Shown: positions 1 through 64,000 of the stretch, piece after piece
Position numbering within the stretch: position 1 is the stretch's first letter
Layout of the letters: each line of letters begins with the position of its first letter
Source of the DNA: Methylobacillus flagellatus
GTDB lineage: Bacteria > Pseudomonadota > Gammaproteobacteria > Burkholderiales > Methylophilaceae
Direction of reading: 5' to 3'
DNA: 64,000 nt
NCBI RefSeq assembly: GCF_005502435.1
Contig: NZ_SCOU01000003.1
Location: forward strand, 124,001-188,000
Position numbers and translations under genes: made by a program
The notes under the pieces: model-generated
Seen by the model: only the letters and a program-made list of their open reading frames with translations
The model's database searches: none
Told to the model about the DNA's origin: nothing

Positions 1-357
1 TTGCAGGGGGCGCTGCAGATTATGTTGAATGTCACGCACCAGACCGGCGCCATCGGTATTGTCGCCGGTGATGCCGTGCTCATTGAAGATCAGCGTGTTG
101 ACGGCACCGGCATCATGCGCGCGTTCGGAGAGTTGACCACTGAGCGCAAACGCTTCCAGTTTGAACGGGACGGTGACATTGGCGCCACGGTAGCCTTGCT
201 CGCGCAAGCTGTGGATGGTGGCGCTGAAGCTATCAATGGCTGCCAGCACCCGGCCATAGTCGATGTGTTGGCCGGTCTGGGCGGCGAACATGGCGTGGAT
301 CTGCGGGGATTTGCTGTGCTGCACCGGGTTGCCGATGACGGCGTAGTGATCGCGCAT
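1..357 (-). CDS. aroE: Shikimate dehydrogenase, N-terminal part (runs off the left edge)
   Basis: Reduces 3-dehydroshikimate to shikimate with NADPH in the cytoplasmic chorismate pathway. The minus strand reads MRDHYAVIGNPVQHSKSPQIH, the AroE substrate-binding start (NP-x-HSKSP), followed by GANVTVPFK, with the catalytic Lys of the NVTxPxK motif, and GAVNTL and DNTDG. Only the first 119 codons lie in the window, up to the start of the NADP-binding domain. The ATG is at 355-357, eight bases after the stop of the rhodanese gene, so the two are probably cotranscribed. An overlapping plus-strand open frame is its shadow. Confidence 0.93.
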   Translation of the reverse strand, partial: MRDHYAVIGNPVQHSKSPQIHAMFAAQTGQHIDYGRVLAAIDSFSATIHSLREQGYRGANVTVPFKLEAFALSGQLSERAHDAGAVNTLIFNEHGITGDNTDGAGLVRDIQHNLQRPLQ

Positions 358-365
358 GTGACCTG

Positions 366-821
366 TCAGGCGTTGGTCCACGGTAGATCGGCGGCTTTCC
401 AGCCATTGATCCTGCCGCGTTGTTTGCTGTCAGGCGTCGCTTCGCCTTCGAAGCCTTCCAGCACGTTATAGGCTTCGGTAAAGCCTAGCTTTGCCGCTAC
501 CGCCGCCGCGTTGTGCGAGCGCCCACCGGTACGGCAGATGAACATGGTCAACCGCTCTTTGTCCACTTGAGTGTCCAGTTGTGCTGCAAAATCCGGATTG
601 GCACTCATACCGGGATAGAACGCCCATTCGATGTGCACGGCTTGAGGGATGCGCCCCACCAGCTCCAGCTCGGCACGGCTGCGCACGTCGATCAGGGTGG
701 CTTGTGGTGCTAGTTGTTGCACCTGATGCGCTTCGTTTGGCGTCAATGCGCCAGCATAGGGCAGCTGCAATTGCTCTGCGCGTTGCTTTGCGCGCAATAA
801 AATCTTGTTCAGTGTCTCCAT
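366..821 (-). CDS. Rhodanese-like domain protein
   Basis: A single-domain rhodanese of 151 residues. IDVRSRAELELVGRIPQAVHI forms the first half, and CRTGGRS, with the active-site Cys and phosphate-type loop, lies near residue 95. The following YNVLEGFEGE is also typical of the family. Rhodaneses move sulfane sulfur, but the donor and acceptor cannot be told from sequence. There is no signal peptide, so it is probably cytoplasmic. A GGAG ribosome-binding site lies six bases before the ATG. It precedes aroE on the same strand and is divergent from glnA, sharing its regulatory intergenic region. Confidence 0.85.
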   Translation of the reverse strand: METLNKILLRAKQRAEQLQLPYAGALTPNEAHQVQQLAPQATLIDVRSRAELELVGRIPQAVHIEWAFYPGMSANPDFAAQLDTQVDKERLTMFICRTGGRSHNAAAVAAKLGFTEAYNVLEGFEGEATPDSKQRGRINGWKAADLPWTNA

Positions 822-886
822 GATGACTCCAAATTACCGGATACTATGAGCACCAAGTATAGCGCCAAAACAAGCGGGCTTGCAGA

Positions 887-903
887 TGCACACAATTGGT
901 GCG
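887..903 (+). promoter_or_regulatory. NtrC binding site 1 upstream of glnA
   Basis: The 17-bp dyad has GCAC-N7-GTGC half-sites and matches 14 of 17 positions of the NtrC consensus (TGCAC-YAWWWTR-GTGCA). Its centre (895) is about 137 bases before the start predicted from the sigma-54 promoter, close to the -140 site of enterobacterial glnA. A TATAAT hexamer at 907-912 lies between this site and the next, so a sigma-70 promoter there would be occluded by bound NtrC. Function is inferred. Confidence 0.75.
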
Positions 904-917
904 CTGTATAATACGCC

Positions 918-934
918 CGCACTGCAAGTGTGCG
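918..934 (+). promoter_or_regulatory. NtrC binding site 2 upstream of glnA
   Basis: A second GCAC-N7-GTGC dyad is centred at 926, 31 bases (about three helical turns) from site 1 and about 106 bases before the predicted start. The core is a weaker match than site 1. Two phased sites at this distance are the usual arrangement for enhancer-type NtrC oligomers. Confidence 0.65.
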
Positions 935-1005
935 TCATGCGTGCGTTTGGCGCTGCTGGCGCGGGTTAAGCGGCTGTGCCAAAATGAAATATTGCAATTT
1001 TGTCG

Positions 1006-1021
1006 TGGCACATTTCCTGCT
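1006..1021 (+). promoter_or_regulatory. Sigma-54 promoter of glnA
   Basis: TGGCAC at 1006-1011 and TGCT at 1018-1021 give the invariant GG (1007-1008) and GC (1019-1020) separated by exactly ten bases, as required for RpoN promoters. The start is expected near 1032, leaving a leader of about 40 bases before the AGGAGA ribosome-binding site of glnA. Confidence 0.88.
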
Positions 1022-1071
1022 AGAGTTACATGTCGAATTTTTAACAAAACCTATCTAATTAGGAGAACTAA

Positions 1072-2481
1072 ATGGCGGTCGCTGATGTAATGCAAATGGT
1101 GAAGGACAACGACATCAAGTTTGTCGATTTCCGTTTCACCGATACCCGGGGTAAAGAGCAGCACGTAACGGTTCCTGTCTCTGCATTTGACGAAAGCAAG
1201 TTCACCGAAGGTCATGCATTCGATGGTTCTTCCATCGCTGGCTGGAAGGGTATCCAGGCTTCCGACATGCAACTGATGCCTGATCCTGACACGGCCAACA
1301 TCGATCCATTCATGGATGAGCCTACCCTGATCCTGACCTGTGACGTGATCGACCCGACCGATGGCAAGGGTTACGATCGTGATCCACGCTCCATCGCCAA
1401 GCGCGCTGAAGCCTATCTGCAATCCAGCGGTATCGGTGATGTGGCTTATTTTGGTCCAGAGCCAGAATTCTTCATTTTCGATTCGATCCAGTGGGATAAC
1501 ACCATGCAGGGTTGTTCCGTCAAGATCAACTCCGAAGAAGGTGCATGGGCATCCAATGAAAAATTCGAAGGCGGTAACACCGGTCACCGTCCTGGTGTAA
1601 AGGGCGGTTATTTCCCCGTGCCACCCGTCGACTCCCTGCATGATATCCGTTCCGCCATGGTGATGACCATGGAAGCCATGGGCGTGCCTGTTGAAGTGCA
1701 TCACCACGAAGTAGCGACCGCTGGTCAATGTGAGATCGGTACCAAGTTCAGCACGCTGGTGCAGCGCGCTGACTGGACCCAAATCCTCAAGTACGTGGTG
1801 CTGAACACCGCCCACGCTTACGGCAAGACCGCTACCTTCATGCCCAAGCCATTCTTTGGTGATAACGGTTCCGGCATGCACGTGCACCAGTCCGTATGGA
1901 AAGATGGCAAGAACCTGTTCGCAGGCAACGGCTACGCTGGTCTGAGCGATTTCGCGCTGTATTACATCGGCGGCATCATCAAGCATGCACGTGCGCTGAA
2001 CGCCATCACCAACCCAGGTACCAATTCCTACAAGCGTTTGGTTCCGCACTTTGAAGCACCAGTTAAACTGGCCTACTCTGCCAAGAACCGTTCTGCTTCG
2101 ATCCGTATCCCGTTCGTGCATTCCGACAAGGCACGTCGCGTCGAGGCCCGTTTCCCGGATCCTATCGCCAACCCATACCTGGCATTCAGCGCCCTGCTGA
2201 TGGCTGGTCTGGATGGTGTGCAGAACAAGATCCACCCAGGCGAGCCAGCGACCAAGGATCTGTACCATCTGCCTCCAGAGGAAGATGCAGCGATCCCAAC
2301 CGTCTGTTCTTCGCTGGAAATGGCGCTGGAAGCCCTGGACAAGGATCGTGAGTTCTTGACCCGTGGTGGTGTGTTCTCCGAAGACTGGATCGACAGCTAC
2401 ATCACGCTGAAGATGGACGAAGTGAACAAGGTGCGCATGACGCCGCATCCGGTTGAGTTCGGTCTGTACTACAGCTGCTAA
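1072..2481 (+). CDS. glnA: Glutamine synthetase type I
   Basis: Condenses glutamate and ammonia with ATP to make glutamine; a cytoplasmic dodecamer and the main ammonia-assimilating enzyme. The 469-residue length is the family norm. Visible landmarks are the N-terminal beta-grasp start, FDGSSIAGW, the metal-binding [10 protein letters not shown], the [13 protein letters not shown] region, the [12 protein letters not shown] loop and RxEARFPDP. The adenylylation segment [10 protein letters not shown] near residue 398 retains the Tyr, so regulation by GlnE is likely. An AGGAGA ribosome-binding site precedes the ATG. The sigma-54 promoter, paired NtrC sites and downstream ntrB/ntrC indicate nitrogen control. 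Confidence 0.98.
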
Positions 2482-2530
2482 TCGGAGCTGTTAATCGCTA
2501 GAGCTGCTAATCACTAGCAGAGCGTAGCAA

Positions 2531-2558
2531 GCAAAAGGCGGGGAAACCCGCCTTTTGC
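2531..2558 (+). terminator. Intrinsic terminator after glnA
   Basis: GCAAAAGGCGGG and CCCGCCTTTTGC form a 12-bp stem around a GAAA tetraloop. The arms carry A and T runs on both sides, so it could work in both directions. It separates glnA from the DUF4124-ntrBC genes. Confidence 0.9.
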
Positions 2559-2649
2559 GTTTCTGGCATCTGTAGATTGCAAGCTTCGTTGCTACACGCA
2601 GACCAGTGCTCGGGTTGTTTCACTCCAGCAACTCCACTACACTGCCTGC

Positions 2650-3171
2650 ATGCATAAAGTCACTATTCTGCTGATGTTTGCATGGCCGTTGTGTCAGGTG
2701 TTTGCCGTGCACGCCGAGATCTACGTGAGCCGCGACGCGCAAGGTCGCGCCACCTATTCCAATGTACCCAGCAAAGACGCACGCAGCCTCAACCTGGAAA
2801 CCCGCATCCCGCAGTCGCCTGCGCCTGCCAGCAAGCCGATCAGTAATTCTGCCAATGGTGTTGCCGTGGATAAGCCGCCACGTATCGCCGCGCCCGCCTT
2901 GAGTAATGGGTTCCCGCGCATTGACACGGCCACTCAGCTGCAACGCGACGACATGCGCAAGGTGATCCTGCGTAGCGAGCTTCAAAGTGAACAACAGGCA
3001 TTGCTTGAGGCGCGTAAGCAGTATGCAGAAGCGAGTGCCGCGCCAGAGCTGGCAGCGGATGGCCGTGCCAGCAGTCGTCATAGCCGAAAGATCGAGCAGA
3101 TCCGCGCCGATCTCGCCAATCATGAGAGCAATATCCAGTTGCTACAGAAAGAGCTGCAGCTGATCCGTTAG
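2650..3171 (+). CDS. Exported DUF4124 domain protein
   Basis: A small protein of 173 residues. Residues 1-22 form a signal peptide (hydrophobic ILLMFAWPLCQVFA, then an HAE-type cleavage region). The DUF4124 segment EIYVSRDAQGRATYSNVP follows; this domain is common in betaproteobacterial envelope proteins and its function is not known. The C-terminal half (about 100-173) is charged and predicted to be helical or coiled-coil. No good ribosome-binding site precedes the ATG. It lies between the glnA terminator and ntrB. A role in nitrogen control is not implied by the sequence. Confidence 0.75.
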   Translation: MHKVTILLMFAWPLCQVFAVHAEIYVSRDAQGRATYSNVPSKDARSLNLETRIPQSPAPASKPISNSANGVAVDKPPRIAAPALSNGFPRIDTATQLQRDDMRKVILRSELQSEQQALLEARKQYAEASAAPELAADGRASSRHSRKIEQIRADLANHESNIQLLQKELQLIR

Positions 3172-3243
3172 TGTTGCTGGTCCCGGCTGTCTATCACTGC
3201 CCTGGCTTTTGCACTGGCCTGGCTTTTGCTTAAGTTGAGCGCC

Positions 3244-4326
3244 ATGGTACAAACAATCCCTTCTTCATTCGCTGGACTCGAACATCTTGCCACGGCCGTC
3301 ATTCTGCTGGACCGTGAACGCCACGTGGTTTATACCAACCCCGGTGCCGAGATCCTGTTTGCACTGAGTGCGCGTCAGATCGAGGGCCTAGAATTGTCGC
3401 AAGTGTTTCCCGGCTGCGAGATCCTGCATTCGGCCGTGGATAATGCCATCCAGCACAATAGCCCGTTCCGTGAGCATGAATTCCCCATCACCACGCTGCG
3501 CCAGCACTCATTGGCGGTGACCTGCGCGGTCACGCCTGTGGATCTCAAGCCGGCTTGTCTGGTACTGGAGTTTCAGCAGATGGATCAGCAATTGCGTATC
3601 GCGCGCGAGGAGCGCATGCTGATCCAGCAACAAGCCAACGCGGAATTGCTGCGTAATCTGGCGCATGAGATCCGCAACCCGCTGGGCGGTTTGCGCGGCG
3701 CCGCCCAGTTGCTGGAACATGAACTGCCGCAGCCTTCGCTGCGTGAATACACGCAGGTGATCATCAAGGAAGCGGATCGTCTGCAGACCTTGATGGACCG
3801 CTTGCTGGTGCCGCATCGTGTGCCTCGATACGAGCCGACCAACATCCACGAGGTGCTCGAGCGCGTACGCAGCTTGTTACTGGCGGAATCACCGCAAAGC
3901 ATCGTGGTGCGTCGCGACTACGATACCAGCTTGCCGGAGCTGATCGGTGACCGCGAAAAACTGATCCAGGCGGTGCTGAATATCGCACGTAACGCTGTGC
4001 AGGCCATGCAGGGCAGTGGTCAGATCACGCTGCGTACGCGGGCCGAACGGCAGGTCACGCTGGCCAAGAAGCGCTACCGCGTGGCCATCAAATTACAGAT
4101 CGTGGATAGCGGCCCGGGCATCCCGGAAGACATACGTGACCGCATCTTCTATCCGCTGGTGTCTGGGCGTGAGGGTGGCTCGGGCCTGGGCCTGACCCTG
4201 GCGCAAACCTTTGTGACCCAGCATCATGGCATGATCGAATGCGAGAGTCAGCCGGGCAAGACGACGTTCACCATTCTCTTGCCGATTGAAAGCAGTGCCA
4301 GGAAACATGTTGCCGCACGGCAATGA
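3244..4326 (+). CDS. ntrB: Nitrogen regulation sensor kinase NtrB
   Basis: Cytoplasmic sensor kinase/phosphatase that controls NtrC phosphorylation, normally under PII control. A PAS-type domain (about 10-120) is followed by the phosphoacceptor H box LAHEIRNPLGGLRGAAQLLE, the N box NIARNAVQAM, G1 DSGPGIP and the GGSGLGLTLAQ ATP lid. No membrane segment is present, as expected. I chose ATG 3244 (MVQTIPSSF) because it matches the family's start; an in-frame TTG at 3226 would add six residues. The ntrC gene follows after about 30 bases. Confidence 0.93.
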   Translation: MVQTIPSSFAGLEHLATAVILLDRERHVVYTNPGAEILFALSARQIEGLELSQVFPGCEILHSAVDNAIQHNSPFREHEFPITTLRQHSLAVTCAVTPVDLKPACLVLEFQQMDQQLRIAREERMLIQQQANAELLRNLAHEIRNPLGGLRGAAQLLEHELPQPSLREYTQVIIKEADRLQTLMDRLLVPHRVPRYEPTNIHEVLERVRSLLLAESPQSIVVRRDYDTSLPELIGDREKLIQAVLNIARNAVQAMQGSGQITLRTRAERQVTLAKKRYRVAIKLQIVDSGPGIPEDIRDRIFYPLVSGREGGSGLGLTLAQTFVTQHHGMIECESQPGKTTFTILLPIESSARKHVAARQ

Positions 4327-4359
4327 TTATTCAGAACCACACGTAACTTACAGGACATC

Positions 4360-5748
4360 ATGAAACCAATCTGGATCATTGACGACGACCGTTCCATCCG
4401 CTGGGTGTTCGAAAAAGCGCTGGGCCGTACTGACATGGAATTCAAGACCTTTGCATCCGTTGCGGAAGCCCTGAACGGGCTGGAGCACGAAACGCCACAG
4501 GTGGTGGTCAGCGATATCCGCATGCCGAATGGCTCCGGGCTGGATTTCTTGCAGGAGATCAAACAGCGCTTGCCGGATATCCCGGTCATCATCATGACCG
4601 CCTATTCAGATCTGGAAAGTGCGGTTGCCGCATTCCAGGGCGGCGCGTTCGAATATCTGGCCAAGCCCTTCGATGTGGACCAGGCCGTGGACATCATCCG
4701 CCGTGCGGTGGACGAGAGCATGCGGCAAGCGATCGAAGCGGTCGCCCCGGAAGCCACGCCCGAGATCATCGGCCAGGCGCCTGCCATGCAGGAAGTGTTT
4801 CGTGCCATCGGCCGCTTGAGCCGGTCGCACGCCACGGTGCTCATCAACGGTGAATCCGGTACTGGCAAGGAGTTGGTGGCCAGCGCGTTGCACAGGCACA
4901 GCCCGCGTGAAGACAAGCCGTTCATCGCCATCAACACTGCAGCGATCCCCAAGGATCTGCTGGAATCAGAACTGTTCGGCCATGAGCGTGGTGCATTTAC
5001 CGGCGCGCAAGCTGCACGTCGTGGGCGTTTTGAACAGGCAGATGGCGGCACTCTGTTTCTGGACGAGATCGGCGATATGCCCTCCGACCTGCAGACGCGT
5101 CTGCTACGCGTGTTGTGTGATGGGCAGTTCTACCGTGTGGGCGGGCACCAGCCAGTCAAGGTCAATGTACGCATCATCGCCGCAACCCATCAGGATCTGG
5201 AAGAGCGCGTCAAGCAGGGCCTGTTCCGTGAAGATCTGTTCCACCGGCTGAATGTGATCCGTCTACGCTTGCCGCCGCTGCGTGAGCGACGTGAAGATGT
5301 GCCCTTGCTGGCACGGCACTTTCTGCAGCAAAGCGCGCAAGGCCTGGGCGTGGAGGCAAAACAGCCTTCCGTGGCTGCGCTGAAATACATGGCGGGTATG
5401 AACTGGAGTGGTAACGTGCGGCAGCTTGAGAACGTCTGCCACTGGCTGACCGTGATGGCGCCTGGTCAGAACATCGATGTCGCTGATCTGCCGCCTGAGC
5501 TTAAAGAAGATGCAGCCAAGCCATTGAGCACGGCTTCCTGGCAGGAAGCGCTGGCTGCGGAAGTCATGGATGCATTGAATCGTGGTGAGCAGGACGTGCT
5601 GGAAACACGCACACAGGAGTTTGAACGTATCCTGATCCGCAAGGCATTGCAGCATACCGGTGGACGGCGTATCGAAGCTGCCAATCAACTCGGCATGGGC
5701 CGCAACACGTTGACGCGCAAGATCCAGGAGCTAGGCATCGACGAGTAA
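4360..5748 (+). CDS. ntrC: Nitrogen regulation response regulator NtrC
   Basis: Sigma-54-dependent activator that binds enhancer sites when phosphorylated. The receiver domain has the acidic IDDDR pocket, the phosphoacceptor in [12 protein letters not shown] and the conserved Lys in AKPFD. The AAA+ domain has Walker A GESGTGKE, the sigma-54 contact loop [15 protein letters not shown] (GAFTGA) and Walker [13 protein letters not shown] Fis-type helix-turn-helix ends the protein ([27 protein letters not shown]). At 462 residues it is full length. It is expected to act on the upstream glnA sites. Confidence 0.97.
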
Positions 5749-5764
5749 GCTGATGGCGTGAGGA

Positions 5765-6373
5765 TTATCCCGGTAGTATATGCTGCTGCCGCAAGTAGAG
5801 GATTACTTGAGCCACACATTCCTCCAATGCTTGGCTGCCAGTGTCAACGATGAGTTCGGCGGCTTCTGGGACCTCGTATGGTGATGATATGCCGGTGAAA
5901 TCAGCGATCTCTCCACGCCTTGCCTTGGCATATAGTCCTTTTACGTCACGTCCCTCGCACACTTCCAAGGGCGCACGACAGTAGATCTCGATGAAGTCAC
6001 CTGGTGACACTAGGTTGCGCACCCGGTCCCGGTCTGCAACGAATGGTGAAATGAAGGCGGTGAGCGCGATCACGCCGGCCTCGATGAACAACTTGGACAT
6101 CTCGCCGATACGGCGGATGTTCTCCTGACGGTCCAGCGCCGAAAAACCAAGATCTGCACATAGGCCATGACGGACATTGTCGCCATCGAACACGAAGGTT
6201 CGGCATGCTTGCATATGCAGCGCCTGTTCAACCGCATGCGCCAATGTGGATTTCCCTGAGCCCGAAAGTCCTGTGAACCAGAGGATCACGCTACGATGCC
6301 CAGCTTGCGATTCGCGTTGCTGTCGGCTGATGGAGGCTTGATGCCAGCGGATATTGGGATTGATAGCTTGCAT
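5765..6373 (-). CDS. cysC: Adenylylsulfate kinase
   Basis: Phosphorylates adenylylsulfate (APS) to PAPS in sulfate assimilation. Walker A is GLSGSGKST near residue 35; the APS-kinase signatures [20 protein letters not shown] and [10 protein letters not shown] follow, with the substrate segment [12 protein letters not shown]. Length (202) and N-terminus agree with stand-alone CysC, so the ATG at 6373 is well supported. There is no ribosome-binding site in front of it; a TATAAT lies exactly six bases upstream, suggesting a leaderless mRNA. It is convergent with ntrC, 16 bases apart. No other sulfate-assimilation gene is adjacent. Confidence 0.95.
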
Positions 6374-6379
6374 GAACTG

Positions 6380-6385
6380 ATTATA
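6380..6385 (-). promoter_or_regulatory. -10 box placing the cysC start at its ATG
   Basis: On the minus strand TATAAT is followed by six bases (CAGTTC) and then the cysC ATG, so the expected transcript start coincides with the A of ATG. A TTGAGA lies upstream but only 14 bases away, so the -35 is weak or unconventional. Confidence 0.5.
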
Positions 6386-6417
6386 AGTGAAGTCTAGGGT
6401 CTCAATGTGACCACAAT

Positions 6418-6446
6418 AAAAAACGGCACCCTAGGGTGCCGTTTTT
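6418..6446 (-). terminator. Intrinsic terminator of the porin gene
   Basis: AACGGCACC-CTAG-GGTGCCGTT forms a perfect stem with a tetraloop, flanked by A and T runs on both strands. It lies just after the porin stop on the minus strand and would insulate cysC from porin read-through. Confidence 0.93.
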
Positions 6447-6470
6447 AAGCGTACTGTTTTCTAAACTAAA

Positions 6471-7676
6471 TTAGAAGAACAGGATCGCGCCTGCAGCGAT
6501 GGTCTTTTGCTCGCTGTCAGGAGTACCGGCCAGATGGGACTCGGAATCCAGTTGCGAGTATTCCAGAACCAGATTCAGGTGCTTCGTCAGAGGATGGTAA
6601 GCACCGATGGTCCAGCGCTCATTCTTCTTAACCAGGTTTGCACCTGCGTCAGCTGCGTTGTTGTCCAGGTTGCTTACGCCGTAGCTAGCGCCCAGCTTGG
6701 TGCCGATGCCTGGCAGTGCGTAGGTAGCTTGTACATAGCCACCGTCGGAATCACGACGGTTACCAGCAGCGTCAACTGCGCCCAGCAGGAAACCGGTGGT
6801 ACCGATACCCTTACCGTCGTAGTAGTAACCGGTCAGGCCGAAACCTGCAAACTTAACGGTAGCACCAACGTCGAAGCCGCGAGCGGTTTCGTCACCCAGA
6901 ATGCCGCCAGGACCCAGATCTTCCAGTTTCTGGGTGATGAAGCTTGCCCAGATCTTACCAGCGACATCGCCAGCCCATTCGTAGTTAACCTTACCTTCGA
7001 AGCCAGGAGCGGAGCGGCTGCCGATCAGAGCGTCACCGTTCAGAGCTTGGTTGTTCCAAGGAGTCATAACACCAGCTGCGAAGCTGAAGCCGTTCCAGTT
7101 AGGCGACATGTAGGAAACTTGTGCCTTCCAGTCAGCGTACAGGTAACCGGTACCGATACCACCGATGGTGGTGGTGTTGCCGCTCAGGAAGCCGCCGCCG
7201 CCCACGCCCAGCAGGGTCATGTCGTTCAGGATAGCGTCAGAACCGAAAATGCCCAGATCCTTACCCAGCTTGATGGTACCCCAGCTAGCATCACCGAAAG
7301 TCACGAATGCTTGACGGTTTTCTTGTTGGCTGCCTTGGTTCAGGGAGTTGTTGGTGGAGCTGCCTGGTTGCAGGCTGATGGTGAAACCAACGTCCAGATC
7401 GTTCTGACGGGTCTTACCGGATACGCTCAGGTAGTTAGGCAACAGACCGGTGGTGATGTTGGTTTGGTTGTCATCTACGCCACCTTGGCCCAGACAAGCG
7501 GTAGCGCCAGCGATGCCGCTGTTACGATCACACTTGTTGTAGGTGTAGAAGGTGTTGACGTTACCGCCGATGTCCAGCGTCCAATCGCCAGCTGGGATGA
7601 TGATGCCAGCGTTTGCAGCAGAAGCGCCGAATGCCATGACGGCACCAGCAACTGCCAAGCCTAGTTTCTTGTTCAT
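6471..7676 (-). CDS. Outer-membrane porin (Gram-negative porin family)
   Basis: A 401-residue protein with a signal peptide (MNKKLGLAVAGAVMAFGASAANA) and a mature barrel rich in Gly and aromatic residues in alternating strands, ending in AAGAILFF. The terminal Phe is the usual BAM recognition residue. ASWGTIKLGKDLGIFGSDA resembles the family's loop 3 region. It is expected to form trimeric channels for small solutes. An AGGAGAT ribosome-binding site is well placed, codon use is strongly biased, and there is a strong terminator, all suggesting high expression. A full-length plus-strand frame is an antisense shadow. Confidence 0.88.
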   Translation of the reverse strand: MNKKLGLAVAGAVMAFGASAANAGIIIPAGDWTLDIGGNVNTFYTYNKCDRNSGIAGATACLGQGGVDDNQTNITTGLLPNYLSVSGKTRQNDLDVGFTISLQPGSSTNNSLNQGSQQENRQAFVTFGDASWGTIKLGKDLGIFGSDAILNDMTLLGVGGGGFLSGNTTTIGGIGTGYLYADWKAQVSYMSPNWNGFSFAAGVMTPWNNQALNGDALIGSRSAPGFEGKVNYEWAGDVAGKIWASFITQKLEDLGPGGILGDETARGFDVGATVKFAGFGLTGYYYDGKGIGTTGFLLGAVDAAGNRRDSDGGYVQATYALPGIGTKLGASYGVSNLDNNAADAGANLVKKNERWTIGAYHPLTKHLNLVLEYSQLDSESHLAGTPDSEQKTIAAGAILFF

Positions 7677-7742
7677 CTGTATCTCCTAATATATTTCTAA
7701 TTAAATTCGTCTGATCTACCTTGAGTTGCGGATCCGACGACA

Positions 7743-7756
7743 GAGTTCGCGAACTC
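7743..7756. promoter_or_regulatory. Perfect 14-bp palindrome in the porin upstream region
   Basis: GAGTTCGCGAACTC is a perfect dyad about 70 bases before the porin ATG. It lies between dgt and the porin gene, in the leader or promoter region, and has no T-run, so it is more likely an operator or mRNA leader hairpin than a terminator. No regulator can be named. Confidence 0.4.
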
Positions 7757-7876
7757 CCCTTACGAGAAGGTAGGGCCAGTATGCCAAAGCGCGATTACGC
7801 ACAGCAAGCGCTGAATGCAGACTGATTGAGTAAGTTGTATCAAAGTGTTGCAAAAGCGCAACAATGTGTAAGCAGG

Positions 7877-9040
7877 CTAGAGTGGCTGCTCTTCGATGGC
7901 GAACAATCGGCGATATTCGCGTATGGCATAGCGGTCTGTCATGCCGGCGATATAGTCAGCAACGGCACGTGCATGGTCTTCGCAGGCGCGCAGCTGGAAT
8001 TCGTCCGGCATCAGGCTGGCATCCTGTATGAACACTTCGAACAGCTGGCGGATGATGCGCTCGGCTTTGGCGCTCATGCGGTTCACGCGGTAGTGTCGAT
8101 ACAGCTTGTTGCGTAAAAAACGCTTGAGTTCGGCCTGTTGCGCCTGCATCCCGCTACTGAAAGCGATCAGTGGCGGGATGCGGCGTACGGCGCCGATATC
8201 GGCCGGCGCGGCTATCTGGATATTCAGCGTGCTTTGCGTACACAGATCGACCACCAGCACATTGATCATGCGGCGTATGGTTTCATGGATCAGGCGGCGG
8301 CCACGCAAGTCCGGGTATTTTTCCTGCACGCCTTGCAGTTGATCGGCGAATAGCTGGACTTCAGCAAGCTGCTCCAGCGTGATCAGGCCGGAGCGCAGGC
8401 CGTCATCCACATCATGATTGTTATAGGCGATCTCGTCAGCGAGGTTGGCGACTTGCGCTTCCAGCGACGGCTGTGTCTTGTCCAAAAAGCGCTGACCGAC
8501 ATCGCCCAGCTGCCGTGCGTTCTTGAGCGCACAGTGTTTGAGCACGCCTTCGCGCAGTTCGAAGGTCAGGTTCAGCCCGTCAAACTCGGCGTAGCGTTGC
8601 TCAAGGTGGTCGATGACGCGCAGCGATTGCAGGTTGTGCTCAAAGCCGCCGTATTCTTTCATGCAGGCGTTGAGGGCGTCTTGCCCGGCATGGCCGAATG
8701 GCGTGTGTCCGAGGTCGTGCGCCAGCGCGATGGCTTCGACCAGGTCTTCGTGCAAGCCGAGTGAGCGCGCGATGCCACGGCCGATCTGCGCCACTTCCAG
8801 GCTATGGGTGAGGCGGGTGCGGAACAGGTCGCCTTCATGGTTCACGAACACCTGTGTCTTGTATTCCAGACGTCTGAACGCGCTGGAGTGGATGATGCGG
8901 TCGCGGTCACGCTGGAACTCATTGCGCCCTTGTGGTGCTGGTTCCGCATGATGACGGCCCTGGCTGTGTGCCGGGTCGGCAGCGTAAGGGGCCAGCATGG
9001 CAGCCGGCTGCGTATGAGCCGTTGACACCGGATCAGCCAT
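7877..9040 (-). CDS. dgt: dGTP triphosphohydrolase-like HD protein
   Basis: Hydrolyses deoxynucleoside triphosphates to the nucleoside and triphosphate. The N-terminal segment [20 protein letters not shown] is characteristic. The metal-binding HD-domain residues are in [13 protein letters not shown] and [13 protein letters not shown], with a later [14 protein letters not shown] start it at ATG 9040 ([11 protein letters not shown]), which overlaps the aroB stop by eight bases; a longer frame exists but would run further into aroB. A downstream Met ([17 protein letters not shown]) is also possible. It is the last gene of the aroK-aroB-dgt run. Confidence 0.9.
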
Positions 9041-10118
9041 GCAGCGGGCTTTCCAAGGTGGCGCGCAGGGCGGCCACATCGTAGTCGCTGGAAACGACGG
9101 ATCTGCCTATGCCTTGCTGCAGCACCAGCCTGATCTTGCCGTCCAGCACTTTTTTATCCAGCCCCATCAAGTCCAGATAGCGCTCTGCCCCCAGTTTTGG
9201 TGGCTGCAGTGGCAGCCTGGCAGCGCGGAAGATGGCGTCCATGCGGGCCACTTCGGCATCGCTGAGCCAGCCCATGCGACGCGACAGGTCGGCGGCCATC
9301 ATGGTGCCCGCCGCGACGGCTTCGCCGTGCAGCCAGACGCCATAGCCCATGCCGTTCTCGATGGCATGGCCGAAGGTATGCCCCAGGTTGAGCAGGGCGC
9401 GCTCGCCAGATTCACGCTCGTCCGCGGCCACCACTTCCGCCTTGTTCTCGCAGGAGCGGTAGATGGCGTAGCGCATGGCATCGGTGTCCAGTGCCGTCAA
9501 CTTGTCGATATGCGCTTCCAGCCATTCGAAGAACGGCAGATCGCGGATCAGGCCGTATTTGATCACTTCGGCCAGCCCGGCCGCCAGTTCACGCTCAGAC
9601 AATGTGTGCAATGTGTCGATGTCGGCCAGTACCAGCTGTGGCTGGTAGAACGCCCCTATCATGTTCTTGCCCAGCGGATGATTGATGCCGGTCTTGCCCC
9701 CTACGGAAGAATCCACCTGTGACAGCAGCGTGGTCGGCACTTGGATGAAGGGCACGCCACGCAGATAGGTGGCTGCGGCGTAGCCGGTGAGGTCGCCCAC
9801 CACGCCCCCGCCCAGTGCGATCAGGGTGGTGCTGCGCTCGCAACGGTTCTCCAGCAGCGCATCGTAGATCAGGTTCAGCGTCGCGCTGTTCTTGTAGGCC
9901 TCGCCATCCGGCAGCACGATGCTGATCACGGCAACACCTGCGTCACGCAGCGGTTGTGCCAGTTTTTCAAGATAGAGCGGCGCCACCGTGGTGTTGGTGA
10001 CGATAGCGACCTGCTTGCGTTTCAGGTGCGGCAGGATCAGCGCTGCTTGCGCCAGCAGGCCGCGCCCGATATGGATGGGGTAACGGCGGTCGCCGAGTTC
10101 GACGTTAAGGGTTTGCAT
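9033..10118 (-). CDS. aroB: 3-dehydroquinate synthase
   Basis: Converts DAHP to 3-dehydroquinate, the second step of the chorismate pathway, using NAD and a metal. Seen are the NAD-binding [26 protein letters not shown], the [19 protein letters not shown] active-site loop, and metal ligands in [11 protein letters not shown] and [10 protein letters not shown]. At 361 residues it is a usual length. Its start overlaps the end of aroK by 14 bases, indicating translational coupling. Confidence 0.97.
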
Positions 10119-10644
10119 GCTGTTGAACCGTTCTGCGGGTATTCAATAAAGATTCGATGTGGTGCACCAGTTGCGTCACCGGCTGACCGCCGGTTTCCAC
10201 CACCAGTGTCGCCACTTCGCGGTACAAAGGGTCGCGCTGACCATGCAATTGCTCTAGGCGTGCGCGTGGATTTTCGGTTTGTAGCAGCGGGCGATTGCGG
10301 TCATGGCGCGTACGCTGCCACAGATCATGCACCTTGGCCGCCAGATAGATCACCGTGCCGCGCTCGCGCAAGTGGTCGCGATTCTCCTGCTGCAGGATGG
10401 CGCCACCGCCGGTGGCCAGTACGATAGGCCCCAGTTGGGTGAGTTCGTCGATGATCATGGCTTCACGCTTGCGAAACCCTTCCTCGCCTTCCATTTCGAA
10501 GATGAGCGGGATGCGTACGCCAGTGCGATGCTCGATCTCATGATCGCTGTCGTAGAAGTCATAGCCCAGATGCTTGGCGAGCAGGCGACCCACAGTGGTT
10601 TTGCCCGCGCCCATCAGGCCGACCAGAAAAATATTGTCCTGCAT
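10105..10644 (-). CDS. aroK: Shikimate kinase
   Basis: ATP-dependent 3-phosphorylation of shikimate. The P-loop [12 protein letters not shown] is at residues 9-20, followed by the shikimate-binding [11 protein letters not shown], the EEGFRKRE segment and the GGGA loop. The lid Arg region [10 protein letters not shown] is present. The 179-residue length is normal. It is first in the aroK-aroB-dgt run and divergent from the PBP1A gene across a 247-base gap. Confidence 0.96.
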
Positions 10645-10891
10645 TGGCTGAGAGTCCAGCGATCAAATAAACGCTTTATTTTAAGGGAATACGTTGCGCC
10701 TGTCAGATTCCTGCACTATCGCGGCGAAGAGCCGTGCTGACAGCTCAAACGGGCATGAGGATAAACCGGCTCGATTGCTGCGTTGCCAGTCCGGAGGAGT
10801 CCATCGCAGTAAGGGCTGCGGCAGATTTAGGTTCAATATCCTGCCCACATATATTAAGATGGGTTTGGATTCTAGTTAGAAACACTTTCCC

Positions 10892-13429
10892 ATGTTCCTG
10901 AAAAAATGGTTGCAGTTACTGGTGCTGGCAGGTGTGGTGCTGGGGCTGGTCGCGACCGCGCTGGTCGGCATCGCCGCCGTGCTGATCTATCCTAACCTGC
11001 CCTCCCTGGAAGCGATGACCGATTATCGCCCCAAGGTCCCGTTACGCGTCTACACAGAAGATGGTCATCTGATCGGTGAGTTCGGCGAAGAGCGCCGCGC
11101 GCTGGTCTCCATTCAGGATGTACCTCAAGACTTGAAGCATGCCATCCTCGCCGCTGAGGATGAGCGCTTCTACACGCATGGTGGTGTGGACACCATCGGT
11201 ATCCTGCGTGCCGCCATCGCCAATGTGACCGCAGGTGGCTTCAAGGAAGGCGCCAGTACCATCACCATGCAGCTGGCACGCAACTTCTATCTGTCGCGCG
11301 AAAAGACTGCTACACGCAAGCTCAACGAAGCCCTGCTGGCGATCAAGATCGAGCACAGCCTGACCAAAGACCAGATCCTGGAGATCTACATCAACCAGAT
11401 CTACCTTGGTCAGCGTGCCTATGGTTATGCCGCTGCTGCGCAGGTCTATTTCGGCAAGCCCTTGAGCAAGCTCAATGTCGCCGAACTGGCCATGCTGGCC
11501 GGCCTGCCCAAGGCACCATCACGTTACAACCCGCTGGTGAACCCCAAGCGCGCCATGGCACGTCAGCAATACGTGCTGCGCCGCATGAACGCACTGGGCT
11601 TCATCGATGATGCGACCTACCAGGTTGCACTGGATACGCCGGTCAAAGCCAAAAAGACGCGTCAGGCGCTGGACCTCAGCGCGGACTATGTGGCCGAGAT
11701 CGCCCGTCAAGCCATGTTCGAGCGCTACAAGGACGACATCTACAGCAGCGGTATGAAGGTCTATACCACCTTGCGCAAAGCCAATCAGGAGGCCGCCAAT
11801 GAGGCGCTGATCCAGGGCCTGCTCACCTACGATAGACGTCATGGCTATCGTGGGCCGGAAAAGCAGCTCAAAGCCCCTGAAGGTGCGACGGACAACACCT
11901 GGATGGACGAAGCGCTGGACGAGGTCGAAGCCTATCCACCGCTGTTGCCTGCCCTGGTCATGACCGCCTCGCCCAAGCAGGTGGAGGTCTACACCAAATA
12001 CGGTGAGGTGGTGGTCATCACTGGTGCCGGGCTGGATCTGGTCAAGAAGCAGCTCAACGAAAAAGAGCCGGAAAAGCGCAAACTGATGGCCGGTGCGCTG
12101 GTGCGCATCATGAAGCTGGGCGAAGTCTGGCATATCTCGCAGCTACCCAAGGTGGAAGCGGCATTGGTGGGGCTGGATTCCGAAGACGGTGCAGTACGCG
12201 CGCTGGTGGGCGGGTTCAATTTCGAGCGTAACAAGTTCAACCATGCCACCCAGGCCTGGCGCCAGCCCGGTTCCAGTTTCAAGCCTTTCATCTATTCCGC
12301 CGCGCTGGAAAAAGGCTATACCCCGGCTACGCTGATCGAGGACGAGCCTATCTACATTAGCTCCACCGAAACCGGCAGCGGGCAAGCCTGGGAACCACGC
12401 AACTATGACAACAAGTTCGAGGGCCCCATCCGTATCCGTACCGCACTGACCAAGTCCAAGAACATGGTGTCGGTGCGTATCCTGCAAGGCATAGGCGTGT
12501 CTTATGCACAGGATTACATCACGCGCTTCGGCTTCTCCACCAAAGACCATCCGGCTTACCTGGCCATGGCGCTGGGTTCCGGTTCGGTGACCGCCTGGCA
12601 GCTGGCTGGTGCGTATGCGGTGTTCGCCAATGGTGGCTTCCGTGTGCGGCCCTATATCATCAGCCGCATCGAGGACAGTCAGGGCAAGGTGGTGGACAAG
12701 AGCCGTATCCTGCGTGCTGGTCAGGACGCGCCGCGCGTGCTGGATCCGCGAAATGCCTTCCTGATGACCTCGATGATGCAGGATGTCGCGCGCGTCGGTA
12801 CCGCCGCCAAAGCCCGTCAACTGGGCCGCAGCGATCTGGCCGGCAAGACCGGCACCACCAACAACCAGTTCGATGCCTGGTTCGCCGGCTACAACCCCAA
12901 ACACGTCGCGGTGGCCTGGATAGGCTATGACCAGCCCAAGTCGCTGGGCAACAACGAAACCGGCGGTCAGGCGGCCTTGCCGATCTGGATCAATTACATG
13001 GCCGAAGCGCTGAAAGGCATGCCGGATCAGCCTATGAGCGTGCCTCCCGGCATCAACAGTATCAAGGTCAATCCTTACACCGGCCTGCGCTCGGTCGAGG
13101 GTGAGGGCGGCTACTACGAATATTTCTATGACGAGTTCCCGCCTGCCGACATTTTGCCAGAGCCGGAATATACGGAAGAGCCGGACCCCATCACCCCATT
13201 TCCCGGGCACCCATCGCCAGGCGCTGGAGCGGCATTACCGGCACCCGTGGTGACGCCTGCCTCGGCTCCAGCAGGCAGAGTGGTGGCCGAGACCAAACCT
13301 GTCACAGAACCGAAATCGCAGATCGACCCGCGCCTGGCCCAGCCTGCGCCTGCCAAGGCAGAGCCCAGGAGAGCGGAATCAGCCGAGGCCAGGAAACGTT
13401 CGCCGCTGCAACCAGATCAATTGTTTTAG
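10892..13429 (+). CDS. mrcA: Penicillin-binding protein 1A (bifunctional peptidoglycan synthase)
   Basis: Polymerises lipid II and cross-links peptides in the periplasm. An N-terminal membrane anchor (about 8-32) is followed by the GT51 domain with catalytic Glu in EDERFYTHGGVD and the EGASTITMQLARNFYLS signature. The transpeptidase has the Ser nucleophile in PGSSFKPF, SKN in LTKSKNMVS and the KTGTTN box. The C-terminus (about 750-845) is Pro/Ala-rich and probably unstructured. The 845-residue length fits PBP1A with its OB-like insert. The 247-base upstream gap shared with aroK has AT-rich stretches just before the gene but no promoter I would assign firmly. Confidence 0.96.
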   Translation: MFLKKWLQLLVLAGVVLGLVATALVGIAAVLIYPNLPSLEAMTDYRPKVPLRVYTEDGHLIGEFGEERRALVSIQDVPQDLKHAILAAEDERFYTHGGVDTIGILRAAIANVTAGGFKEGASTITMQLARNFYLSREKTATRKLNEALLAIKIEHSLTKDQILEIYINQIYLGQRAYGYAAAAQVYFGKPLSKLNVAELAMLAGLPKAPSRYNPLVNPKRAMARQQYVLRRMNALGFIDDATYQVALDTPVKAKKTRQALDLSADYVAEIARQAMFERYKDDIYSSGMKVYTTLRKANQEAANEALIQGLLTYDRRHGYRGPEKQLKAPEGATDNTWMDEALDEVEAYPPLLPALVMTASPKQVEVYTKYGEVVVITGAGLDLVKKQLNEKEPEKRKLMAGALVRIMKLGEVWHISQLPKVEAALVGLDSEDGAVRALVGGFNFERNKFNHATQAWRQPGSSFKPFIYSAALEKGYTPATLIEDEPIYISSTETGSGQAWEPRNYDNKFEGPIRIRTALTKSKNMVSVRILQGIGVSYAQDYITRFGFSTKDHPAYLAMALGSGSVTAWQLAGAYAVFANGGFRVRPYIISRIEDSQGKVVDKSRILRAGQDAPRVLDPRNAFLMTSMMQDVARVGTAAKARQLGRSDLAGKTGTTNNQFDAWFAGYNPKHVAVAWIGYDQPKSLGNNETGGQAALPIWINYMAEALKGMPDQPMSVPPGINSIKVNPYTGLRSVEGEGGYYEYFYDEFPPADILPEPEYTEEPDPITPFPGHPSPGAGAALPAPVVTPASAPAGRVVAETKPVTEPKSQIDPRLAQPAPAKAEPRRAESAEARKRSPLQPDQLF

Positions 13430-13442
13430 CAAGGCAAGGCCC

Positions 13443-14096
13443 ATGGCCAAAGACAGCACCAGCTGGCAGATGCGCCAGCGTATCGCTCAACTCGCTGCCG
13501 CGATGATGGCCGAGGACGGCATACATGATTTCGCCTACGCGAAGAAGAAGGCTGGGCGTCAGCTGGGTGCGGCTTCAGCCGACTTGCCCAGCAATGCCGA
13601 GATCGAGGCCGAGATCCGTCTTTACCACGAGTTATACAATAGCGACGACCAGCCGGCCAGCCTGCGTCAGTTACGTAGCGACGCGCTGGTGGTGATGCAA
13701 CTACTGCAGCGCTTCAATCCACATCTGACCGGTGCCGTGCTGGAAGGCACGGCGGGAAAGTATGCCGAGACCCATATCCACCTGTTTGCGGACAGCCTCA
13801 AGGACGTGGAGATCTTCCTGCTGAATAGCCAGGTGCCGTACGAGACCAATGAAAAATCCTACCGTGTGAGCGGTGCCAGTGAGCACCGCAAGGGCGGTGA
13901 ACGCAAGAAGGTGCCTGTGTTCACGCTGGATGGCCCGAACGGGCTGATCCGCCTCAGCGTGTTCGAAGTGGATGGCCAGCGTGTGCCGACCAAGCATGCG
14001 GCTAATGGAGGCAACGCGCTGCGCGCTGGCATCGAGGAGGTGCGCGCATTGCTGCGTGAGCAGGCGACCCCGGACCCACAAGCTGCGCTGAGCTAG
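13443..14096 (+). CDS. Conserved protein of unknown function
   Basis: A 217-residue cytoplasmic protein without signal or membrane segments, starting 13 bases after the PBP1A gene and so probably cotranscribed. The first 60 residues look helical and charged (RQRIAQLAAAMMAEDGIHDFAYAKKKA). The middle part, LTGAVLEGTAGKYAETHIHLFADSLKDVEIFL, has a GxxxGTAGK...E...D-x-E pattern that weakly recalls nucleotidyltransferase-fold proteins, but the canonical GS-x10-DxD motif is absent. I recognise this only as a conserved betaproteobacterial family and do not assign a reaction. Confidence 0.6.
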   Translation: MAKDSTSWQMRQRIAQLAAAMMAEDGIHDFAYAKKKAGRQLGAASADLPSNAEIEAEIRLYHELYNSDDQPASLRQLRSDALVVMQLLQRFNPHLTGAVLEGTAGKYAETHIHLFADSLKDVEIFLLNSQVPYETNEKSYRVSGASEHRKGGERKKVPVFTLDGPNGLIRLSVFEVDGQRVPTKHAANGGNALRAGIEEVRALLREQATPDPQAALS

Positions 14097-14140
14097 TTTC
14101 CAGCGGCTAGTTTCTAACAGCTAGTTTCCGGCGGCTAGTG
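14092..14140. repeat. Short degenerate tandem repeat (CTAGTTTC units)
   Basis: Four spaced copies of GCTAG, three continuing as GCTAGTTTC, occur at about 15-17 base intervals between the unknown gene and hemB. Related CTAGTTT units recur at 42880-42941. No function is evident. Confidence 0.5.
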
Positions 14141-14213
14141 GCATCAGCTGGCTGGGCACTCACAGCCTACCTCTCGCCAGTCTTTGTTCAGGTCGGCTTT
14201 TCGCTGCTGAAGT

Positions 14214-15239
<1,026 letters not shown>

Positions 15240-15303
15240 TCAGAGTAGCGTTCAGAATGGCAATCAGGATGCCGGTCAAAGAGACGGTGAGGATGTCACC
15301 AGC

Positions 15304-16092
15304 TTAGCCAAACACGGCGTTCAGCGCCATGCCCGGGTCGGGCTGGCGCATGAAGGCTTCGCCGACCAGGAAAGTCTGCACATCATGCTCGCGCATCAGT
15401 GCCACGTCTTCGGGCGTGAAGATGCCGGATTCGGTGATCACACAGCGGTCGTCGGGGATCATGGGCAGCAGGTCCAGTGTGGTCTGCAGGCTGACCTCGA
15501 AGCTACGCAGATTACGGTTGTTGATGCCGATCAGCGGCGTTTCCAGCTGCAGCGCCAGTTCCAGTTCCTCGGCGTTGTGCGATTCCACCAGCACGGCCAT
15601 GCCCAGGTCATTGGCGATGTCCTCCAGCTCCTGCATCTGCGGCAGGCTCAGCGCCGCCACGATCAGCAGGATGCAATCGGCCCCCATGGCGCGCGCTTCA
15701 TATACCTGATAGGCGTCGATCATGAAGTCCTTGCGCAGTACCGGCAGCTTGCAGGCGGCGCGTGCCTGCTTCAGATAGTCTGCCGAGCCCTGGAAGTATT
15801 GCGCATCGGTCAGCACCGACAGGCAGGCGGCTCCGGCGCTGGCGTAGCTGCGTGCGATCTCGGCCGGACGGAAGTCCTCGCGTATCACGCCTTTGGAGGG
15901 GCTGGCCTTCTTGATCTCGGCGATCACGGCTGGCTTGCCTGCCAGCAGCTTGCTGTGCAGGCTGCCGGCAAAATTGCGGGCCTCCGGAGCGTCATGCGCC
16001 AGTTGGCGCAGTTCGTCCACGGGCATGAGCGCTTGTGCCGCGGCGATCTCCACGCGTTTGGTTTCGATGATCTTGTTCAGTATGTCCGACAT
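15304..16092 (-). CDS. trpC: Indole-3-glycerol phosphate synthase
   Basis: Closes the indole ring from CdRP in tryptophan synthesis. The start [16 protein letters not shown] matches the family; an upstream Met at 16137 would add an unlikely tail. The catalytic residues lie in [31 protein letters not shown] and [13 protein letters not shown], and [12 protein letters not shown] binds phosphate. It is a stand-alone TrpC of 262 residues, not fused to TrpF. It is separated from trpD by the DUF3465 gene and a gap of about 105 bases. Confidence 0.95.
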
Positions 16093-16198
16093 GAGGTTCT
16101 TTCGTAATAACGGAGCTGCTGTCTTTGCATCAAGCACATGAGCTGGCCATGCGCACGCAGCTTGCCAGTCTCATTGATGCCTGTTTTGTTGACCGGTT

Positions 16199-16624
16199 CT
16201 ATTGATAAGTGTGGCCATTGTGCCGCAGCCAGCCGGCAGGGTGGCGTCCTTGCGGGTCATGATGGGTCCAGTGGATCACGCCGCCCTTGTTGTTCCATTC
16301 GTACTCGCCATAAAAAGCCACCTTGTCGCCGGCCTTGAGGCCGGTGATGCGTGGAGCGAGGTCGATATTATGCGCGACCAGCACAGTCTGACCATTGTGC
16401 AGACGCAAGATGAAGCGCTGGTGACGTGAACCTTGAAGGTCATCCTTCAGCAGCTTGCTGACCACGCCTTCCGCTTGCACTTGCAGGTTGCCGCGTCGTT
16501 CGGCGTATGCCTGTGCGATGGCTGCAACGCCATCTTGTTGTAACTGATCTGGGGCGCTGCTGGCGTTGTGATGGTTGACCGTGAAGATCACGGCCATCAC
16601 CAGGATCAGCAGCAGGCGCATCAT
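16199..16624 (-). CDS. Exported DUF3465 protein inside the trp cluster
   Basis: A 141-residue protein with a signal peptide (residues 1-22, MMRLLLILVMAVIFTV then NASS). The rest, with RFILRLHNGQTVLVAHNIDLAPRI, GDKVAFYGEYEWNNKGGVIHWTHHDPQGRHPAGWL, is the DUF3465 pattern, probably a small OB-like beta barrel in the periplasm; its biochemical role is unknown. Its ATG overlaps the trpD stop in an ATGA, so its translation is coupled to trpD. No link with tryptophan is visible in the sequence itself. Confidence 0.8.
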   Translation of the reverse strand: MMRLLLILVMAVIFTVNHHNASSAPDQLQQDGVAAIAQAYAERRGNLQVQAEGVVSKLLKDDLQGSRHQRFILRLHNGQTVLVAHNIDLAPRITGLKAGDKVAFYGEYEWNNKGGVIHWTHHDPQGRHPAGWLRHNGHTYQ

Positions 16625-17643
16625 GCGCTGTTACTCAAGGCCTGCAGCGCATGCAATTTCTCTAGTGCCAGACCGCTATCCAGCATGCGCGCGGCTTCTG
16701 CGATGCCTGCCTGCATGTCGTCGACCACACCAGCCACATAGATGGCCGCGCCTGCATTCAGCAGCACGATATCGCGTGCCGGGCCGGTGTCGCCCGCCAG
16801 CACCGACAGGATGATGTCGCGCGAAGCGGCTGCATCGGCTACCTGGATGCTGGCCAGTGGATGCAGCGGCAGGCCGAACTGTTGCGGATTCACCACATAT
16901 TCCTGTACCTGACCGTGCTTGAGCTCGGCTACCCAGGTATCGCCAGAAAAGGAGATCTCGTCCATGCCGTCTGCGCCGTGCACCACCAGCACATGCTCGC
17001 TGCCCAGCTGTTGCAGCACACGGGCCAGCAGGCCGGTCAGGTCGCGGTGGAACACGCCCATCAGCTGACGGCGTGCGCCAGCCGGGTTGGTCATCGGGCC
17101 CAGCAGATTGAACAGCGTGCGTATGCCCAGTTCGCGGCGCACCGGCGCGGCATGCTTCATGGCGCTGTGATGGTTGGGCGCGAACATGAAGCCTATGCCT
17201 ATGCTGTCCACGCTCTGCGCCACTTGCTGCGGGCTCAGGTTGACATTGACGCCCAGCGCTTCCAGCACATCGGCGCTGCCGCAGGTGGAAGACACCGAGC
17301 GGCCACCATGCTTGGCCACCTTGGCGCCTGCCGCAGCGGCCACGAAGGCGCTCAGGGTGGAGACATTGAAGGTCTGGATGCCGTCACCGCCGGTACCGCA
17401 GGTGTCAACCAGATGGCTAGTGTCCTGGATGGTGACCTTGGTGGACAGCTCGCGCATGACCTGCGCCGCCGCGCTGATCTCGTCCACGGTCTCGCCCTTC
17501 ATGCGCAGGCCGACCAGCAGACCGGCGATCTGCGCCGGGGTCAGCGCGCCTGTCATCACGTCCTGCATCAGCGCATGCATCTCGGCGTGCGTGAGGTTCT
17601 CGCGTGCCAGTAGCCGGGTCAGTGCCGCCTTGATATCGGCCAT
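16621..17643 (-). CDS. trpD: Anthranilate phosphoribosyltransferase
   Basis: Transfers phosphoribose from PRPP to anthranilate. Diagnostic segments are DTCGTGGDGIQTFNVST (PRPP and anthranilate site), KHGGRSVSSTCGSADVLEALG, FMFAPNHHSAM and LLGPMTNPAGA. The 340-residue length is usual. It starts one base after the trpG stop and overlaps the DUF3465 start by four bases, so all these genes form one minus-strand operon. Confidence 0.97.
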   Translation of the reverse strand: MADIKAALTRLLARENLTHAEMHALMQDVMTGALTPAQIAGLLVGLRMKGETVDEISAAAQVMRELSTKVTIQDTSHLVDTCGTGGDGIQTFNVSTLSAFVAAAAGAKVAKHGGRSVSSTCGSADVLEALGVNVNLSPQQVAQSVDSIGIGFMFAPNHHSAMKHAAPVRRELGIRTLFNLLGPMTNPAGARRQLMGVFHRDLTGLLARVLQQLGSEHVLVVHGADGMDEISFSGDTWVAELKHGQVQEYVVNPQQFGLPLHPLASIQVADAAASRDIILSVLAGDTGPARDIVLLNAGAAIYVAGVVDDMQAGIAEAARMLDSGLALEKLHALQALSNSA

Positions 17644-17644
17644 G

Positions 17645-18211
17645 TCAGTACGCCTTCAGGAAGTTGTCCAGCAGGGCATGGCCATGCTCGGTGAGGATGG
17701 ATTCCGGATGGAACTGCACGCCTTCGATGGGCAGCGTCTTGTGGCGCACGCCCATGATCTCGTCATCGTCTGTCCACGCGGTGATCTCCAGACAGTCCGG
17801 GATGGTTTCGCGCTCGATCACCAACGAGTGATAGCGCGTGGCGGTGTAAGGGTTGGGCAGGTCGCGGAACACGCCGACATTGTGGTGATGGATCTGCGAC
17901 GTCTTGCCGTGCATGAGCTGTTTGGCGTGGATGATGCGGCCGCCGAAGGCTTGGCCTATGCTCTGATGGCCCAGGCACACGCCCAGCAAGGGGATCTTGC
18001 CTGCGAATTCGTGGATCAGCGGCACCGAGATACCGGCTTCATTGGGTGTGCACGGGCCGGGCGAAATGACGATATGGCGTGGCTTCAGCTTGGCCACGGT
18101 GGCCAGGTCGATCTCGTCGTTGCGGTACACCTGCACGTCCTGCCCCAGCTCACCCAGGTATTGCACCAGGTTGTAGGTGAAGGAGTCGTAATTGTCTATC
18201 ATCAATAACAT
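17645..18211 (-). CDS. trpG: Anthranilate synthase glutaminase subunit
   Basis: Class I glutamine amidotransferase that supplies ammonia to TrpE. The oxyanion loop [11 protein letters not shown], nucleophile Cys in [17 protein letters not shown] and the His-Glu pair in [13 protein letters not shown] are intact. At 188 residues it is the stand-alone form. It starts two bases after trpE ends. In related bacteria such subunits may also serve para-aminobenzoate synthase; that is not testable here. Confidence 0.96.
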
Positions 18212-18213
18212 GC

Positions 18214-19707
18214 TTACTCTCCTTCACAATCGGTATCGAGGCCGGCCAGCACCAGCTCGGCGGCACGCAGCACGGCGCGGGCCTTGTTCTGCGTTTCCAT
18301 CCATTCGCTGTCCGCTACCGAGTCGGCCACGATGCCGGCCCCGGCCTGCACATACAGGGTGTTGTCCTTGATGACGCCGGTGCGGATGGCGATGGCCACG
18401 TCCATGTCGCCGTTGAAGCCCAGGTAGCCCACTGCACCCGCGTAGATGCCGCGCTTGCTAGGTTCCAGTTCGGCGATGATCTCCATGGCACGCACCTTGG
18501 GTGCGCCGCTGACGGTCCCGGCCGGGAAGGTGGCTTTGAGCACGTCGATGGCATCCATGCCTGGCTTCAGTTTGCCTTCCACATTGGAGACGATGTGCAT
18601 CACGTGCGAATAGCGCTCGATGACCATGCTGTCGGTGACCTTGACCGTACCGGTCTGCGCCACGCGGCCCACGTCATTGCGGCCCAGGTCCATCAGTTGC
18701 ACGTGTTCGGCGCGCTCTTTGGGGTCGGCCAGCAGCTCTTCGGCCAGCGCAATGTCCTGTTCGCGCGTCTTGCCGCGTGGCCGTGTACCGGCGATGGGGC
18801 GTGCGGTCACCATGTCGTGCTCCAGACGCACCAGGATCTCGGGCGACGCGCCCACCACATGGTGATCGCCCATATCGTAATAGAACATGTAGGGCGAGGG
18901 GTTGAGGCTGCGCAGCGCACGATACAGCGACAGTGGCGGTGCGGCGAAGGGCTGCGACATGCGCTGACTCAGCACCACCTGCATGATGTCGCCATCGAAG
19001 ATGTAGCGTTTGGCCTGCTCCACCGCTGCCTTGAAACCGGCTTCGCCGAATTCCGAGCTGGCAGTGCTGGCGGGCAGCGGGCGCGCTGACGGGATGCTGG
19101 CGGGCGTACGCAGCAGTTGCAGCAGTTCGCTCAGGCGTTGGCGGGCCTGTGTATAGGCGTTGGCCTCCGCCGGGTCGGCATACACGATGAAATACAGTTT
19201 TCCGGACAGGTTGTCCACCACGGCCAGCTGCTCGGACACCATCAGCAGCACGTCCGGCACACCCAGCGCATCGGGTTTGCTCACCTCGGCCAGGCGGCGC
19301 TCGATATAGCTTACGGTCTCATAGCCGAAATAACCGGCCAGGCCGCCGGTGAAGCGTGGCAGGCCGGCATAAGGCGGCGTTTTGAAGCGGCGCTGAAACG
19401 CCTCTACGAAATCCAGCGGGTTGATGTCCGCGGCCTGTTCGATGACCTGCCCGTTGCGGATGACCTCAACCGCGCGGCCACGCGCGACGATGCGGGTGCT
19501 GGCTGGCAAGCCGATGATGGAATAACGACCGAAGCGTTCGCCACCCTGTACCGATTCCAGCAGATAGGAATACGGCTGATTGGCGAGTTTGAGGTAGAGC
19601 GAAAGTGGTGTGTCGAGATCCGCGTAGGTTTCGACCACCAGCGGGATCCGGTTATAACCCTTACTGGCGAGGGCGTCGAATTCCGCTTGATTGATAGTGT
19701 GCAACAT
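18214..19707 (-). CDS. trpE: Anthranilate synthase component I
   Basis: Makes anthranilate from chorismate with TrpG. The N-terminal LLES region belongs to the tryptophan-feedback pocket, and the chorismate-binding domain carries [45 protein letters not shown] and a final [10 protein letters not shown] segment. The 497-residue length is normal. AGGGGA sits six bases before the ATG. That ribosome-binding site can pair with the leader peptide gene upstream (see the attenuator entry), implying translational control by tryptophan supply. There is little room for a separate promoter after rpe. Confidence 0.97.
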
Positions 19708-19712
19708 GAAAA

Positions 19713-19803
19713 TCCCCTAATCCTGAGTACAGACGATGACGTTGCCCGGACAAGCCGGGCCAGTGGCTAGATCAGTGCCACCATCGCCAGCTCAGGATGG
19801 GGA
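19713..19803 (-). promoter_or_regulatory. Candidate translational attenuator of trpE
   Basis: On the minus-strand RNA, three segments inside the trpL reading frame are complementary to the RNA just before trpE: 19799-19803 with 19713-19717 (5 bp, covering the GGGGA ribosome-binding site), 19791-19798 with 19720-19727 (8 bp perfect) and 19782-19788 with 19732-19738 (7 bp with one G-U). The enclosed loop holds two more hairpins, GTGGC/GCCAC and GCCCGG-CTTGT-CCGGGC. No T-run follows, so it is not an intrinsic terminator. A ribosome stalled at the Trp codons would open the long stem and free the trpE site. Pairings are seen; the mechanism is inferred. Confidence 0.7.
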
Positions 19804-19810
19804 ATGTCAT
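19772..19810 (-). CDS. trpL: trp operon leader peptide
   Basis: A 12-codon frame, MTFPILSWRWWH, then TGA. Three of its last five residues are Trp (TGG CGA TGG TGG), the hallmark of a leader peptide that measures charged tRNA-Trp. An AAGG lies nine bases before the ATG, which itself starts only 11 bases after the rpe stop, so it would be read from the rpe transcript. It is immediately upstream of trpE. The peptide is probably not functional as a product; its translation is the signal. Confidence 0.8.
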   Translation of the reverse strand: MTFPILSWRWWH

Positions 19811-19821
19811 GGTTACAGGCC

Positions 19822-20520
19822 TTAAACGGTCGCCAGTGCGGCGCGCAGTTCACCGACCACGGTGTTGTAGCGGTTAGGGTCGGTGTCTCTGGCCTTGCCG
19901 AACACGGCAGAGCCAGCCACGAAGGTGTCAGCACCAGCACGGGCGATCTCGGCGATGTTTTGTGGGTTTACGCCGCCGTCGATCTCCAGCCAGATCTCGC
20001 GGCCGGTCTTTTCGGTGTAGGCATCGATACGGGCACGGGCCTGACGCAGCTTGTCCAGCGTGCCTGGAATGAACTTCTGGCCGCCGAAGCCTGGGTTCAC
20101 CGACATCAGCAGGATCATGTCCACCTTGTCCATGACGTAATCCAGGTAATCCAGCGGTGTGGCCGGGTTGAACACCAGGCCGGATTTACAGCCATGCTCA
20201 CGCACCAGTGACAGGCTGCGGTCGATATGGTCGGACGCTTCCGGGTGGAAGGTGATGATGTTGGCACCGGCCTTGGCAAAATCCGGGATGATGCGGTCCA
20301 CCGGCTTCACCATCAGATGCACGTCGATGATGGCATCGGTGACCGGGCGGATCGCTTCGCACACCAGCGGGCCTATGGTCAGGTTGGGAACGTAGTGGTT
20401 GTCCATGACGTCAAAGTGCACGATGTCGGTGCCGGAAGTGATCACGTCGGTGATCTCCTGGCCCAGCTTGGCAAAGTTGGCGGAAAGGATGCTAGGGGCG
20501 ATGCGGAATTGTTTGGCCAT
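19822..20520 (-). CDS. rpe: Ribulose-phosphate 3-epimerase
   Basis: Interconverts ribulose 5-phosphate and xylulose 5-phosphate in the pentose phosphate pathway and, in methylotrophs, in regeneration of ribulose 5-phosphate for formaldehyde fixation. TIM-barrel residues are clear: [14 protein letters not shown] at the start, [35 protein letters not shown] and [10 protein letters not shown]. At 232 residues it is slightly longer than usual at the C-terminus. In many relatives a phosphoglycolate phosphatase lies between rpe and trpE; none is present here. It is divergent from hemA. Confidence 0.96.
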
Positions 20521-20639
20521 GTTGTTTTTAACTTCGGTTGCGCGAAAAAATCCTATTTTAACCGCAATCTGCGCGACAGATACAGCCTAAGCGGCTGAAA
20601 TTGTTGCTTATGCCCGTCTGATGCTGGAAAATCACGCCC

Positions 20640-21896
20640 ATGCAATTATTCACCGTCGGGGTTAACCACACCACCGCTCCGCTTTCCATCCGCGAACACG
20701 TCGCCTTTCAGCACGAGCATCTGGGCCCCGCCCTGCGTGCGCTGACCGCGCCGGGCGCGGGTTTCGGCGTGAGCGAGGCGGCGATCCTGTCCACCTGCAA
20801 CCGCACCGAACTTTATTGCAACACCGACGACCCGCAACGCGCGCTGGCCTGGCTGGCGCAATATCACCAGCTCAATCCGCAGAACATCCAGCCTTACACC
20901 TACACCCTGCCACAGCAGGACGCGGTCAAGCACGCCTTCCGCGTGGCCGCTGGGCTGGATTCCATGGTGCTGGGCGAGCCGCAGATCCTGGGGCAGATGA
21001 AACAGGCGGTGCGCATCGCCGAAGATGCAGGCACGCTGGGCACCTTGCTGCACAAGCTGTTCCAGCGCACCTTCGCCGTGGCCAAGGAAGTGCGCACCAC
21101 CACCGATATCGGCGCCAATTCGGTGTCCATGGCCGCCGCAGCGGTCAAGCTGGCACAGAAGATCTTTGGCAACCTGGCCGGCCGCAAGGTGGTGTTCGTG
21201 GGCGCAGGCGAGATGATCGCCCTGTGTGCAGACCATTTTGCTGCGCAGAAACCGGCCGCCATGGTGGTGGCCAACCGCACGCTGGAACGCGGTCAGGAGC
21301 TGGCCGAGAAGATCGGCGGGACTGCCATGCTGCTCATGGACCTGCCGGACCGGCTGGCCGAATTCGATATCGTGGTCACCTGTACCGCCAGCCAGTTGCC
21401 CATCATCGGTTTGGGCATGGTGGAGCGCGCCATCAAGGCACGTAAACACAAACCCATGTTCATCGTCGACCTGGCGGTGCCACGCGATGTGGAAGCCGAA
21501 GCCGCAGCGCTGGATGACGTGTTCCTGTATACCGTGGATGACCTGGCGCAAGTGGTGCAACAGGGTCTGGGCAGTCGGCAGGAAGCCGCCGCCGAGGCCG
21601 AGACCATCATCGCCGCCCGTGTCGACCATTTCATGCACTGGCTGAAGAACCGCGAGGCCGTGCCCACCATACGCGCGCTGCGTGACCAGGCCGAGCGCAT
21701 GCGTCAGAACGAGCTGGAAAAAGCCCAGCGCATGCTGGCGCGTGGCGAAGACCCGGCTGCTGTCCTCGACGCGCTCAGTAATGCGCTCACCAACAAACTG
21801 CTGCATGGCCCCAGCCATGCGCTCAACCAGCAGCACGGGCATGACCACGCGCAACTGGATACGCTGCTGCGACAGCTGTACCAGCTGGACAATTAA
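20640..21896 (+). CDS. hemA: Glutamyl-tRNA reductase
   Basis: Reduces glutamyl-tRNA to glutamate-1-semialdehyde, the first committed step of the C5 haem pathway. The N-terminus [19 protein letters not shown] is typical. The catalytic Cys is in [11 protein letters not shown] near residue 50, substrate residues in [15 protein letters not shown], and the NADPH-binding domain has VVFVGAGEM. The C-terminal dimerisation helices end at 418, a normal length. It is followed after about 70 bases by prfA, the common bacterial order. Confidence 0.97.
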
Positions 21897-21968
21897 CCGC
21901 TGCCTGTCGCCCGCAACCCGCCGCTGAGTGACTCAACACCAAGAAACAAGCCGAATGAAACCCGCCCT

Positions 21969-23051
21969 ATGAAACCTTCAATGCTCAGAAAGCTCGCCTC
22001 CTTGAGCGAGCGCCTAGACGAATTGAACCGCCTGCTGTCCAGTGAAGGCGCCACCAACGACATGGACGGCTACCGCAAGCTCACGCGTGAACACGCCGAG
22101 ATCACCCCCATCGTCGAGCAATACCGCGCTTACGAGCGCTGCCAGGCCGACCTGCGTGAAGCCGAGGCGATGTTGTCCGACCCGGAGATGAAAGCCTTCG
22201 CGCAGGAAGAGATCGAAGCCGCCAAGGCGCGTCAGGAGGAGATCGCTCTGCAGCTGCAAAAACTGCTGCTGCCCAAAGACCCCAACGACGAGCGCAACAT
22301 CTTTCTCGAGATCCGCGCCGGTACAGGTGGCGATGAATCGGCGCTGTTCGCCGGTGACCTGTTCCGCATGTACAGCCGCTATGCCGAGCGTCAACGCTGG
22401 AAGGTGGAAGTGGTGTCGGCCAGCGAATCCGAAGTGGGCGGCTATAAAGAAGTCATCGCCAAGATAGAGGGCTTCGGCGCCTATTCCAGACTCAAGTTCG
22501 AATCGGGTGGCCACCGCGTGCAGCGCGTGCCTGAGACCGAGACCCAGGGCCGCATCCACACCTCCGCGTGTACCGTGGCCATCCTGCCGGAAGCCGATGA
22601 AGTGAGTGATGTGGTGATCAACCCGGCGGATATCCGCATCGACACCTTCCGTGCCAGCGGCGCGGGTGGTCAGCACATCAACAAGACCGATTCTGCCGTG
22701 CGCATCACCCATTTCCCTACCGGCCTGGTGGTCGAGTGTCAGGACGGCCGCAGCCAGCACTCCAACAAAGCGCAGGCCATGCAAGTGCTGGCCGCGCGCA
22801 TCAAGGCCAAGCAGGTGGACGAGCAGCAGTCCAAGATCGCCTCCGAGCGTAAGTCGCTGATCGGTTCAGGTGACCGCTCCGAGCGCATCCGCACCTACAA
22901 TTACCCGCAGGGCCGCATCACCGACCACCGCATCAACCTCACGCTGTACAAGATCGACGCCATCACCGAGGGCGATATGGACGAACTCATCGGCGCGCTG
23001 GCGGCGGAGCACCAGGCCGACCTGCTGGCCACGCTGGGCGAAGATAATTAG
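21969..23051 (+). CDS. prfA: Peptide chain release factor 1
   Basis: Recognises UAA and UAG stop codons and triggers peptide release. The GGQ motif is in [18 protein letters not shown] (about residues 226-243), preceded by the [14 protein letters not shown] region and the [14 protein letters not shown] decoding segment. The 360-residue length is standard. The prmC gene, which methylates the GGQ Gln, follows 650 bases later with one gene between. Confidence 0.97.
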
Positions 23052-23087
23052 GTTTGGTTACCCATGTCAGGATAACTAGGTCCGGAC

Positions 23088-23175
23088 AATCAGGCTAGGC
23101 TAATTTAAGCCTGATTCAAGTTGGGCAGGCTGAGTGAATCAGCCGCCAGAGTTAAATAGGCTGAATAAATCAGCC
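23088..23175. repeat. Cluster of three short hairpins
   Basis: AATCAGGCT/AGCCTGATT (23088-23116), GGCTGA/TCAGCC (23128-23144) and GGCTGA/TCAGCC (23159-23175) lie head to tail between prfA and the next gene. The last two are near-identical units with five-base loops. None is followed by a T-run. Confidence 0.55.
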
Positions 23176-23211
23176 GCAAACCAACCAGCACTAGAACAAC
23201 CGGGAATCAGC

Positions 23212-23700
23212 ATGGCGATCAAGCCCGCAAGTGTGAAAAGTGGCGCCGTAAGTACATCAGAAAGTACCCCAGCCAGCCTGCGCGCCATCGCGCTGCTGGC
23301 CTTCGGTCGTGGTTTGCTGATCCTGCTCACCGCCATCGCCCTGTTCAGCCACTTGGATACCGACTGGCAGATGGCGCTGGAACAGGTCATGCTGCACTTG
23401 CACCTCAACCCCGCTAAACACACGCCACGTTTCCTGCTGGAACTGGCGCACGATTTCACCCAGCCGCGTATGCTCATGATCGCTACAGGCGGGCTGGTCT
23501 ATGTCGCGCTGCGCTGGGCCGAGGCCTACGGACTCTGGTTCGGCAAGCGCTGGGCCAAATGGCTGGGCCTGGCCAGTGCTGCGGTCTACCTGCCGCTGGA
23601 AGTGATCGAGCTGCTGCGCCAGCCTTCCTGGCTGGTGCTGGCGCTGTTGCAGCTGAACCTGATCATCGTTGTTGTGCTGTGGCGTAATCTGCGTCGCTGA
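23212..23700 (+). CDS. DUF2127 family membrane protein
   Basis: A small inner-membrane protein of 162 residues when started at ATG 23212 (MAIKPASVKSG); a GTG at 23134 would add 26 poorly conserved residues. Hydrophobic segments are LRAIALLAFGRGLLILLTAIALF, MLMIATGGLVYVALRWAEAYGLWFG, LGLASAAVYLPLEVIELL and LVLALLQLNLIIVVVLW, so about four membrane passes. The R-WAEAYGLWFGKRWAKW segment is typical of DUF2127. Function unknown. It is five bases from prmC, probably in the same transcript. Confidence 0.75.
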   Translation: MAIKPASVKSGAVSTSESTPASLRAIALLAFGRGLLILLTAIALFSHLDTDWQMALEQVMLHLHLNPAKHTPRFLLELAHDFTQPRMLMIATGGLVYVALRWAEAYGLWFGKRWAKWLGLASAAVYLPLEVIELLRQPSWLVLALLQLNLIIVVVLWRNLRR

Positions 23701-23705
23701 CGGCC

Positions 23706-24632
23706 ATGGCCTCCATACAGCAGCTGTTGCGTGCCGCCCATCAACAACTGGCCGACGTGCTACTTCTTGAAAGCCGTGAAGCGCGTAATGAGGCGCGTAT
23801 GCTGCTCTCCGCCGTGTTGGCGGGCGTCAGTCATGCCTGGCTGATCAGCCATGATCAGGAGGCACTCACCGCCCCCCAGCAGGCCGCGTTCGACGCGCTG
23901 CTGCAGCGCCGACTGGCCGGTGAACCCATCGCCTATATCCTTGAACAGCGTGAGTTCTACGGTTTGGCGCTGCGCGTCACAGCCGATACGCTGATCCCGC
24001 GCCCGGATACCGAAACGCTGGTCGAAGCCGCGCTGACAAAGATCCCGGCAACACCTTTGCTCAAACCTGATGATCCACACCAAGGTTGCCAGGGTCACGG
24101 CTTTCAGATCCTGGACCTCGGCACAGGTACCGGCGCCATCGCGCTTGCTATTGCCCAGCAGCGCCCGCAGGTGCAGGTCACCGCTGTCGATGCTTCCGCC
24201 GCCGCACTCAACGTAGCGCAACACAACGCCCTGCAGCTGGGTCTTGCCAATGTGTGGCTGTTGCAAAGTGACTGGTTCAGCGCGCTGAACTGCCCGCAAG
24301 ATGGTGCGCCTGACCGCGCGCGCTACCATCTCATTGTAAGCAACCCGCCATACATCGCCGCCGGTGACCCGCACCTCACACAAGGCGATCTGCGCTTTGA
24401 GCCCATGAGCGCGCTCGCCTCCGGGCCCGACGGCCTGGACGACATCCGCCACATCGTTGCGCAAGCGCCGCAACACCTGGTGGCGGGTGGCTGGCTCATG
24501 CTGGAGCATGGCTATGACCAGGCGGATGCAGTGGCTGAGTTGATGAAATTGCAGGGGTTTACCGAGATCAGCCATGCCAAGGATTTTGCAGGGCATCAAA
24601 GAGTTACCATCGGTGTTCGAGGAGAGCGCTGA
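23706..24632 (+). CDS. prmC: Release factor glutamine methyltransferase
   Basis: SAM-dependent N5-methylation of the Gln in the GGQ motif of release factors. The N-terminal helical domain is followed by GEPIAYILEQREFYG and the SAM-binding ILDLGTGTGAIALAIA, with the catalytic NPPY at IVSNPPYIAAGD. There is an insert of about ten residues before motif I (PHQGCQGHGFQ) compared with shorter homologues. The length of 308 is otherwise near normal. It is the last core gene before the restriction island. Confidence 0.94.
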   Translation: MASIQQLLRAAHQQLADVLLLESREARNEARMLLSAVLAGVSHAWLISHDQEALTAPQQAAFDALLQRRLAGEPIAYILEQREFYGLALRVTADTLIPRPDTETLVEAALTKIPATPLLKPDDPHQGCQGHGFQILDLGTGTGAIALAIAQQRPQVQVTAVDASAAALNVAQHNALQLGLANVWLLQSDWFSALNCPQDGAPDRARYHLIVSNPPYIAAGDPHLTQGDLRFEPMSALASGPDGLDDIRHIVAQAPQHLVAGGWLMLEHGYDQADAVAELMKLQGFTEISHAKDFAGHQRVTIGVRGER

Positions 24633-24772
24633 GTTCTGCAACCAATGCTGCAGGCCCGAATTCTATCTTTACGTCAGGAGGCATTAACTTATCGATGTTC
24701 GTGTGCTGCAAGGTAACCTGAAATTGAACAGCATAGCCTGCTGCTGCGCTTATTTTTAAGTGCTATTACGAA

Positions 24773-26995
24773 TTAGTTTGTCGCTGCTATAAGTTGTGGC
24801 GTTATTTCTGTACATCCTCCATCTAAACTGCAAACATCATTGTAAAGATTGATAAGGTGTTCAATTGTAAGATCAAGGATTGGCTCATACATGAATGCAT
24901 TAAGATGAATGTTTGAACTGACAGTAATACTCACCTTTTCTAGGGTACGCATCTCCTGAGCTGCTGGAGCCAACTGTGCGAACTCCTTCATCAAGTTACC
25001 GAATTGACTATTAGATTGACACCAGTAGTTCGCGTCGTTTTTGAGAGTCCGAATCCTTTTAGTAATAAAGATTTCGGCTTGCAAGCGTATTGCGATTGAA
25101 AGCAATACCTTGTCCTCCAAATTTATTCCATTATGTGTAACCTGATTGCAAATCTCAGTCGCTTGAGTGAAGAGGCACTCTTTTACTAACTGTGTACTAG
25201 TTGTGGGGTGCGCGCTGCCAAAAACCGCATTGTAAATGCCTAGATAGTTGCCAACGGTAACTTGATCGGTATCGTTTTTCCAGTGTAGCAAGCTGGTTAG
25301 TTTTCGGTAGTCCGAATCTGCCTCACCTTTCGTGTATTCAATCAGATTGCGAGTGAATGGAATTGTTGCACAGAGAATCCGGTCGCTTATGGCCACCTTG
25401 TCTTTCATTTTTCCAATGAAATAGTTTTTGACGCCATCCGCTTTTTCGAGAGTTATAGAGCCAACGTTCTTGTTGGCCATGAGGCATCTGTCGTACGGGA
25501 CAAAGTTACTGTTAAGCGTTCTGAAAAAATCAAAGTTATGAGTCAGGATGATCTGGTAAAAATTGTCTATTTTGCAGATGTCATCCAAGTACTGAAGGAT
25601 GGCATGCTTGTTTTTATAGTCGAAAGAGTCGGCAACATCATCAAGTATAAAAAGCGTTTCTTGATTTGTTAACTTTCGAGACTCAACCTCAAAAATAAAA
25701 TTCAAAAGATAGAGCGCGCGTTTTTCGCCTTGGCTTAAGGTTTTAATTTCAGATCGTAACCATTCGACTGAGTCGTTTCCGTCGCAGAAGGTGAACTTGA
25801 GCTTGGCATTGTCTTTGCCAAGTGCAGCTTGTGCCTGATTTGCAACAGAAAGAGAAAACGGCATATCCACAAACCGGTCATTAAAAAGATCGACAGCCAT
25901 CGACCATCTAGGAACAGCCTGTGCAGCGCTTGCTTCAATCTGCTCTATTTCATCTTTGCTTGTGGAATACGATGCCAAATAAGTCATTGCATCAGTAGTG
26001 TTCTGGATATAGTAAGCCCAGAGAGCCTTGCGAAATTCAGCCTGATTTTCAGGCATGAGTTTTTCAAGAAGAAACTCAACATGAACTGGCGAAAGATTTT
26101 CGATGAGATCGGTTAAGCCTTGGGTTTGGGCGTTTTTAGCTAGACTAGCGCGCAGCTTTTTAAGCGAAGCATCCCCATCAATTATCGCATGGATGGCTTG
26201 CAGCTTTTGATCAAGTTCTACCTTGTTGATGGATGCTTCTTCACCTCGTAGGTGAACGCGGTGTCCGCCAGCAAAGAATCCATGTTTGTGCAGTGCTGCA
26301 AATGAGGTCTCTGCTTTCGTTGGATTAAAAACACCTTTTTGGTAAATCGTTCCTGCCTGATTAAACAGCTCTTGATAGCGTTTATTGAACTCACTCGCTT
26401 TTGTTATAAATTCCTGACTTTTTAGAACTTCGATAGCTTTCGGGTCGAAAATGGTCGCATATTCATAAGGACTTAAATCCTCCTCAATCACGGTCGCTTT
26501 GATTGTTTCTATGCAGGCGGGGAAATTACTTAAATGCCAGTCGTCTAGAAGTTTATTCTCGACATCTGTGGTTTTAACTTTTGATGATTTTTGAAGTGAC
26601 CCAATAAGCTTGTCTTTCAGTCTCTCGAGATTAACGAGTAGCTCATCGTATCTGGCCTTGTGCGCAGGATTTACGAGAACATTCGTGATGGCAGGACTGT
26701 CGATGCTGATATCAATTTCTGATTTCAGTACATAAATCATCTCCTTCGGAAGTGCAGTGCCATCCGCTTCAACCACGTGAGTTGCCGCGCGGTTGTAACG
26801 CTCTTCTGTTGGTATATCTCCTTTAGAAAGCATCTCAAATGTTTTCGCAAAAGACGATTTCATCAACCCATTTGGCGCATAAATGGCATAAGCCTTTGCT
26901 TTTGGCTTATCAGGATTTCCTATGTTGAAATCAAATTCATGATTCAGCGTTTGAATGCCATAGCAGTTTCTTAGATCAACTTTTAACTTATTCAT
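24773..26995 (-). CDS. ABC/AAA-type ATPase linked to type I restriction; possible anticodon-nuclease-like effector
   Basis: A 740-residue soluble ATPase. ABC motifs are visible: a divergent Walker A APNGLMKSSF (residues 40-49), signature LSQGEKRAL (420-428), Walker B ETLFILDDVADSF (446-458) and an H-switch ILTHN (483-487). The middle (about 110-370) is helical. After the ATPase comes TRNLIEY (R549, E553) and then H571, an R-x3-E...H arrangement like the catalytic triad described for PrrC anticodon nuclease. There is no RloC-style zinc hook. Its ATG overlaps the hsdS stop by eight bases, so it is coupled to the restriction genes. Base composition is visibly AT-richer than the flanks. The nuclease role is inference. 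Confidence 0.7.
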   Translation of the reverse strand: MNKLKVDLRNCYGIQTLNHEFDFNIGNPDKPKAKAYAIYAPNGLMKSSFAKTFEMLSKGDIPTEERYNRAATHVVEADGTALPKEMIYVLKSEIDISIDSPAITNVLVNPAHKARYDELLVNLERLKDKLIGSLQKSSKVKTTDVENKLLDDWHLSNFPACIETIKATVIEEDLSPYEYATIFDPKAIEVLKSQEFITKASEFNKRYQELFNQAGTIYQKGVFNPTKAETSFAALHKHGFFAGGHRVHLRGEEASINKVELDQKLQAIHAIIDGDASLKKLRASLAKNAQTQGLTDLIENLSPVHVEFLLEKLMPENQAEFRKALWAYYIQNTTDAMTYLASYSTSKDEIEQIEASAAQAVPRWSMAVDLFNDRFVDMPFSLSVANQAQAALGKDNAKLKFTFCDGNDSVEWLRSEIKTLSQGEKRALYLLNFIFEVESRKLTNQETLFILDDVADSFDYKNKHAILQYLDDICKIDNFYQIILTHNFDFFRTLNSNFVPYDRCLMANKNVGSITLEKADGVKNYFIGKMKDKVAISDRILCATIPFTRNLIEYTKGEADSDYRKLTSLLHWKNDTDQVTVGNYLGIYNAVFGSAHPTTSTQLVKECLFTQATEICNQVTHNGINLEDKVLLSIAIRLQAEIFITKRIRTLKNDANYWCQSNSQFGNLMKEFAQLAPAAQEMRTLEKVSITVSSNIHLNAFMYEPILDLTIEHLINLYNDVCSLDGGCTEITPQLIAATN

Positions 26996-28160
26996 TGCTT
27001 AGCTTCCTTGCCGTGATTTCCGAAGTCAGCACCATTCGTGACAGATCAAGTTTGCCCTTAAAGGCCTGTTGGCTGAGTGAACCATAGAGGGTTTCAAGAT
27101 CATTTAGGCTTTGCTGGTAGCAGTATTTGGTCTGCTCCACCTTATGAGCAATCAACAGAAAGTTGTCTTGTATCTCTAGCGGAGGAACAGGAATTAGTAG
27201 CTTCACCATCACATCGGAGTCGAACTTTTTAGTGCCGTGGCCTGCAGTTGTTATGAGTTTGAGAATCTGCCTTTTTAGAGCATTTAAACAGTGGAAAACA
27301 TAAGTAGTTCGCAGGTTGCTTTTCAGCTTTATCGCTTTCATGTCCTGATTGATTGCAACATCGACCATGTTTATTGCAGCAGGAAAGGAGTGCGCAAGAA
27401 TCATCCCCCTAACTACGATCAGCAAATGTCCAGGGGTGATGAGTTTGAGCGATGTTTCGTCAAAAACCTTCGCCGAAATGTGATCTTCCGAATCGAAGAT
27501 TTTTGGTACTTTCATATCTTTTGGACTAACCCATGGATACTCACCAATCCAGAAATCATCTCGACTTTTACTCGGGGTGCCGCCACTCGTAAACTTTCCA
27601 ACTTGGCTAAATGGCTCGGTGTCCCAGCCCTTATCATTCCGCACCGGGTCACCGAACATCTCTAGAAACACGCTCTTGAGCAGGTCGTCGAGTTGTTGCA
27701 AGTGTTCCTTGCGCTGGGAGATTAGTCTTTCCACTTTGCCGAGTAGATGGGCGGTGCGGACTTGGTCATTGAGAGGCAGCAGAGGTATCGATCTGCGCTT
27801 TACTTCAGGAAAATGGTCGGCATAGCCACGGCTCTTTACCCGAAGCCCAGAAAGAAAATAGAACAGATAACGATGATCAAGCGCCGCCTTGTCTATAGCT
27901 TCAAGGACCTTTACGTTCGGGCCGAGTACGAAAGGGAAATCAACGTATTTTGCGCGGCGCGTGTGGCCACCGTAGAGCACGAGTGATGGGCTCGGGCTTA
28001 TCAATAGATCTTTCCTGTTTGTCCATCCCTCTATGAAGTCTGCCCCTTGTCCAATCACTGGATACTGACCGTAGGCGGTCCATTCGGATTGAGGTAGGCC
28101 TTGTGCGCCAGAGCCGCGCGACCGAACGGCGAACTCAAAGGGAATATTTTCTAGAGTCAT
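26988..28160 (-). CDS. hsdS: Type I restriction-modification specificity subunit
   Basis: Determines the DNA target of the HsdM/HsdR complex. There are two target-recognition halves, each closed by a conserved helix: RTAHLLGKVERLISQRKEHLQ (about 140-160) and DNFLLIAHKVEQTKYCYQQS near the end. The second TRD starts with the typical GWDTEPFSQVGKFTSGGTPSKS. At 390 residues it is normal, though the first TRD is short (about 125 residues). The start overlaps the hsdM stop in an ATGA. AT-rich composition supports recent acquisition. Confidence 0.92.
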   Translation of the reverse strand: MTLENIPFEFAVRSRGSGAQGLPQSEWTAYGQYPVIGQGADFIEGWTNRKDLLISPSPSLVLYGGHTRRAKYVDFPFVLGPNVKVLEAIDKAALDHRYLFYFLSGLRVKSRGYADHFPEVKRRSIPLLPLNDQVRTAHLLGKVERLISQRKEHLQQLDDLLKSVFLEMFGDPVRNDKGWDTEPFSQVGKFTSGGTPSKSRDDFWIGEYPWVSPKDMKVPKIFDSEDHISAKVFDETSLKLITPGHLLIVVRGMILAHSFPAAINMVDVAINQDMKAIKLKSNLRTTYVFHCLNALKRQILKLITTAGHGTKKFDSDVMVKLLIPVPPLEIQDNFLLIAHKVEQTKYCYQQSLNDLETLYGSLSQQAFKGKLDLSRMVLTSEITARKLSNE

Positions 28161-29905
28161 CCAACCATTCCTTTCAATTCCAGCAGCTCTCGCACGATGC
28201 CACTCTGCACCTTGGCCAGCTCGGTCTCGTCCACTTCACCCACCTCGGCCTGAATCAGCCGATCCAGAATCACACCCGGCGCGTCGTAGCGCACTTCCTC
28301 GAACACATCGGTTTTGTAACGGGACAGTGAAAGGTCAAAGTTGTTCTTTTCATCCGCAATCTCGGTTCGGGGCACCATGAAGCACTTGGCCGTGCGGTCG
28401 GTGTCTGTGGCCGGGTTGCGGGCGTGGTATTTGGCAACGATGTCTTGCAGGTCACCGTTGCCATCCTGTTTGCTACGTTTGTCGTCCAGCGAATAGCCGT
28501 CGGCGGCCATCTCAAAAAACCAGACGTACTCGGTGGCGGGCTGGATGATCTTGTCTTTCGGCCCCCAGACCTTGGTGAACAACAGAATGGCAGTGCTGAC
28601 CCCTGCATAGGGTTTGAACACACCACTGGGCAGGGTGATGATGGCTTTGAGGTCGCAGCGCTCCACCAGCAACTGGCGCAGCGCTTTGAACGCGCCGCCA
28701 GAACCAAATAGCACGCCCTGCGGCACGATCACGCAAGCGGTGCCGCCTTTCTTCAGCAGGCGATAGATGTTCTCGACAAACAGCAGCTCGGTCTTGGTGG
28801 TGCCCAGTTGCAGGTTTTCGTTGATGTCGCCCTTGTCGATGCTGCCGGTAAAGGGCGGGTTGGCCATCACAATGTCGTATTCGGATTCCTCGGTGTAGCT
28901 TTTGCTGAGGGTGTCCTTGTAGTCGATGTGCGGTTCGTCGATGCCGTGCATCATCAGGTTCATCAGCCCCAGGCGCACCATGGTGGCGTCAATGTCGTAG
29001 CCGTACAGGGAGTCTTGAAGGATGTTCTGCGCTTTTTCTGTCAATGCGGCAGCGACTGAGGTGCGCACAAAACCATCTTCATCGGGTGTGAGGTCTTTGG
29101 TGCCTACCTTGATAGCGAGTTGCGTAACAATGTATTGGTAAACGCCAAGCAGGAAGCCGCCGGAACCGCAGGCTGGGTCAGCAATTTTGTGGCCTAGTTG
29201 CGGCTGTACCAGATCTGCCATCAGCTTGATGATGTGGCGCGGGGTGCGAAACTGGCCGTTCTTGCCCGCAGTGGCGATCTCGGACAGCAGCATTTCATAC
29301 ACATCGCCCTGAATGTCCTGAAATGCCTGGCCGTTTTCGCGTGAGTCGCGCTCCATCACCTCGAAGATGTCGTCTATGGTCTTCACCGCTTCTACCAGCA
29401 GCGCTGGCTTGGGGATGATGAAGACCGCGTTCTTCATGTGGTGGGTGAAGTTGGATTCTGATCCGTTCAGGTCCTTCAGGAACGGGAATACCCTGCCCTG
29501 CACATGCTGCAGCATTTCTTCGGCCTGCATGCGCTTGAATTCGCTCCAGCGCAGCGTGCGCTTGTCGATGGCAAACTTTTTTTCGTCTTCCAGTTTTCTT
29601 TGCCAATCTGCATCGCTATCGCTATCGCTATCGCTATCGCTATCGCTATCGCTATCGCTATCGCTAGCGTCGCGGCGTGCACGATACTCAAGTGGAATCC
29701 AGCTGCCTTCGAATTTGGAGGTGTAATTCTCCTCGGTCCATTCGGCATCGGCCTGCCGTTTCTGGTCCAGTTCGTCCAGCCGCTTCATGAACAGCAGGTA
29801 AGTGATCTGCTCAATGGCAGTGAGCGGGTTGCTGATGCCGCCGCTCCAGAATTTGTTCCAGAGCTGGTTGATTTTGCTTCTAAGTTCGGGGTTGTTTTGC
29901 AGCAT
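28157..29905 (-). CDS. hsdM: Type I restriction-modification DNA methyltransferase subunit
   Basis: Adenine-N6 methyltransferase of the type I complex. An HsdM N-terminal helical domain starts MLQNNPELRSKINQLWNKFW. The catalytic domain has the SAM motif ADPACGSGGFLLGVY and the catalytic NPPF in DIVMANPPFTGS. Between them, the acidic linker near residue 80 is formed by nine perfect Ser-Asp repeats encoded by a hexanucleotide microsatellite. The 582-residue length is otherwise normal. It is upstream of hsdS and downstream of dinD. Confidence 0.94.
   Translation of the reverse strand: MLQNNPELRSKINQLWNKFWSGGISNPLTAIEQITYLLFMKRLDELDQKRQADAEWTEENYTSKFEGSWIPLEYRARRDASDSDSDSDSDSDSDSDSDADWQRKLEDEKKFAIDKRTLRWSEFKRMQAEEMLQHVQGRVFPFLKDLNGSESNFTHHMKNAVFIIPKPALLVEAVKTIDDIFEVMERDSRENGQAFQDIQGDVYEMLLSEIATAGKNGQFRTPRHIIKLMADLVQPQLGHKIADPACGSGGFLLGVYQYIVTQLAIKVGTKDLTPDEDGFVRTSVAAALTEKAQNILQDSLYGYDIDATMVRLGLMNLMMHGIDEPHIDYKDTLSKSYTEESEYDIVMANPPFTGSIDKGDINENLQLGTTKTELLFVENIYRLLKKGGTACVIVPQGVLFGSGGAFKALRQLLVERCDLKAIITLPSGVFKPYAGVSTAILLFTKVWGPKDKIIQPATEYVWFFEMAADGYSLDDKRSKQDGNGDLQDIVAKYHARNPATDTDRTAKCFMVPRTEIADEKNNFDLSLSRYKTDVFEEVRYDAPGVILDRLIQAEVGEVDETELAKVQSGIVRELLELKGMVG
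29612..29665. repeat. Hexanucleotide microsatellite (ATCGCT)9 inside hsdM
   Basis: Nine uninterrupted copies of ATCGCT (54 bases) encode (Ser-Asp)9 on the minus strand, flanked by imperfect copies. Because the unit is six bases, copy changes keep the frame and lengthen or shorten the linker by two residues each. Confidence 0.97.
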
Positions 29906-29932
29906 GGGGTGATCTATTTCTTATGGTTGTTT

Positions 29933-30790
29933 TTAGTTTTTTGGAGCCGGGAGTTTGCCGGCGCGTTTTACAAGCTTCTTTTCCTCGGCTTTAACGCGCC
30001 GTTCCAGTTTTTTGATGTCTTCTTCAGGTGGTAATGCTTCTGGCTTGATGCCGCGCTGATCAAGCATGGCGCGCACGCTTTGGTTGTTCTGCACGTGTTC
30101 GCGGGTGATGGCCTGTTCGCCCTGCAAGTTGTCCTGGCTTACATTGTGGTTGGTCATTTCCGTGGCCAGGTTTTTTGCTGCGATGGTCAGGGTGGGTAGA
30201 AAGTCAGCTAGTGGACGGGTTTGGGTAATGCCAAAACGATCTTTCATGGCCTGCGTGGTGTGGCCTCCAAACAGTGCCGCATCGCCTCTGGAACGGATAC
30301 GGCCAAATCCTGTGTCGTCAACGCCGCGTTCATAGAGGTTTTGTGACAGGTTTTTTTCTGATTCTCTCAGGCGCTCGCGGGCGTCCAGCCTTGCTTGCAG
30401 TCGCATGCGATCTTCGATCAGCTCCTGTTTGCGCGTCTGGGTGGCGAAGTAGCTCTGGGCAAAGGCAATCGGCTCCTTACGCGGATCACCGTTCTGGGCG
30501 ATGAGGTAGCAGGCATAGCGGGTTAGCATGAAATCGTCGATAGGCCGCTGCCCGCCCTTGCCGATTTCGATCATTTTCGTGACGCCACGAAAATGATCCT
30601 CTGCCGAATAGCCGGTTGTTTCGCATGACTCGATGGCTCGCCGGATGGCGGTCTGGAAGTTTTCCCAGCGGGCGTAACCAAGTGGCTCCATCAGGTCACG
30701 GGCAAACCAGAATTCAACCCCATCTTCAGGGATAGTTTGACTCAAGGCATCGAAATGGCTTTTCATCAGTTGGATGGTGTTTGATTCCAT
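29933..30790 (-). CDS. dinD: DNA-damage-inducible protein D homologue
   Basis: 285 residues. The N-terminal Bro/KilA-like fold contains FWFARDLMEPLGYARWENFQTAI, followed by the conserved FRGVTKMIEIGKGGQRPIDDFMLTRYACYLIAQNGDPRK stretch of DinD. The C-terminal half is charged and helical and ends with Lys-rich KKLVKRAGKLPAPKN. In E. coli the gene is SOS-induced and the protein inhibits RecA filament activity. Here it lies between hsdR and hsdM on the same strand, a position seen in other type I loci, so it is probably carried by the island rather than a chromosomal SOS gene. No clear LexA box was found in front of it. Confidence 0.88.
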   Translation of the reverse strand: MESNTIQLMKSHFDALSQTIPEDGVEFWFARDLMEPLGYARWENFQTAIRRAIESCETTGYSAEDHFRGVTKMIEIGKGGQRPIDDFMLTRYACYLIAQNGDPRKEPIAFAQSYFATQTRKQELIEDRMRLQARLDARERLRESEKNLSQNLYERGVDDTGFGRIRSRGDAALFGGHTTQAMKDRFGITQTRPLADFLPTLTIAAKNLATEMTNHNVSQDNLQGEQAITREHVQNNQSVRAMLDQRGIKPEALPPEEDIKKLERRVKAEEKKLVKRAGKLPAPKN

Positions 30791-30819
30791 GAGGCCTCCT
30801 GGTTGTTTCTGCTCAGCAA

Positions 30820-33618
30820 TTACGCGGCCAGTCGCTCTGTGAGTTGCAGAATTTCATTGATTTCAGCCGGGCTGAATACACCGCGTATGCCCTGCGGGTG
30901 AATGACGGTGAACGGCGCGTTGATCAGGTCTTTCTTTTCCACCTTCTCTCGTTCGATGATGAAGTTTTTCAACAGGTTGAGGAATTCCAACTGCCGACTG
31001 GATAAAGTAGTGTGGGCGCGGACGAAATGATCAAATGCTGTACTGACTTGATCAGGGAAGCTTTTCAGTACTTCAATACCAACAATGTGGCGGATAAATT
31101 GAATGAAACGCGCCTTGCGGTTTTGATAAACCTGCTGCAACAGGGTTTCCGTGATGTGGGGGTGTTCTTCGTGCAGCAGTTCGGCGAGTTGGTTTGCCTC
31201 GTCTGCGCTTACCGGCTCACCAGTTTTAATTTTTTGCAGCACCTCGTTGTGCTCGGTGAGTTCGGCAATCAGTGTCTCTACCATTTCTCGGTAATGGCTG
31301 ATGCTCACGGCTTCGTGCTGAGGGCCGAACTCCACCCATTCTTTCTTATGCAGCTCGTCAGCCAGATCCAAGTGGGTTTGCACCTGCCCTGTGTTCTGTT
31401 CCCGGAATTTCATCAACGGGCCAAGTTTGGTCACCAGTTCATCCAAGGCGTCTTCATCTGCTTTACCCCAGTAGTGGCTGGTTTGCGCAGCGCGGATCAG
31501 CACTTCTTCCAATTTTACAAAACTGACGGAGAGGGGTAATTCACTGATCTGTTCAACGATGCCTTCTTTGAGGGTTTCGGCTTGCTCCTTGTCTTCGTTC
31601 AGGGCCGACAGCGAATATTCGAGTAGGTCACGTTCGAAACGCATAGCCTTGAAGTCGGCATCCGAGACGGTGCGGAACAGTGGTTTGATCTCCGCGCGTA
31701 GGAATTCAACTCTGTCATGACTTAAGCTGATCCAGAAGTTTTCATCTTCCAGCCTTGCCAGCCCAACAGCAGCTTCTTTAATCACTATCGACGCTTTGGG
31801 TAACGCAGTAATCTGCAGCCGCAGTTTGGCGATTTCGCGGGTAGCGATGTCGGCATGGCCAGCGTCGTTAGCTTTCTCGATTTTGTCCAGTCTTAGACCC
31901 ACTAGCCGCACGGGCAGTGGCAATTGTGGCTTGAGCTCCTTGCCCTTGGGGTTGAGCTTGAAGTATTCGAAGTTGTCCCAGCAGTCCAGGATCAGGAACA
32001 CGTCTTTTTCAAGGCACCAGGGCTTGGGTTTGTTGGTTTCCAGCAAGCGCGTGCCGCGCCCGACCATTTGCCAGAACTTGGTATAGGAATAGACCGGCTT
32101 GGCGAACACGAGGTTGACGATTTCACGTACGTCAATGCCGGTATCAAGCATGTCTACGCTGATGGCGATGCGCGGCATGTCGTTGTTGGTAAATTGATCG
32201 AGCAGGCCGCCCTTGCCATAAACGCGAGGATCGTCCGACACCAGCACCTTGGCCAACTCGCCGTGGTACTGGGGGTAGAGCTTGTCGAAGATTTCTTCCA
32301 TACGGCGTGCGTGGGCCTTGGTGGCGCAGAAGAAGATGGTTTTGCCGGGCAGTACGCCGTTGGCGTCCTTGATGGCTTCTTCCATGAACTCGCGGACGAT
32401 CAGGGTGTTGGTACCCTTGTTGATTACCTGCTTTTCAAGCTGCGAACCTTCGAAGTTGATTTCTTCGACCTCTTTGCCTTGCAAGATCAGCTTCTTCTGG
32501 TCTTCCAGCGAAATGGTTCGCTTGCTGATACCTTCCATCTGGAACTTGGTCTGGATTTTCATGACCTGGAAGTTGCAGAGGTAAGGTGGCACGTTGTTCA
32601 CGGCCTCTTCAAAGGTATAGGCAAAAGTCGGCAAGCCGTCTTCGCAGTGGAACAGCTGAAAGGTATTGTGATCGATGATGTCAGTCGGCGTGGCTGTCAA
32701 ACCCAGGGTGATGGTTTTGAAATAATCGAGCACTTCGCCGAAGGTGTTATAGATGGAACGGTGGCTCTCATCGACGACGATCAAATCGAAGAAGTGTGGC
32801 GACAGCCGCTGTGTTTCGTCCCGAATGATGTTGAGCATCGTGGGATAGGTGGCAACGTAGATGCGCCGATCTGTGGCAAGCAGCTTTTCCCCCAAGTTTG
32901 GCCAGCGTGGCTCGTTCGGGAGATGTTCTTTGAAGGCGGCCAGCGCTTGTTCACGTAGCGCAATCCGGTCAACCAGGAATAGCACTTTCTCGGCATGGCC
33001 AGCGCGCATCAAGGCGTCAACCATGGCAATGCAGGTGCGAGTTTTGCCAGTGCCGGTAGCCATTACCAGTAAAAAGTTGCGCTTTTTCTGTTCGATACCT
33101 TCGAGTACGGAGCGAATAGCACGAATCTGGTAATCACGGCCGGCGATCGAGGTGTTGATGAACTCTTGTGTCAGTGGTTTGCGATTGCGACGGATGTAGG
33201 CAAAGCGTTCCAAATCGTCGCGTGTGGGGAAGCCGATGACCTTGCGTGGCGGGGCATTTTCCAGATCCCAAAAATAGGTTTCATGACCATTAGTGTAGAA
33301 ACAGAATGGCAGCTCACTGCCTAGCTGCGTCTGGATGTTGTAGCAGTACTGCTTAGCCTGCTCTCGGCCAATGGCCGCATCACGACTGGATTTTTTAGCT
33401 TCGATGACGGCCAGTGGTTTGCGGTCTTTTCCGAGCAGAACGTAGTCACTAAACTGGTGCCCTTCATACGGGGTGCGTGGTTCAGCCACGCCTTCGGGTA
33501 AAGCGGTCAGAATGTCAAATTCTTCGACAACCTGAGTTGGGTCTTTGACGTTCCACCCGGATTGGGCGAGTTGCTCATCAATCAGTTCTGATCGAGTTTG
33601 TGCTTCTGATTTAGTCAT
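30820..33618 (-). CDS. hsdR: Type I restriction enzyme R subunit (nuclease-translocase)
   Basis: ATP-driven DNA translocase and endonuclease of the type I system. The N-terminal nuclease core is visible: SDYVLLGKDRKPLAVIEAKKSS contains the D...ExK catalytic residues. The helicase domain has Walker A MATGTGKTRT, the DEAH-type box VDESH, LGLTATP and the VGRGTRLLE motif VI. The start was set at ATG 33618 (MTKSEAQTRSE), six codons inside the longest frame. It is first in the minus-strand run hsdR-dinD-hsdM-hsdS-ATPase. Confidence 0.94.
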   Translation of the reverse strand: MTKSEAQTRSELIDEQLAQSGWNVKDPTQVVEEFDILTALPEGVAEPRTPYEGHQFSDYVLLGKDRKPLAVIEAKKSSRDAAIGREQAKQYCYNIQTQLGSELPFCFYTNGHETYFWDLENAPPRKVIGFPTRDDLERFAYIRRNRKPLTQEFINTSIAGRDYQIRAIRSVLEGIEQKKRNFLLVMATGTGKTRTCIAMVDALMRAGHAEKVLFLVDRIALREQALAAFKEHLPNEPRWPNLGEKLLATDRRIYVATYPTMLNIIRDETQRLSPHFFDLIVVDESHRSIYNTFGEVLDYFKTITLGLTATPTDIIDHNTFQLFHCEDGLPTFAYTFEEAVNNVPPYLCNFQVMKIQTKFQMEGISKRTISLEDQKKLILQGKEVEEINFEGSQLEKQVINKGTNTLIVREFMEEAIKDANGVLPGKTIFFCATKAHARRMEEIFDKLYPQYHGELAKVLVSDDPRVYGKGGLLDQFTNNDMPRIAISVDMLDTGIDVREIVNLVFAKPVYSYTKFWQMVGRGTRLLETNKPKPWCLEKDVFLILDCWDNFEYFKLNPKGKELKPQLPLPVRLVGLRLDKIEKANDAGHADIATREIAKLRLQITALPKASIVIKEAAVGLARLEDENFWISLSHDRVEFLRAEIKPLFRTVSDADFKAMRFERDLLEYSLSALNEDKEQAETLKEGIVEQISELPLSVSFVKLEEVLIRAAQTSHYWGKADEDALDELVTKLGPLMKFREQNTGQVQTHLDLADELHKKEWVEFGPQHEAVSISHYREMVETLIAELTEHNEVLQKIKTGEPVSADEANQLAELLHEEHPHITETLLQQVYQNRKARFIQFIRHIVGIEVLKSFPDQVSTAFDHFVRAHTTLSSRQLEFLNLLKNFIIEREKVEKKDLINAPFTVIHPQGIRGVFSPAEINEILQLTERLAA

Positions 33619-34009
33619 AAACCGTGCTCGCTGCAAGCCTATTGCAATTGACTACTAGGTGCTGGGGCAGGCTTTTTCAGCTTGACCTTATGTATGGCAA
33701 CAATTGTTTGGTCAGGCCATGAAGCAGGGTGCATCATTTTTTACCCCCGATAAATCAATCAATTGAGCAGAGTGAGACTACCTCGAAACTGGCCTCAATC
33801 ACTTACCACTTACGGGTAATACCAAAGCTGAACGCCGATGGTGTTGGTGGGCTGGTTGTATAAGGCAGCTATTAATTATTTACTGAAGTTTATCATCATC
33901 AATCTACGTAATACCCATAAGTAACGGCTGTTATTTTTGGAATAAACAGAACACTAAATGCGCCTGCTAGCTCAAAAGCTCATTGCCAAAAACTTGCGAT
34001 GCCCAACAG
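33619..34009. other. AT-rich gap between hsdR and the metE terminator
   Basis: About 390 bases without a gene. It must hold the promoter of the restriction genes (minus strand) but I see no clear -35/-10 pair. Near 33800-33860 the minus strand has a roughly 20-codon open tail ending SFGITRKW, which resembles the end of an outer-membrane protein, but it has a stop just upstream and is probably chance or a remnant. No attachment site or integrase trace was seen. Confidence 0.5.
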
Positions 34010-34072
34010 AACAAGGCCCTGCCTTCAGCGCTAGTATTTAGCTAGTCGCGCTGAAATCAGGGCCTTGTTTTT
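34010..34072 (-). terminator. Long hairpin, probable terminator of metE
   Basis: AACAAGGCCCTG (34010-34021) and CAGGGCCTTGTT (34058-34069) form a 12-bp stem, extended inside by TCAGCGC/GCGCTGA with small mismatches. The clean T-run is on the plus strand; in the metE direction it is interrupted (TTGTTCTGTT). It marks the right border of the restriction island. Confidence 0.65.
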
Positions 34073-34089
34073 GACACTTCTGTTCGCGT

Positions 34090-36384
34090 TTACGCCAGCG
34101 TTTCACGCAGCCTTTGCGCGGCGGTCACCATATTACGCAGCGCCGGGATCACTTCATCCCATTGCCGGGTTTTCAGGCCGCAGTCCGGGTTCACCCACAG
34201 GCGTTCGGCCGGGATGCGCTCGGCGGCTTTCTGCATCAGTTGCACGATGTGCGCTTCGCTGGGGATGTTGGGCGAGTGGATGTCATACACGCCCGGCCCG
34301 ATCTCGTTCGGGTAGTTGAAGTGCTCGAAGGCGTCCAGCAGCTCCATATCCGAACGCGAAGTCTCGATGGTGATCACGTCGGCATCCATATCGGCGATGG
34401 CGGCGATGATGTCATTGAACTCCGAATAGCACATGTGGGTGTGGATCTGCGTGGCGTCGCCCACACCATTGGCGCTGATGCGGAACGAAGTGACGGCCCA
34501 CTCCAGATAGTGCTGCCATTCCGATCTGCGTAGCGGCAGGCCTTCACGCAGGGCGGCTTCGTCGATCTGGATCACGCGTACACCGGCCTTTTCCAGATCC
34601 AGCACTTCGGCGCGGATGGCCAGCGCCAGCTGGTAACAGGACACCCAGCGCGGCTGGTCGTCGCGCACGAAGGACCAGTTCAGGATGGTGACCGGGCCGG
34701 TGAGCATGCCTTTCATCGGCTTGTCGGTGAGCGCTTGTGCGAAGCGGGTCCAGTGCACGGTCATGGCCTTGGGGCGGCTGATGTCGCCATACAGGATGGG
34801 CGGTTTCACGCAGCGCGAGCCGTACGATTGCACCCAGCCGAACTGACTGAAGGCGTAGCCTTCCAGCTGTTCACCGAAGTATTCCACCATGTCGTTGCGC
34901 TCGGCTTCGCCATGCACCAGCACATCCAGCCCCAGGGCCTCCTGTTCGCGCACGCTGTGCACGATCTCTGCGCGCATGGCGGCGTTGTAGGCCGCTTCGT
35001 CGATCTCGCCTGCCTTGAAGCGGCGGCGCGCCTGACGGATCTCGGCGGTCTGCGGGAACGAGCCTATGGTGGTGGTGGGGAACCTGGGCAGCTTCAGCAA
35101 GGCGGCCTGCCGGGCGGCGCGCTGAGCATACGCACTGTTGCGCTCACCCAATTGAGGGCTTATTTCGGCAATGGCGGCTTTCACGACCGGGTTGTGCACG
35201 CGTGCCGAATTGCGGCGCGCTTCGATGGCGGCGCGGTTGGCGGCAAGGGCTTGTTTCACGGCGGCACGGCCTTGATTCAGCGCGCTGGCCAGCACCTGCA
35301 GCTCCTCCAGTTTCTGTTTTGCAAACGCCAGCCAGGATTTGATCTCGCCATCCAGCGTGTGCTCGCTATCGAGATCCACCGGCACATGCAGCAAAGAGCA
35401 TGAGGGGGCGATCCACAGCCGGTCGCCCAAGCGCTGGGCCAGCGGTTCCAGCCAGTCCAGCGTGGCGTTCAAGTCGGTCTTCCAGATGTTGCGGCCATTG
35501 ATCACTCCCAGCGACAGCACGCGCTCGGTTGGCAGTTGGGCGAGCAGCGCGTCCACTTCCTGCCGTGCGTTGATGGCGTCGATGTGCACCCCCTGCACCG
35601 GCAGGCTGGCCAGCAGCGGCAGGTTGTCGCGCAGTTCGCCAAAGTAAGTGGCCAGCAGCAGCTTGACCTTGCTGGCGCCCAGCACCTGATAAGCACGCGT
35701 GAACGCCTGCTGCCAGCTGGCATCCAGCTCCGTCACCAGGATGGGCTCGTCGATCTGCACCCATTCCGCGCCTTGTGCAGCCAGTGTGGCGAGCAGTTCC
35801 ACGTAGACCGGCAACAGGCGCTCCAGCAGCGTCAGCTTTTCGGAACTATCCTTGGTTTTACCGATGGCCAGATAAGTGAGCGGGCCTATGATCACAGGCT
35901 TGGCTTTGACGCCCAGCGCCCGCGCTTCGGCCAGTTGTTCCAGCAGGCGGCTGGCATCCAGCTGGAACGCGGTGCTGGTGCTGAATTCGGGCACGATGTA
36001 GTGGTAATTGGTATCGAACCACTTGGTCATTTCGCCCGCCGCAACGCCATGGCAGCAATGGTCATGCGCTTCTGAAGGCTGCGCAGAGCGGCCGCGCGCC
36101 ACGCGGAAGTAGTTGTCCAGCGGGTCGCCATGAAAATCGCGCACGCGTTCAGGCAGATTGCCCAGCGTGAAGCTCATGTCCAGCACCTGATCGTAAAAGG
36201 CGAAATCGCCCACGGGCGTCAGGTGCAGTGCCGACTGTTCCTGCCAGTGCTTGCGGCGCAGTGCAGCGCCTACTGATTTGAGTTCCTCGCGCGAAGATTG
36301 CCCGTTCCAATAGGATTCGAGCGCGAACTTCAACTCGCGCTTGGCCCCGATGCGCGGGAAGCCGAGGTTATGGGTGTGTGCCAT
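34090..36384 (-). CDS. metE: Cobalamin-independent methionine synthase
   Basis: Transfers the methyl group of 5-methyltetrahydropteroyl-triglutamate to homocysteine without B12. The duplicated barrel is visible: N-terminal [17 protein letters not shown] and C-terminal [18 protein letters not shown]. Zinc ligands lie in [12 protein letters not shown] and NPDCGLKTR, and the substrate loop is [16 protein letters not shown]. The 764-residue length is normal. It is divergent from metR, so activation by MetR with homocysteine is expected. There is no cobalamin riboswitch in its short upstream region. Confidence 0.97.
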
Positions 36385-36481
36385 GCTGTTTTCCTTCGCT
36401 TGTATTTTTTGAGTGGTTTTGAGTAGCGCTATCGTAGAGTGCTATTCCAATGAATAAAAATGGTATTGTTTCATCTATCAA

Positions 36482-36494
36482 TGAATATTTTTCA
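36482..36494. promoter_or_regulatory. Candidate MetR binding site
   Basis: TGAATATTTTTCA fits the MetR consensus TGAA-N5-TTCA. It lies in the metE-metR divergent region, about 12 bases before the chosen metR start, a position suited to autoregulation. Confidence 0.55.
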
Positions 36495-36506
36495 TCAAGG
36501 ATGGAT

Positions 36507-37394
36507 ATGGCGATACTGGAACGCATGCATCTGGCCATCATTCGCGAGGTGGATCAGCACGGCTCGCTGACGGCGGCCGCCGAGCGTTTGCATCTGACCC
36601 AATCGGCGCTGAGTCACACCATGCGCAAGCTGGAAGACCAGTTAGGCGTGGCCATCTGGCGCCGGGAGGGCCGCAGCCTGCACCCCACCCAGGCGGGTGA
36701 ATATCTGCTGGCAGTGGCCAACCGGCTGGTGCCGCAACTGAGCCACGCGGAAGAGCGCCTCAAGCAATTCGCACGCGGTGAATGTGGGGCCTTGCGCATC
36801 GGCATGGAATGCCACCCCTGCTACCAGTGGCTGCTCAAGATCGTCTCGCCTTACCTGGCGGCCTGGCCGAGCGTGGATGTGGATGTGAAGCAGAAATTCC
36901 AGTTTGGTGGCCTGGGGGCGCTGTTCGGCTATGACATCGATATCCTCGTCACGCCGGACCCGCTGTACAGAAGCGGCCTGCTGTTCGAGCCGGTGTTCGA
37001 TTACGAGCAGGTGCTGGTGGTCGGCCCTGAGCATGCCTTGCGCGATGCGGTTTATGTGCAGCCCGAACAGCTGCTGGATGAAGTGCTGATAACCTACCCG
37101 GTGGCCATAGACCGGCTCGATATCTACACGCAATTCCTCATGCCGGCCGGCATCAGCCCCAGGCGGCACAAGCCGATCGAAACCACGGACATCATGCTGC
37201 AGATGGTGGCCAGTGGTCGCGGCGTGGCGGCCTTGCCGCGCTGGCTGGTGGAGGAATACGCGGCCAAGCTGAATGTGCGCGCCATCCGGCTGGGCCAGGC
37301 CGGCATCGCCAAGCAGATCTTTCTGGGCGTGCGGGAAGCCGATGCTGGCATCGACTACCTGCACGCGTTTGTGGAGTTGGCGCGCGCTCAATGA
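36507..37394 (+). CDS. metR: LysR-type regulator of methionine genes
   Basis: Predicted activator of metE. The N-terminal winged helix-turn-helix is LTAAAERLHLTQSALSHTMRKLEDQLG, followed by the LysR effector-binding domain. The start at 36507 (MAILERMHLAIIREV) is favoured because AAGG lies six bases upstream; an ATG two codons earlier has no room for a ribosome-binding site. The length of 295 fits the family. The position beside metE on the opposite strand identifies it as MetR. Confidence 0.9.
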   Translation: MAILERMHLAIIREVDQHGSLTAAAERLHLTQSALSHTMRKLEDQLGVAIWRREGRSLHPTQAGEYLLAVANRLVPQLSHAEERLKQFARGECGALRIGMECHPCYQWLLKIVSPYLAAWPSVDVDVKQKFQFGGLGALFGYDIDILVTPDPLYRSGLLFEPVFDYEQVLVVGPEHALRDAVYVQPEQLLDEVLITYPVAIDRLDIYTQFLMPAGISPRRHKPIETTDIMLQMVASGRGVAALPRWLVEEYAAKLNVRAIRLGQAGIAKQIFLGVREADAGIDYLHAFVELARAQ

Positions 37395-37445
37395 CCGATT
37401 ATCCAATGAAGGCTTAGCCAATGGCGGCTTGGCGCATCTCCGCTT

Positions 37446-38597
37446 TTAATCCCAGCTTAACGCTCCGCCCGTTTGATACTCGGTGACCCGGGTCTCAAAG
37501 AAGTTCTTCTCCTTCTTGAGGTCGATCACCTCACTCATCCACGGGAACGGGTTGCTGGCGCCCGGATACAAGGCGTCGATGCCGATCTGCTGCAAACGGC
37601 GGTTGGCGATGAAGCGCAGGTATTCCTTGAACATGCCCGCGTTCAGGCCCAGCACGCCGCGCGGCATGGTGTCTTCGGCGTAGCGGTATTCCAGTTCCAC
37701 CGCTTGCTGCATCAGGCCGCGAACCTCCTCACGGAAGGCAGGCGTCCATAGCGCCGGGTTCTCCTGCTTGAGCGTGTTGATGAGGTCGATACCGAAATTG
37801 CAGTGCATGGATTCGTCGCGCAGGATGTATTGATACTGCTCGGCGGCCCCTGGCATCTTGTTCTGGCGGCCCAGTGCCAAAATCTGTACAAAGCCCACGT
37901 AGAAGAACAGGCCTTCCATCATGCAGGCGAACACGATCAGCGAGCGTAGCAGTTGCTGGTCGCTGTGCTGCGTGCCGGTCTTGAACTCGGGGTCGGTCAG
38001 CGTGTTGATGAACGGGATCAGGAAATCATCCTTGGCACGTATGCTGGGGATCTCCTGATAGGCGTTGAAGATCTCGCTCTCGTCCAGCCCCAGACTTTCC
38101 ACGATGTACTGATAGGCATGGGTGTGGATGGCCTCTTCAAACGCCTGACGCAACAGATACTGACGGCATTCGGGCGCGGTGATGTGGCGGTAGGTGCCCA
38201 GCACGATGTTGTTGGCGGCCAGCGAATCAGCGGTGACGAAAAAGCCCAGATTGCGCTTCACGATCAGGCGCTCGTCGGCGCTCAGCGCGGTGCTGTCCTT
38301 CCACTGCGCGATGTCGCGACTCATGGATACCTCCTGCGGCATCCAGTGGTTGGCGCAGCCCGCCAGATATTTGTCCCAGGCCCAGTGGTATTTGAACGGC
38401 ACCAGCTGATTCACATCGGTCTGGCCGTTGATGATGCGCTTGTCGTTGGCATTCACACGGCCGCTGGCGGAGGGCTGGTTGGCGGCGACTAGCGGCGTTG
38501 GCGGCACGGATGTTAGCGGCGCCAGGGGCAACTCAGGTGCTTTTTCCAGCGGCGAGGCCGGAGGGGCGGTGATGATGGCTTCTTCAAAATTCAACAT
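37446..38597 (-). CDS. nrdB: Ribonucleotide reductase class Ia, beta subunit
   Basis: Carries the diiron centre and tyrosyl radical. In [15 protein letters not shown] the iron ligands E and H and the radical Tyr have the spacing of E. coli E115-H118-Y122; further ligands lie in [11 protein letters not shown] and [12 protein letters not shown]. The start [10 protein letters not shown] is chosen over an upstream Met at 38672. An Ala/Pro-rich stretch (about 10-45) precedes the conserved core. It is downstream of nrdA, separated by an unusual 250-base gap containing a REP-like inverted repeat. Confidence 0.95.
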
Positions 38598-38697
38598 ATT
38601 GGTTTCCTGTTCTTTGTAAAGTTTGCGGTATTTGTTGTGGCAAACCGTTGTTCTAAATTCTCGATATTGCAAACCCTGACCCTCCTTGCAACCACTT

Positions 38698-38817
38698 CGT
38701 CATTCCCGCGCAGGCGGGAATCCAGTCCTATTAACGAAGTAGGTGTAACGAGCGATTAGTCTCAAGCGCCGTCTGCTTTTCAGACTTGCCTGGATTCCCG
38801 CCTGCGCGGGAATGACG
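38698..38817. repeat. REP-like inverted repeat pair between nrdA and nrdB
   Basis: Two perfect 28-base arms (38698-38725 and 38790-38817) are inverted around 64 bases. Each arm contains its own hairpin, TTCCCGC-GCAG-GCGGGAA, and the spacer has a third, GTCTG-CTTTT-CAGAC. Such GGGAATCCAG/ATTCCCGC elements are typical of mobile REP/BIME-type repeats. It lies inside the nrdAB transcription unit. Confidence 0.85.
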
Positions 38818-38850
38818 GCCAGGGTGTTCAGCGCGGCTTACCCGTTCGCA

Positions 38851-41634
38851 TTACTGGCAGGCTTCGCACTCCGGGTTGTCAATCAAACACTGTTTAGGCT
38901 CGGCTTCTGCGGGTGCCGTCACCGATGACGACACTGCATTCAGTTCGCCGCCCTGGCCGGTCGATTTCTCGGCCGCCGTGGCCCCCAGCGAGCGCAGGTA
39001 GTAGGTGGTTTTGAGGCCACGCAACCAGGCCAGCATGTAGACGTCGTTGAGTTTTTTGCCGGACGGGGCTGCGAAGTAAAGGTTCAGCGATTGCGCCTGA
39101 TCGATCCACTTCTGGCGGCGCGCAGCGGCTTCCACCAGCCATACCGGATCCACCTCGAAGGCCGTGGCATACAGTTGCTTGAGCTCGGCCGGTACGCGCG
39201 CGATGGCCGCCAGCGAGCCGTCGTAATACTTGAGGTCGGAGATCATCACGTCATCCCACAGGCCGCGCGCTTTCAGGTCCCGCACCAGTTGTTCATTCAC
39301 CACGGTGAACTCGCCGGACAGGTTGGATTTGACGTACAGGTTCTGGTATTCCGGCTCGATGCTGGCCGACACGCCGACGATGTTGGAGATGGTGGCGGTT
39401 GGCGCGATGGCGACGCAGTTGGAGTTGCGCATGCCGACTTGCTGGATGCGGCTGCGCAGGGCATCCCAGTCCAGCGTTGCGGTACGGTCCACCTCCACGG
39501 CACCGCCGCGTGCATCGGACAACAGGTTCAGTGTGTCCAGCGGCAGGATGCCCTGATCCCACAGGCTGCCCTTGAAGCTGGAATAGGCGCCGCGCTCTTC
39601 GGCCAGATAGGTGGAGGCCAGGTAGGCGTGGTAGCACACCGCTTCCATGGCGCGGTCTGCGAACTCCACCGCGGCTTGCGAGGCGTAGGCTACGCGCATG
39701 GCATGCAAGGCGTTCTGGAAGCCCATGATGCCCAGACCCACCGGGCGATGACGGTAGTTGGCGTTGCGTGCCTTGCCCACGGCGTAGAAGTTGATATCCA
39801 CCACATTGTCCAGCATGCGCATCGCCACTCGGATGGTGGCGGCCAGTTTGTCCTGATCCAGCACGTAGCTTTCGCCTTCGGCCTTGAGGTGGGCCAGCAG
39901 GTTGACCGAGCCCAGGTTGCACACGGCGATCTCGGTGTCCGAGGTGTTCAGGGTGATCTCGGTGCACAGGTTGGAGCTATGCACCACGCCCACGTGTTGC
40001 TGCGGCGAGCGGATGTTGCATGGGTCTTTGAAGGTGATCCACGGATGGCCGGTCTCGAACAGCATGGACAGCATCTTGCGCCACAGCTGCACGGCCGGTA
40101 CGCGTTTGAACAGCTTGATCTCGCCATTGTCGGCACGGCGCTCATAGTGGGTATATGCGGTTTCGAAGGCTTTGCCGTACAGGTCATGCAAGTCGGGCAC
40201 GTCGGAGGGTGAGAACAATGTCCAGTCGGCATTGGCCTGCACGCGCTGCATGAACAGATCGGGGATCCAGTTGGCAGTGTTCATGTCGTGAGTGCGGCGG
40301 CGGTCGTCGCCGGTGTTCTTGCGCAGGTCGAGGAACTCTTCCAGATCCAGATGCCAGGTTTCCAGGTAGCCACATACCGCGCCCTTGCGCTTGCCACCTT
40401 GGTTGACGGCAACGGCGGTGTCGTTGACCACCTTGAGGAAGGGGATCACGCCCTGACTCTTGCCATTGGTGCCCTTGATGCGCGAGCCCAGCGCACGTAC
40501 CGGGGTCCAGTCATTGCCCAGGCCGCCTGCGAATTTCTGCAGCAGCGCGTTCTCCTTGATACCCTGATAGATGCCGTCCAGATCATCGCTGACCGTGGTC
40601 AGGTAGCAGCTGGACAGTTGCGAATGGCGCGTGCCGCTGTTGAACAGCGTGGGCGTGGAGCTCATGAAATCGAAGCTGGACAGCACGCGGTAGAACTCGA
40701 TGGCGCGTGTTTCGCGGTCGATCTCGTTGATGGCCAGGCCCATGGCCACGCGCATGAAGAACACTTGCGGCAGCTCGATGCGGCGTTCCTCGATGTGCAG
40801 GAAATAACGGTCATACAGGGTTTGCAGGCCCAGATAAGAAAATTGCAGGTCACGGTCGGCCTCCAGCGCAGCCCCCAGCTGTTGCAGGTCGAACTGAGCC
40901 AGGCGTTCGTCGAGCAGCTCGGCATTGACGCCGATGCGGATGTAGTCGCTGAAGTATTCGGCATAACGCTGGTGCATGGCGGCATGCGGGGTGGCTTCGC
41001 CCAGCACTTCTGCACGCAGTTGGTCCAGCAGCAGACGCGCAGTGACCTGGTTATAGGCGGGTTCGTGCTCGATGAGGCTGCGTGAAGACAGGATCAGGGC
41101 GCGGCGTACTTCGTCGAAGGGGATGCCGTCGTACAGGTCGCGCAGGGCCTGATCCACCACGCGGGCGGGTTGCACCGCGTCGCCCAGGCCTATGCAGGCG
41201 TCGCTGACCAGCGCGATCAGCAGCGCAGGCTGCAAGGGCTGGCGCTGGCCATTGCGCAGCATGTGCAACGTGGGTATTTCGGCCTGCTGCTGGCTGCGTT
41301 CGGCCGCGCGCTTCTCGCGATACAGCACATAGGCGCGCGCCACATCGTGTTCGCCGGAGCGCATCAGCGCGAGTTCCACCTGATCCTGGATATCTTCGAT
41401 GTGCACCGCGCCACCGGAAGGCAGGCGGCGCATCAGCGCTTGCAGCACGGTCTGCGTCAGCGTCTGCAATTGCGTACGCAGATGGCTGGACACCTTGTTT
41501 TGCCCGTTCACGGCAAGGAAGGCTTTATGTAAGGCGAGGGTGATCTTGTCGGCGTCGAAGGTCACCACGCTGCCATTGCGGCGGATGACTTGCAGTGTGG
41601 CGGCATGCGGGCTGGAAAATACGGTGTCGTCCAT
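38851..41634 (-). CDS. nrdA: Ribonucleotide reductase class Ia, alpha subunit
   Basis: Catalytic subunit reducing ribonucleoside diphosphates. An ATP-cone (about 20-110, VIRRNGSVVTFDADKITLALHKAF) gives allosteric control. The catalytic core has SSCYLTTVSDDLDGIY, NLCTEITLNTSDTEIAVCNLGSVNL and ATISNIVGVSASIEPEY; the C-terminal Cys pair is in NPECEACQ. The start MDDTVFSSPH is preceded by GGGAG; a longer frame exists upstream. A cobalamin riboswitch lies in its leader, so it should be repressed when B12 is plentiful. Confidence 0.96.
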   Translation of the reverse strand: MDDTVFSSPHAATLQVIRRNGSVVTFDADKITLALHKAFLAVNGQNKVSSHLRTQLQTLTQTVLQALMRRLPSGGAVHIEDIQDQVELALMRSGEHDVARAYVLYREKRAAERSQQQAEIPTLHMLRNGQRQPLQPALLIALVSDACIGLGDAVQPARVVDQALRDLYDGIPFDEVRRALILSSRSLIEHEPAYNQVTARLLLDQLRAEVLGEATPHAAMHQRYAEYFSDYIRIGVNAELLDERLAQFDLQQLGAALEADRDLQFSYLGLQTLYDRYFLHIEERRIELPQVFFMRVAMGLAINEIDRETRAIEFYRVLSSFDFMSSTPTLFNSGTRHSQLSSCYLTTVSDDLDGIYQGIKENALLQKFAGGLGNDWTPVRALGSRIKGTNGKSQGVIPFLKVVNDTAVAVNQGGKRKGAVCGYLETWHLDLEEFLDLRKNTGDDRRRTHDMNTANWIPDLFMQRVQANADWTLFSPSDVPDLHDLYGKAFETAYTHYERRADNGEIKLFKRVPAVQLWRKMLSMLFETGHPWITFKDPCNIRSPQQHVGVVHSSNLCTEITLNTSDTEIAVCNLGSVNLLAHLKAEGESYVLDQDKLAATIRVAMRMLDNVVDINFYAVGKARNANYRHRPVGLGIMGFQNALHAMRVAYASQAAVEFADRAMEAVCYHAYLASTYLAEERGAYSSFKGSLWDQGILPLDTLNLLSDARGGAVEVDRTATLDWDALRSRIQQVGMRNSNCVAIAPTATISNIVGVSASIEPEYQNLYVKSNLSGEFTVVNEQLVRDLKARGLWDDVMISDLKYYDGSLAAIARVPAELKQLYATAFEVDPVWLVEAAARRQKWIDQAQSLNLYFAAPSGKKLNDVYMLAWLRGLKTTYYLRSLGATAAEKSTGQGGELNAVSSSVTAPAEAEPKQCLIDNPECEACQ

Positions 41635-41782
41635 GTGGGGCTCCCTGTCAAAGGGCGGGGGACGGCTCCGGCAGCACAGCAAGTCAGCGACTGGAGACTA
41701 CAAAGAAGCGGCGGTCACTGCGTAGACAGCGCGCGCCAATTCCGTGCCGAGGACACCCCGCCTCAAACGTTGATGAAAATCC

Positions 41783-42012
41783 ACGGCAGGTCTCCTGGCT
41801 CTCGGGTCTATGCAGGTTGTCGGTCTTCCCGGAAGTTATACAACACTCCCAGTGACGCTAGATGGACAACAGGCTCGCCGATCACAGTTGCGGGGGCAGC
41901 TCCGGCTTGGCCTTGTGTGCAGCGCAACCGATGCGCTGGGCATGAGTTGCAATGGATACAGGGCTTCCGGATTCCCTTTTAATCCGATGCTGGAAACAGC
42001 ACCGGGAACCGT
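41783..42012 (-). ncRNA. Cobalamin (adenosylcobalamin) riboswitch upstream of nrdA
   Basis: The minus strand has the B12 box AGCCAGGAGACCTGCC (41785-41800), preceded by GGGAAGACCGA and the CCCCGCAACTGTGA core, and at the 5' side GGTGCTG...AAGGGAATCCGG. These are the conserved elements of the class in correct order. The closing stem ACGG/CCGT sets the limits. About 150 bases separate it from the nrdA ATG; no intrinsic terminator is obvious there, so the expression platform may act on translation or by Rho. Confidence 0.93.
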
Positions 42013-42021
42013 AGTGTTGCC

Positions 42022-42052
42022 ACTATAGCGCGTAAGGTATGGTGGCTGTCAA
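42022..42052 (-). promoter_or_regulatory. Probable nrdA promoter
   Basis: On the minus strand a perfect TTGACA (42047-42052) is followed after 19 bases by TATAGT (42022-42027). The spacing is slightly long, but the transcript would start just before the riboswitch. Confidence 0.55.
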
Positions 42053-42069
42053 CTATTAAAAACACAACA

Positions 42070-42100
42070 TATAGATAATAGTCTGATGAATTTATCTATA
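42070..42100. promoter_or_regulatory. Inverted repeat in the nrdA-alkB divergent region
   Basis: TATAGATAA (42070-42078) and TTATCTATA (42092-42100) are perfect arms around 13 bases, just upstream of the nrdA -35. Overlapping it, ACACAACATATAG (from 42062) matches 12 of 16 positions of the NrdR box consensus. A regulator site is likely; which one is unclear. Confidence 0.4.
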
Positions 42101-42206
42101 GGTATGTTTTTAAAACAGATTGGTCAGACGTATTCAGAACCTACTTCGATACCAGCAGACTAAGCGACTATTCTCTAATACCCCTAATCGCCGACACTTA
42201 AATCCC

Positions 42207-42848
42207 ATGATTGCTGACCTATTCGATCAATTGCCAGCACCGCTGGTGCTTGGTGCTGGCAGTGTTCACCTGCGAGGCTATGCCCTGGCAGAAGAAATCG
42301 CCCTGCTGACGGGTATTGCAGATGTGCTGGCACTGGCGCCACTGCGCCAGATGGTCACGCCCGGCGGTCAACCCATGTCGGTGTTGACCAGCAGTTGCGG
42401 TGCGCTGGGCTGGATCAGTGACCGGCGCGGTTACCGCTACAGCGAACATGATCCGCACACTGGCCAGCCCTGGCCGCCTATGCCAGCGGTGTTGTTGCAA
42501 CTGGCCACGCAGGCAGCGGCGCAAGCCGGCTACGCGGACTTCGTGCCCGATGCCTGCCTCATCAATCAGTATCAGCCGGGCGCGCGCATGGGGCTGCACC
42601 AGGACAGGGACGAGCAGGATTTCAATCAGCCCATCGTGTCGGTCTCGCTGGGCCTGCCGGCGGTGTTCCTGTGGGGAGGTGCCCGCCGCAGCGACAAACC
42701 CATGCGTGTGCCGCTGCAGCATGGCGATGTGCTGGTGTGGGGTGGGGAAGACAGGCTGCGCTACCATGGCGTGCTGCCGGTCAAGGCCGGTTCACACCCA
42801 TTGCTGGGCAATGTCCGCATCAACCTCACGCTGCGCAAGGCAGGTTGA
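42207..42848 (+). CDS. alkB: Alkylated DNA repair dioxygenase AlkB
   Basis: Fe(II)/2-oxoglutarate dioxygenase that removes methyl groups from 1-meA and 3-meC in DNA. The iron ligands are in MGLHQDRDEQDF (HxD) and the later LRYHGVL; 2-oxoglutarate is held by the Arg residues of NVRINLTLRK. NQYQPGARMG and the substrate loop PMSVLTSSCGALGW match AlkB. The start at 42207 (MIADLFDQLP) is the family-like one; a longer frame begins at 42120. Length 213 is normal. It stands alone, divergent from nrdA. Confidence 0.94.
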   Translation: MIADLFDQLPAPLVLGAGSVHLRGYALAEEIALLTGIADVLALAPLRQMVTPGGQPMSVLTSSCGALGWISDRRGYRYSEHDPHTGQPWPPMPAVLLQLATQAAAQAGYADFVPDACLINQYQPGARMGLHQDRDEQDFNQPIVSVSLGLPAVFLWGGARRSDKPMRVPLQHGDVLVWGGEDRLRYHGVLPVKAGSHPLLGNVRINLTLRKAG

Positions 42849-42879
42849 CCTCGCGCTGTAACGGCTTTTTTCTCATTTT

Positions 42880-42941
42880 GAACTGGCGGGTTTGAGCTGG
42901 CGAGTTTGAACCGCCTAGTTTGCAACGCCTAGTTTGAAACG
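42880..42941. repeat. Degenerate repeats after alkB
   Basis: Five spaced GTTTG/AGTTTG units (GGGTTTGAG, CGAGTTTGAA, CCTAGTTTGC, CCTAGTTTGA), the last two as near-perfect 14-base tandem copies. They resemble the CTAGTTT units at 14092-14140. The rest of the 266-base gap before the next gene shows nothing further. Confidence 0.45.
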
Positions 42942-43114
42942 ATAGCCCGCTGGCGTCCTGCTCATCAGGCCTGGTTGCACTGGCTGCGTTCCCGGCATGG
43001 TTGTCATCACACCTTTCAGGGCTTAGCATGTTTCCTGTTCAATCAAGCCCGCAACATGACGGTAATCAGCGCTAGATTCGACAACGTCTGTCTATATTTC
43101 ATTTAGGAGGCCGT

Positions 43115-43597
43115 ATGGATATGCAGCCTAGTCCCGAACATGACTGGTTGAAGCAGTTGCAAGGTGAGTGGCAAGGTGAATCCGAGGCAGTGTGCGAGCC
43201 AGGGCAGGCCGCTCAACAGTTCAAAAGTACGGAAACCGGCCGTATGTTGGGCGATTTCTGGGTGCAGCTGATTGGGCAGGGCGAGATGCCGGGCGGTGGT
43301 GTTGCCACCATGCAAATGACCTTGGGGTATGACCCGGTCAAGCAAGCCTATGTGGGTACCTGGCTAGGCTCCATGATGAGCCATCTGTGGGTGTACGAAG
43401 GAAAGCTGGATACAACAGGCCGTATCCTGACACTGAGTACCAGTGGCCCGGATTTCACTGCGCCAGGCAAGGTCCTGCAATACCGTGACGTGATCGAGCT
43501 CGTCAATGAAGGTGAGCGCCGCTTGACTTCGTACACCCTGGGAGAAGACGGCGTGTGGCAGCAGTTTATGACCGCACGCTATACACGCAAGGAATAA
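43115..43597 (+). CDS. DUF1579 family protein
   Basis: A 160-residue soluble protein. HDWLKQLQGEWQGESEAV at the start, GYDPVKQAYVGTWLGSM in the middle and FMTARYTRK at the end are the DUF1579 pattern, thought to be a lipocalin-like beta barrel. No enzymatic residues can be named and no signal peptide is present. An AGGAGG ribosome-binding site five bases before the ATG suggests efficient translation. It is convergent with the carbonic anhydrase gene and has its own upstream region. Confidence 0.8.
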   Translation: MDMQPSPEHDWLKQLQGEWQGESEAVCEPGQAAQQFKSTETGRMLGDFWVQLIGQGEMPGGGVATMQMTLGYDPVKQAYVGTWLGSMMSHLWVYEGKLDTTGRILTLSTSGPDFTAPGKVLQYRDVIELVNEGERRLTSYTLGEDGVWQQFMTARYTRKE

Positions 43598-43636
43598 GAG
43601 CCTGCTGGGCTGGTCGCGCGCATCGCGCCACGGCCA

Positions 43637-44185
43637 TCAGGAAGGTATCGTCGATTTCGTGTGATTGTTTTTGAGCGCGATGTAATTGTCGGCAGAGTAG
43701 CGCAGATACGCAACCTCGTCTGCGGTCAAGGCGCGCACCTGCCGCGCCGGGCTGCCCATGTACAGATACCCGCTTTGCAACACCTTGCCTTCCGGCACCA
43801 GGCTGCCCGCCGCCAGTAACACCTGTTTCTCGATGACCGCTTTGTCCATGACGATGCTGCCCATGCCGATCAGGCATTCATCTTCTATGGTGCAGCCGTG
43901 CAGGATGACTTTGTGCCCCACTGTGACGTGATCGCCTACGATCAGGGGCGAGCCTTGCGGGTCGCCAGCGCTCTTGTGGCTGACGTGCAGCACGGAGAGG
44001 TCCTGGATGTTGCTGCCGCGCCCGATGCGGATATGGTTCACATCGCCACGGATCACTACGCCGGGCCAGATAGAGACGTCTTCTCCAAGATGCACGTCGC
44101 CGATGACGGTGGCGCTGTCATGAACGTACACGCCAGCCGCCAGAACCGGCGCAATGCCTTGATAGGCCGAGAGTTTGCTATGCAT
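43637..44185 (-). CDS. Gamma-class carbonic anhydrase family protein
   Basis: A left-handed beta-helix protein of 182 residues built of hexapeptide repeats (SATVIGDVHLGEDVSIWPGVVIRGDVNHIRIG...). The metal-binding His residues characteristic of the gamma class are present in LHVSHKS, VGHKVILHG. Such proteins (YrdA/PaaY/CaiE type) may hydrate CO2 or act on thioesters; the substrate is not certain. ATG 44185 (MHSKLSAYQG) is chosen over a 110-residue upstream extension that would run into metX. It is divergent from metX with only 21 bases between starts. Confidence 0.88.
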   Translation of the reverse strand: MHSKLSAYQGIAPVLAAGVYVHDSATVIGDVHLGEDVSIWPGVVIRGDVNHIRIGRGSNIQDLSVLHVSHKSAGDPQGSPLIVGDHVTVGHKVILHGCTIEDECLIGMGSIVMDKAVIEKQVLLAAGSLVPEGKVLQSGYLYMGSPARQVRALTADEVAYLRYSADNYIALKNNHTKSTIPS

Positions 44186-44194
44186 AAGGCGTAG

Positions 44195-44200
44195 TATAAT
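44195..44200 (+). promoter_or_regulatory. -10 box placing the metX start at its ATG
   Basis: TATAAT is followed by six bases (CCGCGC) and then the metX ATG, so a transcript would begin at the start codon itself. No good -35 is seen at 17 bases. The promoter lies between, and partly in, two divergent genes. Confidence 0.5.
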
Positions 44201-44206
44201 CCGCGC

Positions 44207-45382
44207 ATGTCTGAATCTACTTCTGTCGGCATCGTCGCGCCAAAAATCGCTCATTTCAGCGAACCGCTGGCATTGAAAAGCGGCGAGATCCTGCCGCAAT
44301 ACGACCTGGTCTACGAGACCTATGGCACTCTGAATGCCGAGCGTTCCAATGCGGTCATGATCTGTCACGCCTTGTCCGGCCACCACCATGTGGCGGGCAA
44401 GTACAGCGAGGATGATAAGTATCCGGGCTGGTGGGATAACCTGATCGGCCCGGGGCGTCCGCTGGATACCAATAAATTCTTCGTGATCGGCCTCAACAAT
44501 CTGGGTGGCTGTCATGGCTCCAGCGGGCCGGCCACCCTCAATCCTGCCACTGGCAAACCCTGGGGCGCGGCATTCCCGGTAGTCACCGTGGAGGACTGGG
44601 TCAATTCACAAGCTAGGCTGGCCGATTATCTGGGCATCACGCAGCTGGCTGCGGTCATCGGCGGCAGTCTGGGTGGCATGCAGGCGCTGCAGTGGACGCT
44701 GGCCTACCCGGAGCGCGTGCGCCATGCGCTGGTGATCGCCTCGGCCCCCAACCTCACCGCGCAGAACATGGCCTTCAATGAAGTGGCGCGGCAGGCCATC
44801 ATCACCGATCCGGAGTTCTACGGTGGCGATTATTACGCGCAGGGTGTGGTGCCGCGCCGTGGCTTGCGCATCGCGCGCATGCTGGGCCACATCACCTATC
44901 TGTCCGATGACGCCATGGGCGCCAAGTTCGGGCGCAAGCTGCGCGACGGCAAGATCAAATATGGCTTCGATGTGGAATTCGAGATGGAATCCTACCTGCG
45001 CTATCAGGGCGACAAGTTCGCCGGCGAGTTCGACGCCAATACCTATCTGCGCATGACGCGCGCGCTGGATTATTTCGACCCGGCGCTGCCCTTTGGAGGT
45101 GATCTGTCGGCGGCACTGGCCGGGGTCAAAGCCAAATTCCTGGTGGTGTCTTTCACCAGTGACTGGCGCTTCTCGCCGGCGCGTTCACGCGAGATCGTCA
45201 AGGCACTGCTTGATAACGAGCTATCGGTGAGCTATGCCGAAGTGACCGCGGCACATGGCCACGATGCGTTCCTGATGCCGGACCCGCATTACCACGCCAT
45301 TCTGCGTACCTATCTGGGGACGGTGCTGAGTGCAGCGGATGACGCTGCGCGCAGCGTTGCTGACACAGGAGTTGCATCATGA
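44207..45382 (+). CDS. metX: Homoserine O-acyltransferase (acetyl- or succinyltransferase)
   Basis: Activates homoserine for methionine synthesis. Alpha/beta-hydrolase fold with the nucleophile Ser in [14 protein letters not shown], catalytic Asp in [11 protein letters not shown] and His in [31 protein letters not shown] and GGCHGSSGP are MetX signatures. Length 391 is normal. Whether it uses acetyl-CoA or succinyl-CoA cannot be decided from motifs alone. It overlaps metW by four bases. There is no ribosome-binding site; a -10 box sits six bases before the ATG. Confidence 0.95.
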
Positions 45383-45984
45383 CCAGCCCGCTGAATAGCG
45401 CCGAGTTCAGGCAGGATTTTGCCATCATCGCAGGCTGGATGACGTTTGGTGGCAAAGTGCTGGACCTGGGCTGCGGTGACGGTAGCCTGTTGCAGTTCCT
45501 GCGGCAATCGCTGGAAGTGCGTGGCTATGGCGTGGAGAAAGACGACGCCAACTGCTTGGCCGCCATGGGCAACGGCGTCAATGTGATCCAGATGGACCTA
45601 GAGGCCGGCCTGTCCGGTTTCGAGGCGCGTTCCTTCGATGTGGTGATCCTGTCGCAGACCTTGCAGGCCATGCGCAATACCGAGGGCATCGTGCAGGAGA
45701 TGTTGCGCGTCGGCCGTGAAGCCATCGTCACCTTCCCGAATTTCGGCTATTGGCGTCACCGTATGCAGCTGATCGCCGGGCAGATGCCAGTGTCTGAAGA
45801 GCTACCGTACCAGTGGTACGACACGCCTAACGTGCACTTGTGCACCATCAAGGATTTTGACGAATTCTGTGTCAATCACCACATTCAGGTGCTGGAGCGG
45901 CGCGTCATCACCAACGGTGAGGCGGTGCACCGCCTGCCCAACCTGTTGGGTAGTCTGGCCATGTACCGCATCCGCCGCGACTGA
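45379..45984 (+). CDS. metW: Methionine biosynthesis protein MetW
   Basis: SAM-methyltransferase-fold partner of Met[19 protein letters not shown] (motif I), [29 protein letters not shown] and the [22 protein letters not shown] segment are diagnostic of MetW. Its exact reaction is not established; genetic data in other bacteria tie it to MetX function. 201 residues. The ATG overlaps the metX stop (ATGA), giving strict coupling. Confidence 0.94.
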
Positions 45985-46155
45985 CACCCTGTTCCATCAC
46001 GACCGGGATATCTGTTGTATGCATGCAATTGAGGCGTAAAGATTTGCTGCAATTTTTGTTCTGGGCGCTGTTCAATGAACTGCGGAATGTGGTTAGATTC
46101 GTCATGGCAACCATTATGTTGATGGTGTGCATACCTGAATCGAAGACGGATGTAG

Positions 46156-47682
46156 ATGGCCACCCTGCAACTCAACTCCAGGCTCAAATCGTGGTTTAGT
46201 CAGATCGATATCGAGACCAAGGTGTCGATGATATTGATTGCGCCTACCCTGCTCTCGTTTGCCGTGCTGGTCGGCGCATTGTTGCTCAAGCAATCCCTGA
46301 ATCAGAGCACACAATGGGTGTCGCACACCGAAGAGGTGATGCTGCAGATCGCAGATTCGAAATTCCATTTCAATAACTTGTCTTTGTATCACCTGCGCTA
46401 CCAGCTCAGCGCCGAACAAGGATACCTAAAGCTGTATGACCGGGCTTATCTTGGTCTGAACCAGTCCATGGTCAAACTGACTACCCTCATGTCGGACAGC
46501 CAGCAGCAGCAAGGCGAGCTGGAAAAGCTGCTGCAACTGATTGGTGACCGTACTAGCAGTCATCGCAAGCTCATCAGTCTGCGTGGCACGCTTACCCCGG
46601 ACGAAGTCATCAAGGCAGCACAGGCCAAGACGCTGATCTTTGATGATGCCGAGATCCTTGGGCTGTTCGATAGCATGCTGGCGACCGAAGCTGCCTTGCT
46701 AAAAAGTCGTCGTGCTTCCGAACATGATTATTACCTGAAGCTTGAAGCGGCGCTGATCGTGTTGTTCATCATCATCGCCAGCAGTCTGCTGTTCGCAGAC
46801 CGCTTCCTGCGGCGCGATATGCGCCTGAAAGCCGATCTGCATGCCTCGCTGTCGGAGTCACACCACAAACTGCAGCAGGAGCTTGCCGAAGCACGCAATA
46901 CCCTGGTTGCCTTGCTGCCAGTTCCAGCGACATTGTGCAATGTCCAGTTCGAATGGTTCTTCGAGGCCTCCAACCATGTAGGCGGCGATATCATGGATTA
47001 TTTCCAGGTGGACGAGCATCACGTGATGTTCTATGCCGTGGATGTTTCCGGCCACGGGGTGACAGCGGCCATGCATGCATTCACCGTGCATAACGACATG
47101 CTGGCCTCTACTGCCCATATCGCCGAATTGCTGGCCCATTTTGGTGATTTGTCCGAGACGGCTACCTCCTTCCTCACCCTGTATAACAGCCGTTACATGC
47201 GCAAGACCGATACTGGCGAGTATTTCACCATGCTGCTCGGTATCATCGACACGCGCACTGGTGAGCTGGCGCTGGTGCAGGCAGGACATCCGTGCCCTTT
47301 GCTGATGTCAGCAGGTGGCCGTGACATACAATGCCTGGGCGAAGGTGGTTTCCCGATCGGGCTGGTGGAAGACGCCAGCTACGAAGCGGTCCAACTGACC
47401 TTGAAGCGTGGTGACCGCTTGTGCGTTTACTCGGATGGCGTGACCGATTGCGAGAATGCCAAGCATTCGGTGTTCGGACAACAAAAGCTGAAATCCTTGT
47501 TCCGTATCATGCACCACCAAGCGCTGGACCAATGCAAGCAGGCGATCTATGAGCAGGTGAAAAACTGGCGGGGTCTGGGCCAACCATTCAATGACGATGT
47601 GAGTTGCCTGATCCTGGAATTCAACGGGGATAGTGCACCCATTCAAAAATTAGAAAGAGACGATATCTATGTTCCTCGATGA
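46156..47682 (+). CDS. Membrane-anchored PP2C-type (SpoIIE/RsbU) serine phosphatase
   Basis: First gene of the 46-60 kb operon. Two membrane segments (about 25-46 and 196-217) enclose a roughly 150-residue, mostly helical sensor region, likely periplasmic. A short coiled stretch leads to the PP2C/SpoIIE domain (about 245-490) with metal-binding Asp residues in SNHVGGDIMDYF, AVDVSGHGVTAAM and YSDGVTDCEN and the late FNDDVSCL. It is predicted to dephosphorylate the STAS protein encoded next. The reading frames overlap by 14 bases. The 171-base gap upstream holds the operon promoter, which I could not assign. Confidence 0.9.
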   Translation: MATLQLNSRLKSWFSQIDIETKVSMILIAPTLLSFAVLVGALLLKQSLNQSTQWVSHTEEVMLQIADSKFHFNNLSLYHLRYQLSAEQGYLKLYDRAYLGLNQSMVKLTTLMSDSQQQQGELEKLLQLIGDRTSSHRKLISLRGTLTPDEVIKAAQAKTLIFDDAEILGLFDSMLATEAALLKSRRASEHDYYLKLEAALIVLFIIIASSLLFADRFLRRDMRLKADLHASLSESHHKLQQELAEARNTLVALLPVPATLCNVQFEWFFEASNHVGGDIMDYFQVDEHHVMFYAVDVSGHGVTAAMHAFTVHNDMLASTAHIAELLAHFGDLSETATSFLTLYNSRYMRKTDTGEYFTMLLGIIDTRTGELALVQAGHPCPLLMSAGGRDIQCLGEGGFPIGLVEDASYEAVQLTLKRGDRLCVYSDGVTDCENAKHSVFGQQKLKSLFRIMHHQALDQCKQAIYEQVKNWRGLGQPFNDDVSCLILEFNGDSAPIQKLERDDIYVPR

Positions 47683-48007
47683 AAAAACGGTCGACGGGGT
47701 GAGCTGTATCAGCTTCAATCAGGAGCGCTTCGATGCGGCCAAGGTGGTGCAGTTCAAGCAGTTCTTCGTGGATGCGGTCGCGGCAGGCAAGACACGGCTA
47801 GTGCTGGACCTGGCGGCTGTCAAGTTCATGGACAGCAGTGCGCTGGGTGCGGTGGTGGCGGTACTCAAGACAGTAGGCGCACGTGGTGATCTGGTGCTAT
47901 GCGGCGCGACCGGCATCGTGGCCGAGTTGTTCAAACTGACCCGCATGGACCGGGTGTTCGTGATCGTTGCCAGCGAAGCTGATGCTGTCGCCAAGTTGAA
48001 CAGCTGA
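47669..48007 (+). CDS. STAS-domain anti-sigma-factor antagonist
   Basis: 112 residues forming one STAS domain of the SpoIIAA/RsbV type. LVLDLAAVKFMDSSALGAVV carries the phosphorylatable Ser (S56, first Ser after the Asp) of the DSS motif. It is expected to be phosphorylated by the HATPase kinase encoded 1.2 kb downstream and dephosphorylated by the preceding phosphatase. Its 14-base overlap with the phosphatase gene gives fixed stoichiometry. No sigma factor is encoded nearby, so its output partner may not be a sigma factor. Confidence 0.9.
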   Translation: MFLDEKTVDGVSCISFNQERFDAAKVVQFKQFFVDAVAAGKTRLVLDLAAVKFMDSSALGAVVAVLKTVGARGDLVLCGATGIVAELFKLTRMDRVFVIVASEADAVAKLNS

Positions 48008-48019
48008 TCGGGAGCGGCC

Positions 48020-49192
48020 ATGAAAGCCATGATACTGGGGGCGGGCAAGGGAACACGGGTGCGGCCCATCACCCATGACATTCCCAAGCCGATGATCCCA
48101 TTGGTGCGCAAGCCGGTGATGGAATACATCGTGGCTTTGCTCAAGCAGCATGGCGTGACCCAGATCATGGTCAATACCAGTCACCTTGCACCGGTCATCG
48201 AAGATTACTTCCGTGACGGAGAGCAGTTCGGTGTGCAGATGGCGTATTCCTACGAGGGCTCCTTCGTGGATGGGGTGGCCACCGGTTGCCCGCTGGGTTC
48301 AGCAGGCGGCATGAAGAAGATCCAGGATTTCTCTGGCTTTTTCGATGAGACCTTCGTGGTGGTGTGTGGGGATGCCTGGATCGATCTGGACCTCACCGAA
48401 GCCCTGCGCATCCACCGTGAGAAAAAGGCCATCGTCAGTATCATCATTCGCGAAGTGCCGCCCGAAGAAGTGTTCAAGTATGGCGTGGTGAAGCTGGATG
48501 ACGATGGACGCATCCTGCAATTCCAGGAAAAACCCGCACCCGAGCAGGCCGTGTCCAACATGGCCAACACCGGGATCTACATCTTTGAGCCCGACGTGCT
48601 GGATTACATCCCGTCTGCGACGGAGTACGACATCGGCGGTCAGCTGTTCCCGGCCCTGGCCAGCGCTGGCAAAGCCTTCTATGGCATCGTGCTGCCGTTC
48701 CAGTGGCTGGACATCGGCAATGTGCAGGATGTGTGGACCGTGACGCGCAGCATCCTCGAAGGCGAGGTGCATGGCTTCAGGATGCCAGGTAGCGAGATCC
48801 GGCCTGGCGTCCATACCGGCATCAATGTCAGTGTGGATTTCGATCAGGTGGAGATCACACCGCCCGTGTATATCGGTGGCAGCACACAGATCCAGCCCGG
48901 CGTTAAGCTGGTCGGACCGCTGGTGATCGGTGCCAACTGTGTGGTGGAGTCTGGCGCTCTGCTCAAGGATTGCATCGTCGAGGACTACACGCGGGTCAGC
49001 GGTCTTGCTCATCTCGAAGGCAAGATCGTGTTCGGTAATAAATGCATCGACCCCATGGATGACACCGTGATCGATATACAGGCCGCCGACATCGGGTTCG
49101 TGCTGGACGATGTCAGAAACGCGGTGAAGCCGCACGACACGGCGCAGGAAATCGCTGCACTGATGCGTGCAGACCCTCCTAATCACAAGTAA
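48020..49192 (+). CDS. Sugar-phosphate nucleotidyltransferase with left-handed beta-helix (GMPP-like)
   Basis: Activates a sugar 1-phosphate with NTP. The N-terminal Rossmann-like domain starts MKAMILGAGKGTRVRPIT-x5-KPMIP, the signature loop and Lys of the family; VVCGDAWIDLDL is the metal-binding GD, and QFQEKP and WLDIGNV are substrate residues. After residue 250 hexapeptide repeats form a beta-helix (GPLVIGANCVVESGALLKDCIVED). Length and layout resemble mannose-1-phosphate guanylyltransferases, but the sugar is not certain. Its position between the STAS and kinase genes links precursor supply to the regulatory switch. Confidence 0.88.
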   Translation: MKAMILGAGKGTRVRPITHDIPKPMIPLVRKPVMEYIVALLKQHGVTQIMVNTSHLAPVIEDYFRDGEQFGVQMAYSYEGSFVDGVATGCPLGSAGGMKKIQDFSGFFDETFVVVCGDAWIDLDLTEALRIHREKKAIVSIIIREVPPEEVFKYGVVKLDDDGRILQFQEKPAPEQAVSNMANTGIYIFEPDVLDYIPSATEYDIGGQLFPALASAGKAFYGIVLPFQWLDIGNVQDVWTVTRSILEGEVHGFRMPGSEIRPGVHTGINVSVDFDQVEITPPVYIGGSTQIQPGVKLVGPLVIGANCVVESGALLKDCIVEDYTRVSGLAHLEGKIVFGNKCIDPMDDTVIDIQAADIGFVLDDVRNAVKPHDTAQEIAALMRADPPNHK

Positions 49193-49207
49193 CCAGGCGA
49201 CTTCATT

Positions 49208-49648
49208 ATGGACAGTCACAGAATCTCGATCAAAAGCAGCTACGATGACGTTCATCTGGTCGCGCCCTGGTTGCATCAACTGGCAGAGCAAGCCGGCATG
49301 TCCGAGGCGGCGACCATGCAGCTTGAGCTGGCGGTCGTCGAAGCCGTCAATAACGTAGTCGAACATGCGTATCAGCTGCAGGACGGGCATACCGTGCAAG
49401 TGCTGGGACGTTTTGATGCGCAGCGCCTGGTCATTGAAATCTGGGATACGGGCATGACCATGAATACGGAAAAGCTCGAAAAGATCAAGGCGGAACAGGA
49501 TGATGACGATGCCATCACCCTGATGCTGCTGGAAGAGAGCGGCCGAGGCCTGCGTCTGATGACCCAGCTGGTGGATGATGTCGATTACCTCAGTGACGGC
49601 ACGATGAACCGACTGGTGCTGGTGAAGTTGTTGAATGGCACGGAGTAA
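49208..49648 (+). CDS. RsbW-type serine kinase / anti-sigma-like HATPase
   Basis: 146 residues of GHKL ATPase fold. N box ELAVVEAVNNVVEHAY (E45, N48, N49), G1 box WDTGM (79-83) and lid SGRGLRLM (111-118) are intact. There is no receiver or His-phosphotransfer domain, so it is the small Ser/Thr kinase type that phosphorylates STAS partners and sequesters a target. An acidic insert (KAEQDDDDAI) lies between G1 and the lid. Its end overlaps the GH2 gene by 14 bases, tying the switch to the polysaccharide genes. Confidence 0.9.
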   Translation: MDSHRISIKSSYDDVHLVAPWLHQLAEQAGMSEAATMQLELAVVEAVNNVVEHAYQLQDGHTVQVLGRFDAQRLVIEIWDTGMTMNTEKLEKIKAEQDDDDAITLMLLEESGRGLRLMTQLVDDVDYLSDGTMNRLVLVKLLNGTE

Positions 49649-51884
49649 ACATCGCGCTTCTTGCTTAGGCTGGCTCGCATTCCTTGCCCTGACGCTGCTC
49701 AGCCCGGCGCTCGCTGCCAGTGACGGCCTGTCACAGCGGCTGGACCTGGGGGGCCGTTGGCAGTTCCAGCCTGTGCCCATCACGGCAGCCGCCAAGCCTG
49801 CCCCCGGACCATCCTGGACGGCCATCCAGGTGCCGGACAACTGGTACCGACAGGGTTACGACATCAGCGGTCGTGCCTGGTACCGCAAGACCTTTCAGTT
49901 GGATACCCTACAGCATGCCAGTGCGCACCTTGTGTTCGCTGCCGTGGATTACCGTGCCGATGTCTGGCTGAACGGCCAGCATCTCGGCCAGCATGAAGGC
50001 TACTTCCAGCCATTTGAATTCGAGGTGCGCCGTCATCTGCGCACCGGCCAGAACGAGTTGCTGGTACTGGTGGACAGCCCGCTGGAGCAGCCTGCCGACT
50101 GGTCCCTCAACAAGCGCCTGATCAAAGGGGTGCTGTCGCATCACGATACCCGTCCCGGCGGTGCCTGGTCCGAGCGTGGGCAGGAGCAGAACACCGGCGG
50201 TATCTGGGGGCCGGTCCATCTGGAGCTGGATGGCGAGGTTTCCCTGCGAGGCATCACGCCGCTCGCCACGCGCCAGGACTGGGGCTGGCAGTTGCACACT
50301 GCGCTGCAGCTCAACGTGGCTGGGCGTGCTGCACGTGATGTCGAGATCGAGATCGTCATCGATCCGGTCGGCTTCGAAGCCAGGCGCTACCGTTACACCA
50401 CGCAGCGCCGTATACAAGCTGGTGAGCAGACCCTGCCCGTGCGGGTGGCGGTGCAGCAGCCCGCCTTGTGGTGGCCAGCCGGGCACGGTGATCCCCGCCT
50501 CTACCGAGTGCAAGTGCGTTTGCATGCGCAAGGGCGGCTCATCGCGCAGCGCGCCACTGAAGTTGGTTTCCGGGAAGTGAAGGTCGATCCAAAGACCTTG
50601 CAGTGGCAGATCAATGGCCGCCGCCTGTTCATCCGCGGCACCAATTACATTTCCACCCAGTGGCTGGCCGAAATGACACCTGCCGCTTACCAGCGCGACT
50701 TGCAGCTGATGCAGCAGGCGCATATCAACGCTGTCCGGGTGCACGCCCATATCGAAGCGCCGGCGTTCTACGCGGCTTGTGACCGGCTGGGCATGCTGGT
50801 GATGCAGGATTTTCCCTTGCAATGGGGATACCGTGATGAAGCTGGATTCGTGCGGGAAGCCCGCCGCCAGGCCGCCGACATGGTGCACCATTTCCACAGA
50901 CACCCATCCATCGTGTCCTGGACTATGCACAACGAGCCGCCCTGGGATGCGCCATGGATGCGTGACAAATACCCCAACTATCGCGCCGATCAGAACCGGG
51001 TGCTGGATCAGTTGCTGTTTGAGGATGTGAGCCGTCTGGACCCCACGCGCGTGGTGCGTCGTGAATCCGCTACCGATGAGCATGTCTGGCTGGGCTGGTA
51101 TTTTGGGCGCTGGCAGGATTATGCCGGCAAGCCCTTGCTACCCTGGGTGACCGAATACGGCGCCCAGGCGCTGCCCGATCTGGCCGCGCTGAAGCGCATG
51201 TTCAGCGATGATGAGTTATGGCCGACCACCGAGCAGCACTGGCAGAAATGGAGCTTCCATAATTTCCAGCCGCACGAGACTTTCAACATCGCCAAGGTGG
51301 AGAAAGGCAACAACATCGAGCAGTTCATACGCAACAGCCAGCAGCATCAGGCCAGGGTGATCCAGTACGCCACCGAATCCTATCGACGTCAGCGCTATGC
51401 GCCGGTCAGTGCCTTGTTCCAGTTCATGTTCAATGAAGACTGGCCCTCTATCAACTGGGGAGTGGTGGACTATTGGCGTACTCCCAAACTGGGCTATCAG
51501 GCGCTGAAAAAAGCCTACCAGCCGGTGTTGCCCAGCATCGCCTGGAGCAGTGACCGTTATGTCACGGGCGAAGCCGTGAAGCTTGGGCTGTGGCTCATCA
51601 ATGACAGCTGGCAAGGCTATCCTCAGGTCGACTACCATGCGACGCTCTGGCGTGACGGAAAGCGACATCATGAACAACGCTGGGCGTTGGCCATGCCAGC
51701 TGACAGTGGCACGGCGGTGGCTGATTTGCAGTTCGCCAGCTTGCCCGCTGGTGCATATCAACTGCGTGTGACGGTCAGCAACGCAGGTCGCCTGCTGGGC
51801 GACAACAGCCTGGATTTCGCGGTGCAAGCGCCGGTCCGGGCTGCCTCGTCAAGCCCGTCCGCCGGGAACAAGGGCGCGCCATGA
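49635..51884 (+). CDS. Exported glycoside hydrolase family 2 enzyme
   Basis: A 749-residue exported enzyme with a signal peptide (about 1-28, CLGWLAFLALTLLSPALAA). Order: sugar-binding jelly roll (WFRK-like WYRKTFQL, VDYRADVWLNGQHLGQHEGYF), an Ig-like domain, and the TIM barrel with GTNYISTQW. The acid/base is E434 in HNEPPWDAPW and the nucleophile E507 in WVTEYGAQ. GH2 covers beta-galactosidase, beta-mannosidase, beta-glucuronidase and others; specificity cannot be read from motifs. A C-terminal Ig-like domain follows. Overlap with both neighbours indicates a role in processing the polymer made by this operon. Confidence 0.88.
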   Translation: MARSKHRASCLGWLAFLALTLLSPALAASDGLSQRLDLGGRWQFQPVPITAAAKPAPGPSWTAIQVPDNWYRQGYDISGRAWYRKTFQLDTLQHASAHLVFAAVDYRADVWLNGQHLGQHEGYFQPFEFEVRRHLRTGQNELLVLVDSPLEQPADWSLNKRLIKGVLSHHDTRPGGAWSERGQEQNTGGIWGPVHLELDGEVSLRGITPLATRQDWGWQLHTALQLNVAGRAARDVEIEIVIDPVGFEARRYRYTTQRRIQAGEQTLPVRVAVQQPALWWPAGHGDPRLYRVQVRLHAQGRLIAQRATEVGFREVKVDPKTLQWQINGRRLFIRGTNYISTQWLAEMTPAAYQRDLQLMQQAHINAVRVHAHIEAPAFYAACDRLGMLVMQDFPLQWGYRDEAGFVREARRQAADMVHHFHRHPSIVSWTMHNEPPWDAPWMRDKYPNYRADQNRVLDQLLFEDVSRLDPTRVVRRESATDEHVWLGWYFGRWQDYAGKPLLPWVTEYGAQALPDLAALKRMFSDDELWPTTEQHWQKWSFHNFQPHETFNIAKVEKGNNIEQFIRNSQQHQARVIQYATESYRRQRYAPVSALFQFMFNEDWPSINWGVVDYWRTPKLGYQALKKAYQPVLPSIAWSSDRYVTGEAVKLGLWLINDSWQGYPQVDYHATLWRDGKRHHEQRWALAMPADSGTAVADLQFASLPAGAYQLRVTVSNAGRLLGDNSLDFAVQAPVRAASSSPSAGNKGAP

Positions 51885-53680
51885 GAAGGTGGATGCTGGG
51901 CCCGCTCATGCTCGCCATCTCGGGCTTGTCTGCCGCAGCACCAGCGCTGGCGCAGACTACCCCCACGTCAGTGCCGAGGGCTGCGATCGCAGTCAACCAA
52001 TTGGGCTACACGCCGCACGGCCATAAACGTGCGCTCTTGCTCAACAGCCCGCAACCCAGCTTGCCAGTACTAGTGCTGGATGCACACAGCCAGATCGAAC
52101 TGGCACGACTGACGCCGGGCGTGGTGCGCAAAGCCGGGCATGGCATTGCGGTGCAACAGGTGGAGTTCAGTGCACTCAATACCTCCGGCGAGTATCTGCT
52201 GGTGCAGGGAGCGCTGCGTTCCAGCCGCTTCCGCATCGAAGCCTCGCCTTATGCAGCGTTGATGAAATCGGCCTTACGCAGTTATTACTTGCAGCGTTGC
52301 AACACGGCCATCCATGATCCGGTCTCCGGCTTGCGGCATCCGGTATGCCATCCGCTGGACGGCCGCATCGCGCGCGACGACGGCATCAATCGCCAAGGCC
52401 AAGCCTGGTCAGCCAACGGTGGCTGGCATGATGCAGGTGATTACGGGAAGTACATCGCCACCGCCGCCGTCACGGTGAGTCGCTTGCTCAGCCTGTATGA
52501 AGCCGCGCCAGACCGGTTCGACGTCTTGCGCCTGGATATCCCGGAATCTGCCAACGCAGTACCTGACCTGCTTGATGAAGCCAGGTTCGAGCTGGAGTGG
52601 ATGCTGAACATGCAGCGTCAGGACGGCGCGGTGTATCGCAAGCTGTCAGGAGCGCAATGGCCCAAGGAAGTCATGCCGCACCAGGATGATCAAGTGCGAC
52701 TGGTGTATGGGGTCTCCAGCCCGGATACGGGCAAGTTCGCCGCCACGCTGGCACAGGCGGCGCGTGTCTACGCTGGGTTCGATCCGGTCTTTTCGGCACG
52801 CTGCCTGCAAGCCGCCACCCGTGCCTGGACATGGCTGCAAGGTAGCAAGGGCGTAGGCGGCGCAAAGGATATCCCCGCCGTCAAAGACCAGACCATAGAC
52901 TACCATCCTGCCGATGATGGTGGCTCCGGTAGCTACCTAGCCTCCGGCATAGACCGCGAGCCCAGCCTGGCTACCGACCGGGATGACAGGCTGGCTGCTG
53001 CCAGCGAGCTTTACCTTATTACCGCTGGCCCCGAGTACTTGGGCTATCTGCAGCGCAATATCCCGCGTGCCGACTATACCTTGTTCGAGTGGAAGGACAT
53101 GTCTTCCCTGGGCTTATGGCATCTGTTGCAGCGCAGCAGCGGAGAGCCGCTAAAAGCCGCGCGAGCACATATCCGCAAGAAGTTGCTGGCCCGTGCCGAA
53201 CGGGCCTTGCGTACCGTCGATGGCAACGCTTATGGCCTGGCCGACACACAGTTCGTGTGGGGGTCCAACAAGCTGATCGCCGAGGAAGGCATCAATCTGG
53301 TGTACGCCTACTGGCTTACCGAGGACACAAAATATTTACGTGCAGCCACACATCAGCTAGATTACCTGCTGGGCGTCAATCCGTTCGCCATGGCCTATGT
53401 GACCGGTTTCGGACAGCGCTCGGTACAGCACCCGAATCACATCCCCATGCGTAACAGCGATGCTAGACTCGCTGGCCTCATGGTGGGTGGCCCTTCTGTG
53501 CATGGCGAAGACGGCATCACCCCCAAGAACCTTGGCGCGTTGAGTTACATCGACCATGCTCAGGCTTACGCGTCCAATGAATATGCGATTGATTACAATG
53601 CCGCCTTGATCGGCCTGATCGAAGCGCTGAGCAGACAACCCCAGCCAGCGGCTGATGGACAACCAAGCAAGGAACCATAG
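51881..53680 (+). CDS. Exported glycoside hydrolase family 9 (endoglucanase type)
   Basis: 599 residues with a signal peptide (about 1-24). An N-terminal Ig-like domain (VNQLGYTPHGHKRALL, about 33-120) precedes the (alpha/alpha)6 GH9 domain. Catalytic residues are intact: base Asp in GGWHDAGDYGKY (180-191) and acid Glu E567 in ASNEYAIDYNA. QFVWGSNKL and GVNPFAMAYVTGFG are further GH9 segments. GH9 enzymes typically cut beta-1,4-glucans, so the polymer of this locus may have a cellulose-like backbone (inference). The ATG overlaps the GH2 stop. Confidence 0.9.
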   Translation: MRRWMLGPLMLAISGLSAAAPALAQTTPTSVPRAAIAVNQLGYTPHGHKRALLLNSPQPSLPVLVLDAHSQIELARLTPGVVRKAGHGIAVQQVEFSALNTSGEYLLVQGALRSSRFRIEASPYAALMKSALRSYYLQRCNTAIHDPVSGLRHPVCHPLDGRIARDDGINRQGQAWSANGGWHDAGDYGKYIATAAVTVSRLLSLYEAAPDRFDVLRLDIPESANAVPDLLDEARFELEWMLNMQRQDGAVYRKLSGAQWPKEVMPHQDDQVRLVYGVSSPDTGKFAATLAQAARVYAGFDPVFSARCLQAATRAWTWLQGSKGVGGAKDIPAVKDQTIDYHPADDGGSGSYLASGIDREPSLATDRDDRLAAASELYLITAGPEYLGYLQRNIPRADYTLFEWKDMSSLGLWHLLQRSSGEPLKAARAHIRKKLLARAERALRTVDGNAYGLADTQFVWGSNKLIAEEGINLVYAYWLTEDTKYLRAATHQLDYLLGVNPFAMAYVTGFGQRSVQHPNHIPMRNSDARLAGLMVGGPSVHGEDGITPKNLGALSYIDHAQAYASNEYAIDYNAALIGLIEALSRQPQPAADGQPSKEP

Positions 53681-53682
53681 CG

Positions 53683-55521
53683 ATGGCGTTTTATTTTGAC
53701 CAGTTCGAACAGCGGCGCCCGGAGCCACCCTTGCCCTACTCTCCGGTGCTGGAGGCTTTGTGGCAGTTCCTGTTCGTCATCGCGCTGGTGCTCGGTGCCT
53801 GGTATGTGCATTGGCGCTGGATCGCCTCGCTTAACTACGATGCGCTGTGGTATGCCATCCCGTTGGTGATCGCCGAGACCGGCGCTTACATCGGCCTGAT
53901 ATTGTTCGCGTTCAATCTTTGGAAGGTCAAGGATTACCCTAGACGCCCGCCACCACAGTTCATCAGCGAATGCACGCGTGATGAAGCGGCAGAGCAGCGC
54001 CCGCTCAAGGTGGATGTGTTCTTTCCGTCCTACGATGAAGATCCGGAACTGGTGCGCCTGAGTGTGCGTGATGCCAAGCGCGTGACTTACCCGCATCCCA
54101 TCGAACTCAACATCTATGTACTCGACGATGGCCGACGCCCCAGCATGAAGCAGATGGCGGACGAGGAGGGTGTAGGCTACTTCACGCGCAGCAACAACAT
54201 CGGCTTCAAGGCCGGTAACATGCGTAACGCCATGGAGCAGACCTCCGGTGATTTCATCGTCATCTGCGATGCTGATACGCGGCCTTTCCCGACCATACTC
54301 GAACACACGCTGGGTTATTTCCGTGACCCAGACGTAGCCTGGGTGCAAACACCGCAATGGTTCTTCGACCTGCCGGAAGGCAAGCCCCTGCCTGCGGCGC
54401 TGCAGCGTAGACTGGGCCGGCCCGGCTACTGGCTGGGACGTGGTGTGGAGCGGCTGATCGGCCCGATCCGCCTCGGTGAAGACCCGTTCGTCAATGACCC
54501 CAAGATGTTCTATGACCTGATCCAGCGCCGCCGCAACTGGGCCAATGCATCGTTCTGTTGCGGTGCCGGGTCCATCCACCGCCGCGATGCGGTGATGGAA
54601 GCGGCCCTCAAGGGCTTTGCTGACGAGGTCGAGCGCAAGTCACAGCGGCAACTCAAGCAGATGCAGCGTCTGACCGGCGAGAAATCGGCTGATACCAGCA
54701 CGGCAGGCCTGTTGCGGCAGGGCATGGCGCAGGAAGAAGAGCTGACGCCTTACCGCTTTCACGTCTCCGAGGACATCTACACCTCCATCGTGCTGCATTC
54801 CGACCCGCACCGTAAATGGAAGTCAGTGATGCATCCGGAAGTGGAGTCCAAGATGCTGTCACCCCAAGACTTGCTGTCGTGGACCATCCAGCGCTTCAAG
54901 TACGCCGGTGGTACCCTGGACATCGCTGTGCACGACAATCCGGTGATGCGTCCTGGCCTTAGCCTGCCGCAGCGGCTGATGTACCTGACCACGGTATGGT
55001 CTTATCTGGGCGGGGTGTGGAACCTGATCTTCCTGATCGCCCCCTTGGTCTACCTGTTTACCGCGATCGCGCCCGTGAGTGCCTACTCCATCGACTTTTA
55101 CAAACATATCCTGCCTTTCCTGGTGGCCACGGAAATCGCGTTCATGGCGGCGTATTGGGGGATCTCCAGTTATAAGGCCAAGACCAATTATCTGTCTTTC
55201 TTTCCGATCAACCTGCGCGCTATCTGGACGGTGATGCGTGGTCAGAAGATCAAGTTCCCGACCACGCCCAAAGACCGTCAGGAGGGTAATTTCTTCCATC
55301 TGGTGATGCCGCAGTTCGTGATGATCATGCTGACCCTGCTGGGTTTATTGTATGCCTGGCTTCAGTATCTGCTGTTCGCAGCCGATTACACCTTGAATGG
55401 CCTGATCGTGAACACGTTCTGGGGCATGAACAATGTGGTGGCCTTGAGCGGTATCGTGCTGGCGGCATTCTGGCAGCCTGAGCCTGCAGCGGCGAGCACG
55501 GCCGAACTCGCGGCGACCTGA
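53683..55521 (+). CDS. Cellulose-synthase-like family 2 glycosyltransferase
   Basis: 612-residue processive beta-glycosyltransferase of the inner membrane. Two N-terminal membrane helices (about 22-44, 54-79), a cytoplasmic GT domain, then four to six more helices (about 430-595). Catalytic motifs: DDG (148-150), DAD (196-198), TPQWF (223-227), FCCGAG (291-296) and the base in SEDIYT (362-367). The usual QxxRW motif reads QRFKY (403-407). There is no PilZ domain, so direct c-di-GMP control as in BcsA is not expected. It starts two bases after the GH9 stop and is the likely polymerase of this locus. Confidence 0.9.
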   Translation: MAFYFDQFEQRRPEPPLPYSPVLEALWQFLFVIALVLGAWYVHWRWIASLNYDALWYAIPLVIAETGAYIGLILFAFNLWKVKDYPRRPPPQFISECTRDEAAEQRPLKVDVFFPSYDEDPELVRLSVRDAKRVTYPHPIELNIYVLDDGRRPSMKQMADEEGVGYFTRSNNIGFKAGNMRNAMEQTSGDFIVICDADTRPFPTILEHTLGYFRDPDVAWVQTPQWFFDLPEGKPLPAALQRRLGRPGYWLGRGVERLIGPIRLGEDPFVNDPKMFYDLIQRRRNWANASFCCGAGSIHRRDAVMEAALKGFADEVERKSQRQLKQMQRLTGEKSADTSTAGLLRQGMAQEEELTPYRFHVSEDIYTSIVLHSDPHRKWKSVMHPEVESKMLSPQDLLSWTIQRFKYAGGTLDIAVHDNPVMRPGLSLPQRLMYLTTVWSYLGGVWNLIFLIAPLVYLFTAIAPVSAYSIDFYKHILPFLVATEIAFMAAYWGISSYKAKTNYLSFFPINLRAIWTVMRGQKIKFPTTPKDRQEGNFFHLVMPQFVMIMLTLLGLLYAWLQYLLFAADYTLNGLIVNTFWGMNNVVALSGIVLAAFWQPEPAAASTAELAAT

Positions 55522-55579
55522 GGCAAGCCTAGGTTCCCTATGAATATCAACGATCCCGTATGACGAAAGCGCGACTACC

Positions 55580-56926
55580 ATGAGCTTCAAACAGAACCTG
55601 ATCCGAGCCCGTAGCCACTTCGTGTTCCTTATCGGGCTGGCCGTCGCCTTCAGCCTGGTGATCTGGCTGGAACAATGGCAACCCGCCTTCAGTGCCCAGG
55701 CACATAACCCGGTGCCGCAGAAGCTGCAGCCGGTTACGCTGCTAGCTCCTACGGCGGTGCTGACCGAGCAAGAGCGTGCCTGGGCCGCCATCGCCTGGCG
55801 CTATTTCGAGAACAACTACCAGCCGGAGACTGGGCTGGTGAATTCGGCGGATGCCTTCCCTGCCTCCACGTTGTGGGATACCGCTTCTTATCTGCTGGCA
55901 CTGATCTCGGCCGAACGGTTGGCCTTGATCGACCGTGCCACCTTCGATGCCCGTGTGGCCAAGCTGTTGCAGAGCTTGGCGGGCTTGCAGCTGTTTGACG
56001 GGAAGCTGCCCAATAAATCCTATAACACCCAGACCTTGCAGATGGTGGACTACAACAACCAGCCCAGTGCGCGTGGCATAGGCTGGTCAGCCATCGACAT
56101 CGGCCGTATCCTGGTGCCGCTGAACCTGCTGGTGTGGAATTACCCGCAGCATACGGCGCTGGTGCAGCAATTGCTGGTGCGCTGGTCCTTCCCGGCCCTG
56201 ATCGAGCAAGGCGAGATGTTCGGCGCCACCTTGACCAATAGCGGCGAGACGCAGCTGGTGCAGGAAGGCCGTCTGGGTTACGAGCAATATGCCGCCAAGT
56301 CCATCGGCCTGCTGGGTCAGGATGTTTCCACAGCCATGAACTACGGTGCGCATCTGAGCTATGTGAACATCTACGGTATCCCGGTGCCGACCGACAGCCG
56401 TGATCCCGCCAAGTACATCGCACATAACTATGTGGTCAGCGAGCCTTATATCCTGGACGGGCTGGAGTACGGCGGTGATCAGATCTCGCGTGAGTTCGCC
56501 TACCGGGTCTATGCCGTGCAGGAAAAGCGCTATCAGGCCACCGGCAAACTCACCGCGGTCAGCGAAGACAACATCGATGAGGCGCCGTATTTCGTCTATA
56601 ACACCGTCTATACCGGCGGCAAAGCCTGGCAGACCATCACCGACAGTGGTCAGGATGCTTCCAGGTTCCGCAGCCTGAGCACCAAGGCGGCGTTCGGTTG
56701 GCACGCGTTGTACGGTACGCCGTACACGCAGCAACTAGTAGAGGCGGTGGCTAGCCTGTATGACCCGGACAAGGGGTGGTACTCCGGGGTGTATGAAGCG
56801 AGTGGCAAGCCCAACAAAGCCATCACCGCCAACACCAATGCCATCGTGCTGGAAAGCTTGTGCTACCGGCAGTTCGGCCCGCTGATGCGACAAGCGCAAA
56901 CAACGATTATAGAAAAGGCGCAATAA
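55580..56926 (+). CDS. Membrane-anchored DUF3131 protein (module copy 1)
   Basis: 448 residues with one N-terminal membrane helix (about 13-30, FVFLIGLAVAFSLVIWL) and the rest predicted periplasmic. The DUF3131 domain includes AWRYFENNYQPETGLVNSAD, STLWDTASY, YNTQTLQMVDYNN, RLGYEQYAAK and TANTNAIVLESL. The repeated helix pairs suggest an (alpha/alpha)6-type barrel like glycoside hydrolases, but activity is unproven. It is clearly paralogous to the next gene and its function probably involves the nascent polysaccharide. Confidence 0.8.
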   Translation: MSFKQNLIRARSHFVFLIGLAVAFSLVIWLEQWQPAFSAQAHNPVPQKLQPVTLLAPTAVLTEQERAWAAIAWRYFENNYQPETGLVNSADAFPASTLWDTASYLLALISAERLALIDRATFDARVAKLLQSLAGLQLFDGKLPNKSYNTQTLQMVDYNNQPSARGIGWSAIDIGRILVPLNLLVWNYPQHTALVQQLLVRWSFPALIEQGEMFGATLTNSGETQLVQEGRLGYEQYAAKSIGLLGQDVSTAMNYGAHLSYVNIYGIPVPTDSRDPAKYIAHNYVVSEPYILDGLEYGGDQISREFAYRVYAVQEKRYQATGKLTAVSEDNIDEAPYFVYNTVYTGGKAWQTITDSGQDASRFRSLSTKAAFGWHALYGTPYTQQLVEAVASLYDPDKGWYSGVYEASGKPNKAITANTNAIVLESLCYRQFGPLMRQAQTTIIEKAQ

Positions 56927-56928
56927 CC

Positions 56929-58425
56929 ATGAACACTGCAACCGCTCCACTGATGAAGCTGCACCTGCTGTTTAGCGCCGCCCTGCTGACCCTGAGCCTC
57001 GGCCTGCCGGGCCTGGCCATGGCCGCCCCCGACCTGCCCAAGAACGCTTGCGAGATCAATGCCAACGCCATGTCCAGTACCACGCTGACCGAAGATGAGA
57101 TGCCGTTTGTCGGCTACCCCGAGCGCTGTTGCCTGAAACGCAAGAACATCCTTTCCGAGCAGGAGCTCGACATGGCGCGCATCGCCTGGAAATATTTTGA
57201 GAAGAATTACCAGGCCAAGACCGGGCTGGTCAATTCGGCCAATCAGTATCCCTCCACCACCATGTGGGACACGGGCTCGTCGATTGCTGCCACGCTGACT
57301 GCACGCGAGCTGGAATTCATCAGCCAGAAGGAGTTCGACGACCGCATCACTGCGCTGCTGGCCACCTTGAACACCATGCGTCTGTTCAATGAAGAAGCGC
57401 CCAACAAAGCCTACAACACGCTGGACGGCGAGATGTCGGACTACAACAACAAGCCCACCCAGGATGGTATCGGGGTGTCCACGCTAGACCTGGCGCGCTT
57501 GTCGCAATGGTTGAACGTGTTGTCCTGCATGCACCCCAAACACCGTTTGATCGCACGCCAAGTGATGACGCGCTGGAAATATTGCCGCCTGATCAAGAAT
57601 GGCGAGATGTATGGCCTGTCGCGAGAAGGCAAACAGATCCAGGTGCTGCAGGAAGGCCGTCTTGGCTACGAACAATATGCAGGCAAGATCTTCTCGCGCC
57701 TGGGCTTCGATACCGGCATCTCCAAAACTTACCGCAACAAGCACGCCACCGCCACGGACATCTATGGGGTGACCATCCCTTATGACAAGCGCGACCCCAA
57801 GGACCTGGGCGCTTACAACTATGTGGTGACCGAGTCCTTCTATATGGACGCCATGGAGAATGGCCTGGATCCCGAGCTGTCACCGCTGGTGGATAACATC
57901 TACAAAGTGCAGCAGAAGCGCTGGGAGCAGACTGGTCAGGTGACGGCGGTATCCGAAGACAATGTGGACCGTGACCCCTGGTTCGTCTACAACACCATCT
58001 TCGTTGCAGGCAAGCCATGGTCGGCCATCACGGACACCGGCCGGGACATGAGCCAGCTACGCTCGGTATCCACCAAGGCGGCCATCAGCATGGCCCTGTT
58101 CAAGCCACGCGAGTTCTATTCCAAGGTGCTCATCGACCATGTGCGCAGCGCTTACGATCCGGACTACGGCTGGTATTCCGGTGTCTATGAGACCGGGCTG
58201 GGTTATAACAAGGCGCTCACTGCCAACACCAACGGTGTGATTCTGGAGACCATGCTATACCGTGCCTATGGCCCGCTGGCAGAGGGCTGCCGTCAATGCC
58301 AGCGTCATCTGCAATTCGACCGACTGGTGCTGGAAGACAAGCGCTATGCCGATCATTGCCTGCCGACCGGCCAGGCCAACGCGTGTGTGAATCCTGACTT
58401 ATGCGCCGCCGCTCCGAGAAAGTAG
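56929..58425 (+). CDS. Exported DUF3131 protein (module copy 2)
   Basis: 498 residues from ATG 56929, with a signal peptide (about 1-32, LLFSAALLTLSLGLPGLAMA). It aligns with the preceding protein through most of its length: AWKYFEKNYQAKTGLVNSAN, TMWDTGSSI, YNTLDGEMSDYNN, RLGYEQYAGK and LTANTNGVILETMLYR. Extra Cys pairs near residues 67-68 and at the C-terminus (GCRQC, HCLPTGQANACVN) suggest periplasmic disulfides absent from copy 1. It begins two bases after copy 1 ends and overlaps the outer-membrane gene by 25 bases. Confidence 0.82.
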   Translation: MNTATAPLMKLHLLFSAALLTLSLGLPGLAMAAPDLPKNACEINANAMSSTTLTEDEMPFVGYPERCCLKRKNILSEQELDMARIAWKYFEKNYQAKTGLVNSANQYPSTTMWDTGSSIAATLTARELEFISQKEFDDRITALLATLNTMRLFNEEAPNKAYNTLDGEMSDYNNKPTQDGIGVSTLDLARLSQWLNVLSCMHPKHRLIARQVMTRWKYCRLIKNGEMYGLSREGKQIQVLQEGRLGYEQYAGKIFSRLGFDTGISKTYRNKHATATDIYGVTIPYDKRDPKDLGAYNYVVTESFYMDAMENGLDPELSPLVDNIYKVQQKRWEQTGQVTAVSEDNVDRDPWFVYNTIFVAGKPWSAITDTGRDMSQLRSVSTKAAISMALFKPREFYSKVLIDHVRSAYDPDYGWYSGVYETGLGYNKALTANTNGVILETMLYRAYGPLAEGCRQCQRHLQFDRLVLEDKRYADHCLPTGQANACVNPDLCAAAPRK

Positions 58426-60071
58426 TGTATCTGCCCCCCGCCAGCTGGTTGGCGGGCTTACTGGTATGCGCCTTGAGCGCGCTGGCCCAGGCCGAGGAGA
58501 CGCCGCCTGTGTTCATCCAGGCTGCTCAGGCCCTGCACTGCGCCAGTACGCAAGAGCAGGCGGCCGCTGCGCTGCAGGAGATGGAACGCCACACCACGGC
58601 CGACATGGAGCTGCCCTACGATGTGTTCCACGACCGCAACAACAATGCGCTGTATCTGGCTTCGCTGGATATCGTATTGCGCAGCCTGGACGAAGCTGCC
58701 GCACGTTTCCCGCAGCTGACCCCGGAGATCAACCGGCTGTTCGCTGGCTGGAACTACTGCGGCGTGTTGCAGGACGGCGCTATGTTCGATATCGAAACCC
58801 GCTATGGCCGCTTGGAGAAACGTACCCCAGCCACCACCTTCCCGGCCGGGCAACTAGGCTTGGCACAGTGGGGCTTCCCTGCGCCGGTGGCCCCGGAGAG
58901 GGCTTCCGCGACAGCGATCGCCAGCCCTGAACAGCTGCGGCGTCAATGTATCCCGGTGCGTAGCCAGGATGGTGACCTGGTCAATCCGCATCTGCTGCCT
59001 TTGTCGGGCAGCTTGCGTCAGGCCACAGCTTCTGCCCCCGGAAAGACCACCGCCTATCCTTATCAATGGCGGCCAGCCTGCGAAGTCGATCTCGGATCTT
59101 CAGATGGCTATAGTCAAGGGTATCTAAGTGGGCTCGAAGCCGGTCTGGGGCGTCGCGATGCGGCGCTGGAAGCGAATGTTGCCGGGCGCGAGAACCTGAT
59201 CTCCCCTGAGCAGCGCCTCGCCATAAAACAGCGCTTCTGGTCTCCTGCCAGTTACGAAGCTGGCTTGGCTGAGGGTCGCCAGGCTGGCTATCGCGATGGG
59301 CTGACGGCAGCCTACCAGGCCGAACCTGCTACGGTGGTCAGCAAGCGCAGCCCGCAGGAGCTGCAGCAACTGGCTATCGTGCCGGACATGCAAAGTGGAC
59401 CTCCTGCCAGCCTGGCAGGCGCTATCCCCAGTGCGGGTTCCAGCCCTTCCATCGCCTCGGTTCCCATCGATAGCGAGAACAAGAAGTTCTCCGGTAATTA
59501 CTACACCGCCTACCGGTCGGGCAGTAACATCCCGTCTTACGGTGGCGTGGCGTTGTGGGCGCCCAAGCCGAACTGGTTCGTGCGGTTGGGTGCGGATGTG
59601 CAATACCGCAACGACAGCGGTGACAAATTCAACTACTCCTGGGGGTTTGGTTATTACGACTGGCGTCCAGGCACCTGGTCTTTGCAAGTCAATAATTGGG
59701 GGCCTATCCAGACCGGCCAGGCGCTGGCAGAAGAGCGCGCGGTGGCTTCACTCAGCTATAACTTCCGATCTGAACTGCTGGAGCAGAAACGCATCTCCAG
59801 TTTTGCTGCGCTGATCTCACCTTTCTCGCAGGATGCGCCGTCCATGCGGCTGGGTATGCAATGGACACCGGTGGCGCCCTGGTATGTATACACGGCGATC
59901 GATATCCCGGTGAACGGCGATAACGCTACTTGGAGCTATGCTTTCGGCAGACGTGACTGGCGGCCTTTTACGTTCTCGATCCAATACAACAACTACGAGA
60001 AGAACCGGCTGGACCAACTGAACTTCAAGGAAAATGGCACTTGGCTGATCGGCGGTAACTGGGCGTTCTGA
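58401..60071 (+). CDS. Outer-membrane beta-barrel protein with N-terminal DUF3131-like module (copy 3)
   Basis: 556 residues, signal peptide about 1-31. Residues about 83-160 align with the middle of the two DUF3131 proteins (LASLDIVLRSL ... WNYCGVLQDGAMFD against LDLARLSQWL ... WKYCRLIKNGEMYG). A Gly/Ala-rich helical stretch (about 230-320) has spaced GYxxG repeats. From about 365 the chain is an amphipathic barrel ending IGGNWAF, with terminal Phe. Two barrel segments are duplicates (YYDWRPGTWSLQVNNW and RRDWRPFTFSIQYNNY). It is the last gene of the operon and the best candidate for polymer export or anchoring. Confidence 0.75.
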   Translation: MRRRSEKVVYLPPASWLAGLLVCALSALAQAEETPPVFIQAAQALHCASTQEQAAAALQEMERHTTADMELPYDVFHDRNNNALYLASLDIVLRSLDEAAARFPQLTPEINRLFAGWNYCGVLQDGAMFDIETRYGRLEKRTPATTFPAGQLGLAQWGFPAPVAPERASATAIASPEQLRRQCIPVRSQDGDLVNPHLLPLSGSLRQATASAPGKTTAYPYQWRPACEVDLGSSDGYSQGYLSGLEAGLGRRDAALEANVAGRENLISPEQRLAIKQRFWSPASYEAGLAEGRQAGYRDGLTAAYQAEPATVVSKRSPQELQQLAIVPDMQSGPPASLAGAIPSAGSSPSIASVPIDSENKKFSGNYYTAYRSGSNIPSYGGVALWAPKPNWFVRLGADVQYRNDSGDKFNYSWGFGYYDWRPGTWSLQVNNWGPIQTGQALAEERAVASLSYNFRSELLEQKRISSFAALISPFSQDAPSMRLGMQWTPVAPWYVYTAIDIPVNGDNATWSYAFGRRDWRPFTFSIQYNNYEKNRLDQLNFKENGTWLIGGNWAF

Positions 60072-60091
60072 CGCTAGGGGAGGCGTGGCTA

Positions 60092-60168
60092 TGGTCGGGG
60101 TGAGAGGATTCGAACCTCCGGCCTCCACGTCCCGAACGTGGCGCTCTACCAGGCTAAGCTACACCCCG
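60092..60168 (-). tRNA. tRNA-Pro (anticodon CGG)
   Basis: The minus strand folds into a full cloverleaf: acceptor CGGGGTG/CACCCCG, discriminator A with encoded CCA, anticodon stem CCACG/CGTGG around loop TTCGGGA (anticodon CGG, reading CCG), and T loop GGTTCGAATCC. 77 bases. It is convergent with the end of the polysaccharide operon, 20 bases away. No partial tRNA copy was seen elsewhere in the window. Confidence 0.97.
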
Positions 60169-60279
60169 TAACCGGTTGTGAACCGGGCTATCGCCCAGCA
60201 CGGATTATCCTGCGCACCCATTGATTTTTCAATCCTGCTTGCCAGCTCAGGCTGGGCGGTCCGGCATTCCGCAAGGTAT

Positions 60280-61074
60280 TCAGCTGGCTGGCAGATCCAT
60301 GAACAAACGCTGCGCCACCTTGCTGGCAGCCAGTTGCAGTTGCTCCAGACAGCGCTGTTTGCCTGCCTCATCCAGCCAGCCGGTGATGTAGGTGGTGCCG
60401 ATGGCGGCGACCGGGTGGCCGGACGGGTCCAGGATGGCCACCGCCAGTCCACTGGTGCTGCGATCCAGGATGATGTTGTCGTAGGTGCCGTAGCCATAGC
60501 GCATGGCATCCGCCACGGTGCGGTGGAAACCCTGCTCGTCAAAGCCCTCGATGCGATGATAGCGCGCCATATTGGCGTTGATGATGTCCTGCACCTCTCC
60601 TTCTGGCAGGTGCGCGAACATGGCCATGCAGCTCAGGCTCATGCCGAACGGGCCGCGCAGGCCCACATAGCCTTTGCCGATCTGGATCTGTGACGGGCTT
60701 TCGTAGCGGCCTATGCACACCATGTCCAGCCCTGAACGCACCCCCAGGTAGACCACCTGCCGCAAGCTTTCCGCCAGTGCGCTCAGTGTGGTCTCGGCCA
60801 CGCGTGCGATGGGGTGGCGTGCGATCGCGGAATAGCCTAGTGCGGCCAGGTCGGCACCCAAGTTGTAGCGGCCGCTGTCCGGCTCGCGTTCCACCCAGCC
60901 CAGCTCCATGAGGCTATCCAGCACGCGGTGGATGGTGGGGCGCGGCAGTCCGCTGCGTTTCACCAGTTCTGTCAGCGTGCTGCCTTTGCGTGAGCCGCGT
61001 GCCAGCGTGGTCAGCAGGATGGTGGCGCGGTTAAGGCTGCCCGCAGCCTGCGGGCTGGTTTGCGGAGTGCTCAT
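60280..61074 (-). CDS. IclR-family transcriptional regulator
   Basis: The N-terminal winged helix is STLTELVKRSGLPRPTIHRVLDSLMELGWVER; the C-terminal effector domain (about 95-260) follows, with the conserved GMSLSCMAMFAHLPEGEV region. Start MSTPQTSPQAAG at 61074 is supported by GGGGAGA nine bases upstream; a 30-residue upstream extension would run through the operator. 264 residues. It is divergent from the flavin-reductase-like gene. Two identical-type operators lie between, so it probably represses itself and the neighbour. Its effector is unknown. Confidence 0.92.
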   Translation of the reverse strand: MSTPQTSPQAAGSLNRATILLTTLARGSRKGSTLTELVKRSGLPRPTIHRVLDSLMELGWVEREPDSGRYNLGADLAALGYSAIARHPIARVAETTLSALAESLRQVVYLGVRSGLDMVCIGRYESPSQIQIGKGYVGLRGPFGMSLSCMAMFAHLPEGEVQDIINANMARYHRIEGFDEQGFHRTVADAMRYGYGTYDNIILDRSTSGLAVAILDPSGHPVAAIGTTYITGWLDEAGKQRCLEQLQLAASKVAQRLFMDLPAS

Positions 61075-61091
61075 CCGTTTCTCCCCGATAA

Positions 61092-61104
61092 TCCGAATAT
61101 CGGA
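61092..61104. promoter_or_regulatory. Operator 1 of the IclR regulator
   Basis: TCCGA-ATA-TCGGA is a perfect 5-3-5 dyad 18 bases before the iclR start. Read on the minus strand it is ATGTCCGATATTCGGAT, the same extended motif as operator 2. Confidence 0.72.
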
Positions 61105-61179
61105 CATATTAATATGGTCGTTCAGTTGACCATATTTAAGCATGCTTATTAATATCAGCTCCACGAGATTTTAATGATG

Positions 61180-61192
61180 TCCGAAAATCGGA
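61180..61192. promoter_or_regulatory. Operator 2 of the IclR regulator
   Basis: TCCGA-AAA-TCGGA lies 20 bases before the next plus-strand gene, within ATGTCCGAAAATCGGAT. It shares the ATGTCCGA-W3-TCGGAT pattern with operator 1, 88 bases away, placing one site at each divergent start. Confidence 0.72.
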
Positions 61193-61211
61193 TGACATTC
61201 TGGGGAGTGAG

Positions 61212-61898
61212 ATGAGCGAGCCATACGAAAATGAGCCATACGAAAACCAGTTATACGGAACTCAGCATCGCGCCATGCAGGCGGCGTTCGAGACCACACG
61301 ACTGGCAGACCGGGTGGGCGAACAGATCGTCGTTCCCGAGCTTGCCGATGCCCATCGCGGCTTCATCGAATCGCGCGATTTCTTCTTTCTGACCACGGTG
61401 GACCATCGTGGCTTCCCAACCTGTTCCTACAAAGGTGGCCAGACCGGTTTCGTCAAGGTGCTGGACAGCAGGACGCTGGCATTCCCCAGCCTGGATGGCA
61501 ACGGCATGTATCTGTCCATGGGCAACATCACTGCCAACGACAAGATCGGCATGCTGTTCATCGATTTCGAGACACCGCATCGCGTGCGTCTGCATGGCAC
61601 CGCCAGTGTCAGCCGCGACGACCCCTTGCTGGCCGAATTCCACGAGGCCGAGCTGGTGGTGCGCGTGACCATCAGCGAAGTGTTCATCAATTGCCCGCGC
61701 TATATCCACCGTTATCAGCGCCTGGCCGCTTCGCCTTATGTGCCACAGGCCCAGTGCGAGACGCCGCTGGCGCAATGGAAGCGTATCGACGCCCTGCAGG
61801 AGGTGCTGCATCCGCGTGATGCCGGGCTGGCCGAGCGCCTGGGCGGTGTGATCACACCGGAACAATATGGCGAGCTGGTCATGAAAGGCCAGGCCTGA
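61212..61898 (+). CDS. Pyridoxamine 5'-phosphate oxidase-like flavin-binding protein
   Basis: 228-residue split-barrel protein. SRDFFFLTTVDHRGFPTCSYKGGQTGFVKVLD, FPSLDGNGMYLSMGNITANDKIGMLFIDFE and RLHGTASVS are the core of the PPOX/FMN-binding family that includes general stress and reductase-like proteins. The C-terminal FINCPRYIHRYQ is common in the group. The first 20 residues contain a small repeat (PYENEPYEN). Substrate unknown; FMN or F420-like binding is typical. It is the likely target of the adjacent IclR regulator and is followed by a membrane protein. Confidence 0.85.
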   Translation: MSEPYENEPYENQLYGTQHRAMQAAFETTRLADRVGEQIVVPELADAHRGFIESRDFFFLTTVDHRGFPTCSYKGGQTGFVKVLDSRTLAFPSLDGNGMYLSMGNITANDKIGMLFIDFETPHRVRLHGTASVSRDDPLLAEFHEAELVVRVTISEVFINCPRYIHRYQRLAASPYVPQAQCETPLAQWKRIDALQEVLHPRDAGLAERLGGVITPEQYGELVMKGQA

Positions 61899-61926
61899 AT
61901 CTGTCACCTGCTAGAGGAGAATTGCC

Positions 61927-62475
61927 ATGACCCGTCTCAACGCAGCCTGTTGTTGCGCTGCCCTGCTTACCACCATCGTACTGCTGCTAACCCAGGGCTA
62001 CCCGGCCTTGCCGGCCTGGATGCTGTTCATCACCTGGGCCTGTTTCTTCCATCTTGGTGGTGGTGAACATCCTGCTGCAGCGTTCCGTACCGTGGTGACG
62101 CACATCGGTTTTGGTGTGCTCACCGCCTGGCTGACGGCGTTATTGCTATTGGCCAGCCCCTGGAACGAGGGCCTGCTGCATGCCTTGTGGGGTCCGGTGG
62201 TGATCGGTCTGGTCATCGGTGCGCTGGTGCGTCTTGGCGTGGTCGGCTATTTTTCGGTCACACCGGCCATCATCTATGGCTATGCCAGCGTATGGGCGTT
62301 TCTGAGCACAGGCGGGCATTTCAGCCTGCAGGCTTTGCACAGCCTGTCCATGCAGAATGTCATCATCGCCTTGCCGCCCTGCATCCTGATCGGCGCCAGC
62401 ATGGGGGTGCTCAACGCCCGGCTGGTGGACTGGCTGAGCAGGCCGGTCAGCCCCGCCGCTGTGCATCAGCGCTGA
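61927..62475 (+). CDS. DUF1097 family membrane protein
   Basis: 182 residues with about five hydrophobic segments (LNAACCCAALLTTIVLLLTQGY, WMLFITWACFFHLGG, HIGFGVLTAWLTALLLLA, VVIGLVIGALVRLGVVGYF, NVIIALPPCILIGASMGVLNA). The pattern of short helices and the early WACFFHLGGG fits DUF1097, whose function is unknown. AGGAGA lies seven bases before the ATG. It follows the flavin protein by 28 bases and is probably in the same transcript. Confidence 0.8.
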   Translation: MTRLNAACCCAALLTTIVLLLTQGYPALPAWMLFITWACFFHLGGGEHPAAAFRTVVTHIGFGVLTAWLTALLLLASPWNEGLLHALWGPVVIGLVIGALVRLGVVGYFSVTPAIIYGYASVWAFLSTGGHFSLQALHSLSMQNVIIALPPCILIGASMGVLNARLVDWLSRPVSPAAVHQR

Positions 62476-62571
62476 TCGCGTCTATCAGGCGCGGACCGGG
62501 AATTTCTCCCGATATGCGCCTGACTTCATCATTCTGGTTGCATCACCACAAACTTATCCAGTAGACTGGTG

Positions 62572-62587
62572 TATACAGACCTGTATA
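62572..62587. promoter_or_regulatory. 16-bp dyad upstream of the mxaR-like gene
   Basis: TATACAG-AC-CTGTATA has perfect 7-base arms with a two-base spacer, about 75 bases before the mxaR-like ATG. A smaller dyad CCAGT-AG-ACTGG lies just before it. Probable operator for a dimeric regulator; not the LexA arrangement, which has CTG outermost. Confidence 0.5.
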
Positions 62588-62660
62588 TTTTGCTGTGCCA
62601 ATTGCTTATATCATTGGCTCGAACTACGTTTACTCACCTTAAGCCACTATCTGGGAACCC

Positions 62661-63695
62661 ATGCAAACTCTCGTCTCGCAGAATCAGCTGACCGACTGGC
62701 GCGATCACGCGCTTAAACTGGAACAAGCCGTACAAAGTGTCATCGTCGGCCAGGACAAGGCGATCCGCCATATCACCATCGCAATTTTTGCACGTGGCCA
62801 TGTGCTGCTTGAAGGCGGCGTGGGGGTGGGCAAGACCACGCTGCTGCAATCCATCGCACGTGGCATAGGCGGCAGCTACGAGCGTATCGAGGGCACGGTA
62901 GACCTGATGCCCAATGACCTGGTCTACCACACCTATCTGGGTAGCGATGGCCGCCCGCAGATCGACGAAGGCCCTTTGCTGCGCTCAGGCGAGCGGCTGT
63001 CGGTGTTCTTCTTCAACGAGATCAACCGTGCCCGTCCACAAGTGCATGCGCTGATGCTGCGGGTGATGGCCGAACGCCATCTGTATGCTTTCAAGCGTGA
63101 ATACCGGTTGCCGCACATGGTGGTGTTCGCGGACCGTAACCAGGTGGAGAAGAACGAAACCTTCGAGATCCCGTCTGCGGCACGTGACCGCTTCATGATG
63201 GAGATCCCCATCCATATCCCGGATGACCGCGACCTGCGCCGGGCGCTGATGTTCGATACGCGCTTCCAGCATGCCGAAGCGCTGACCCAGCAGGTGCCGT
63301 CCGGCATCCTGCAGTACGACCAGCTGAATGCCTTCTCCGACCTGCTGCAAGGCCATATCCAGGCCAGCGAGACACTGGAGGAATATGCCCTGGACCTGTG
63401 GGAGGCCACGCAGGACCCGGCGCGCTTCGGCATCACGCTGGACAGTGCCGATATCCACCGCTTGGTGCAGGCTGGCGCCAGTCCGCGCGGCATGGGCATG
63501 CTGCTCAAAGCGGCGCGTGTTCATGCCTGGCTCATGGACCGCGAACATGTCTACCCGGAAGATATCCATGCGGTGTTCCACGAGATCATCGCGCACCGGC
63601 TGGTGTTCCAGAGCATGTACGAGAACCGCCGTACTGCGCTGTCGCGTGAGCTGACCAGCCGCATCCTGGCTCATATCGCAGTTCCGGCGCGCTAA
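62661..63695 (+). CDS. mxaR: MoxR/MxaR-type AAA+ ATPase
   Basis: 344 residues. Walker A GGVGVGKTT (52-60), Walker B SVFFFNEINRARPQ (about 114-127), sensor and Arg-finger region PSAARDRFMMEIPI. MoxR AAA+ proteins act as chaperones for metal-dependent or vWA-containing complexes; in methylotrophs MxaR belongs to the set needed to mature methanol dehydrogenase. The next gene is an MxaS-like protein, which supports this. The methanol dehydrogenase genes themselves are not upstream, so it could be a related but separate MoxR cluster; the symbol is a best guess. Confidence 0.7.
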   Translation: MQTLVSQNQLTDWRDHALKLEQAVQSVIVGQDKAIRHITIAIFARGHVLLEGGVGVGKTTLLQSIARGIGGSYERIEGTVDLMPNDLVYHTYLGSDGRPQIDEGPLLRSGERLSVFFFNEINRARPQVHALMLRVMAERHLYAFKREYRLPHMVVFADRNQVEKNETFEIPSAARDRFMMEIPIHIPDDRDLRRALMFDTRFQHAEALTQQVPSGILQYDQLNAFSDLLQGHIQASETLEEYALDLWEATQDPARFGITLDSADIHRLVQAGASPRGMGMLLKAARVHAWLMDREHVYPEDIHAVFHEIIAHRLVFQSMYENRRTALSRELTSRILAHIAVPAR

Positions 63696-63699
63696 GCTC

Positions 63700-64000
63700 A
63701 TGGTAGTTCAGACGGCACAGCCGTTCCAGTATCACGTGCCATGGAAATCCAGCAGCCTGCATCTGGGCGGGCATCGCGGTAATCAGCGCGGGCTTGGGTT
63801 CGACTACCGCGGTAATCTGCCGCTGGTGGATTACCCGGATGCACGGCGTATCGACATACGCCAGACGCTGCGCGACCCCTATGAGCAAGTGCAGGTGCGC
63901 CTGTTCAATCAGGACAACATCACGCCCCTGTTCGCGGTGTGTGACTTGTCGGCCTCCATGCACTACCGGGGGCGCCGCCGCAAGCTGGATCAAGCCATCC
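63700..64000 (+). CDS. mxaS: MxaS-like (DUF58-type) protein, N-terminal part
   Basis: Runs off the right edge after 100 codons. It reads MVVQTAQPFQYHVPW, then LHLGGHRGNQRG, DARRIDIRQTLRDPYEQVQVRLF and LFAVCDLSASMHYRGRRRKLDQA. The RRID...RDP arrangement followed by a DxSxS metal-site-like DLSAS motif fits DUF58/MxaS proteins that work with a MoxR ATPase. It begins four bases after the mxaR-like stop. Confidence 0.75.
   Translation, partial: MVVQTAQPFQYHVPWKSSSLHLGGHRGNQRGLGFDYRGNLPLVDYPDARRIDIRQTLRDPYEQVQVRLFNQDNITPLFAVCDLSASMHYRGRRRKLDQAI

Follow-up and report, generated by a model that had tools for sequence, protein, structure and literature searches.

A cross-phylum locus in Methylobacillus flagellatus that interleaves partner-switch genes with those of a putative beta-glucan pathway

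What might be made by a run of ten genes in Methylobacillus flagellatus in which a phosphatase, a STAS protein and a kinase are encoded among enzymes of polysaccharide synthesis, and what would these regulators control? The run lies in a 64,000 nucleotide stretch of contig NZ_SCOU01000003.1 (the window, in which all positions are counted), and all ten ORFs proposed from the sequence alone were confirmed on the + strand at 46156-60071. Their intergenic spacings are, in gene order, -14, +12, +15, -14, -4, +2, +58, +2 and -25. Nine products were assigned by Pfam (in order CHASE3+SpoIIE/PP2C, STAS, NTP_transferase+hexapeptide, HATPase_c_2, GH2, GH9, GT2, DUF3131, DUF3131), and the tenth had no Pfam or NCBIfam match:

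46156..47682, +, serine phosphatase of PP2C type (SpoIIE), preceded at the N-terminus by a membrane CHASE3 sensor domain (SpoIIE E=2.6e-38, CHASE3 E=5.6e-9)
47669..48007, +, STAS single-domain antagonist with putative phosphorylatable Ser, FMDSSAL (STAS E=5.7e-15)
48020..49192, +, sugar-1-phosphate nucleotidyltransferase with left-handed-helix C-terminus (NTP_transferase E=4.9e-55)
49208..49648, +, RsbW-like HATPase serine kinase (HATPase_c_2 E=5e-24)
49635..51884, +, GH2 glycosidase carrying a signal peptide and the catalytic motifs NEP and TEYG (Pfam GH2)
51881..53680, +, GH9 endo-beta-1,4-glucanase-like enzyme with signal peptide (GH9 E=3.7e-77)
53683..55521, +, membrane GT2, BcsA-related, lacking PilZ, with QRFKY and FPTTPK motifs (TIGR03030 E=6e-63)
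55580..56926, +, DUF3131 protein A, N-terminal membrane helix and predicted (alpha/alpha)6-type domain (DUF3131 E=2.3e-151)
56929..58425, +, DUF3131 protein B, predicted signal peptide and DUF3131 domain (DUF3131 E=3e-130)
58401..60071, +, secreted protein with predicted C-terminal 12-strand outer-membrane barrel, residues ~362-555 (AlphaFold model)

For DUF3131 protein B the start is most likely the ATG at 56929, two bases after its neighbour, rather than the GTG at 56860 given by the ORF tool, because of the signal peptide and the spacing. Promoter and terminator scans at the locus were near chance level and were not used.

The possibility that the gene order is unique to one strain failed outright, as the order PP2C, STAS, (nucleotidyltransferase), HATPase, (GH2, GH9), GT2 and one to four DUF3131 genes, with those in brackets optional, recurs in Pseudomonadota, Desulfobacterota and Kapaibacteria, and is thus far beyond chance; a Nostoc plasmid carries GT2 plus DUF3131 with STAS and PP2C. 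Of 397 evenly sampled Pseudomonadota genomes, 14 encode a full-length DUF3131, and all 14 have a GT2 gene adjoining a DUF3131 gene. The GT2 gene is directly upstream of DUF3131 in 93/94 loci, mostly overlapping or nearly so, and among the 55 loci fetched at full length, which were chosen by rank of similarity to DUF3131 protein A, PP2C, STAS, HATPase, GT2 and DUF3131 are all present (55/55). These five form the core, whereas GH2 (24/55) and GH9 (16/55) are optional. The notion of a self-contained, recurrent glycan locus with interleaved partner-switch genes is therefore supported by gene content and recurrence. The locus also occurs in accessory DNA of Klebsiella, Salmonella and Pantoea; the Salmonella version is on a plasmid, of which no close copy was found in E. 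coli genomes. Thiothrix, Leucothrix, Cocleimonas, Crenothrix, Sphaerotilus and Electrothrix are among the matches, and the locus could accordingly be thought to make the sheath of filamentous bacteria, but it is equally present in the unsheathed Vibrio, Photobacterium, Shewanella, Paracoccus and Pantoea, which makes this highly improbable.

The GT2 protein matches BcsA structures (E~1e-37) and reaches 213 bits against TIGR03030, for which the cut-off is 699. Motif counts in 89 relatives show that DxD, SED and the gating-loop-like FPxTPK are kept, while QRFKY replaces QxxRW in about 88/89. Judged by its sequence, the GT2 is BcsA-related yet a separate subfamily, and because it lacks QxxRW, the linkage and even the donor sugar could differ from those of cellulose. 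The sequence-only reading had pointed out that PilZ, BcsB and BcsC/TPR parts are missing, and domain searches indeed found none at the locus: there is no PilZ domain in the GT2 or anywhere in the 2.38 Mb genome, no BcsB (PF03170) in the genome, no TPR match among the ten proteins, and no TPR or BcsC-type exporter in the window. The genome encodes one GGDEF protein. In common with bcs, the operon includes an endoglucanase gene and a membrane GT2 of the processive kind, in which DxD, S/TED and the gating-loop-like FxxTxK occur; in place of PilZ, BcsB and BcsC it encodes DUF3131 proteins and a partner switch. A divergent bcs operon making plain cellulose, which the BcsA match, the retained FxVTxK-like loop and the endoglucanase would favour, is improbable given the three missing parts, the altered QxxRW and the absence of DUF3131 from 14 well-known control genomes; as the main reading it was rejected for the missing PilZ, BcsB and BcsC together with the altered QxxRW.

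The DUF3131 domain is not a blank, as its profile and predicted fold relate it to GH189 and SGL enzymes. The AlphaFold model of DUF3131 protein A is an (alpha/alpha)6 barrel (pLDDT 91), for which the top Foldseek matches in the PDB are endo-beta-1,2-glucanases and the cyclisation domain of cyclic glucan synthase (CGS; E 1.5e-10 to 1e-7), with ranks 1-18 all being members of the SGL clan or clan GH-S, cyclic glucan synthase or putative glucoamylases. The DUF3131 profile also matched the GH189 domain (8wy1, E=1.7e-5), and hhalign gave 95-96% over the N-terminal third, whereas profile alignment of the C-terminal two thirds to GH189 was not significant. Members of the clan have a conserved Glu (the general acid), Phe and Tyr; in DUF3131, residues E229, E288 and E329 are invariant and by eye resemble E1356, E1400 and E1442 of TiCGS, in a region where the profile alignment is not significant. 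Sampling of PF10091 as a bridge between DUF3131 and GH189 yielded a few relatives and no decisive alignment. DUF3131 shares the predicted fold and an alignable N-terminal third with these enzymes, at about 9-13% identity in structural alignments, and has conserved acidic residues that may correspond to theirs, but it forms separate polypeptides beside the GT2 rather than part of a ~2850-aa synthase. DUF3131 probably acts as a glycoside hydrolase or transglycosylase, since it lies next to the beta-1,2-glucanase and cyclic-glucan cyclisation enzymes in both sequence and predicted fold.

The outer-membrane barrel proposed for the tenth gene is backed by prediction, with 12 strands in the C-terminal ~195 residues (local pLDDT 71-90, whole model only 66.5), which match the designed 12-strand barrel 9fdg (TM 0.71 of target) and NanC (0.53); BcsC-type barrels have 16 strands. 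The quality of this model is modest, and 12 strands make for a narrow barrel. Homologous barrels are found in or near 48/55 loci. The product may be a beta-glycan, and it may be exported across the outer membrane. The product could instead be a periplasmic glucan, as suggested by the relationship of DUF3131 to the CGS cyclisation domain in both profile and fold, the lack of a TPR or BcsC-type exporter in the window, and the description of a DUF3131 gene cluster as a salt-shock module in Shewanella piezotolerans (PMC8371737). OpgC, which is linked to glucan succinylation, is encoded in several loci (L134, L137 and L138) and in linkage block 3b of K. pneumoniae, which resembles our operon in its cellulose-synthase-like gene, three DUF3131 genes, and anti-sigma factor and antagonist, but additionally encodes OpgC and a hybrid sensor kinase, and is described only as accessory genes tied to a population axis (PMC12974863). 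The OPG system (OpgGH, OpgC) likewise has the logic of a PilZ-free GT2 glucan synthase. Conversely, none of the ten proteins has an OpgG or OpgH family match in Pfam or NCBIfam, the predicted barrels accompany most loci, and GH9 and GH16 suit longer chains, which makes a periplasmic product the less likely, but still a serious, alternative.

With regard to the other enzymes, the best PDB sequence match of the nucleotidyltransferase is 8x7s, named as a UTP-glucose-1-phosphate uridylyltransferase (E=2.4e-138, residues 1-367), for which no citing paper was found in the literature searched, and its product is probably UDP-glucose. The nearest structure to GH9 is the endoglucanase 3x17 (E=7.3e-103), and its catalytic residues are invariant (18/18), as is the catalytic Glu of GH2 (35/35). 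A mannose-containing polymer is conceivable, because the solved structures nearest to GH2 are beta-mannosidases (best 5n6u, E=2.5e-43) and the top NCBIfam match of the nucleotidyltransferase, although below cut-off, is a mannose-1-phosphate enzyme. GH16 and OpgC genes are present in related loci.

The phosphatase motifs GGD, DVSGHG, DGVTD and DD are conserved in relatives, the DSS of the STAS protein is kept in 78/79, and the N-box E and N of the kinase are invariant (73/73). From the genes alone, the joint encoding of PP2C phosphatase, phospho-Ser STAS and HATPase kinase resembles an RsbU/RsbV/RsbW-type switch. In the classical precedent RsbW acts on sigma-B. HsbR/HsbA of P. aeruginosa is likewise a switch directed at a sigma factor or diguanylate cyclase (PMC6482189), and the trio might similarly control such a target elsewhere and merely travel with the glycan genes, all the more as the kinase has no known operon target besides STAS. 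This is somewhat unlikely, as the trio is interleaved with the nucleotidyltransferase gene (STAS, nucleotidyltransferase and HATPase are consecutive in 39/42 loci having all three) and tied to GT2-DUF3131 across phyla; in addition, the loci scanned contain a single ORF with a GGDEF motif. Furthermore, STAS is fused to the nucleotidyltransferase in three loci (L047, L048 and L049), which together with the conserved interleaving renders simple hitchhiking of the switch genes unlikely, and from these fusions we infer that precursor supply may be one target of the switch. Since the phospho-Ser motif is degenerate in all three and neither a kinase nor a phosphatase was found close by, the fusions show association at most, not switching. 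We know of no published description of a STAS protein acting directly on a sugar-nucleotide enzyme. The syp locus of Vibrio fischeri also has a STAS protein with a regulated Ser encoded inside a polysaccharide locus, but is an 18-gene locus of different make, in which kinase and phosphatase are combined in SypE rather than being separate genes, and the mode of action of SypA has not been established (PMC4517449).

Taken together, the gene content of the locus and its linkage across phyla, the catalytic and phosphosite residues, the predicted DUF3131 fold and the STAS-nucleotidyltransferase fusions favour, with a probability of roughly 0.6, an operon for a synthase-dependent, beta-linked glucan pathway with its output set by a partner switch; polymer identity, the activity of each enzyme, the export route and the switch target are inferred. 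The glucan is suggested by the endoglucanase nearest to GH9, the uridylyltransferase nearest to the nucleotidyltransferase, and the GH16 and OpgC genes of related loci. In this pathway the nucleotidyltransferase would supply an NDP-sugar, probably UDP-glucose, and the membrane GT2 would polymerise it and pass the chain across the inner membrane, where the membrane-anchored and periplasmic DUF3131 proteins may cut, transfer or cyclise it, GH9 and GH2 may edit or trim it, and the 12-strand barrel protein of the last gene would serve the outer-membrane step. The CHASE3-PP2C phosphatase would sense an envelope signal and dephosphorylate STAS, the HATPase would phosphorylate it, and free STAS would permit polymer synthesis, possibly by binding the nucleotidyltransferase. 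That DUF3131 is a new glycoside hydrolase or transglycosylase family whose members release, link or cyclise the polymer of a new processive glucan synthase subfamily, giving a beta-glucan in several phyla, and that the STAS protein gates synthesis post-translationally and directly on the sugar-nucleotide enzyme, is as a whole a tentative and rather unlikely proposition.

The sequence-only reading had called the system apparently undescribed. In the literature searched, DUF3131 is mentioned in only three papers, and searches on partner switch with synthase, OpgC with synthase, sheath, and STAS with nucleotidyltransferase yielded no characterised locus that would be a counterpart. The findings would give DUF3131, hitherto without a function, a testable enzyme class, and set apart a second cellulose-synthase-like subfamily that lacks c-di-GMP control. 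They also make the sugar nucleotidyltransferase a concrete candidate for the missing target on which STAS switches of polysaccharide loci, such as that of SypA, would act, and they concern a glycan locus found in several phyla, including accessory DNA of Klebsiella, Salmonella and Pantoea, Vibrio, and sheathed filamentous bacteria.

The ten ORFs at window 46156-60071 (+) were recovered by ORF and domain-profile checks with the domains proposed in the sequence-only reading: PP2C, STAS, a sugar-1-phosphate nucleotidyltransferase (NTP), HATPase, GH2, GH9, GT2, two DUF3131 proteins and a predicted C-terminal barrel protein (58401..60071, +). Intergenic spacings from first to tenth gene (-14, +12, +15, -14, -4, +2, +58, +2 and -25 bases) are as expected for one transcription unit. 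The same ten genes are present in the single same-genus genome compared, and since full-length DUF3131 is confined to this genus among 60 relatives, the locus has a scattered distribution within its family. The GC content of the locus is like that of its neighbourhood in this 2.38 Mb genome (0.589 vs 0.578). Elsewhere in the window, a putative type I restriction-modification M subunit (28157-29905, -) carries a (Ser-Asp) repeat run, DASDSDSDSDSDSDSDSDAD, a simple repeat which may vary in length, and the R and M genes of this putative operon flank an ORF (29933-30790, -) that is presumably DinD-like (DNA-damage-inducible).

A DUF3131 profile search of the genome collection gave at least 572 relatives, and the best 80 were fetched. 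Charting of their gene order bore out the expectation that the arrangement recurs, as PP2C-STAS-(NTP)-HATPase-(GH2-GH9)-GT2-DUF3131 with one to four DUF3131 copies, in taxa that include Vibrio, Photobacterium, Shewanella, Ferrimonas, Thiothrix, Leucothrix and Noviherbaspirillum; Sphaerotilus, Desulfoluna and Kapaibacteria have variants of it. Family profiles found PP2C, STAS, HATPase, GT2 and DUF3131 in all loci of at least 20 kb (55/55), the barrel in 48, NTP in 38, GH2 in 24 and GH9 in 16. As this set was picked by similarity, 397 evenly sampled Pseudomonadota genomes were added; 14 (not counting the window's own) encode full-length DUF3131, always adjoined by GT2 (14/14), with partner-switch genes beside the pair in most, a fused STAS as the sole switch gene found in three alphaproteobacterial-looking loci, and none found in one genome. 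Plasmid-borne versions occur in Pantoea, Salmonella, Paracoccus and Nostoc; the carriers include large plasmids of Pantoea stewartii (pDSJ10) and Salmonella Rubislaw (pCFSAN006171_1, typed conjugative).

BcsA has the motifs QxxRW and, in its gating loop, FxVTxK. The GT2 is related to BcsA but scores far under the cut-off of the cellulose-synthase model, and among 89 relatives about 88 have QRFKY in place of QxxRW, with FPxTPK at the gating loop position. The GT2 C-terminus lacks PilZ and, as claimed for the locus, neither PilZ nor BcsB was found in the whole genome; only one GGDEF-motif ORF was seen across all scanned loci. We infer that the gating loop now answers to a factor other than c-di-GMP.

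Phosphatase and kinase both keep their catalytic residues, as STAS does its phospho-Ser, and a domain-profile search found no sigma factor family match among the operon proteins. NTP sits exactly between STAS and HATPase in 39 of the 42 loci having all three, and in three related loci STAS is fused to the NTP N-terminus:

L047:15160-16617, STAS-NTP fusion
L048:16483-17979, STAS-NTP fusion
L049:14183-15946, STAS-NTP fusion

The fused STAS scores over the cut-off in two and slightly under it in the third. We take these fusions as a sign that the two proteins belong together; free STAS may, as a hypothesis, stimulate NTP. The phosphosite is degenerate in all three, and neither a kinase nor a phosphatase gene was found close by; the fused form is possibly released from switch control. 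Haem gas sensors are encoded next to some loci: H-NOX in Thiothrix and its relatives (L063:1354-1926 plus nine further loci) and a globin on the Pantoea and Salmonella plasmids (L136:11834-12268, L137:11831-12265). They suggest that certain lineages use oxygen or NO as an input signal.

For DUF3131, the alignment profile matched the GH189 cyclisation domain (8wy1) of cyclic beta-glucan synthase (E=1.4e-4 and 1.7e-5; hhalign probability 95-96% over the N-terminal third). The top 18 PDB neighbours of its AlphaFold model (pLDDT 91, pTM 0.87) are endo-beta-1,2-glucanases, putative glucoamylases with that fold and the cyclisation domain. On visual comparison, the invariant residues E229, E288 and E329 resemble E1356, E1400 and E1442 of the cyclic glucan synthase TiCGS in order and context, although the profile test there was not significant, and their equivalence may serve only as a lead. 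The clan comprises GH144, GH162, GH189 and GH192-194; tested families act on beta-1,2-glucan, but no substrate was shown for Group 4 (PMC12102758, PMC10834661), and therefore the clan does not settle the DUF3131 substrate. Two 857-935 aa proteins with a C-terminal DUF3131 domain (L053:6521-9091; L054:6972-9776, the latter with a weak polysaccharide-deacetylase match) have no GT2 of the operon type found nearby.

Nearest matches are a protein deposited as UTP-glucose-1-phosphate uridylyltransferase (NTP), an endoglucanase (GH9) and beta-mannosidases (GH2), and related loci have GH16 and OpgC as extra genes; taken together these favour a predicted beta-glucan product, with mannose in it a lesser possibility. 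The tenth protein, with 12 predicted C-terminal strands, would form a barrel like small ones such as NanC and unlike BcsC. In L092 (3-3407) and 14 other loci, mostly Vibrio, the neighbouring DNA encodes a long repeat protein rich in glycine and aspartate that looks like an RTX/calcium-binding protein and is perhaps a matrix protein.

Literature searches, with most subscription journals outside their reach, found no characterised counterpart locus. DUF3131 is mentioned in three papers, in none of them with a function; one of these describes a Klebsiella pneumoniae accessory block in which the synthase is accompanied by OpgC, anti-sigma/antagonist genes and three DUF3131 genes (PMC12974863). Polysaccharide loci under partner switches are already known from SypA/SypE (PMC4517449), so the principle is not new, whereas the combination with the parts of this locus is. 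The locus is a real, widespread and so far apparently undescribed variant of the synthase-dependent glycan systems.
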